34,794 nucleotides of DNA from Candidatus Aegiribacteria sp. (GCA_021108005.1 JAIORS010000221.1:1-34794); one strand, 5' to 3'; counted from the first letter of the stretch, positions 1-34,794 are shown. Notes: generated by a model not told the origin, from the sequence alone. Translations and numbers: made by a program.

Positions 1-2
1 TC

Positions 3-332
3 TTCGGCCAGATGTGGAACAGGTGGCTTGAACTGGGTCTGATCGATTTCGCGGTAATCATGAACTACACCGAATCCGACTCCCAGTATGTGATATGGGG
101 TGAAGAACAGGTCGAGCTGGCAGGTAACAACACGATTCTCTGCGGAATAGGAGAACGGTCTGCTTCTTCGGAACTCTCGATGGAGGAGACTCTCCGCCAG
201 ATAGAGCTTGCGCAGGATATTGGGTTCGGCGGGTGCGTTATATACCATCTTTGTGAGGCGGTTATAGAGAGACTGAAAGGTCCTGCGACGCCGATCCAGG
301 CAGCCGATCCAGCAGAAACCGAGGATTTATGA
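3..332 (+). CDS. Glycosyl-hydrolase-like (GHL10-type) protein, 3' end only
   Basis: The reading frame is open from the left edge, so the true start lies outside the window; about 110 C-terminal residues are seen. The stretch reading W-N-R-W-L-E-x-G-L-I-D-F-A-V-I-M-N-Y resembles the conserved C-terminal part of the glycosyl-hydrolase-like 10 family (PF02638-type TIM barrels), where a W-x-x-W-x-x-x-G-x-(I/V)-D segment precedes a strand ending in M-x-Y. A later G-F-G-G-C-V-I-Y-H segment fits a final barrel strand. Members act on cell-surface or wall polysaccharide, but substrate cannot be told here. The stop overlaps the next start by 4 nt (ATGA), so the two genes are probably co-transcribed. 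Family assignment is by eye on a fragment; another TIM-barrel family is possible. Confidence 0.6.
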   Translation, partial: FGQMWNRWLELGLIDFAVIMNYTESDSQYVIWGEEQVELAGNNTILCGIGERSASSELSMEETLRQIELAQDIGFGGCVIYHLCEAVIERLKGPATPIQAADPAETEDL

Positions 333-2821
333 TTTCAGTGCTGGCTACTATGATTATCGCTTACGCAGCGGTTCCCACAGGCCCTGCAGGTACGATTATG
401 GTGGAGGTCGAGTCATCGCCACTTGAAATTCTTCCAGCTTCGTTTGAAGATATTTCAATTATCAGGGGCAACAAAGGAGACAAGGTTCTTATAATTGTTG
501 CGGATTGTATTGCCGATCCTCTGGCAGCTTCTCTCGCACAGTTTCAGAGCGATATCGCGTCGGATGGATGGACTGTCGAGATGCATATCATGGGCGGCGG
601 TACTGTTGAAGACATAAAAACCCTTCTTCGGAGTACACCTGATCTTGATGGTGCTGTTCTTGTTGGATTTCTGCCGTGCGCATGGTACGAAGAGGATGCA
701 TGGGCTCCCGAGGAATTCCCCTGTGAGCTGTTCCTCATGGATCTTGACGGCATATGGACTGACTCCGATCTTGATGGGCTTTACGACAGTCACAGCGGTG
801 ATGTTGCTCCGGAGATATGGGTTGGCAGGATAGATGCCCACACCGCATACGGACCCGAGCTGCTTCTACTCGCCGCGTACTTCGCCAGGAACCACATTTA
901 CAGAACCGGATCGATGGGATTGAATTCAGAAGCGCTGGCTTTCAATGATGATGACTGGAATCACTATACGGATTGCGGACTTGATGGCATTTACGGATCA
1001 TCAAATGTCACCGTTATCAATTCTTCCAGCCAGACAACAGCGGAGAGCTACCTTCTCAATCTCGGCCAGGGCTACGAATTCGTACATCTTATGGCCCATT
1101 CATGTCCCTGGGGCCATACTTTCAAAGTGTCTGGAGGAATGGCGGGTACCGTGATGGCACCGGAAATAGCCCAGGTGAATCCCCATACCGCGTTCCTGCA
1201 GCTGTTCAGCTGCTCAAACGCGAGGTGGGTGGAGGAGGGATGTCTGGGAAACTGGTATCTTTACGGTACCGATTACGGACTGCTGATTTCAGGTTCTGCG
1301 AAAACGGGTTCTATGCTTGATTTTGAGGAATTCTACAGCCCCCTTGCTGCGGGACTGACCTTTGGAGAAGCCTTCAGGGAGTGGTGGAATTACGAGGCGC
1401 AGGGAGGATTTTCCCCCAATGAGAGAGCATGGTTCTACGGCAACGCGCTGCTCGGAGACCCTACTTTGAAACCCCTGTCGAGCGATATGAGGAATGAAGC
1501 TCATCTGGCAGTTGGACCGCTGTATTCCGAATACGATCAGGTTTCATCCAGTGGATACTCTGACTGTTTTCCAGATGTAGCTTCCAACAACGGTACACCC
1601 CGGCGTACCGTTGCGGTATGGCTTTCCGGGGAGAACGGGAGGCTGGATATTGCTGCCCGGCTGTACGAAGAGGGATCGGGCTGGGGTCCGGTTAGTTACG
1701 TTGATGAAGACGAATACTGGGATGTCGGAGTCTCAGCCTGTTATCACGATACATCCCCCTGGATAGCATGGAGTGATTTTGAGTTATCTACCTACAGTTA
1801 CAGGATAAAGACCGCATGCGGTGAGAATTTTTCCCAGGTTGAAGTGCAGGTAGACCAGGAAGGATACCAGATGAGCCCGCGCCTGGCTTCAACAGGTACC
1901 AGGCTCTGGCTTGCCTGGCTGGATTGGGATGCAACAGGCGGCGCGGTCATGCTGAAAAGCATTGATGGTGAATTTCCCGCTGCTCAGATGAGTCCCATTG
2001 GGAAATGGTGCCAGAATCCCGAACTTATCGTTGATGATTCGGGAACCGTTCATCTCGTATGGGAGGAGCGATCCTCCTCAGGCAGCAGGATAATGTGGTG
2101 CTGTGGTGATCTGTCCGGTTTCAGTTCTCCCGTTGAAGTATCCTCGGGTGAATTATGCCATTCCCCCAGTCTCGATACCGACTGGTCAACCTCAGTAGCC
2201 TGTTTGTTATGGATAGACGAAGCAGGTGCGGCTTCGATCAAACTGAGAATGTGGGAAGGGACCGGATGGGGGAACGAGGAGTCTGTCTGTACAACTTCAA
2301 CTCGCATATGTGGAGCTTTTCTGAGCGGATTGCCCGAGCCTCTGGGAACGGGTGTCATCTGGCAGGACGGATGCGGTGCCTCAGCAAAGATAATGGGTTA
2401 TCCTCTGGGAGGTTCCGAGCCGCTGGAACTTTGCCCTTCCGCAGGCCCGGCATGGTCTCCCGTTTCGACTTCGAGCGATCTGTTCTGGGCCGGTAACGAA
2501 GGCGATGGATGGGAAATATATACTCGTGATCTCTCCGGCCTTGGTATTGACAGACAAGGATTTGCAGGAATGGCGCAATTGCCGTGCATAGTTGAGAATC
2601 CGGTCAGGGAAAGCATGATTATCTCTCTATCGGAGAACAGTCCCGCCTTCGAATCTGCTGTCTGTATCTACGATCTTGCCGGAAGAATTGTCTTCAGCCG
2701 GCATGTAGCCATCCACGCGGGAGTCGAAACACGGCTGAATTGTTCGATGCTGCCTGCTGGTGTTTACATGATCAGTTTCCGGGAGGGAACGACGCCCGTC
2801 AGATTCGTGCTTTTGAAATAG
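329..2821 (+). CDS. Secreted gingipain-family (C25) cysteine peptidase with T9SS-like sorting domain
   Basis: An 830-residue protein with a short N-terminal signal peptide (hydrophobic residues 2-14). Residues ~45-385 look like a peptidase C25 domain: a candidate catalytic His at 257 in H-L-M-A-H-S, a candidate Cys at 295 in L-F-S-C-S-N, and the L-L-G-D-P-T-L segment that commonly closes the C25 domain. The usual G-H-G around the His is A-H-S here, so activity is likely but not certain. Residues ~390-745 hold repeated W-x-A-W / V-W-E-E blades, suggesting a beta-propeller or sialidase-like region. Residues ~755-830 resemble a type A sorting domain (E-N-P-V-R start, I-Y-D-L-A-G-R-I-V core, L-P-A-G-V-Y-M-I-S-F, basic end). 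The protein would be exported by Sec, then by a T9SS-like route to the surface. The start overlaps the upstream stop (ATGA). Confidence 0.85.
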   Translation: MISVLATMIIAYAAVPTGPAGTIMVEVESSPLEILPASFEDISIIRGNKGDKVLIIVADCIADPLAASLAQFQSDIASDGWTVEMHIMGGGTVEDIKTLLRSTPDLDGAVLVGFLPCAWYEEDAWAPEEFPCELFLMDLDGIWTDSDLDGLYDSHSGDVAPEIWVGRIDAHTAYGPELLLLAAYFARNHIYRTGSMGLNSEALAFNDDDWNHYTDCGLDGIYGSSNVTVINSSSQTTAESYLLNLGQGYEFVHLMAHSCPWGHTFKVSGGMAGTVMAPEIAQVNPHTAFLQLFSCSNARWVEEGCLGNWYLYGTDYGLLISGSAKTGSMLDFEEFYSPLAAGLTFGEAFREWWNYEAQGGFSPNERAWFYGNALLGDPTLKPLSSDMRNEAHLAVGPLYSEYDQVSSSGYSDCFPDVASNNGTPRRTVAVWLSGENGRLDIAARLYEEGSGWGPVSYVDEDEYWDVGVSACYHDTSPWIAWSDFELSTYSYRIKTACGENFSQVEVQVDQEGYQMSPRLASTGTRLWLAWLDWDATGGAVMLKSIDGEFPAAQMSPIGKWCQNPELIVDDSGTVHLVWEERSSSGSRIMWCCGDLSGFSSPVEVSSGELCHSPSLDTDWSTSVACLLWIDEAGAASIKLRMWEGTGWGNEESVCTTSTRICGAFLSGLPEPLGTGVIWQDGCGASAKIMGYPLGGSEPLELCPSAGPAWSPVSTSSDLFWAGNEGDGWEIYTRDLSGLGIDRQGFAGMAQLPCIVENPVRESMIISLSENSPAFESAVCIYDLAGRIVFSRHVAIHAGVETRLNCSMLPAGVYMISFREGTTPVRFVLLK

Positions 2822-3007
2822 GGATATCCGGAGCTTTTCAAACTCTCCTGAGGAAGAACAGATAAGTATTCTCAGTTTTCGTGATTCACATATTCAGGAC
2901 ACAATCTATGAGATACCGGGTAGCAACGCGGCTTCTGATTCGAACTGGCCCTTGAACTCCTCCTCGATTATGCGTACACTCATAGTTGAAGAATCAGGGA
3001 GGGTTTT

Positions 3008-4543
3008 ATGCTTGCTCGCACAAGAAGCCTGGCCGTTTACGGAATAGACTCCTATCCAGTAGAAATCGAAGCTGACATGTCCATGGGGCTTCCAACCTTC
3101 ACCATTGTAGGCCTTCCGGATAACGCTGTGCGGGAATCCCGTCAGCGGATCAAGTCCGCGATAGCAAATCTGGGGTTCAAGCTCCCGGGGAAGAAGATAA
3201 CAATCAACATGGCTCCCGCAGGCAGAAAGAAGGAGGGGCCCGGGTTCGATCTGCCAATCGCGATAAGCATTCTCGCCGCTTCCGGGATAATCCCGAAAGA
3301 GGCTATTGAAGACATCTATTTTGTTGGCGAACTCGCGCTTGATGGCGCTCTCCGGCCGGTTCGCGGCGTTCTATCCATGGCCGATCGCTCAAGAAGAAAA
3401 AGCCATTCAGGTCTTGTGGTTCCGCTCTCCAATTCGGGTGAGGCAGCGGTTGCGGCGGGTCAGAATGTTTTCCCGGCGGAAAACCTCGGGAGTGTGATTG
3501 ACTTTTTGCTTAATAAAATAACTATTGAGCCTGCAAGCTACTCTCCCGTGCCTGTCAGAACCTGTGGAAAGCCCGAACCGGATTTCAGGGACGTAAGGGG
3601 TCAGGAGTTAGCCAAGAGGGCTCTTGAAGTGGCAGCCGCAGGCGGACACAACATACTCATGATAGGTCCCCCCGGATCCGGAAAAACCATGCTTGCGCGA
3701 AGGCTTCCTTCCATTCTTCCGCCCCTTCTTCCCGAAGAAGCTATTGAAACCACCAAGATTCACAGTGTCGCCGGCCTTCTGGAACCGGGAAACGCCCTTC
3801 TTGAAATCCGTCCCTTTCGCTCGCCGCACCATACGGTTTCGGATGCGGGACTTATAGGAGGAGGGGCAATACCAGGGCCGGGTGAGGTCAGCCTTGCCCA
3901 TAACGGAGTGCTTTTTCTCGATGAACTGCCGGAATTCAGAAGGAACGTTCTGGAAGTTCTCAGGCAGCCGCTTGAGGACGGCACAGTCACGATAACAAGG
4001 GCGGCAATGACCATGACGTTTCCAGCTGATTTCACACTGATCGCGGCAATGAATCCCTGTCCATGCGGGTACTTTACCGATCCGGGTCATTCGTGCAACT
4101 GTACCGGCCCACAGATACAGCGGTACCTTAACAGAATTTCCGGGCCTTTGATGGACAGAATCGACATTCATATCGATGTTGCTCCTGTTGCGTACCGCGA
4201 CCTTTCATGCAGCCTTCCCACAGGTGAATGCTCTTCCGATATCAGAAAGCGGGTGATTGAAGCGAGAAAGCGCCAGGCGGAACGGTTCCACGGAATAAGT
4301 GGTCTTTACTGCAACGCCGGCATGAATTCCCCACTGGTTAGGAAATACTGCGAACTCGACGAAGAAGTCAGAAAACTTCTGAAATCCGCGATGGAACTGT
4401 ATGGCTTCTCCGCGAGGGCTTACGACCGGATAGTCAAGGTTTCAAGAACTATCGCTGACCTGGCGGATTCCCCCAATATAAAACCTGAGTATATAGCCGA
4501 AGCCGTACAGTACCGTTCCATGACCGGACAGATATACCCCTGA
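3008..4543 (+). CDS. comM: ComM/YifB-family Mg-chelatase-like AAA+ ATPase
   Basis: A 511-residue protein, normal length for the YifB/ComM family. The N-terminal ~190 residues match the Lon-protease-like ChlI domain (G-L-P-x-F-x-I-V-G-L-P-D followed by E-S-R-x-R-I-K-S-A). The AAA+ module follows, with Walker A G-P-P-G-S-G-K-T at residues 220-227, Walker B L-F-L-D-E-L-P-E-F and a sensor segment A-A-M-N-P-C-P-C-G, then the C-terminal Mg-chelatase domain (R-A-Y-D-R-I-V-K-V-S-R-T-I-A-D-L). In naturally transformable bacteria ComM is a helicase that promotes branch migration during integration of donor DNA; the family is nearly universal, so its presence does not prove competence. A GGGAGGG ribosome binding site lies about 5 nt before the ATG. 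The gene stands alone between intergenic gaps. Confidence 0.95.
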   Translation: MLARTRSLAVYGIDSYPVEIEADMSMGLPTFTIVGLPDNAVRESRQRIKSAIANLGFKLPGKKITINMAPAGRKKEGPGFDLPIAISILAASGIIPKEAIEDIYFVGELALDGALRPVRGVLSMADRSRRKSHSGLVVPLSNSGEAAVAAGQNVFPAENLGSVIDFLLNKITIEPASYSPVPVRTCGKPEPDFRDVRGQELAKRALEVAAAGGHNILMIGPPGSGKTMLARRLPSILPPLLPEEAIETTKIHSVAGLLEPGNALLEIRPFRSPHHTVSDAGLIGGGAIPGPGEVSLAHNGVLFLDELPEFRRNVLEVLRQPLEDGTVTITRAAMTMTFPADFTLIAAMNPCPCGYFTDPGHSCNCTGPQIQRYLNRISGPLMDRIDIHIDVAPVAYRDLSCSLPTGECSSDIRKRVIEARKRQAERFHGISGLYCNAGMNSPLVRKYCELDEEVRKLLKSAMELYGFSARAYDRIVKVSRTIADLADSPNIKPEYIAEAVQYRSMTGQIYP

Positions 4544-4561
4544 AATATCTGCTGACGGGAA

Positions 4562-4579
4562 GGGATTACGTTGAATCCC
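4562..4579 (+). terminator. Weak stem-loop after comM
   Basis: GGGATT and AATCCC form a 6-bp stem with a 6-nt loop, 18 nt after the comM stop. The following sequence is only moderately T-rich, so this is a weak candidate for an intrinsic terminator. Confidence 0.3.
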
Positions 4580-4607
4580 ATTCTTGATTTCACGCTGAAC
4601 GATTGTG

Positions 4608-4626
4608 TCTAACATGGCATGTTAGA
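4608..4626. promoter_or_regulatory. Perfect 9-bp inverted repeat upstream of a secreted-protein gene
   Basis: TCTAACATG, one G, then CATGTTAGA: a perfect palindrome with a 1-nt centre, about 90 nt before the next start codon. The 1-nt centre is too tight for an RNA hairpin loop with all pairs formed, so a dimeric repressor site is more likely than a terminator. No regulator gene is adjacent and the regulator is unknown. Confidence 0.35.
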
Positions 4627-4715
4627 GTGCTGTTTATGAATGAGTTGCGTTCGGACTGAAATGCTTTTATGAATTCAACGGAGTATTTGAAGACAATCAT
4701 TCAGGGAGAAAGAAC

Positions 4716-5294
4716 ATGACGAGTAAGTATATATTGGCTCTTACGGTTCTGAGTGCCTCAGTGTCATTGGCCGAAGTGGTCTGGACTGAAGGCTTTGAGG
4801 ATGGAGACATCAGCGACTGGACAATTACCGGTACTGCTAACTGGGCTCTCTATGACAATGAATTCCAGGCTCATACAGGTGACTTCAGCCTGGAGTACAA
4901 CTGGCATTCACCATGGCCGCATGACACCAGGGCCGTTACGCCTTCATTTACCTTGCCGGTATCAGGGAAAGTTGATTTTACCTGGTGGTGGAGTGGAAGT
5001 TACAATTACTTTGTCCAGGTGGATAACGGAGACGCGTTTACCGAAGTCAGAGATATCAACGGCGGTGACTGGATCGTACTCTGGAGTGAAAACGATGCAG
5101 GTATCTATACCGGTTTTGAGTGGTACGAGCAGACAGAAACCCTTGATGCTTCATGGTCAGGCAAGACAGTTCAGTTCGCTTTCCATATCGTTGCCTCTGA
5201 TGCTCACTACTGGTATATCGATGATCTTGAATTGAGCTTCACCACGACCGCTCTTCAGAACACTACCTGGGGCAGGATTAAGGCCAGCATATAG
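4716..5294 (+). CDS. Secreted MAM/choice-of-anchor-like protein with W-x-x-I-K tail
   Basis: A 192-residue protein with an N-terminal signal peptide ending near residue 19 (L-A-E). The mature part opens with E-G-F-E-D-G-D-I-S-D-W-T and ends its domain with Y-W-Y-I-D-D-L-E, the usual bounds of MAM-like or choice-of-anchor J jelly-roll domains that bind surfaces or carbohydrates. No full T9SS sorting domain follows; the protein ends after a short linker in T-T-W-G-R-I-K-A-S-I. A very similar end occurs on the unrelated secreted protein at 29141-29731, suggesting a short shared sorting or anchoring tail. An AGGGAG ribosome binding site precedes the ATG, and the gene is monocistronic by spacing. 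Function unknown; extracellular location is inferred from the signal peptide. Confidence 0.75.
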   Translation: MTSKYILALTVLSASVSLAEVVWTEGFEDGDISDWTITGTANWALYDNEFQAHTGDFSLEYNWHSPWPHDTRAVTPSFTLPVSGKVDFTWWWSGSYNYFVQVDNGDAFTEVRDINGGDWIVLWSENDAGIYTGFEWYEQTETLDASWSGKTVQFAFHIVASDAHYWYIDDLELSFTTTALQNTTWGRIKASI

Positions 5295-5373
5295 TTTCCG
5301 TGAGAGGAACATGGAACCTGGCTGGAATAGCATATCCTCTAATCACGCATGCTGTCGATGATGGGCGATTGAT

Positions 5374-6327
5374 ATGAAACGATTTGCCGTACTCACACTG
5401 AACTGGAACGGTTTGGATGTGCTTCCGGGAATGATTGAATCTCTTGCGCATCCCGTCGAAAAACTCGGCGGAGAGCTGATTGTTTTCGATAACGGTTCAA
5501 AGGATGGTTCGGAAAGAATTGCAGCTGAAACCTGGGGGAATAAGGACTGGTTCAGTCTTATCCGAGCTCCGGAGAATCTGGGCTTTGCGGGAGGCGCCAA
5601 CGAAGCAATAAAAGACATTGATGCCGAGATAATAGTTTTAGCGAATTCCGATACAGTTTTTCTCCCGGGGAGTCTTGAGGTTCTGCTGGAAGCTGTTGAA
5701 AAGTATCCGGATGCTGGAATTATCGGTCCCCGTCTGCTATGGCCCGACGGTACTCTTCAACGTTCTATCAGAGACTTTCCATTTCCCGGACGACTGATCG
5801 CTGAACACCTGCCGATAATTAGAAAATCCTCATCTTCGAATCTGTCTCACAATACGACCCGGAGAGTGGACTGGCTGGTAGGCGCGGTGATGGTTTTCCG
5901 GAAACAGCTTTTCATGAAAGCAAAGGGATTTGACCAGGATTTTTTCTTCTACCACGAAGAGACAGAGCTTCAATATCGAATGTTTCTAATGGGGCATTCT
6001 TCAGTATTCGTGCCTGAGGCACAGGTGATTCATGTCGAGGGTGCGTCGGCCAGAAAAATGTTTGGTAGGGAAACGTACCTTGAATATATTCAGGCAAAGC
6101 TGAAATTCCTCGAGAAACATGGATATACAGGATCCATGGCTCTATTCAGACTATTCATGGGTTTGCTTATAGGGTACAGGCTTACAGCCGGATTTTTTTA
6201 CCCCGCTTTATCCCGGAGGGATATTCGATACACAGCGTCCTACTGCCGGAGAGCTTTTCATGAGCTTTTCATGTACAGAAGGCTGGTAAAATATGCGGGT
6301 TGCATTATGAACATCCTGTACCGCTGA
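5374..6327 (+). CDS. Family 2 glycosyltransferase (rhamnosyltransferase-like)
   Basis: A 317-residue GT-A fold enzyme. The start L-T-L-N-W-N-G-L-D-V-L-P is the typical nucleotide-sugar-binding beginning of WbbL/RfbF-type GT2 enzymes. The metal-binding D-x-D equivalent is in L-A-N-S-D-T-V, then V-G-A-V-M-V-F-R-K and the catalytic-loop segment F-F-Y-H-E-E-T-E-L-Q-Y-R. These enzymes add rhamnose or a similar sugar to O-antigen, capsule or glycolipid acceptors at the cytoplasmic face of the inner membrane; the sugar cannot be read from sequence. The C-terminal ~70 residues are hydrophobic and basic, consistent with membrane association. The radical SAM gene follows after 15 nt, so the pair is probably an operon for surface glycan or lipid modification. 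Confidence 0.9.
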   Translation: MKRFAVLTLNWNGLDVLPGMIESLAHPVEKLGGELIVFDNGSKDGSERIAAETWGNKDWFSLIRAPENLGFAGGANEAIKDIDAEIIVLANSDTVFLPGSLEVLLEAVEKYPDAGIIGPRLLWPDGTLQRSIRDFPFPGRLIAEHLPIIRKSSSSNLSHNTTRRVDWLVGAVMVFRKQLFMKAKGFDQDFFFYHEETELQYRMFLMGHSSVFVPEAQVIHVEGASARKMFGRETYLEYIQAKLKFLEKHGYTGSMALFRLFMGLLIGYRLTAGFFYPALSRRDIRYTASYCRRAFHELFMYRRLVKYAGCIMNILYR

Positions 6328-6342
6328 AAGGCTGATTTACCC

Positions 6343-7719
6343 GTGAAAAGCGAATTTCTCAGAATACTTCTGGTTTTTCCAGAAACGCGGTATCCATCGG
6401 GACAGCCTCCGCTGGGGCTTGGAATGCTCGCTGCGATATCGAAGAACCTGGACCGTCAGGTTGAGGTGTTCGACATGTCCTTCAGGAGTCGTCCCTTTAA
6501 GGATCTGACGACTGAACTTGCCAGATTCCAGCCGGATACAGTGGGTATATCCATAATGACTCCCCAACTTGCGGATGCCTGCAGAGTGGCCGACCTCGTG
6601 CGTGAATACATGCCGGAGGCTCTTATCGTCGCAGGTGGACCTCATGCCACAGTTCTACCGGATGATACTATCAGGAGAACCGGAGCTGACCTGGTCTATT
6701 CCGGAGAAGCGGAGATAGCCTGGAAAGCTCTTCTGAGTGGTGAGGAACCCTCCAACATTCAAGGCATGACAATGATAAAGGACGGAGAAATCCTCACAAT
6801 CCCCGGGTTGTTGCTTACCGAAGACCTTGACACACTTCCGCTTCCCGACAGATCCGTTTTTGATATGGAAAAATATTTCGCTTCATGGTACTCCATGGAC
6901 AGGGTTAACCCCGGGCTTAGGGGAACATCAGTAATGGCCACAAGAGGCTGTCCGTTCAAGTGCACTTTCTGCCAGCCCACGCTGAGCGAGATATTCGGCA
7001 GGAAAATCAGGAGACGTTCCCCGGAATCAATAATCGGGGAACTGGAATCGCTCATTGATAATTACGGTATTGACGCTTTTATGTTCGAGGATTCCACTTT
7101 CATACTCGATGCCGGGTGGGTCGGAAGCATCTGCAAATTGATGATAGAACGGGAACTGAACCTTAGGTGGTGCTGTAATGTGAGGGCTGACCTGCTGACA
7201 GAGGATCTTCTCGATATAATGATAGAAGCAGGACTGTCGAAGATAAACATGGGGGTTGAATCCGCATCCCAGAGGGTACTGGATGAGATCTACGAGAAAG
7301 GAATAACCGTTGAGGGGGTCAGAAGAGCCCTGCGCATGGCGAAAGAGAGAGGTGTTTACGTTCAGGGTTACTTCATGCTTGGAGCCCCGGGTGAATCGCG
7401 CGAGGAGATGAAGAAGACAATCCGGTTTGCCTCACGGGAACCGTTTGACGATGCTTTGTTCGATATAACAACCCCTTTTCCCCATACCGAACTCTGGGAA
7501 AGAACGAAGGGGCTGATCAGAAAGGATTTCGAGGATTTTGACTGTTTTCACAGTTCGGTTTACGAACTTGAAGGGTTCAAACCGGATGAGATAGAGAAAA
7601 TTAAGAAGAAAGCCTTCTGGAGGTTCTATCTTCATCCTACCAGAATTCTGCAAACGCTGAAGACGGTTCTGGGCCATGGAAACCTTAAAAGAACACTGAT
7701 TAAGATCAGGAGAGTCTAG
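6343..7719 (+). CDS. B12-binding-domain radical SAM protein
   Basis: A 458-residue protein with the two-domain layout of cobalamin-dependent (class B, BchE-like) radical SAM enzymes. Residues ~1-135 form a Rossmann-like B12-binding domain (Y-P-S-G-Q-P-P-L-G-L-G-M-L-A then V-A-G-G-P-H-A-T), without the D-x-H-x-x-G axial-histidine motif, which is common in this class. Residues ~195-400 are the radical SAM core, with the 4Fe-4S cysteines C203, C207 and C210 in R-G-C-P-F-K-C-T-F-C. Relatives methylate or rearrange unreactive carbons in lipids, hopanoids, pigments and natural products. The adjacent glycosyltransferase suggests a cell-envelope substrate, but this is inference. The start is GTG at 6343 with an AAAGG-like site 11 nt upstream. 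Confidence 0.9.
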   Translation: MKSEFLRILLVFPETRYPSGQPPLGLGMLAAISKNLDRQVEVFDMSFRSRPFKDLTTELARFQPDTVGISIMTPQLADACRVADLVREYMPEALIVAGGPHATVLPDDTIRRTGADLVYSGEAEIAWKALLSGEEPSNIQGMTMIKDGEILTIPGLLLTEDLDTLPLPDRSVFDMEKYFASWYSMDRVNPGLRGTSVMATRGCPFKCTFCQPTLSEIFGRKIRRRSPESIIGELESLIDNYGIDAFMFEDSTFILDAGWVGSICKLMIERELNLRWCCNVRADLLTEDLLDIMIEAGLSKINMGVESASQRVLDEIYEKGITVEGVRRALRMAKERGVYVQGYFMLGAPGESREEMKKTIRFASREPFDDALFDITTPFPHTELWERTKGLIRKDFEDFDCFHSSVYELEGFKPDEIEKIKKKAFWRFYLHPTRILQTLKTVLGHGNLKRTLIKIRRV

Positions 7720-7771
7720 GAGTATGTCCGATAATGTGCATTGAGCAGAAGAGCCTCGCAGCTTAGATAGA

Positions 7772-7927
7772 ATGCTCGAAGATTTGAGGAGAATACTGGA
7801 TGTATTTGACGATAAGCTCCTAGTACTGATTGCTTCGAATTCTTTTATGAAATTCGGTAATTCTTTTGTCTTGATGATTCTATATATTACTGTGAATTAC
7901 AGTAGACAGGGAGAAAACCATAACTGA
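7772..7927 (+). other. Short ORF resembling the first helix of AroQ chorismate mutase
   Basis: A 51-codon ORF in the gap before the ABC exporter. Its first 20 residues (L-E-D-L-R-R-I-L-D-V-F-D-D-K-L-L-V-L-I) match the AroQ helix-1 pattern L-R-x-x-(I/L)-D-x-(I/F)-D-x-x-L-L, including the Arg. The remainder does not resemble the family, which needs about 85 residues. There is no clear ribosome binding site. It may be a decayed gene fragment, a leader peptide or chance. Confidence 0.25.
7888..7904. promoter_or_regulatory. Inverted repeat upstream of ABC exporter genes
   Basis: TACTGT, 5 nt (GAATT), ACAGTA: a perfect 6-bp dyad with operator-like geometry, 36 nt before the exporter ATPase start and next to an AT-rich TATATATT stretch. 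It could be a regulator site controlling the exporter. The regulator is not in the window. Confidence 0.35.
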
Positions 7928-7940
7928 CGGAACGACTGAA

Positions 7941-8876
7941 ATGAAAACTGTTATCAAGGTTAACGGTCTTACGAGGAAATTTGGGGATTTTACGGCTGTT
8001 GACAGAATAGACTTTGAGGTTGCCGGCGGAGAAATATTCGGTTTTTTGGGCCCCAACGGCGCTGGTAAAACTACTACCGTCCGAATGCTGACCGGTGTTA
8101 TTGAGCCAACCAGTGGTTCCGCAATGATACAGGACCACGATATCAGGAAAGAATCGATACTCTCAAGAGAGCATATAGCGGTGGTTCCCGAGCAGGCCAA
8201 CGTATATCTTGACCTTTCGGTCTGGAGAAACCTCATGCTCATGGCTGAGCTTTACGGGATTCCCAAAGACAGGCGAATAAAGGAAGGGGAAAGACTTCTG
8301 AAAGCCCTGGGGCTGTTGAATAAAAAAGACAGCAAAGCCCGCGAGCTGTCAAAGGGTCTTAAGCAGAGGCTAATGCTTTGCGCAGCACTTATTACTGATC
8401 CCGAAGTGCTTTTTCTGGACGAGCCTACAAGCGGCCTTGATGTTCAGAGCGCAAGGCTTATAAGGAAAATTGTCAGGGAGTTGAACGACAAGGGTCTTAC
8501 GGTTTTTCTAACTACGCATAACATGATTGAGGCAGGTGATATCTGTTCCAGGGTAGCGATAATCAATAACGGACGCATAGCGGCGATTGATACACCCGAG
8601 AAACTCAGATCGATGGTCAGCAAACGTCATTATGTTGAAGCGGTATTTAAAGACCAGGCACCACCTTTTGAAAAGCTGGAATCCCTTCCTGGCGTTATCA
8701 GGCTGGAATCGGATCAGAATACTCTCAGATTGTATACTGCAACTCCGGGAAGCGTGGCCACTGACCTCGCTGTCTTGACAACAGAGCTGAAGCTGGAAAT
8801 CGATCAGCTGAATACCCGAAAACCCAGTCTTGAAGACGTGTTCCTTTACTACATCGGGGACGGAGATGAAGAATGA
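7941..8876 (+). CDS. ABC-2-type exporter, ATP-binding subunit
   Basis: A 311-residue CcmA/NatA-type ATPase. Walker A G-P-N-G-A-G-K-T-T is at residues 37-45, the signature is L-S-K-G-L-K-Q-R, Walker B plus D-loop is L-F-L-D-E-P-T-S-G-L-D, and the switch His is in T-T-H-N-M. The ~90-residue C-terminal extension (ending S-L-E-D-V-F-L-Y-Y) is typical of multidrug or antibiotic-type ABC-2 ATPases. It powers export of an unknown substrate across the inner membrane with the permease encoded next, whose start overlaps this stop (ATGA). The ATG has only a weak GGA site; a better AGGGAG at 7908-7913 sits 27 nt upstream but has no ATG, GTG or TTG at the right spacing in frame, so the start is slightly uncertain. 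Confidence 0.93.
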   Translation: MKTVIKVNGLTRKFGDFTAVDRIDFEVAGGEIFGFLGPNGAGKTTTVRMLTGVIEPTSGSAMIQDHDIRKESILSREHIAVVPEQANVYLDLSVWRNLMLMAELYGIPKDRRIKEGERLLKALGLLNKKDSKARELSKGLKQRLMLCAALITDPEVLFLDEPTSGLDVQSARLIRKIVRELNDKGLTVFLTTHNMIEAGDICSRVAIINNGRIAAIDTPEKLRSMVSKRHYVEAVFKDQAPPFEKLESLPGVIRLESDQNTLRLYTATPGSVATDLAVLTTELKLEIDQLNTRKPSLEDVFLYYIGDGDEE

Positions 8877-9640
8877 GCACCTCATCTGATCAATACACCT
8901 GGCGAAGGCAGCCGCACGGTTCTCTGATAATTCTGAAAAAGAACGTGCTTCTTTATTACCTGAAACCTCCGGTTCTTATCTTCGGGGTTCTATTCCCGGT
9001 GTTTTTCTTCCTCGCTTTTAAAATGGGCAGGTCAGTTTCTCCCGGTGGTGTTGTTCCCGGAATGGTTGCCATGGCGCTCTGGTTTACCGCCACCGCGATA
9101 GGCCCCCTGGTTACCCCGTGGGAGCGACGGGCGAAAACCTACGAGCGGCTGATATCCAGCCCCCTCTCTCTTCGCTCCATACTTGCGGGGGACGTTCTGA
9201 GCGGTTTCGTTTTCGGCTGCATGATTTCAGTAATACCGGTGATTCTTGGATTGCTTCTTACCGATGCCGTAATTGCGAATCTGCCCCTTCTTATTGGCGG
9301 TATTTTGATGGGAGCATTGAGTTTTTCTTCACTTGGCGTTCTTCTCTCCGCGCCCCCCGCGGCAAGTCCATCGAACATCATGCTTCTTTCGAGCCTTGTT
9401 CGGCTTCCGCTTCTCTTCGTAAGCGGGATATTTGTTCCCATCGGGCAGATGCCCGGGTGGGCTGCATGGGTGGCGCCACTGTCCCCGTTATCTTACACAA
9501 GCTCCCTGATAAGGGCGGCTTACGGAAGTGTTCCCTATTTTCCGGTCTGGATGTGTTTTCTCATGCTGTTTGTTTTTACATCTGTTCTTTTCATCGCTTC
9601 GTGCCTGTTCCATAACATGTACCGGGCAAAGGGATTGTGA
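8873..9640 (+). CDS. ABC-2-type exporter, membrane permease
   Basis: A 255-residue integral membrane protein with about six hydrophobic segments, starting with one at residues ~33-45 after a basic N-terminus, as in ABC2_membrane (DrrB/NatB-like) permeases. The segment A-P-L-S-P-L-S-Y-T-S-S-L-I-R near residue 205 corresponds to the conserved 'nPltylvdalR' region of this family. It forms the transmembrane channel for the ATPase encoded immediately upstream (4-nt overlap). Substrate unknown. The gene converges on znuB with only 15 nt between the two stop codons. Confidence 0.88.
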   Translation: MSTSSDQYTWRRQPHGSLIILKKNVLLYYLKPPVLIFGVLFPVFFFLAFKMGRSVSPGGVVPGMVAMALWFTATAIGPLVTPWERRAKTYERLISSPLSLRSILAGDVLSGFVFGCMISVIPVILGLLLTDAVIANLPLLIGGILMGALSFSSLGVLLSAPPAASPSNIMLLSSLVRLPLLFVSGIFVPIGQMPGWAAWVAPLSPLSYTSSLIRAAYGSVPYFPVWMCFLMLFVFTSVLFIASCLFHNMYRAKGL

Positions 9641-9657
9641 TAAATACCTGATTTATC
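9639..9657. terminator. Stem-loop between convergent genes
   Basis: GATAAAT, ACCTG loop, ATTTATC: a 7-bp stem spanning the stops of the exporter permease (plus) and znuB (minus). It is AT-rich and lacks a good T-run, so any terminator role is weak; it may also be a chance dyad. An alternative fold CCTGAT/ATCAGG overlaps it. Confidence 0.3.
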
Positions 9658-10468
9658 AGGCGGTTCCCGACCTGATTCTCTCGACGATAAGTGAAACTCC
9701 GTAAGCGAAAGCGGCAACAAGTATAATAACAGCTCCGGGGGGCAGATTCAGAATCCATGCGAGGGAAAGACCTGCCAGATTGAATACCGCTGCCAGAATG
9801 GAAGCGAATATCATCATCTTCCACAGACTGCCGGTATACATCTCGGCGATGGCGGCGGGAATAGACAGCATAGCTATTACCATTATAAGACCTGTTATCT
9901 TCATTAGAAGAACCGCTGTCAGAGCGGTCAGTATCAGAAATAACCCCCTGATGAGTTTAGTTGGTACTCCCTGGAGCATGCTGAATTCCTGATCGAATGA
10001 AACCGCAAGGAATTCTTTGTACAATCCTGTGATTACAAGAAGAATCACGATGTCAAGTACAATCGCATAAGAAATATCGGAAGCTGAAACCGCGAGCAGG
10101 CTTCCGAAGAGCCAGCTCATGAGGTCCGCCGAATAGGTTCCGGAAATTTTTATGAAAATCAGCCCTGCTGCCATGCCTGTTGCCCACATCGCGGCCATAG
10201 CTGTATCGGTTTTTGCCTTTTTTCCCGACGAAACAGCCGCTATTCCGATTGCGGATACCGCGGCGAAACCTGTTGCTCCCATCAATGGATCGAAACCCAG
10301 CAGGTACGCAAGGCCCAGGCCTCCGAAAGAGGCGTGGGCGATGCTTCCGGCAAGGGCTGACATTCGATTGACTGTAACAAGGGTGCCGATTATGCCGCAG
10401 GCTATGGATCCAAGGAGTGACGCGATTACCGCATGCTGCATGAATGTATAGCCCAGCGCGTCGATCAT
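9656..10468 (-). CDS. znuB: Metal (zinc/manganese) ABC transporter permease
   Basis: A 270-residue ABC-3-family permease with about eight hydrophobic segments. The early S-I-A-C-G-I-I-G-T-L-V-T-V-N-R-M-S-A-L-A-G-S-I-A-H-A-S-F-G-G region holds the family hallmark in which the permease contacts its ATPase (A-H-A-x-x-G-G). It imports Zn2+ or Mn2+ through the inner membrane. I chose the internal ATG at 10468 because its ATGA overlaps the ATPase stop and the preceding 24 in-frame residues are hydrophilic and not family-like. It is the third gene of a minus-strand operon with the solute-binding lipoprotein and the ATPase. Metal specificity cannot be read from the permease. Confidence 0.9.
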   Translation of the reverse strand: MIDALGYTFMQHAVIASLLGSIACGIIGTLVTVNRMSALAGSIAHASFGGLGLAYLLGFDPLMGATGFAAVSAIGIAAVSSGKKAKTDTAMAAMWATGMAAGLIFIKISGTYSADLMSWLFGSLLAVSASDISYAIVLDIVILLVITGLYKEFLAVSFDQEFSMLQGVPTKLIRGLFLILTALTAVLLMKITGLIMVIAMLSIPAAIAEMYTGSLWKMMIFASILAAVFNLAGLSLAWILNLPPGAVIILVAAFAYGVSLIVERIRSGTA

Positions 10469-11229
10469 GGTGTCGTTTCCTTTTTCTTCCCCAGTACTCT
10501 GTGGGGGATTCCACCGTGAGAAATAAGTTCGAAGGGACAACCGTAAGCTTTTGCCACCGATTCAGATGACAGTTGCTCCCCATGACTTATCAGGTTTCTG
10601 TTAATACATGCGATATTTTTAACATGGGCCGATACGGCGCCTACATCGTGTGTGACAAGCACGATGGTTATAGTACTGTTCAATTTGGCAAGGAGATTGA
10701 AAAAGCTTTCCTGCGTGTGATGATCAACACTGGCTACAGGTTCATCAAGCAGGAGTATCTGCGGGTTGCCCGAAAGAGCCCTGGCTATGAGTACCCGCTG
10801 CTTCTGGCCACCTGAGAGTGAGTTTATTTCATCATCGGCAAGATCTCCAATATCCAATTTCTCAAGATTCATTTCAGCTATTTCCCTGTCCCTGATGCTG
10901 AATCTTCCGAACAGGCCTGAATTTTTCAGCCTTCCCATGAGAACAACATCCATGACAGTAATGGGAAACGATTCGTCAGGAATAACCTGGGGTACATAAC
11001 CTATTCTGGTGCGGGATTTTTCCGGGGGTACGCCGAGAACAGATACGCTTCCTTCCCAGGGTACCAGCAGACCCAGAATAACCTTGAGGAGTGTTGTTTT
11101 CCCGCCGCCGTTGGGTCCGATGACAGCGAGGAAATCGTCCTTTGGGACGGTAAGATCGATATTATGGATAATGGGGTTATCCCTGCGGTAACCTGCTGTA
11201 ATACCCTTAAGTTCGATTACTGTGTTCAA
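10465..11229 (-). CDS. znuC: Metal (zinc/manganese) ABC transporter ATPase
   Basis: A 254-residue ABC ATPase. Walker A G-P-N-G-G-G-K-T is at residues 38-45 (the triple-glycine form is typical of the ZnuC/MntB group), the signature is L-S-G-G-Q-K-Q-R, Walker B is I-L-L-L-D-E-P-V-A-S-V-D and the switch His is in V-T-H-D-V-G. The segment I-G-Y-V-P-Q with downstream F-P-I-T-V-M-D-V-V is the usual Q-loop region of metal-uptake ATPases. It energises import by the adjacent permease. Both ends overlap their neighbours by 4 nt (ATGA), so translation of the three genes is likely coupled. Confidence 0.93.
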   Translation of the reverse strand: MNTVIELKGITAGYRRDNPIIHNIDLTVPKDDFLAVIGPNGGGKTTLLKVILGLLVPWEGSVSVLGVPPEKSRTRIGYVPQVIPDESFPITVMDVVLMGRLKNSGLFGRFSIRDREIAEMNLEKLDIGDLADDEINSLSGGQKQRVLIARALSGNPQILLLDEPVASVDHHTQESFFNLLAKLNSTITIVLVTHDVGAVSAHVKNIACINRNLISHGEQLSSESVAKAYGCPFELISHGGIPHRVLGKKKETTP

Positions 11230-12125
11230 TCAGATTCCTCAGTTCCCGAAAGGTGTTCCGCTACATTGTGGAGATTGCTGTTCCAATCTTCCGCGAGCGG
11301 ATCTATGTAAGTTACATCGGCATCGATCTCCGCAGCGATAGCCTCGGCTGAAGAGGTACTGAATTCAGGGGAGACGAAAACCGTTCTTATGCCGTTCTCT
11401 CTGGCGTAATCGACAAGAAGAGCCATCTCACTCGGTGATGGTTCGCTGCCGGCTGTTTCAATAGGTATCTGAACAAGGCCGAATTCATCGGCGAAATAGC
11501 CCCAGGCGGGATGAAAAACTATGAAACTCCTGGAGGATGATGAATCGATTAATTCGTGAATTCTGTTCTGAAGAGAATCTATCTCAAGATTGAAACTCTC
11601 CAGATTCGCCATGTATTCATCCGCCCGGGAGCTGTCAAGCAGGGACAGCTCATCAGCGATTACCGCTGCCTGGCTTCGGACCAGTTCCGGCGACAGCCAT
11701 ACGTGCGGATCTGGAGAACCGCCGGATTCCGATAATGTCTCGTAGCCGGTAACGGTGTATCGGTCGATTGGAAGTCTTACGATGTTTTCGATAGTGCTTT
11801 TGACGTTCAGATCAGGGCTGGAGCCTGTGAACCTTGGAAGCCATGGTGTTTCAAAAGGAACTCCAACCGTGAACCATACATCTACATTGCTCATCCTTCT
11901 CATATCCGATGGGGATGGTTCGTACGTGGCAGGATTTGCGCCCGGCGGCACGACCACGAACACGTTAAGCGAATCTCCTGTTATCCTTTCAACGAAATAT
12001 CTCTGCGGGAGAATGCTTACAGCCAGTGACAAATTGTTTTCATCTTCAGAAATCCCTCCGGTGCAGCCAACCGGAAGGAGCATGAGAGAGAGGACGGAAG
12101 CTGACATGATTAATCTTTTGAACAT
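11226..12125 (-). CDS. znuA: Metal-binding lipoprotein of ABC transporter (ZnuA-like)
   Basis: A 299-residue cluster A-I substrate-binding protein. The chosen ATG at 12125 has GGAAGGA 11 nt upstream and begins a lipoprotein signal (M-F-K-R-L-I, hydrophobic core, P-V-G-C with Cys21). Metal-ligand regions are D-P-H-V-W-L-S-P (H141) and I-V-F-H-P-A-W-G-Y (H205), plus an acidic residue near the C-terminus. The first family ligand, normally P-H-x-Y-E-P, reads P-A-T-Y-E-P here (A66), so that site lacks the usual His; some subfamilies do show this. It captures Zn2+ or Mn2+ in the periplasm for the ZnuC/ZnuB pair. Transcribed divergently from yggS; a palindrome overlaps its promoter. Confidence 0.88.
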   Translation of the reverse strand: MFKRLIMSASVLSLMLLPVGCTGGISEDENNLSLAVSILPQRYFVERITGDSLNVFVVVPPGANPATYEPSPSDMRRMSNVDVWFTVGVPFETPWLPRFTGSSPDLNVKSTIENIVRLPIDRYTVTGYETLSESGGSPDPHVWLSPELVRSQAAVIADELSLLDSSRADEYMANLESFNLEIDSLQNRIHELIDSSSSRSFIVFHPAWGYFADEFGLVQIPIETAGSEPSPSEMALLVDYARENGIRTVFVSPEFSTSSAEAIAAEIDADVTYIDPLAEDWNSNLHNVAEHLSGTEESD

Positions 12126-12213
12126 TCGTGACACGTTCCTTCCAGATAGAAATTCCGGGAGCAACAGTAACGAGGAATTCCTTCAATCCTCCGTTATCGC
12201 AAATCAATTGCAA

Positions 12214-12243
12214 CAGTATATACTGCGGACAGTGTGACAGCAA
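12214..12243 (-). promoter_or_regulatory. Predicted znuA promoter with palindromic operator at the -10
   Basis: On the minus strand TTGCTG (12243-12238), a 17-nt spacer and TATACT (12220-12215) form a sigma70-like promoter pointing at znuA. The -10 lies inside the perfect 12-bp palindrome CAGTATATACTG (12214-12225), so a bound dimer would block it. Because the palindrome also carries TATACT on the plus strand, the site could influence the divergent yggS operon. A metal-responsive (Zur, MntR or DtxR-type) repressor is the natural guess, but the sequence is not a known Zur box. Confidence 0.4.
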
Positions 12244-12270
12244 GCCTGTCTTTACCCATATTCATCCTTC

Positions 12271-12992
12271 GGGAGGTGAAAGTGGTATTATCGGTTAAAG
12301 TAATCAAAAGCAATTTGTTAAAAGCAAGAGAACTTGTAGAAGATTCCCTCGAATTATGCGGAGAAAGCGGCCGTGAAGTCAAAATAATGGCCGTCACAAA
12401 AACTCACCCTGTTGATGTTGCGAGTAAAGCGATAAAGGCAGGCATTACGCTGCTTGGCGAGAACCGCGTGAGTGAGGGGGGGCGCAAGATAAATGCCCTG
12501 GGTAAGGATTCAGCTGAATTCCATATGATAGGACCAATACATACAGGAGAGGTTCGTCAGGCCGCACGGGATTTTCACTGGATCGATTCCGTTGGCAGAA
12601 TGAAAATCGCCCGGGAGATCGCGCGAAGAACAGTTTTAAAAGGTCTTGAACAGCCGGGCATCCTGATCGAGGTTAATACATCAGGAGAAGAATCCAAGCA
12701 TGGTTTCAGTCCCGATTATCATCTGCTGGAAGATGTTCTGGGAGAGATCGGTGGAATCGGTTTGCGTATATCAGGGTTAATGACAGTAGGACCTCTTGGA
12801 GCAAGCGAATTGGATACATCGGAAGCCTTCGCTCTTCTTAGAATCCTGAGAGACCGTTTGAAGGACAATTGCGATTACGATTTATCCGAGCTATCCATGG
12901 GAATGAGTGATGATTTCCAGCTTGCGGTTAAAGAGGGGGCTACAACAGTTCGACTTGGAAGGTACCTGTTCGGTCCCAGAGAGACCCGTTGA
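12271..12992 (+). CDS. yggS: YggS/PLPBP pyridoxal-phosphate homeostasis protein
   Basis: The coding part is 12282-12992 (236 residues); a strong GGGAGGTG ribosome binding site at 12271-12278 points to the GTG at 12282, and the upstream in-frame ATG at 12234 has no such site. It is a single-domain alanine-racemase-N TIM barrel. The PLP lysine is K40 in A-V-T-K-T-H-P, followed by G-E-N-R-V-S-E (family G-E-N-x-x-Q-E), F-H-M-I-G-P-I-H (normally G-x-L-Q; Pro/His here), V-N-T-S-G-E-E-S-K-H-G and L-S-M-G-M-S-D-D-F, then the phosphate-binding R-L-G-R-Y-L-F-G. It buffers free PLP and influences amino-acid metabolism. It begins the long plus-strand run that continues with divIVA, a common neighbour of yggS in Gram-positives. 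Confidence 0.93.
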
Positions 12993-12999
12993 AGTAGAA

Positions 13000-13027
13000 T
13001 TGACTTCGGATGAACCGTATATATTAT
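13000..13027 (+). promoter_or_regulatory. Predicted sigma70-type promoter upstream of divIVA
   Basis: TTGACT (13000-13005), a 16-nt spacer, TATTAT (13022-13027): each hexamer matches the consensus at five of six positions, 73 nt before the divIVA GTG. It would allow the divIVA and envelope genes to be transcribed independently of yggS. Confidence 0.45.
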
Positions 13028-13100
13028 TCTTTAAATGTGTATGCAGAAAAAGGGGGGTTAGTTTCCCTGATATTGTCAGACATGGAAATGGAGAATCATC

Positions 13101-13634
13101 GTGCGTATTACACCCCTTGATATAAGAAGACAGAATTTTCGCAAAACCATGAGAGGTTACGATGCCGACGAGGTGGAAGCATTTCTCGAAATGGTTGCTT
13201 CAGCCTGGGAAGAACTGGTCGAGAACCTTGAAAATGCTGAAAAGGAACTGACCGTTCTAAGAGCCAGAGCATCGGATTTCGACCGGATGGAAGGCGCGGT
13301 AAGAGATGTGCTCGTGCAGCAGCAGCAGAGCGCGGCGCAGGCAAGGAAAGAAGCCGATAAGGAAGCTGAACTTATAATCATGGATGCCGAGGTAAAGGCA
13401 TCCAACCTTATTTCCGAAGCCCGTGAACGGGTTCAGGTGCTGACTGAAACCATACGTGAGCTGCAGGATAGAAGGTTATCGGTGCTGTCGCAGATCAGGT
13501 CTTTTGTTGACTCACAAAGGAGAATACTGGATATCGAGGAGGAAAGGATAAAATCCGAAATGATACCTGATGAGGAAAAACTTCCCGGAGAAGAGAACGG
13601 TGACTCTCCAATACTGGAACTTACGGAGTTGTAA
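13101..13634 (+). CDS. divIVA: DivIVA-domain coiled-coil protein
   Basis: A 177-residue protein. The N-terminus, T-P-L-D-I-R-R-Q-N-F-R-K-T-M-R-G-Y-D-A-D-E-V-E-A-F-L, is a textbook DivIVA membrane-curvature-sensing domain (F and R in the tip, then Y-D-x-x-E-V-D-x-F-L). Residues ~35-150 are a long coiled coil rich in E, K, A and Q (Q-Q-Q-Q near residue 73). The acidic tail (E-E-K-L-P-G-E-E) is unstructured. DivIVA proteins oligomerise at poles and septa and recruit partners. The GTG start has GGAG 7 nt upstream. The PorU-like gene begins 2 nt after this stop, so a polar-localisation protein is directly coupled to surface-export genes. Confidence 0.9.
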   Translation: MRITPLDIRRQNFRKTMRGYDADEVEAFLEMVASAWEELVENLENAEKELTVLRARASDFDRMEGAVRDVLVQQQQSAAQARKEADKEAELIIMDAEVKASNLISEARERVQVLTETIRELQDRRLSVLSQIRSFVDSQRRILDIEEERIKSEMIPDEEKLPGEENGDSPILELTEL

Positions 13635-13636
13635 TA

Positions 13637-16600
13637 ATGACTATCCTGCTGATTATCCTGCTGGGTTCAAGCTCCGTTTCGGAGTCTGTACTACGCTTTA
13701 CCGATGTGCCTGTCCAGGTGGGCAGTTCCGCGACCTCTTTTACCTGGGAATGTCCGGATATCCAGCTAATTGAGGGTTTGCCTGATGGTTTAATGGGCTA
13801 TTCAGCTGACAACTGCGGATTTTCGGGCTCTTCAGGTTCAGTGCTGCTTCCGAGGGCGAATCTCTTTCTCGCGATCCCCCCGGGGGCAGAACCTGAACTG
13901 GAGATCATTCCTGAGGGAGTCTGTTTTCTTTCCGGAGGAACTGTTTCCTCCGCAAGTGTATCTCCCGCCGGAATCGATCAGTTCCAGGCCGCGGATACCG
14001 AGGATATTCCCGTTATATGGGGTTCGATTACCTGTACCGGAACGTTCCGTAGAGCAGGTTACGTTCAGATTCAGCTGCATCCTGTGATATTCCGAAATGG
14101 TGATCTTTACACCGCTGACAGATTCAGGATACGTTTGAATTATCCTGCCTCCGGATCATCGGTTTCCGCCTCAGGAATAACCGGCTCCATATTCGATACT
14201 CTCTTCGAAGGAGGAAATCACGTCTGGAATGTTCCCGAAAAGAGAAATGACTCAAGCCCCTTCTGGGGGTTGCCGTGGTACGCTGTCGATATTGATACGG
14301 CTGGAATCTACTCCATCTCCGTAGCTGATATTCCGATGGCTGAGGGAACTCCATCATCCAGCCTGTCCCTGTTCTGCGGCAGAGGACGCGAGATGGGTGA
14401 CAAACCCTGGTTTTGTGAATACAGCCCAAGGCCTGTTCCGGTCATCGTTGAGGACGGAGGAGACGGCGTATTCGATTCAGGGGACAGGGTCATCTTTTTC
14501 GGAAGAGGGCTGGCATGGTGGGAATCCATAGACGACAAGATGCCTTCACATTACAACCACAGATACTGTACCCAGAACACCTACTGGCTCACATGGGGCG
14601 GGGAAGACGGAGCCAGGATGAATATTCAGAACGGGGAACTGACAGGTGCTCCGGCCATGCCGGACAGTTTCCTCGCAAGGCAGCATCTTGAACAGAATTT
14701 TGTCAGGACCCAGGGAGTAGTTGGATTTTCAGATGACTGGGGCTGGTTCAAATCTGAAGGCAGCTCAGATACCTGGAATTATTTGAATTTTGATGCTCCC
14801 GGGACCGAGGGCAGCGGTTTCCTGCGGATTAATCTGGCTTCAAGCGAGAACAAGACGCACCATATCAGGATATTGCTGAACTCAAATTTGGTATGCGATA
14901 CCACCTGGAACGGCAGCAGTTTATTTTTACTTACTACAAGACTTGAAGGAATTCAGGATACGGGGAACAGTCTCAGCCTTAATATTATCAGAGAATCTGG
15001 AACCGATACGGTTTTTCTCGACTGGTTTGAAGTATTCGGATGGACCGGCACATCATTGTCAGGCCAGGCTCATGTACCGCTTGAATGGTGGCCTGTGTAC
15101 GACCGACAGGAACTAACATGGGGAAACGATCTGAATGATGCCCTGGTATTTCTCGTGGGGGGAGATACTCTTGCTGAAAACATCAGCGTAGAAAACACAT
15201 ACAAATTCGAATTTGAAATACCCTCGTCATGGGAAGCGAGAGAACTATGGATCTCCGATTATGCGAATATGATATCTCCCGCGGAAGTGCGGTACGAATC
15301 ACCCGGCAGGATCGTAGGAACGATGGATGGTGCCAATAGCATTTACTTGGCTGCAGATGAATTCTACAACGATATTATTCCGCTGACGCAGGTTGCCGGA
15401 AACATTATTGCAGTGAAAGCTTCAGAGGTTTACAACGAATTCAACGGAGGTGTAAGAGACCCTCGGGCTATCCAGGCGATGGTTTCGCATATCATCGAGT
15501 CATGGGATCCAATTCCTGAGAATTTGATTCTTGTCGGTGGTGGTACATGGGATCCCCTCAATTTCGTATCCTCCAGAATATCTTACATAGATATTCTCTA
15601 CTGGAATACGTATTCACAGGTATCGGACGATATGTTTTCGATAGTCGATGGATCTGTACTTCCTCAGATAGCTGTATCCAGGATGGGGATAAACAACCGT
15701 TCGAATCTGCAGCTGATTGTAGACAGAAGTCTTTCCTATCGGAATATGGAGAACTGTGGTGAATGGCAGACCGTTGTGCTGGGCGCTGCCGATGATGAAC
15801 GTTCACCCTTAAACTCAAATGACGAAAGGTATCACACACAGAGTGTTGAAAGATTGCTGACGGAGCATCTTCCGGATATTATGCGTCCGGAGAAACTCTA
15901 TCTGATTTTTTACGACTGGAACAGCCTATGGAAAAAACCCCAGGCCCGTGAGGATTATATCGATCTCTGGAGCGAAGGGGCTCTCATCTCTTTCTTCCTT
16001 GGACATGGCGCATTTGACCAGCTGGCGGACGAAGGCCTTCTTTACCTCGAGGATTGCGGGCTCCTTGCATGTGAACAGCGGCTTCCCGTGGCCATGTTCG
16101 GTTCCTGCGACGTGGGGCAGTTTCAGAATCCCTCAACAGAATGTATTGCACAACAGGTAACAACCTCACAAACAGGTGGAGGAATACTTGGCCTTGGCGC
16201 TACAAGCAAAACATCAGGTCCCATGAACGAAGTCTTCTTTGCTCATATTCTGGATAAACTGTTCACTGAGCCCGACCTTTCAGTCGGCATGTGCTTAATG
16301 CTTGCGAAGATCAGTGTCGGCTACAGTTCAAATCAAGCTCAATACGTGCTTTTTGGTGATGGCAACCTCAAGCTCGCGTTCCCCTGGGATTCATTCGATA
16401 TTTCGAACGATACCCTGTTTTCCGGGGAAGAGGTTACTCTCAGCGGTACAGCGCCCGCAAATGGCATTGTTCTCGTTGAATCCTTCGAATCATGTCAGTC
16501 GGATACTTATTACACTTTCAGGCAGCATCTGCCCACCGAATATCTGTCAGTTCCAGGTAAATTCTATTCCGGTACAGTCTCCGCTGAACCCGGTTTCAGT

Positions 16601-17380
16601 CTGACCATGTTCGTACCTGTTGACAGTGATACAGGAGCCTTTGCCAGGACCCAGCTCACATTTTTGGACGGTGATATCGTCGCGGCTGCTTCAACCTATC
16701 CAGCCAGACTCGATCCGGGTAATCCCCTGCCGGATACCGAAGGTCCTGAGATAGAACTGTGGATTGAGGGGTACAGGAACGTAATTAACCCCGAAGTATC
16801 GAGTAATTCATATGTTAAAGCTGTTCTTTCTGATACTTCCGGAATCAATCTTCTTGGTAATGTTGGACGACAGCTTGCTCTGTATATCGATGGCACGCCA
16901 AGTGATGTTTCGGACTGTTTCCAGTACAACACAGGTTCAAGTACAACGGGTGAACTCAGGGTTGGAATCGATGTCCTTGAACCCGGGAGTCATACGATTG
17001 AACTGCGGGCATCCGATGGACTTCTGAACTCATCCACAGCAGGTATCGAGTTTTCCGTCACCGATGATAATTCATTCGGTATAAACAACGTGTTTCCCTA
17101 CCCCAATCCCTGTACGGACGGCACCTCCGTCAACTGGACACAGACATCGCCGGGAAGGGTTAATATCGCTGTTTACACGGTGGCTGGAAGACGAGTTATT
17201 ACACTCGGGAACATTGAAGGAACAGCAGGATATAACCAGTGCTGGTGGGATTGCACAGATGCCGATGGCGATGCAGTAGCCAGTGGAACATATATATTTG
17301 TTGTATCTGCAACGAAGCTTTCCGACTCTGGAGAAACCTCTGAGGTTACCGGAATAATAGCCGTTGTACGAAACCTTTAA
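13637..17380 (+). CDS. porU: PorU-like C25 peptidase (putative T9SS sortase)
   Basis: A 1247-residue protein with signal peptide (residues 2-17). The N-terminal ~580 residues are beta-rich, like the pro-/jelly-roll region of PorU. Residues ~590-910 are the gingipain-type C25 domain: candidate His790 in F-L-G-H-G-A-F, candidate Cys824 in F-G-S-C-D-V-G, ending at L-F-G-D-G-N-L-K-L (usual L-x-G-D-P). Beta-sandwich segments follow, then a FlgD-Ig/type A-like C-terminal domain (P-Y-P-N-P-C, I-A-V-Y-T-V-A-G-R-R-V, A-S-G-T-Y-I-F-V-V). PorU of Bacteroidetes removes sorting domains and attaches cargo to lipopolysaccharide at the outer surface. The length, C25 position and the PorV-like gene next door favour this role; a surface protease without sortase activity is the alternative. 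Confidence 0.8.
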   Translation: MTILLIILLGSSSVSESVLRFTDVPVQVGSSATSFTWECPDIQLIEGLPDGLMGYSADNCGFSGSSGSVLLPRANLFLAIPPGAEPELEIIPEGVCFLSGGTVSSASVSPAGIDQFQAADTEDIPVIWGSITCTGTFRRAGYVQIQLHPVIFRNGDLYTADRFRIRLNYPASGSSVSASGITGSIFDTLFEGGNHVWNVPEKRNDSSPFWGLPWYAVDIDTAGIYSISVADIPMAEGTPSSSLSLFCGRGREMGDKPWFCEYSPRPVPVIVEDGGDGVFDSGDRVIFFGRGLAWWESIDDKMPSHYNHRYCTQNTYWLTWGGEDGARMNIQNGELTGAPAMPDSFLARQHLEQNFVRTQGVVGFSDDWGWFKSEGSSDTWNYLNFDAPGTEGSGFLRINLASSENKTHHIRILLNSNLVCDTTWNGSSLFLLTTRLEGIQDTGNSLSLNIIRESGTDTVFLDWFEVFGWTGTSLSGQAHVPLEWWPVYDRQELTWGNDLNDALVFLVGGDTLAENISVENTYKFEFEIPSSWEARELWISDYANMISPAEVRYESPGRIVGTMDGANSIYLAADEFYNDIIPLTQVAGNIIAVKASEVYNEFNGGVRDPRAIQAMVSHIIESWDPIPENLILVGGGTWDPLNFVSSRISYIDILYWNTYSQVSDDMFSIVDGSVLPQIAVSRMGINNRSNLQLIVDRSLSYRNMENCGEWQTVVLGAADDERSPLNSNDERYHTQSVERLLTEHLPDIMRPEKLYLIFYDWNSLWKKPQAREDYIDLWSEGALISFFLGHGAFDQLADEGLLYLEDCGLLACEQRLPVAMFGSCDVGQFQNPSTECIAQQVTTSQTGGGILGLGATSKTSGPMNEVFFAHILDKLFTEPDLSVGMCLMLAKISVGYSSNQAQYVLFGDGNLKLAFPWDSFDISNDTLFSGEEVTLSGTAPANGIVLVESFESCQSDTYYTFRQHLPTEYLSVPGKFYSGTVSAEPGFSLTMFVPVDSDTGAFARTQLTFLDGDIVAAASTYPARLDPGNPLPDTEGPEIELWIEGYRNVINPEVSSNSYVKAVLSDTSGINLLGNVGRQLALYIDGTPSDVSDCFQYNTGSSTTGELRVGIDVLEPGSHTIELRASDGLLNSSTAGIEFSVTDDNSFGINNVFPYPNPCTDGTSVNWTQTSPGRVNIAVYTVAGRRVITLGNIEGTAGYNQCWWDCTDADGDAVASGTYIFVVSATKLSDSGETSEVTGIIAVVRNL

Positions 17381-17482
17381 CTGTTATTGTTGTTACCTGA
17401 TAACCGGCTTAACTGGAACAGCCAGCAGAAACTGATTACATGCAAAGACTGGAATGGTTTCCGGTTTTGAGCAGGAGGAATG

Positions 17483-18487
17483 ATGAACAAAAAACTTTTA
17501 TTTATTGCCCTGGTTCTTTCCATGGTCTCGATTTCGTACGGATCAACGGCCAGTGTTATCTGGATGACAATAACTCCGGGAGCACGCCCGAACGGTATGG
17601 GGGAAGCCTTTACAGCTCTGGCCGATGACGCTACCGCATCGTACTGGAACCCGGCAGGGTTGGCTTTCGTCGACACTACCAAACAGGAACTTACACTGCA
17701 GCACAGTAACTGGCTTCCGCAGCTGGCGGATGACCTGTATTACGAGTTTCTGGGTTATGCCACTCATATAGACGGGTGGGGCGGCGTCGGAGGCAACATA
17801 ACTTTCATGTCGATGGGAGAGCAGCAGGAGACAACCGCACAGGGACAGGAGCTTGGAACATTCTATTCCTACGGTGTGGCTTTGACAGGTTCCTTCGGTA
17901 CAGAAGTGGCGCCTGGCGTCTCTGTAGGGCTGGGACTCAAATTCATTTACGATCATCTTTACTATCAGGACTCAGGTAAAGGTACATCCTTCGGTGCCGA
18001 TCTCGGGGTACTGTACCATGTTCCCATGAAAGAGCTCGGGCTTGAAAGCGCCGGGCGTGTAAATGTGGGAGCCAGCCTGTCGAACCTCGGACCCAATGTT
18101 AGCTACGGGGGTAATTCCGAGAACAATCCATTACCAAGAACTCTAAGAATGGGGATTGCCTACATCCCATTTGATTCTCACCTTTCACGGCTCAGATGCG
18201 CAGCCGATTACAGCAAGCTTCTGACGAATGTTGACGAGGGAATGTCAACCGAGTTCAATGAGAACAAGTGGGGAGCGGGAGCCGAATTCTGGTACTACGA
18301 CCTTCTGGCGCTCAGGGCAGGATATATCCATGATACGGAGGGCATTTCAACCATCCAGGGTCCTACCTTTGGAGCAGGTCTTCAATACTCCGGTTTTCAG
18401 CTTGATATGGCCTTCATACCTGTAGAGGAAAATCTTCAGGGTTCAGGGAAATACAATTCCAAGTATTCCCTTTCTGTAAGATTCTAA
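17483..18487 (+). CDS. porV: PorV-like outer-membrane protein (UPF0164/PorV family)
   Basis: A 334-residue protein with signal peptide (cleavage after S-Y-G near residue 20). The mature start, T-P-G-A-R-P-N-G-M-G-E-A-F-T-A-L-A-D-D-A-T-A-S-Y-W-N-P-A-G-L, is the diagnostic N-terminus of the PorV/PorQ/FadL-like UPF0164 group. Alternating amphipathic strands run to a terminal aromatic residue (S-V-R-F), as expected of an outer-membrane barrel. In T9SS, PorV collects cargo from the SprA/Sov translocon and passes it to PorU. Two ATGs are adjacent; AGGAGG at 17473-17478 is only 1 nt from the first, so the second (17483) was chosen. It sits 102 nt after the PorU-like gene. Confidence 0.8.
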   Translation: MNKKLLFIALVLSMVSISYGSTASVIWMTITPGARPNGMGEAFTALADDATASYWNPAGLAFVDTTKQELTLQHSNWLPQLADDLYYEFLGYATHIDGWGGVGGNITFMSMGEQQETTAQGQELGTFYSYGVALTGSFGTEVAPGVSVGLGLKFIYDHLYYQDSGKGTSFGADLGVLYHVPMKELGLESAGRVNVGASLSNLGPNVSYGGNSENNPLPRTLRMGIAYIPFDSHLSRLRCAADYSKLLTNVDEGMSTEFNENKWGAGAEFWYYDLLALRAGYIHDTEGISTIQGPTFGAGLQYSGFQLDMAFIPVEENLQGSGKYNSKYSLSVRF

Positions 18488-18494
18488 GATATTA

Positions 18495-21326
18495 ATGAGA
18501 GTATTCGTGTATCTGCTGATGTTCGTTTTAGCGGGAGCTGTATCGGCTGCCGCTCCGATTGTCCACGGGGCTATGCCACCGCTGCACGAAAGGCCTTCGG
18601 AAGGGATCGCCATTGCCGGACCGGGCAAGATAGACGGTTCTGACGATACTATGAATGTCTGCATGATAAGAGCGCAGTTTCTGGAGGATTTTACCGATGA
18701 AACCTCCGGGAACGGAATAATTGACCTTGAAGCCGACCCGCCCCACAACAGGGAATATTTCCAGGGAATAGCGGATAATCTTGCATTGTACTACGAGGAT
18801 GTCAGCGGTGGACAACTTATTCTGTCCATTGATGTTTACCCTTCTTCACCTAACGGGGCGTACACCCTTCAACATCAGATGATGTACTACGGAGACGATT
18901 CAAATAGCATGCAGGGAGCATGCCTGCTCCTCAGAGATGCTGTGCTTCTTGCCGATGAAGATATCGATTTCAGTCAGTACGACGCGGTGATCATCGTGCA
19001 TGCCGGTGCCGGTCAGGAGGCTGATATACTCAGGAACAGCCCCGGTGACATCGGGTCGGTTTTTCTTACTCTGACGGATTTGATCCGTTACCTTCCCGGA
19101 GCCGGATCGGATTATCAGGGGATTCCTACTTCCGATGGAGTTCATATCAGGGAAGGTGTAATAGCTCCCGAACAGGAATCGCAGGACGGCTTTGGACTGG
19201 GTGTGCTTGGAACCATCTGTCACGAATTCGGCCATCAGCTGGGATTGCCGGACCTTTACGATACCAATACAGGTCATGTTGGAATTGGTGGCTGGGATCT
19301 GATGGGTTACGGCCAGTGGATGATGAGCGGTTACTGGCCCTCATCTCTCTCGGCATGGTCAAGAGTGTATCTTGGCTGGAATACGCCTTCAGTAACTTCC
19401 GGGGGAACCTTTACTCTGGCTTTCAACGATTCCATTTTAAAAGTTCCTCTGACCGGATCGGAGTATCTGCTGATTGAGAACAGGCAACGTGACCCTGACG
19501 GAGACCATATGTGCGGAATACACGAGCACGATTTCGGCCTTCCTGGTTCCGGGATTCTGATCTGGCATATCGATGAAACTCGCCTTGGAGAGTATCTCGC
19601 GGCGAACATGGTCAATGTGGACCCTGACCATAAGGGCGTTGATCTGGAAGAGGCAGACGGTATACAGGATTTTGATTACTCGCTTCCCGATATTTACGGT
19701 TACGAGGGTAGCGAGTTCGACCCTTGGTTCCGGAACGGTTACGCCTGGGAGTTTTCACCCACATCAGAGCCCTCAAGTGATGCCAGCTGGGGTGGAAACA
19801 CATTTGTAACGGTTGAAGTTCTTGATGAGCCAGCTCTGGAAATGGATGTAATCGTATCCAGGACGACGGTTTGTGACGGATGGCCCGTTCAATCCTCTAC
19901 AATAAAATGGGGACCGTTGATCTGGGAAAACGCTGACACTTCCGGTGACCGCATTGTGGTAACCACCACCACAGGGCATGTCAGTGCCTACATGAGCGAT
20001 GGCTCAGGTCCTGAACCGATGGGAACGGGAATAACCGCTCCCCCGGTGGCCGGGAACCCCTCGGGAGGTTCAAATCTTCTGCTTGTTTGTGAGAACGATG
20101 GTCAGGCTCATCTCAGAGATGTACAGTGGAACGAACCGGATGGTTGGCCAGTGAAGCTTTCAGGGGGCGGTTCGGGTACAGCTGCGCTGATCAGCGAAAG
20201 GCTGAATATCGTAGCAATAGCGGATGATGAGAAAAGAGTACACCTTTATAACCCGGCGGGAGCACAGCTTGCAGGATGGCCTGCCGTTACTCAGGCTCAG
20301 GTAGCAGGTATGGCAGTATATCCCGATGAAAACAATCCCGGCATAATCGCTTCAACTATTGATGGACGTGTTTATCTCTGGAACACGGACGGAGATGAAG
20401 TTGCAGGATGGCCGGTTGCTCCCGGAGATGAGAAGATAGGGATACCCCTGTCTGCGGATATTAACCGTGATGGTTCGCCCGACATTGTTGTGGTCAGCGG
20501 CGATTACACCTATGCGTACGATATACAGGGCAATATCCTGCCTGGCTTTCCCTCGATGCTTGCAGCTTCCCCACTCTCTTCACCCTGTCTGGGTGACCCG
20601 AATATGGATGGAAGACTGGAAATTCTCATACTGACGGATGAGGGTGTAGCCGCGGTGGGCGCTTCCGGTGCTACCCTTGAGAATTGGCCGGTTATGCTCG
20701 AACAGGACAGCCTGGTTTCCGGTTACAGCAGAAACAGAAGAGGTATTTCCGGCAGAGGGTTCGCGTTGATCTCAATGGACGACGGCCGGATATGTCTGTT
20801 CGATTACGAAGGCAGACAGAGCGGAATATTCCCGGTGTCTGTGGGCGAGAGACCTATAGGACGGCCACTGCTGTGGGATCCTGAAAATTCAGGTAACTGG
20901 AGAGTTCTGGCAGCTGAGAAGAACGGTTGCATTTATTGCTGGCACACCTCAATGATTCCTGAAGGATGGTTCACCGGCCTGGATATGTCCGGTTGCAACT
21001 GCTGGTGGAACGAGGATCTTCCAAATCTTCCGGCTTCCAGTTCCATACTCCACGACGGTTCTTTTTACGTTTATCCGAATCCTGTTCAACAGGGAAACGG
21101 AATCATCCGTTTCCAGCCCGGTGAAAATTGTTCGTGGGAGATAAGAATATTCAACATGGGAGGGGATCTGGTATACCTGAAAACCGGAACTGCTCCAGGC
21201 GGTTCAGCCTGGGAAGTGCCCTGGAATACCGAGGACCTCGCGCCGGGAGTCTATTTCGTCAGTCTGCACATATCCTCCGACACGGGATCAACGGATGCTC
21301 TATTTCATGCGGCGGTGATAAATTGA
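18495..21326 (+). CDS. M6-family (immune inhibitor A-like) metalloprotease with T9SS-like sorting domain
   Basis: A 943-residue protein with signal peptide (A-V-S-A near residue 18). The M6 catalytic motif is H243-E244-F-G-H247-Q-L-G-L-P-D, followed by L-Y-D and G-G-W-D-L-M-G-Y-G, the Met-turn segment usual in M6. Residues ~450-830 carry repeats ending in G-W-P or G-F-P (five or more copies), a PQQ/FG-GAP-like beta-propeller. The last ~85 residues are a type A-like sorting domain (V-Y-P-N-P-V, I-R-I-F-N-M-G-G-D-L-V, L-A-P-G-V-Y-F-V-S-L). It is likely a surface or secreted protease that degrades extracellular protein and a cargo of the PorU/PorV-type export system encoded just upstream (7-nt gap). 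The downstream start overlaps its stop (TTGA). Confidence 0.9.
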   Translation: MRVFVYLLMFVLAGAVSAAAPIVHGAMPPLHERPSEGIAIAGPGKIDGSDDTMNVCMIRAQFLEDFTDETSGNGIIDLEADPPHNREYFQGIADNLALYYEDVSGGQLILSIDVYPSSPNGAYTLQHQMMYYGDDSNSMQGACLLLRDAVLLADEDIDFSQYDAVIIVHAGAGQEADILRNSPGDIGSVFLTLTDLIRYLPGAGSDYQGIPTSDGVHIREGVIAPEQESQDGFGLGVLGTICHEFGHQLGLPDLYDTNTGHVGIGGWDLMGYGQWMMSGYWPSSLSAWSRVYLGWNTPSVTSGGTFTLAFNDSILKVPLTGSEYLLIENRQRDPDGDHMCGIHEHDFGLPGSGILIWHIDETRLGEYLAANMVNVDPDHKGVDLEEADGIQDFDYSLPDIYGYEGSEFDPWFRNGYAWEFSPTSEPSSDASWGGNTFVTVEVLDEPALEMDVIVSRTTVCDGWPVQSSTIKWGPLIWENADTSGDRIVVTTTTGHVSAYMSDGSGPEPMGTGITAPPVAGNPSGGSNLLLVCENDGQAHLRDVQWNEPDGWPVKLSGGGSGTAALISERLNIVAIADDEKRVHLYNPAGAQLAGWPAVTQAQVAGMAVYPDENNPGIIASTIDGRVYLWNTDGDEVAGWPVAPGDEKIGIPLSADINRDGSPDIVVVSGDYTYAYDIQGNILPGFPSMLAASPLSSPCLGDPNMDGRLEILILTDEGVAAVGASGATLENWPVMLEQDSLVSGYSRNRRGISGRGFALISMDDGRICLFDYEGRQSGIFPVSVGERPIGRPLLWDPENSGNWRVLAAEKNGCIYCWHTSMIPEGWFTGLDMSGCNCWWNEDLPNLPASSSILHDGSFYVYPNPVQQGNGIIRFQPGENCSWEIRIFNMGGDLVYLKTGTAPGGSAWEVPWNTEDLAPGVYFVSLHISSDTGSTDALFHAAVIN

Positions 21327-21988
21327 TTAAGATTTCAGCGGTTCTGTTCTTTTCCCTGCTGATCGTACTGTCCGGCATCGCAGATGCAGACCCCGGCTCC
21401 CGAAAGGGTGCCATGCTGAGATCCGCCGTGTTTCCCGGCTGGGGACAGATGCATATGGGTCACTCCGGCAGAGGTATAGTTTTCATGAGTCTTGATGTTC
21501 TTACCTGGGCAGGTGTTGGTCTGTCATACCTCGAGGGTACATTCGACAGAGATGATTACACCTGGCTTGCAGCTTCCGAAGCCGGCATTTCCGTTTCCGG
21601 GAAGTCAAACGAATTCCTTGATGATATATCGGATTATGCGTCAAGTACAGAATACAACGACTACATCCACAGGCTTGCAAGGTATTACTATCCCGACGAT
21701 CCGGATGCCCAGAGGGGATATTTCGAATCCCATGCCCGGTACGGAGAGGATGGCTGGAACTGGTCATCGGAAGCCGCGAGGAATCAGTTTGCCGACAGGT
21801 TGAGAGAAAGCAAGGAGTGGTTCAGAAGGAGCATGTATATTGCCGCCTTCGCCCTGGTAAACCGGGTTGTCAGCGTAATAGACGCATCTCTTCTGGACGA
21901 GACCCGGCCAGGTGTTTACACGTCACTTGCTTTTCCGGAGAGTCGCGACTTTTCATCCGTCAGGTTTTCGATTGGAGCCAGATTCTGA
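21323..21988 (+). CDS. DUF5683-like small envelope protein
   Basis: A 221-residue protein starting at TTG 21323, which overlaps the M6 stop (TTGA) and has GGTGA 4 nt upstream; the longer in-frame extension lies inside the M6 sorting domain and is not plausible. It has a signal peptide or N-terminal membrane segment, then L-R-S-A-V-F-P-G-W-G-Q-M-H-M-G-H-S-G-R-G, the hallmark of DUF5683 proteins (P-G-x-G-Q-x-Y-x-G), followed by a hydrophobic segment. A polar middle is followed by a second hydrophobic segment and V-S-V-I-D-A, also family-typical. Function unknown; the family is common in FCB envelope gene clusters. It overlaps the next gene by 1 nt. Confidence 0.7.
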   Translation: MIKISAVLFFSLLIVLSGIADADPGSRKGAMLRSAVFPGWGQMHMGHSGRGIVFMSLDVLTWAGVGLSYLEGTFDRDDYTWLAASEAGISVSGKSNEFLDDISDYASSTEYNDYIHRLARYYYPDDPDAQRGYFESHARYGEDGWNWSSEAARNQFADRLRESKEWFRRSMYIAAFALVNRVVSVIDASLLDETRPGVYTSLAFPESRDFSSVRFSIGARF

Positions 21989-23649
21989 TGATAATATTGC
22001 TGTTTTCACTGATTCTTCAGAGTTCAAGTCCCATGTGGTGGGTTGATGGAACCCCTCTTGTTCCAGGAATCATGGAAATAGATAGACGCCATGATCCCTC
22101 ATTTGAAGCTACAGGCCCCCTTAGCAGAAGTAAGGGTCACACTATCGGAGATACGATAAATTTCTGGTCCATCGATCATAGCGGTGATTCTCCCGAATTC
22201 TACCTTACCTCAGCCACCTGCAGGTACGTTGGCGAAAACACCTACATTTTCGTGGAGGATACACAATGGGATGTTCATTACGACCAGGATGCGGTAGACG
22301 CTTTTTCGGAAGCGCTTGAGGACAGTACCCCATCCGGGCCCGGAGGAATTGTCGAAACCGATATCGGTGTTTTCGGGCAGCCACCCGATGCAATAGACGG
22401 CGACCCGAAGATCTACTTCCTGGTGCTTGATATCAGAGACGGTTTCAACCATCAGCAGGGCGGAGCCTACATCGCGGGATTTTTCAGTCCGTACAACCAG
22501 TTCACCGAAACCGAGGCTTACCTTTACTACGGAGGGCATTCCAACGAAGTTGAGATGCTGTACATAGACTGTCACCCCGCCGATCAATTCGACGCGGCCT
22601 ACACTGCGTCTCACGAACTCGTTCACCTTATTCAGTGGGGAATTGCGCCCTTCAGCTCCGAGGAATTGTGGGTAATGGAAAACCAGGCCCAGTCTGGAAC
22701 TTTCGTTTGCGGATATCCGGCTTTTCAGGTTGAGACTTTCCTTGAGGTGGGGGGGATAACCCCTATCAAATGGACGAGTATTGAGGATACAATAGAGTAC
22801 GTCGCGGGTTACGGATCAGGCTACCTTTACTTCGCGTACCTGTACGAGAATTACGGTGGGGAAGATTTTCTTTACAAGTCTCTCCGATCCGGAGATCGAG
22901 GTATGGCGGGCATAAGTGAAGCCATTCGCGGCGCAACCGGTTCGAATCCCGATATGAATCAGATTCTCCTTGACTGGATGCTGGCATGCTGGATAGATAA
23001 CCCGAATTTCGGCAATGGAAAATACGGATGGGAATCCTTCCGGATAGCTGATTACGATACGGTATCTCCGGGGAACAGACCCGGCCTGGATTACACCTTC
23101 GAAATAGCAACCGATCCTTTTTCACATATGGGCGACCATATGTCCTCCTACCAGGGCACGTATTACAGTGTTGATGAATCGTTGGGAGGCAGCTTCCGAG
23201 CCGGGGCGGCAGGCCTGGGTGATATGAGGGCTTTTGTTTACAATGAAACCGGGGGATCGCTTGAAAGAATCGATGCCGGTTCAGCGAACGATGTGGCGAT
23301 ATCACTTCCCGAGGTGGGTGATATTCTACTCCTCTGCAATTCGTTTTCCGGCCTTGATCTTGATGTATCGGCAGGCTCCGTTGTATCCTCCGCGGATGTT
23401 TTTACATTCTATCCCCAGCCCTGCCGCGGCACACTCTTCTTTCAGTTCCGGTCCGGCGGTGGGAATGCTGCTCTTTCGGTGTTCACTATTTCTGGTGGAT
23501 ATGTGGAAACGGTCAGCTACAACAATGTTGACAGCGGAGAAGTGACTCTGGCTTATCCCGGAGCATCCAGCCTGGCATCGGGCACGTACTTCTTCAGATT
23601 CAATCAGGGGAGCAGGATAGAAACCGGCTCGTTCGCAGTTGTGCGCTAA
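21988..23649 (+). CDS. Secreted HEXXH metalloprotease with T9SS-like sorting domain
   Basis: A 553-residue protein; the ATG at 21988 follows the previous stop (TGATG) and begins a signal peptide (M-I-I-L-L-F-S-L-I-L-Q-S-S-S). The zinc motif is H209-E210-L-V-H213, with a probable third ligand E231 in E-E-L-W-V-M-E-N-Q-A, the spacing seen in gluzincins such as the M30/hyicolysin-like group. The C-terminal ~80 residues are a type A-like sorting domain (F-Y-P-Q-P-C, L-S-V-F-T-I-S-G-G, L-A-S-G-T-Y-F-F-R-F). It is probably an extracellular peptidase exported with the M6 enzyme. The exact peptidase family is uncertain. Confidence 0.8.
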   Translation: MIILLFSLILQSSSPMWWVDGTPLVPGIMEIDRRHDPSFEATGPLSRSKGHTIGDTINFWSIDHSGDSPEFYLTSATCRYVGENTYIFVEDTQWDVHYDQDAVDAFSEALEDSTPSGPGGIVETDIGVFGQPPDAIDGDPKIYFLVLDIRDGFNHQQGGAYIAGFFSPYNQFTETEAYLYYGGHSNEVEMLYIDCHPADQFDAAYTASHELVHLIQWGIAPFSSEELWVMENQAQSGTFVCGYPAFQVETFLEVGGITPIKWTSIEDTIEYVAGYGSGYLYFAYLYENYGGEDFLYKSLRSGDRGMAGISEAIRGATGSNPDMNQILLDWMLACWIDNPNFGNGKYGWESFRIADYDTVSPGNRPGLDYTFEIATDPFSHMGDHMSSYQGTYYSVDESLGGSFRAGAAGLGDMRAFVYNETGGSLERIDAGSANDVAISLPEVGDILLLCNSFSGLDLDVSAGSVVSSADVFTFYPQPCRGTLFFQFRSGGGNAALSVFTISGGYVETVSYNNVDSGEVTLAYPGASSLASGTYFFRFNQGSRIETGSFAVVR

Positions 23650-24397
23650 CGCGTTTCCACTCCTGCTCGCGGTTATCAGTACTCTCCCGGTATCAGAAAC
23701 AACGGTGAAGCCGTCCTGCACTGTTGAAAGGTACATTACGGTTCCCATTGGGATAATCGACGCTGAAATAAACGGAGCTGGAGACATTTATATACTTCTG
23801 CCGGGGCTCCCCCACCTGAGAATTTATTCCAATGATGGCACAATCTCCGAGTACGATCTTTCCGATGTCATCCTTCCCGGTGGCATGTGTATTGATGAAA
23901 GATGGGGATGGTTCGTTACCGGGGAGCTTACAGATATGGTATATCGATACGATAATTCGGGTGAGCTCACCGATTCATGGGATTCCAGAAGCCTTCCGGG
24001 AGATATATGTCTTTCCGGCCTCTCAGTTCTGTACGTATCACGGACAAATGGTACGATTTCCAGCCTTGATGAACCGGATGATATTCTGGTAAGATTGAGT
24101 GGTTCCTGCGAAGGACAGCTATCCGCGTCGGGTCGAAAAGCAGTCTATTCGAGCGAAAATGAATCGTTCCTTTTCGGTAATTTTACAGCCCCCGAGCCGT
24201 TGCCCGAAACAGGTATATGGACCGTTTCGGGAGAAGAACTGCTGGTTCTGCAGGATTCCTGCGTACTGAGCGGCAGCGGAAACACCCTGTTTCAGCTTTC
24301 TGAGTCCGGGGAGTTCTCCCGAATATCCTGTTCATTGAATGGTTATCACTGTCTGCTCTGGTCACCGGGGGAAGGCAGAATCCTGGTGCTTCAATGA
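23639..24397 (+). CDS. Secreted beta-propeller-like protein of unknown function
   Basis: A 252-residue protein; the most likely start is TTG 23639, overlapping the upstream stop by 11 nt, since no ATG or GTG precedes the hydrophobic leader (F-P-L-L-L-A-V-I-S-T-L). No strong ribosome binding site is visible, so the start is uncertain. Short repeats such as G-D-I-Y-I-L-L-P-G, G-G-M-C-I-D-E-R-W-G-W-F and G-D-I-C-L-S-G-L-S-V-L-Y-V-S look like NHL or six-bladed propeller strands. It probably lies in the periplasm or outer membrane as a scaffold. The stop overlaps the next start (ATGA), so it is coupled to the large envelope protein. Not recognised further. Confidence 0.6.
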   Translation: MCANAFPLLLAVISTLPVSETTVKPSCTVERYITVPIGIIDAEINGAGDIYILLPGLPHLRIYSNDGTISEYDLSDVILPGGMCIDERWGWFVTGELTDMVYRYDNSGELTDSWDSRSLPGDICLSGLSVLYVSRTNGTISSLDEPDDILVRLSGSCEGQLSASGRKAVYSSENESFLFGNFTAPEPLPETGIWTVSGEELLVLQDSCVLSGSGNTLFQLSESGEFSRISCSLNGYHCLLWSPGEGRILVLQ

Positions 24398-27300
24398 GCC
24401 TTTTCGCAGTCGCGGTACTGGTCCTCACATCTATGTCCCTGGAGTTCGAAAGTGATGGTTCAGACTTTTTTGAAACTCCCGATTCCCTCTGGATAATGCC
24501 CGGGAGTATTGTAGCTGTAGCGGACGGTGATACTCTAAACGCGGTTTCCGGAACCTCAGGGGTAAGGACGGGTGTTATTTTCAGTCCGTCTCCGCCGGAA
24601 GGCAGCAAAGTCGTGCTGGAATTTGATTTGCTTCAGCTGAGCATTCCATCCTCGGTTTCGCTTGATGTTAATTTCGCGGAAAGACAGACGATCGAGCAAT
24701 TGTCCGGATATACATCTGATCCATTCCAGCAGCACGGTCTGTACATATCAGGTTCAAAAAGAATAGGGTTTTCTGTCGGTGACGGAGGAGGACTTGACCA
24801 GGGAACAAGAATCTCGGTTGAAGGCACGGCGGCTCCCGGGATCACTGTTTCGGGAAGTGTAACTGATCGCAACCTGACCGCAGGGCCCACTTCCTCGGAG
24901 CTTGTCTCGCAGCTTGACAGGATATTTTTCCTTGTGGACGGAGGATCGTGGAGGGCCAGGCTGGGCGATATGGAATGGGTCAGCGGTAACGCTGAAACCG
25001 GCCCCCTCTCATGGAGAAGAGAGGTGAGCGGAGTTGACGCGTGGGGGGAGATCTCACAATCCGTTACCACCGGAGCGGGATATGGAACATCGGGGGATTC
25101 CAGGCAGAGAACCGTTTTCTATACAGATGAGGGAATTCAGGGGCCTTACGAAGTGACATCCGGCTGGGAAGTCGTTCCAGGCAGCGAGAAGGTCTGGCTG
25201 GATGGACAGCTCATGCATCGTGGTTCTACCGAGGATTACCGGATGGAATACTCGGCCGGTCTTATAACTTTCACATCTACGCGGCTGATAAGGAATGATC
25301 AGCGGGTGGAGATTACCTTTTTCCAGCGCGGTGACGGTTTCAGGAAGGATTTCGTTACAGCTTTTTCGCAGTACTCAAAGAACGGCCTGGAGGTTGAATT
25401 CAGGGGGTTCTACAGCGAAGATGACAGAGAATCTCCACTGGGATTCGTGCTCACCGAGGAGGCTGTGGATATTCTCCGCGAAGCTGGAGAGGATCCGGCG
25501 GACGCATGGATTGACGGGGCTTCGAATGTAGGGCAGGGAAACGGCTGCTATACTCTGGATTCACTGGGGCATTACGTTTTCATGGGGCCGAACCGGGGCG
25601 ACTGGAACGTTGTGTTTGGAAGACCTCCTTCGGAGTTTGGGGATTACATTTTCGACAGCTCACTTGGCGGTTACCTCTGGACCGGAGAGGGCAGTGGAAC
25701 ACACCTGCCCCGACAGTACATTCAGATACCATCGGGGTACAGCACCGGCGGCATTTCAGCCGGGTATGCATCCGCGGGTATTGATCTGGGGTTGGAGGCA
25801 GCTTTTTCCGGAAGAACCGGAAACCTTTACAATCCGGATGGCACATCAAGGGAAGGCACCTGCTTCATCGGTTCGATGAACATGGAATTCTGGGAGGACG
25901 GTCCCGGGCTCGGAATCGGTGGAAGGCTGGTTTCCTCCGGATACGAAGCTCCCGGAGAACTCGAAGCTGACAGTTCGCTTTCAGCATGGTCCCTTCCCGC
26001 CGATTATGAAGGCAGAGACAACATCGCGAATGTGAGCCTCGGAGGGAATCAACTCCTTGCGGCTGTTTCGGGCAGATTCCTGGAAGCCGGTGGTATTCTT
26101 GAGAGGTATCGAATTAATTCGAAACCTGTTCTTTGGAATATCGGTGTGGACGCCGGAGGAACATTCCTTAAGAGGACAGGTACCCATCAGATGGCCATGG
26201 GTCAGACCTCATCCATATCGGTGTCGGTCATACCGGTAACAGGTTTACTCAAACCCTTTGCGGGATGCAGCTTCTCCGAAGAATCATGGCAGGACAGTCT
26301 TGAAGGAGATGTCAATACGGAATTTGCAGGTATCTCTTTCAACAGGAACACCACAGATATACTTCTTCGGATGGAGCTTCAGGATGATTCAAGATCCGGG
26401 GGGGCTTCGGGCGGACCATTCAAGGTGTGGAGGGCCCGTCTGGAGGGATCCGGCCCAACCGGGGAATTGAGGTACAATGGGAGTTTTGAGCATTCATCAA
26501 CTTCTTACGACTCCGGCGGAGAGCTTCATGCGGATGCCATCAGATTATCCCTGACGGGAACCACGGGGGATGTATGGATGGAAGCGGTCTACAATGGTTC
26601 AGGAACCATAAGCAGATCTCTGGATGTGATGTACGTTTACGTTGGTGAGGGAAAGGGAAACTACAGCTATGATAACGATAGCGGCCAGTACTATGCAGAT
26701 CCTGATGGTGATTACAATATCAGCTTTCAGCCGGGAACCGCTGGTGATGCTGTAACTTCCGGGTCACTTGAGATGACACTCTCCTGCTCCGGAACACTGT
26801 CCGGTGTTAATTCAGTAGTAAGACTCTCGGCAAGCAATTCCCTTGACAGAAAGAAGTCCCTGCTTCTATACGGCGCGTTTGACCGAAGCGAGGAGGGAGG
26901 ATACAGCCTGAGTATATCACCCTGGTTTCGCTGGGAAGAGACTCTTATCAGCAGACTGACTCTTACCGGGAGGCTGAGGAACGAAAGGATTTCCTACAGT
27001 GGAACCGGATTGAAGAATGAAAGAATGTGGTCCCTAAGAGCGGCACCGGAGTTGAGCCCCGCGGATATCCTTGTAATTGAATGCTCGGCGAAGATCTGGC
27101 GCGAGGAGGAGGAACTCTACTACCCCCGGGATACAAGGGGGCTGAGACTGGAAATTGATCCGACCCTGGAACCATCTCCCGGTCTGAAACCCGGTATCCT
27201 GGCGGCTTACGAATACAGAAGAGAAGTTGTTTCAGACCTTGATAAATATATGCTTGAAGCAGGTCCGCACTTCTCGTGGACAGGAAGTGGCTGGACTTCG

Positions 27301-27516
27301 ATGGCCAGAGTATCCGCGGGATACATCCCCGGGGATGATGAGCTTCCAGTCTGGTTCTTCGACGGCAATGACAGCGGCATCTCATGGAGGACAACAGCCA
27401 GGATAGGCAGGTGTCTTTCATCCGGGCTTGATATCAGTCTTTTCTACTGGGGAAGAAAACCCGCTGGAAGCAGCTGGAATCAAAGGGCGGGTCTTGAGGG
27501 AACGGTGAACTTCTAA
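24394..27516 (+). CDS. Large beta-rich outer-envelope protein, possibly SprA/Sov-related
   Basis: A 1040-residue protein with short signal peptide (residues 1-16). No catalytic motif is visible. Residues ~265-315 contain V-P-G-S-E-K-V-W-L-D-G then G-L-I-T-F-T and R-V-E-I-T-F-F-Q, a pattern also seen in repeats of the SprA N-terminal family (a name-value stem, then 'DY..dY..G.i.ft', then 'i.v.f'). From ~450 onward amphipathic, aromatic- and glycine-rich strands dominate to the final V-N-F, as in an outer-membrane barrel. SprA/Sov forms the T9SS translocon but is about 2400 residues; this would be under half that. The neighbouring PorU, PorV and Omp85 genes support an export role. A generic TonB-less porin or assembly factor is the alternative. 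Overlaps both neighbours. Confidence 0.55.
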   Translation: MSLFAVAVLVLTSMSLEFESDGSDFFETPDSLWIMPGSIVAVADGDTLNAVSGTSGVRTGVIFSPSPPEGSKVVLEFDLLQLSIPSSVSLDVNFAERQTIEQLSGYTSDPFQQHGLYISGSKRIGFSVGDGGGLDQGTRISVEGTAAPGITVSGSVTDRNLTAGPTSSELVSQLDRIFFLVDGGSWRARLGDMEWVSGNAETGPLSWRREVSGVDAWGEISQSVTTGAGYGTSGDSRQRTVFYTDEGIQGPYEVTSGWEVVPGSEKVWLDGQLMHRGSTEDYRMEYSAGLITFTSTRLIRNDQRVEITFFQRGDGFRKDFVTAFSQYSKNGLEVEFRGFYSEDDRESPLGFVLTEEAVDILREAGEDPADAWIDGASNVGQGNGCYTLDSLGHYVFMGPNRGDWNVVFGRPPSEFGDYIFDSSLGGYLWTGEGSGTHLPRQYIQIPSGYSTGGISAGYASAGIDLGLEAAFSGRTGNLYNPDGTSREGTCFIGSMNMEFWEDGPGLGIGGRLVSSGYEAPGELEADSSLSAWSLPADYEGRDNIANVSLGGNQLLAAVSGRFLEAGGILERYRINSKPVLWNIGVDAGGTFLKRTGTHQMAMGQTSSISVSVIPVTGLLKPFAGCSFSEESWQDSLEGDVNTEFAGISFNRNTTDILLRMELQDDSRSGGASGGPFKVWRARLEGSGPTGELRYNGSFEHSSTSYDSGGELHADAIRLSLTGTTGDVWMEAVYNGSGTISRSLDVMYVYVGEGKGNYSYDNDSGQYYADPDGDYNISFQPGTAGDAVTSGSLEMTLSCSGTLSGVNSVVRLSASNSLDRKKSLLLYGAFDRSEEGGYSLSISPWFRWEETLISRLTLTGRLRNERISYSGTGLKNERMWSLRAAPELSPADILVIECSAKIWREEEELYYPRDTRGLRLEIDPTLEPSPGLKPGILAAYEYRREVVSDLDKYMLEAGPHFSWTGSGWTSMARVSAGYIPGDDELPVWFFDGNDSGISWRTTARIGRCLSSGLDISLFYWGRKPAGSSWNQRAGLEGTVNF

Positions 27517-28874
27517 TGGTTATCATGATTGTTTCCATCGCAGTCGCGGTGTTATCAACTGAAGGTTCTCTTACGGTTGACATCGGGGGCAGCCCTCCCG
27601 TTCCAGTTTTGTATGAGCTGGGAATTGATTCGGTTCTTGCTTCCGATTCGTCCATAACAGTGTTGCAGGAAAGCATTCTGCAATGGTACCTGGAAGAAGG
27701 TTACCCATTTGCCGGTGCGGGATACTATTTCGTGACGGAGGATTCTCTCAGGGTCAATACCGTTCCCGGAAGACATGCATTACTGGAAGAAATCCGCATT
27801 GAGGGAGTACCTGGAACCCGGACAGAGGTTTTCACAAGGCTTCTGGGAATAGAACCCGGTGATGCATACGACCGTGAAGCTGTTGAAACATGGATTGAGA
27901 GAATCGAGCGGCTGAAGTTCATCAAAGCCATTGGTATTACCGAACTTTTCCTTGGAGAGGGTGGCAATATCGTTCTCCTGCAGCATGTTCAGAAGGGGAA
28001 ATCAGGTCATTTCGCCGCGTCGATGGATTGGCAGGGCGAGAACCTTGAGGGCGCGGGAGAAGTACTGTTCCTGAATCTGGCGGGTACCGCGAGGGAGCTT
28101 GAGATATCAGGCCAGACAACCGAGTGGGGCGGGTTTAACGCATTTCTGAGGTATAGAGAACCGTGGCTGTTCAACATTCCTCTTGCAGCCGAACTGGAAA
28201 TATCCCAGGAAACCCCGGAAAGCTCATGGGTTAACCGGGAGGGAAGCATTTCCATGATCTGGAGCATGAACCGGACCGAGATAATTGGAGGCGCAGGCAT
28301 CTGGAGAGGTTATCCACCGGACGGGGAGCGCCAGAGTTACGATTATGGCCTTGCCGGAATTACGTGGTACACGGGTTACAGGATTCCTCAGGGTTGGAAT
28401 GGATTGGAAATGCAGCTGGAGGCAAGATCCGGTAATAGATCCGGACAGGATTCTTCTGGAATTCTAACGATGGCGGAATTGCGAATTGATGGTACCGTAT
28501 ACATGGATTTCATGGGTTTCGGGGGTAGACTACTGACAGGTGGAGTTATGCAGGGAGACTGGTTCGAAGGGCTTCTTGATAAACTTGGTGGACAGGAGAC
28601 CCTGAGAGGTTATCCTGAAAACGCTTTCAAAGCCGTAAGATATGTCGCAGCGAGGCCTGAGATATCAATCGGTGAAACTGAAACAAGAATTTATCTGTTC
28701 TGCGACCTTGCAGCAATTCGAACTCCGAGTCAGGGAATGAGATACCCTATTGGCTGTGGGGCTGGAATAAGGGGAATCAGTGGCATTTTCCATGCTGATG
28801 CAGCGGCAGGATTCCCGGTCATGGAAGGCCTCGGCAGTTCCAGACTCTATCTCCGTCTTACCGCTTCGATATAA
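27516..28874 (+). CDS. Small Omp85-family outer-membrane assembly protein (POTRA plus barrel)
   Basis: A 452-residue protein whose ATG overlaps the preceding stop (TAATG). After a signal peptide, residues ~84-145 look like one POTRA domain (I-R-I-E-G-V-P-G-T, L-L-G-I-E-P-G-D-A-Y-D, R-L-K-F-I-K). The remainder is a predicted barrel containing L363-R-G-Y-P-E-N, the conserved (V/L)-R-G-(F/Y) loop motif of Omp85 proteins, ending in L-R-L-T-A-S-I. BamA, TamA and FhaC relatives have two to five POTRAs and more residues, so this is a reduced form; the region before the visible POTRA (residues 30-80) may hold a diverged second one. It probably inserts or secretes the products of this operon, most simply the large protein encoded directly upstream. 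Confidence 0.75.
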   Translation: MVIMIVSIAVAVLSTEGSLTVDIGGSPPVPVLYELGIDSVLASDSSITVLQESILQWYLEEGYPFAGAGYYFVTEDSLRVNTVPGRHALLEEIRIEGVPGTRTEVFTRLLGIEPGDAYDREAVETWIERIERLKFIKAIGITELFLGEGGNIVLLQHVQKGKSGHFAASMDWQGENLEGAGEVLFLNLAGTARELEISGQTTEWGGFNAFLRYREPWLFNIPLAAELEISQETPESSWVNREGSISMIWSMNRTEIIGGAGIWRGYPPDGERQSYDYGLAGITWYTGYRIPQGWNGLEMQLEARSGNRSGQDSSGILTMAELRIDGTVYMDFMGFGGRLLTGGVMQGDWFEGLLDKLGGQETLRGYPENAFKAVRYVAARPEISIGETETRIYLFCDLAAIRTPSQGMRYPIGCGAGIRGISGIFHADAAAGFPVMEGLGSSRLYLRLTASI

Positions 28875-28926
28875 AATTTACGCGCTTTTGCAAGCCGGAC
28901 ATGGGAAGAAGGTTTAGTGTACACCA

Positions 28927-29088
28927 ATGCAAAGGAGAGAAAATAGGATCAATCGCATCAACGCGGACTGGCAAGCAATGCCGCTCTGCACCGAGGTCAT
29001 GCCAGCCGGTAATAAGAGACATTATCACGCTTATTTAGCGTTAAGGGGAGGGGCTATTGCATTGATGGAAAGTATTGATTATTACTAA
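28927..29088 (+). other. Intergenic region with a 53-codon ORF of doubtful status
   Basis: In the 266-nt gap after the Omp85 gene a 53-codon ORF can be read, but it has no ribosome binding site, no recognisable motif and a composition unlike neighbours. I regard it as probably chance. The rest of the gap is AT-rich toward its right end, where a promoter candidate lies. Confidence 0.12.
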
Positions 29089-29103
29089 TATATATTATAT
29101 GAT
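29075..29103 (+). promoter_or_regulatory. Predicted promoter upstream of secreted-protein gene
   Basis: TTGATT (29075-29080), a 17-nt AT-rich spacer and TATGAT (29098-29103) form a plausible sigma70-type promoter 37 nt before the ATG at 29141. The region is very A+T-rich, so a chance match is possible. Confidence 0.35.
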
Positions 29104-29140
29104 GTGAAACATTCTGTATCTGATTTGAAATGGGGTTAGT

Positions 29141-29731
29141 ATGAAGTTAAATAAGATGCTTTTATTATTGCTAATCGCAGCGTCTCTCTCAGCTGCTGAT
29201 GTTGAGTATAACACCGGAGGTTCTGTCGGTTATCTCTCTGATCTTTCTGGATCATCTTCCGGTTGGGGGGAATGGTTTATAACCTCCTATACGAACGAAA
29301 CCAGTGGTCCACTTCAGATTGCTGAATTTGGCTTTCCCTGCTGCGGTGTACCTACTGGTGATTTCGGATGGGTTGTATGGGTTGATATGCCTGACACGGG
29401 TTTTCCTGCCGGTAATCCCGAAAGCTGTGACTTCCATGGCGCTTTTGTACCTGTGGAAGGTCCAGGCGGTGATCCATCGGTTTATACGTACATAGATATA
29501 GCATCGGTTGAGAATATCGTATTCGATCCGGGTGAAATTATCGTTTTCGGCTATCAGAACACCGGTTACGGAGGGCAGACCCCGTTCAACGGCACTGAAA
29601 CCTGGGCATGGCACAACAGTATCTGGGAACCGGATGAAAAACATTACCGGACAGCGGTACTTGAGATTGGTGCAAACAACTGGAGCGCGATGGAACAGAG
29701 AACATGGAGTGGGATTAAAAGTTTATTCTAG
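29141..29731 (+). CDS. Small secreted protein with W-x-x-I-K tail
   Basis: A 196-residue protein with signal peptide (M-K-L-N-K-M, hydrophobic core, cleavage near S-A-A-D). The mature part is rich in G, W, Y and F with many short beta-like segments (for example G-W-V-V-W-V-D-M, I-I-V-F-G-Y-Q-N-T-G-Y), suggesting a single jelly-roll or Ig-like domain. It does not resemble the other small secreted protein (4716-5294) in its body, but both end alike: R-T-W-S-G-I-K-S-L-F here. A GGGG-type ribosome binding site lies about 5 nt before the ATG. Location is probably the cell surface or exterior; function unknown. Confidence 0.75.
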   Translation: MKLNKMLLLLLIAASLSAADVEYNTGGSVGYLSDLSGSSSGWGEWFITSYTNETSGPLQIAEFGFPCCGVPTGDFGWVVWVDMPDTGFPAGNPESCDFHGAFVPVEGPGGDPSVYTYIDIASVENIVFDPGEIIVFGYQNTGYGGQTPFNGTETWAWHNSIWEPDEKHYRTAVLEIGANNWSAMEQRTWSGIKSLF

Positions 29732-29945
29732 GTATTGAATATCGTTAGTTTGCGAAGATACTCCGCGTTCCCGCAAGGCATTGGTGAAGGCGCATGGCAG
29801 AGCTTTGTAACTGAATGGTGCTATGCGATTCGGTCTCGGATTTCGGTTAAAATCATAACTTGTACAATGTATTAACAAAGATATTTAACTATGCAGTGAT
29901 ATCTCCAAATTGAATACGTTTTCAACTATCTGAAAGGGAAACGGT

Positions 29946-31175
29946 ATGTCACAAAAAAAACAGACGATCATCTCCGCTGAAGTTCTCTACGACGGTCATA
30001 CTAAAAAAGAAAACTGCTCTGTGGTTGTTGAGGGGAACAAAATCGTCGATGTTGTCAGGAAAAAGATGAAATCCGATTATCACGGCTTCGTGACACCTGG
30101 TTTTATAGACGCTCATTCTCATATAGGAATGGACAGGGAGGGGGAGCCCTGGACAGAATCCGAAACCAATGATACTCTCGCTCAGATTCTGCCGGTTAAC
30201 GACCCCATTAACAGTATTTACTTCGATGACAGGGCATTCAAAGACGCAGTGGATTTTGGTATCCTGTACAGCTGCGTAGTCCCGGGTAGTGGGAACCTTT
30301 TTGGAGGCAAGGCGAAGGTCATCAGGAATTTTACACCAAACAGGAAAAACGCGGTTATAAAAGACTACGGTTACAAGATGGCTCTGGGGTTCAATCCGCG
30401 GTCAACCACCGACTGGAAGGGTGACCGTCCCAATACAAGAATGGGAGTTTACGCCCTGCTTGAACAGAAATTCGATGAGGTTCTGAACAAACGGAACAAG
30501 GCGGAACTGGAAAAGGAGAAAAGCTCTCATAAACTTCAGCAGGACATGAAAAAGAAAAAGCTGTCTAAGAAGGAGGAGGCCTTTCAGAAAAAGGCGATAG
30601 ATCTGGAATACCAGCAGGAGTTCAGCCCGGCTGATATGGCTATTCTCGAACTGCTGGATGGAAAAAAGACAGCCAAGGTTCATGTTCACAAAGAGGACGA
30701 TGTCCTTTACCTGATTGCGCTTGCGAAGAAATACGGAATCAGGGCTACCGCTGATCACACCGGTGATGTTTTTCACCGGGAAGTATTCAACGATCTGGCA
30801 AGCGCCGGTATTCCAATAGTATACGGGCCCATGGGTTGTGTAGGTTACAAAGTCGAGCTTAAGCATGCATACTACCAGAACGCCGGGCTTCTAATGAAAT
30901 CCAGAGCGTTCTACGGCCTGATGACCGACCACCCCGTGATATGGGCACCCGCATTGAGGGACAGTCTTAAATTCTTCCTGATAGCCGGAATGAGCCCCGA
31001 GGAAGCAATATCTCTGATTACTTTCAAGAACGCTAAGATTCTCGGAATAGATGACCAGCTGGGTACCATTGAGGCCGGCAAGACCGCGAGCCTTCTTGTA
31101 TGGGATCGCAATCCTCTGGACCTCGCGGCTTTCCCCAGAATGGTGATGGCTGAGGGGAAAATCATCAGAAAGTAG
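29946..31175 (+). CDS. Metal-dependent amidohydrolase (imidazolonepropionase-like)
   Basis: A 409-residue amidohydrolase-superfamily enzyme. Metal ligands: H57 and H59 in D-A-H-S-H after the strand P-G-F-I-D, H246/H248 in V-H-V-H-K-E-D, H271 in A-D-H-T, and D328 in M-T-D-H-P. The C-terminal G-I-D-D-Q-L-G-T-I-E-A-G-K-T-A-S-L-L-V-W-D is the standard composite beta-sandwich end. Relatives hydrolyse cyclic amides or act as peptidases or prolidases (COG1228); no signal peptide is present, so it is cytoplasmic. A lysine/glutamate-rich helical insertion at ~176-225 is unusual. An AAAGGG ribosome binding site precedes the ATG. The gene has its own upstream gap (214 nt, no other feature seen) and is monocistronic. 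Confidence 0.88.
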   Translation: MSQKKQTIISAEVLYDGHTKKENCSVVVEGNKIVDVVRKKMKSDYHGFVTPGFIDAHSHIGMDREGEPWTESETNDTLAQILPVNDPINSIYFDDRAFKDAVDFGILYSCVVPGSGNLFGGKAKVIRNFTPNRKNAVIKDYGYKMALGFNPRSTTDWKGDRPNTRMGVYALLEQKFDEVLNKRNKAELEKEKSSHKLQQDMKKKKLSKKEEAFQKKAIDLEYQQEFSPADMAILELLDGKKTAKVHVHKEDDVLYLIALAKKYGIRATADHTGDVFHREVFNDLASAGIPIVYGPMGCVGYKVELKHAYYQNAGLLMKSRAFYGLMTDHPVIWAPALRDSLKFFLIAGMSPEEAISLITFKNAKILGIDDQLGTIEAGKTASLLVWDRNPLDLAAFPRMVMAEGKIIRK

Positions 31176-31273
31176 TGTTACCGTCAGGTATCTGGAAATA
31201 CTCCTGCAATGTAGTCTTTTCGCGAAGGATGGCTTACAGGTCGATTAAGTCCTTCTTCTGCAGTGGGATACTA

Positions 31274-31480
31274 TTACTTCTTATTTTTACGCTCAATTAC
31301 AAAGTGATGTGTAAGGTATCCTATAGCGAAGCCGATCAGGGCAACGAAGAATATAAGGATTATCATGGACATGCTTATAGTCCAGAAGAAAAGATGCACA
31401 TCGGCTACATTTGAGTTCTGAATGACGAAGACAACAAGTACTACCGCCAGGATCAGAATTGCGACCATTTTAGGTTTCAT
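31274..31480 (-). CDS. lapA: LapA-domain small membrane protein
   Basis: A 68-residue protein with two hydrophobic segments separated by a V-H-L-F-F-W-T-I-S motif: residues ~5-20 (after M-K-P-K) and ~36-56, then a basic tail E-R-K-N-K-K. The first segment running into F-V-I-Q-N-S-N-V-A-D-V-H-L-F-F-W is the typical LapA/DUF1049 signature (F-x-x-Q-N-x-x-x-V-x-x-x-F-F). In E. coli LapA works with LapB in lipopolysaccharide assembly; here it stands without lapB. Its start lies 1 nt after the stop of the HEXXH-protein gene, with AAGGTGG spanning that stop as ribosome binding site, so the two are co-transcribed. A longer plus-strand ORF overlapping it lacks family features. Confidence 0.8.
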   Translation of the reverse strand: MKPKMVAILILAVVLVVFVIQNSNVADVHLFFWTISMSMIILIFFVALIGFAIGYLTHHFVIERKNKK

Positions 31481-31481
31481 A

Positions 31482-32471
31482 TTACACCACCTTGCTTTGA
31501 GTATTTACAATACTTTCCAATTTCTTTTTGATTCGAGCGTCAACTTTGAGGAATGAGTAGAATTCAGAATCATTTTTGATGTCTGTTTCAAAAATTTTCG
31601 AAACAAACGTGAAATATTCCTTTGTCCAGTTATACGCGGACTTTCCCATAAGCAGGTGCTGTGCGAGTATAACACTATTCTCGAATTGTTCATGGATACT
31701 GTATTCATCATCATCAGGATTCAAGCTTCTCCGTTGACCGTCGATTTCAAGAATACTCTGAGTAATACCATCAACTACCTGGTGTAGTAACTCGTGAATG
31801 GCTATGTAGTAAGATTCGAAAACCTCTTTGCTGTTGTCAGGCATTTTAGCAAGAGCGCATGCGGAGGAGCTTCGCATACCCCTACCGTTTTTCCTCATTC
31901 CTTCCGAAAGATAAATGCTGATGGAAGGTAGACCCTGGTTTCTGAGAAACGACAGTATCCTGCAGTTGTCTTCGCTTTCCCATATTTCTTTGAATTGATT
32001 GATCATTCTGAGATACTCTTCACTTCTACTCTCCCAGTATTCGGAGTAAAACAAATCGTACTCGGATTTCGCTGTTTCTGTAAATTTCAGTAGACCTGTA
32101 GTGTTTGTGTTTCTGTATATATCCTGAAGAAAACGGAGACACATGGATTCGGTTTCTGCAAATCCATTTTTCATCTTGTTACCTGGTATGCTGAGATATC
32201 TGAGCCCCCTGAACATCGAATCAATAGTAGTGAAAAACGCCGGCATGAAAGACAGGAATACAAGGTTATCGTCATCAATCCCTTTGAGGCTTTCATAGAG
32301 AGATGACGTTTTCTCACCCTTTAAATCGGATATGTATTTTACATAGTCGCTATCGTAGTTTGACGCAACACTATTGATATCAATATGGGCGAGAATATGC
32401 AGAAGAATGTCCGTCTTTTTCTCTGTGAGTATTTTCGTATCATGGATACTATCCAGGCAAATTAAGTTCAA
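31482..32471 (-). CDS. Unknown cytoplasmic protein with HEXXH zinc-protease-like motif
   Basis: A 329-residue protein, not recognised as a known family. It lacks a signal peptide and is mostly helical by composition. Near the C-terminal third a zinc-peptidase-like motif appears: I-A-I-H226-E227-L-L-H230-Q, with a second acidic segment H-E-Q-F-E-N-S about 34 residues on that could supply a third ligand (E261 or E264). The arrangement recalls HEXXH-containing toxins, DUF-type peptidases and ImmA-like proteins, but the spacing is not diagnostic. It appears more A+T-rich than the left part of the window and sits beside Fic and transposon remnants, suggesting an accessory gene. It precedes lapA by 1 nt. 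No clear ribosome binding site. Confidence 0.6.
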   Translation of the reverse strand: MNLICLDSIHDTKILTEKKTDILLHILAHIDINSVASNYDSDYVKYISDLKGEKTSSLYESLKGIDDDNLVFLSFMPAFFTTIDSMFRGLRYLSIPGNKMKNGFAETESMCLRFLQDIYRNTNTTGLLKFTETAKSEYDLFYSEYWESRSEEYLRMINQFKEIWESEDNCRILSFLRNQGLPSISIYLSEGMRKNGRGMRSSSACALAKMPDNSKEVFESYYIAIHELLHQVVDGITQSILEIDGQRRSLNPDDDEYSIHEQFENSVILAQHLLMGKSAYNWTKEYFTFVSKIFETDIKNDSEFYSFLKVDARIKKKLESIVNTQSKVV

Positions 32472-32565
32472 CAGTCGTACCTTTCATTCGATCTTGAAGT
32501 TGTTATGCGAACTGTCCGAAGGCAGTTAAGCGGTCCACATAAACCAGCTTGTTGATCATATTTTC

Positions 32566-32599
32566 CGAAAAATGAGCAATAACCTGTTTTGTTGCTCAT
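32566..32599 (-). terminator. Intrinsic terminator after the Fic gene
   Basis: On the minus strand ATGAGCAA and TTGCTCAT form an 8-bp stem with a 12-nt loop, followed directly by a T-run (TTTTT within 6 nt), starting 10 nt after the Fic stop. This is a good rho-independent terminator candidate. Confidence 0.6.
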
Positions 32600-32608
32600 A
32601 AGTTTCAC

Positions 32609-33730
32609 TTAAAAAAGATCCCTCCCCTCAGCGATATTAAGTAGTTCTGAGAATGCGTAAATACCCGCTCGTCGACCACCTCCCGGTCGTATTGTTGTAA
32701 GGGTACAATTATCTCTAAGCAATTTCAGTATCCTTCTTGCGGTTGGAGAAGGTATTTCTGGATCCTTAATGAAATCCGGTGATCGGAAAATTGGTCTCTG
32801 GAAAATGAAGTCCAGGGCATTAATGCTATACTGTGAATGAATAACCTTAGAGAATTCAGCTTTGCTCTTTTCATATAAACCAAGGATAGCATCAGCTTTC
32901 CTTTGATTCTCCTCAGCCTGCTGGATTATTGCTTCAAGGAAATAGCTTACCCACTGAGTCCAATCTCCATCGCGTGATACAGTAAGAAGTCGCTCATAAT
33001 ACTCATCGCGATTTCGTTCAAAAAAGGCGCTAATGTAAAACATGGGGACAGATAGTAGTTCCGTCTTAGCCATGAACAACGGTACAAGCATTCGTCCAAG
33101 TCTACCATTACCATCAAGAAATGGATGTATAGCCTCGAATTCGGCATGGAGAACAGCCAATTGGACAAGGCGATCCAGCGAATCGGCATGTATATATTTC
33201 TCCCATGCACTCATTGCATCCGGAAGTATACCAGCTGAAACAGGTATGAACTTTGCTTCCTCAATCGTGCATCCAGGTGGACCAATCCAGTTAGATCCCT
33301 TTCGATATTTTCCAGGTGATTTCTTATGACCACGAACCCCGGTCATCAGTACTTTATGTGTTTCCCGAATAACCCGTTGGCAGAGGGGTAGTTTCTCAAG
33401 CATGATCTCAGCGTGATACATAGCCTGTCTATAGTTAAGGATCTCTTCTATATCATCACGTTTCTCAACCGGGATCGACTTCACATCTCCTTCCGCTTCA
33501 AACTCCAGCACTTCACTCATTGTAGCCTGAGTTCCTTCAATTTTCGAAGACAGCACTGCTTCCTGTGTCATCAGTGGTGATAGCAACACAGCAACATTAG
33601 GTATCGCATGCAATGTTCCATCATATCTAGCCAATGCCGCGTTTGCCGGACCAATCAAAGGAATCAAACTTTCCCAATCCAAATCATCAGGAGGAAAACC
33701 TCCGATATGATACTTAACGGGTTCAGACAT
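32609..33730 (-). CDS. Fic-family AMPylase-like protein with inhibitory motif
   Basis: A 373-residue protein with the layout Fic_N, Fic core, C-terminal winged-helix-like domain. The catalytic loop is H202-P-F-L-D-G-N-G-R-L-G-R (H202, R210, R213). The inhibitory helix motif (S/T)-x-x-x-E-(G/N) is present N-terminally as S61-S-K-I-E65-G66, so it is a class II Fic held inactive until relieved. The C-terminal S-P-T-A-R-R-I-L-K-L-L is a helix-turn-helix-like region seen in this subgroup. Fic enzymes transfer AMP (or other nucleotides) to target Thr/Tyr; target unknown. An AGGAGGTG ribosome binding site lies 4 nt before the ATG. Such genes move often between bacteria, consistent with the accessory surroundings. 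Confidence 0.93.
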   Translation of the reverse strand: MSEPVKYHIGGFPPDDLDWESLIPLIGPANAALARYDGTLHAIPNVAVLLSPLMTQEAVLSSKIEGTQATMSEVLEFEAEGDVKSIPVEKRDDIEEILNYRQAMYHAEIMLEKLPLCQRVIRETHKVLMTGVRGHKKSPGKYRKGSNWIGPPGCTIEEAKFIPVSAGILPDAMSAWEKYIHADSLDRLVQLAVLHAEFEAIHPFLDGNGRLGRMLVPLFMAKTELLSVPMFYISAFFERNRDEYYERLLTVSRDGDWTQWVSYFLEAIIQQAEENQRKADAILGLYEKSKAEFSKVIHSQYSINALDFIFQRPIFRSPDFIKDPEIPSPTARRILKLLRDNCTLTTIRPGGGRRAGIYAFSELLNIAEGRDLF

Positions 33731-33774
33731 TTTTCACCTCCTGTTGAGAAGCAGAATGCGATATTCTATCACTT

Positions 33775-34161
33775 CTATCTATCATATTCTCTTAATTCTC
33801 TAGGAATTCTGCGGACACCTTTCGCTAGCAGGTTATCAATCAGATAAAGACACCTTGATCGATAATTCTCATAATTACTGTTCTGATACGCTCGAAGTAT
33901 CAGTTCAACAACATTATCCACTTGGGAAGAAAAGCGGAAGTATGGATCAATCCTTCTATCAAGTGCAGATATCAATACTTCGCATACTTCAATAATGACC
34001 TCACTGATATCCGCAGTGGATTCCTTAAGTGGCCATATCAAGTCATTTAAGTTTTCCTCAAATGGGTAATAGGAAAGTGGATTTTCCTCAATCTTATTAG
34101 CTGCTCATAAAGCAACCCATTCGTCCCAATAAACAACCGATTCCTTCCTGAAACTGACCAT
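33775..34161 (-). pseudogene. ORF interrupted by an in-frame TGA
   Basis: The frame can be read from ATG 34161 to the TAG/TGA end at 33775 as about 128 residues broken once by TGA at 34107-34105. Before it: M-V-S-F-R-K-E-S-V-V-Y-W-D-E-W-V-A-L; after it: A-A-N-K-I-E-E-N-P-L-S-Y-Y-P-F-E-E, which continues as ordinary-looking protein. A CGA (Arg) to TGA change would restore it. The remaining 88-residue fragment starts only at TTG 34041 without a visible ribosome binding site. Neighbouring genes use TGA as a normal stop, so recoding is unlikely and a nonsense mutation is the simplest reading. No family recognised. Confidence 0.5.
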
Positions 34162-34261
34162 ACGATGTGAAACACTCGCAGTCAAACATACCTTTCGTAG
34201 ATTTTCACTGGAAGCACCGCATCATGGTGTAGTAGCCCCCTGAAGCCGGATTACTGACAAC

Positions 34262-34794
34262 CTACCCAACCTCTATCTCCGGGACATCGTCTTTCCAGGG
34301 AACGTAGTCTGCGCATGGTTCGCAGACCAGTTCCAGAGGCACAGGCGGAGGTCTGGGATCTTCATCTTCAGCCTTGACAGGGCTTCCAGAATGAACGCTG
34401 AAGCCGCTGTGCTTCCATGAGTTCATGTTCTCCACCAGCTCCTCCGAGATCATGCCTTCCTCAAGAAGAATCCTGAAAACGATGGCCGAAAAAAGTTCTT
34501 CTATGACCTTGAGATCCGCTGTGGTAATCTCGGGCATTGCGTACTGATTACCCTCCCTGTCCCAGCAGGTGTCAGTAATCAACGCGTGAACATGTGGGTT
34601 CCAGTTGGCCATTCCACCGAAGGTCTGGGGCACGAGGATGCCGCCGGGGAAAACATCCCTGCGATCAAGGGCTTCTTGAAGAAACATTGTAAGAGCGTCC
34701 CAGGCACATCTGCAGAGCTGAAATCTTTCTTTAAACTGTAGAGCAGCATTAAATTGATGCTGTTTGTCAAGAGGAAAGATTTGACCCCAACGCC
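34262..34794 (-). pseudogene. IS91-like (Y2-type) transposase remnant
   Basis: The frame is open to the right window edge. The recognisable core is P-Q-T-F-G-G-M-A-N-W-N-P-H-V-H-A-L-I-T-D, the HuH-type motif of IS91/IS1294/IS801 transposases, then F-R-I-L-L-E-E-G and L-V-E-N-M-N-S-W-K-H-S-G-F-S-V-H-S-G. After that point the protein jumps to a proline-rich tail; the ~150 residues with the catalytic tyrosines and C-terminal zinc region normally found there are absent, so an internal deletion is likely. The N-terminal zinc-finger region is also not present or lies beyond the window. The first ~20 residues at the edge may derive from another element's end rather than the transposase. Non-functional relic. 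Confidence 0.7.
34765..34788 (-). repeat. Possible terminal inverted-repeat motif of a RAYT/IS-type element
   Basis: On the minus strand the edge reads GGGGTCAAATCTTTCC then TTGACA: an imperfect dyad (GTCAA / TTGAC, 10-nt spacer). GGGGTCAAATCTTT-type sequences are recalled as ends of REP-associated transposase elements, but this identification is from memory and the element itself is outside the window. Confidence 0.25.

Follow-up and report, generated by a model that had tools for sequence, protein, structure and literature searches.

An unnamed family of SprA-related, predicted outer-membrane barrel proteins tied to the T9SS across the FCB superphylum

The 1040-aa protein encoded at positions 24394-27516 (P0001) of a 34,794-nucleotide contig from a Fermentibacterota genome closest, among named organisms, to Candidatus Aegiribacteria (the window, that is, the whole stretch of DNA analysed) is best read as a member of an unnamed family of SprA-related, predicted outer-membrane barrels tied to the T9SS across the Fibrobacterota-Chlorobiota-Bacteroidota (FCB) superphylum. 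In Bacteroidota and related phyla the T9SS exports enzymes, adhesins and virulence proteins, and not all of its components have yet been catalogued; an unnamed family that is single-copy, related to SprA and all but restricted to genomes with SprA is a direct candidate for one of those still missing. The link to the T9SS, and an identity distinct from SprA itself, are held with high confidence, while the more specific assignment of P0001 as a SprA-related companion barrel of the system is considered probable. No paper describing the family was found in a search of the open-access literature.

The ATG of the P0001 reading frame overlaps the stop codon of the upstream gene, and the frame lies within a same-strand series of eight genes. 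The features of the window and of the protein are given below, where A2 denotes the alignment of 61 P0001-family members.

13637..17380, + strand: PorU-like C25 sortase (NF033707, 343 bits against a cut-off of 420; Peptidase_C25, 5e-49)
17480..18487, + strand: PorV/PorQ-family protein (NF033709, 238 bits, above cut-off)
18495..21326, + strand: M6-type protein with a type A T9SS tail (NF052323, 342 bits; TIGR04183 above cut-off)
21323..21988, + strand: gene V, DUF5683-like (profile family; weak PF18935 match)
21988..23649, + strand: gene X, secreted protein with a T9SS tail and an HExxH-like stretch (Por_Secre_tail, 7.9e-4; sequence)
23639..24397, + strand: gene Y, predicted NHL beta-propeller directly upstream of P0001 (profile family)
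24394..27516, + strand: P0001, predicted outer-membrane barrel protein of 1040 aa, C-terminal residue Phe (ORF translation; A2; AlphaFold2 pLDDT 81.8)
24430..24684, + strand: N-terminal diverged PGS copy, residues 13-97 (hhalign against the second PGS copy and against SprA 505-640)
24721..25128, + strand: strand-rich region, residues 110-245 (hhalign against the SprA N-terminal region, about residues 132-283 of the SprA from the same genome)
25129..25329, + strand: second PGS domain, residues 246-312 (TIGR04189 match; hhalign; invariant residues in A2)
25336..27513, + strand: predicted C-terminal barrel, residues 315-1040, about 31 long strands, last residue Phe (DSSP on the AlphaFold2 model; hydropathy; C-terminal Phe in 58/61)
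27516..28874, + strand: gene Z, short Omp85/BamA-like protein (POTRA and barrel) directly downstream of P0001 (POTRA, 7.9e-6; BamA TIGR03303, 3.4e-12)

The reading frame, first proposed from the sequence alone, is real: full-length homologs of approximately 1000-1200 aa were recovered from almost every Fermentibacterota genome (88-38% identity) and from other phyla (17-22% identity). The resulting family is present in a single copy per genome and spans Fermentibacterota, WOR-3/Stahlbacteria, Zixibacteria, Krumholzibacteriota, Calditrichota, Cloacimonadota, Ignavibacteria and Bacteroidota. Its only matches in Pfam, NCBIfam and the PDB were at the SprA motif and, weakly, to phage-tail-like entries.

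The original prediction was drawn from a motif reminiscent of SprA, V-P-G-S-E-K-V-W-L-D-G ... G-L-I-T-F-T, which is present at residues 260-294 in the second PGS domain, where it takes the form QGPY..VPGSExVxLDG..DY..DY..GxITFT and is among the best conserved parts of the family alignment. Its description as a repeat also proved accurate, with a second, diverged copy at residues 16-97 (N-terminal PGS copy, residues 13-97, against the second copy: profile-profile E 6e-10 by hhalign). The motif region is the only part of P0001 matching a family model, TIGR04189 (SprA), at model positions 600-651 (E 1.1e-3), and the match consists of one stretch of approximately 50 residues (256-309) scoring 16.2 bits against a cut-off of 200. 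The same place in the model was matched by 26 of 27 P0001 relatives, with a best E of 8.6e-8. When A2 was compared by hhalign with an alignment of 12 SprA proteins (A3), all E-values being single-comparison values, residues 240-345 aligned with SprA 505-640 (E 1.6e-15), residues 1-112, comprising the N-terminal PGS copy, aligned with the same SprA segment (E 2.5e-11), and residues 108-245 gave a moderate match to SprA 110-405 (E 1.1e-5, or 6.5e-5 against whole SprA), such that an N-terminal strand region followed by a PGS domain is the layout in P0001 as in SprA. Reversed SprA gave E-values of 0.24-0.44, and among the 20 block-shuffled SprA controls run for each query the lowest E was 3e-4 with the PGS domain as query (against 3.9e-12 for unshuffled SprA in that run), 0.13 with the N-terminal copy and 0.07 with the middle region. 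As an unrelated large-barrel control, five E. coli K-12 ushers gave 0.06 or worse. Because the profile-profile matches are significant and the controls, whether reversed, shuffled or usher, fail, the likeness is considered real and, judged at the level of sequence profiles, it is one of homology limited to the N-terminal third of P0001. Residues 330-1040 had no similarity to SprA (E 0.3-0.38, level with the reversed control), nor did SprA core residues 640-1864 to P0001 (E about 0.3). With the N-terminal module of P0001 as query, the matches across the whole 3.2-Mb genome were the P0001 gene itself and SprA only (E 0.0024).

The remainder of the protein is predicted to form a very large outer-membrane barrel. 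The AlphaFold2 model built with the 61-member alignment (mean pLDDT 81.8, pTM 0.65) has two small beta domains, at residues about 13-79 and 246-312, with eight strands between them and two more after the second, then a loop domain at 350-445; the remaining 29 strands extend to the C-terminus and are interrupted by another loop insertion at 743-780. By DSSP there are 39 long strands in total, of which 31 follow the second PGS domain, against 36 strands in the SprA barrel, and most show alternating hydropathy. BAM substrates end in Phe, as do 58 of the 61 family members; together with the AlphaFold2 model, this backs the barrel-like C-terminal half proposed at the outset. Foldseek matches of the whole model were large outer-membrane barrels with query-length TM-scores of 0.23 or less, and in this structural comparison, which had been proposed as a check, the SprA structure (6h3i) was not among the best 50 matches of either the whole model or a fragment model of residues 1-350.

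A SprA/Sov-like reading thus stands in part, in the likeness of its sequence profile to the SprA N-terminal part, the large predicted barrel and the T9SS context, and fails in the claim that the protein is a short SprA translocon. Such a minimal form, in which P0001 would itself be a shortened T9SS secretion pore, draws on the N-terminal modules common to both proteins, on the very large size of the predicted barrel, and on one relative (G005, 98% complete) that retains the operon and in which SprA was not detected. It is nevertheless very improbable and already largely refuted. The genome carries on another contig a separate, full-length SprA of 1864 aa (G000:C38:2824-8415; 406 bits in a profile search of the genome), which has F. 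johnsoniae SprA 6h3i as its top PDB match and matches PF14349 (SprA_N) at residues 957-1293; a minimal SprA replacing the full-length one is thereby rejected, and the family and full SprA coexist in nearly all the other genomes as well. Further against it are the TIGR04189 score far below cut-off, the absence of similarity over SprA residues 640-1864 and the absence of any SprA_N match in 27 P0001-family members. The last of these, also proposed as a check, says little about the N-terminus, since the SprA_N model covers the middle of SprA.

Across genomes, the family depends near-strictly on SprA. Among 198 Bacteroidota genomes, 121 contained both, 33 contained SprA only, 44 contained neither and none contained the family alone; the family was thus present in 121/154 SprA-positive genomes (about 79%) and 0/44 SprA-negative genomes (Fisher 2.6e-23, a significance overstated by the relatedness of the genomes). 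SprA was over cut-off in 26/27 of the other family-positive genomes, and three clear positives outside Fermentibacterota within a set of 60 relatives (G044, G048 and G050) all contained SprA; the two family-positive genomes in which SprA was not detected were G005 and G063, either through gaps in the assemblies or as real exceptions. Within the SprA-positive Bacteroidota, PorU was found in 118 of 121 genomes with the family against 20 of 33 without it (p 8e-8, likewise overstated by kinship), and a weaker association was seen for the M6-like family (72 of 121 against 5 of 33). The P0001 family is in this sense a marker for the PorU branch.

The gene neighbourhood places P0001 in the same context. 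The PorU/PorV-like neighbours reported earlier were confirmed: both are encoded on the P0001 strand, the PorU-like C25 protein 7-11 kb and the PorV/PorQ-family protein 6-7 kb upstream. From gene V through X, Y and P0001 to Z, each gene overlaps or directly adjoins the next, as would be seen with translational coupling in an operon. A gene Y homolog was upstream of the P0001 homolog at 29/30 Fermentibacterota and 16/16 Zixibacteria loci, the Zixibacteria member of the gene Y family matching NHL at 1.7e-28, and a gene Z homolog was downstream at 27/28 and 12/12 loci, respectively. Gene V was also found upstream in Zixibacteria, often in two copies, and gene X in Fermentibacterota only. One Zixibacteria locus has a PorV-containing (fusion) protein and a T9SS-tailed protein further upstream, and in rumen Bacteroidales the P0001 homolog directly precedes porP, porK, a gene of 300 aa where porL would be expected, and porM. 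Elsewhere in the sampled Bacteroidota the homolog is mostly alone or beside housekeeping genes rather than T9SS genes; this lack of linkage, together with the 20 PorU-positive genomes without the family, indicates that the family is not essential to every T9SS. The same lack of linkage, and the kinship of the sampled genomes, would be compatible with a general outer-membrane protein co-inherited with the T9SS as a passenger of ancestry, with no functional tie to it. This appears improbable given the absence of the family from all 44 SprA-negative Bacteroidota, the operon that P0001 forms in the window with PorU/PorV-like genes, the nearby PorV fusion at one Zixibacteria locus, and an N-terminal module that within the genome is common to P0001 and SprA alone.

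The pairing with gene Z raises a further alternative, namely that the short Omp85 protein and P0001 constitute an outer-membrane biogenesis module that helps to build SprA or other giant barrels, from which the co-occurrence with SprA would follow. The strictness of that pairing in Fermentibacterota and Zixibacteria, the perfect nesting of the family within SprA-containing Bacteroidota, and the unusually elaborate BAM of Bacteroidota (PMC12611786) are all consistent with such a role. However, the Omp85 gene is not adjacent to the P0001 homolog in Bacteroidota or WOR-3, and the family tracks PorU beyond SprA, leaving a biogenesis role unlikely.

Ahead of its own predicted barrel, P0001 carries a strand region and a PGS domain of the kind found at the N-terminus of SprA, together with one additional PGS copy. 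In the role of a companion barrel, it may have the short Omp85 protein Z as a dedicated insertase, which may also serve SprA, and the PGS domains, acting as plugs or docking modules, may lie within the pore or beneath it. Cargo of SprA passes into the pore, binds the PorV loops and exits through a lateral opening (PMC10994853). Given that path and the same front end in P0001, the companion barrel could act downstream of SprA or alongside it in the handling of type A (PorV/PorU-dependent) cargo, perhaps taking it over at the sortase-attachment step or serving as a second exit site. This cargo-handling role is put forward tentatively. A surface-anchoring or assembly partner, in which the barrel would hold or display secreted T9SS proteins in the manner of PorP, PorQ or PorZ with no part in transport, is a somewhat unlikely alternative. 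It would accord with the association with PorU inside SprA-positive genomes, with neighbours bearing T9SS tails and an NHL propeller, and with the anchoring of cargo that PorP-like proteins, among other T9SS barrels, provide (PMC9143113); set against this, the modules of P0001 are common to the translocon SprA and not to PorV, PorP or PorQ, and the predicted barrel is far larger than an anchor needs.

The distribution of the family admits the broader possibility, a rather doubtful one, that it represents a widespread and so far missed part of the T9SS across the FCB superphylum. That some standard model organisms may lack the family is a possible reason for its having been missed. Its occurrence alongside SprA and PorV-like and PorU-like proteins, in phyla where no PorM motor can be recognised, also raises the question of what the ancestral T9SS comprised.

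Several known systems were considered in comparison. P0001 is not T9SS cargo (a CTD protein), as it has no Por_Secre_tail, TIGR04183 or CHU_C match and ends in a barrel strand with Phe, and the phage tail and VP17 matches (DUF2460, TIGR02217, 3zmn) were short Y-x-x-G-x-I-x-F matches near chance. TonB-dependent receptors share with it local strand matches in Foldseek (TbpA, BtuB) and were rejected, the TM-scores being low (0.14-0.20) and no plug or TonB_dep_Rec Pfam domain being matched. Fimbrial ushers (FimD/PapC) were raised by their large barrel with an inserted domain and by FimD, which had the top query-normalised TM-score among the Foldseek matches listed (0.23), but were excluded by the profile comparison (E 0.06 or worse) and by the lack of an usher Pfam (PF00577) match. 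PorV/PorQ/PorP-type barrels are, like P0001, outer-membrane barrels of the T9SS, and a PorV/PorQ-family gene is in its cluster; they are far smaller and match PorV or PorP models, whereas P0001 matches none. SprA/Sov (TIGR04189; PDB 6h3i) differs in its size, from 1864 aa in the same genome to about 2400 against 1040, in the lack of the extra N-terminal PGS copy, in the absence of any similarity past the second PGS domain, and in the PF14349 domain that P0001, with which it coexists, does not have; what the two have in common is the N-terminal strand region with its PGS domain, a predicted giant barrel and the T9SS context.

The barrel protein P0001, a proposed SprA-related companion of the type IX secretion system (T9SS), carries two loop insertions, at residues 372-442 and 743-780, which have in common a GxGxY...GDY-like pattern with invariant glycine and tyrosine residues. 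Elsewhere in the window, two genes are found just ahead of the PorU-like gene and a third close to the window end:

12234-12992, alanine-racemase-fold gene
13101-13634, DivIVA-domain gene
32609-33730, Fic-domain gene

The separate SprA of the same genome is encoded on contig C38 (locus L035), where sprA is followed by three genes for T2SSE/PilB/PilT-type ATPases (8579-13255). SprA was not detectable in the relative G005, a genome that is 98% complete, although the whole operon, including the barrel gene, has been kept there.

The T9SS motor protein PorM/GldM (TIGR03517) was matched in none of 18 genomes (G000, the genome of the window, and G001, G005, G020, G021, G039, G044, G048, G050, G060, G061, G064, G065, G067, G068, G070, G074 and G080), nearly all of which have SprA, though none is detectable in G005. 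Among the genomes checked for PorM, the only match was in the Bacteroidales genome G073. The T9SS of the 18 PorM-negative genomes may have a different power source, or the motor may be very diverged.

In Candidatus Sabulitectum silens (locus L121), the barrel homolog is split over several reading frames, which means either a broken gene or errors in the assembly. At two loci from rumen Bacteroidales (L109 and L168), the barrel homolog lies immediately ahead of porP, porK, a 300-residue gene in the position of porL, and porM.
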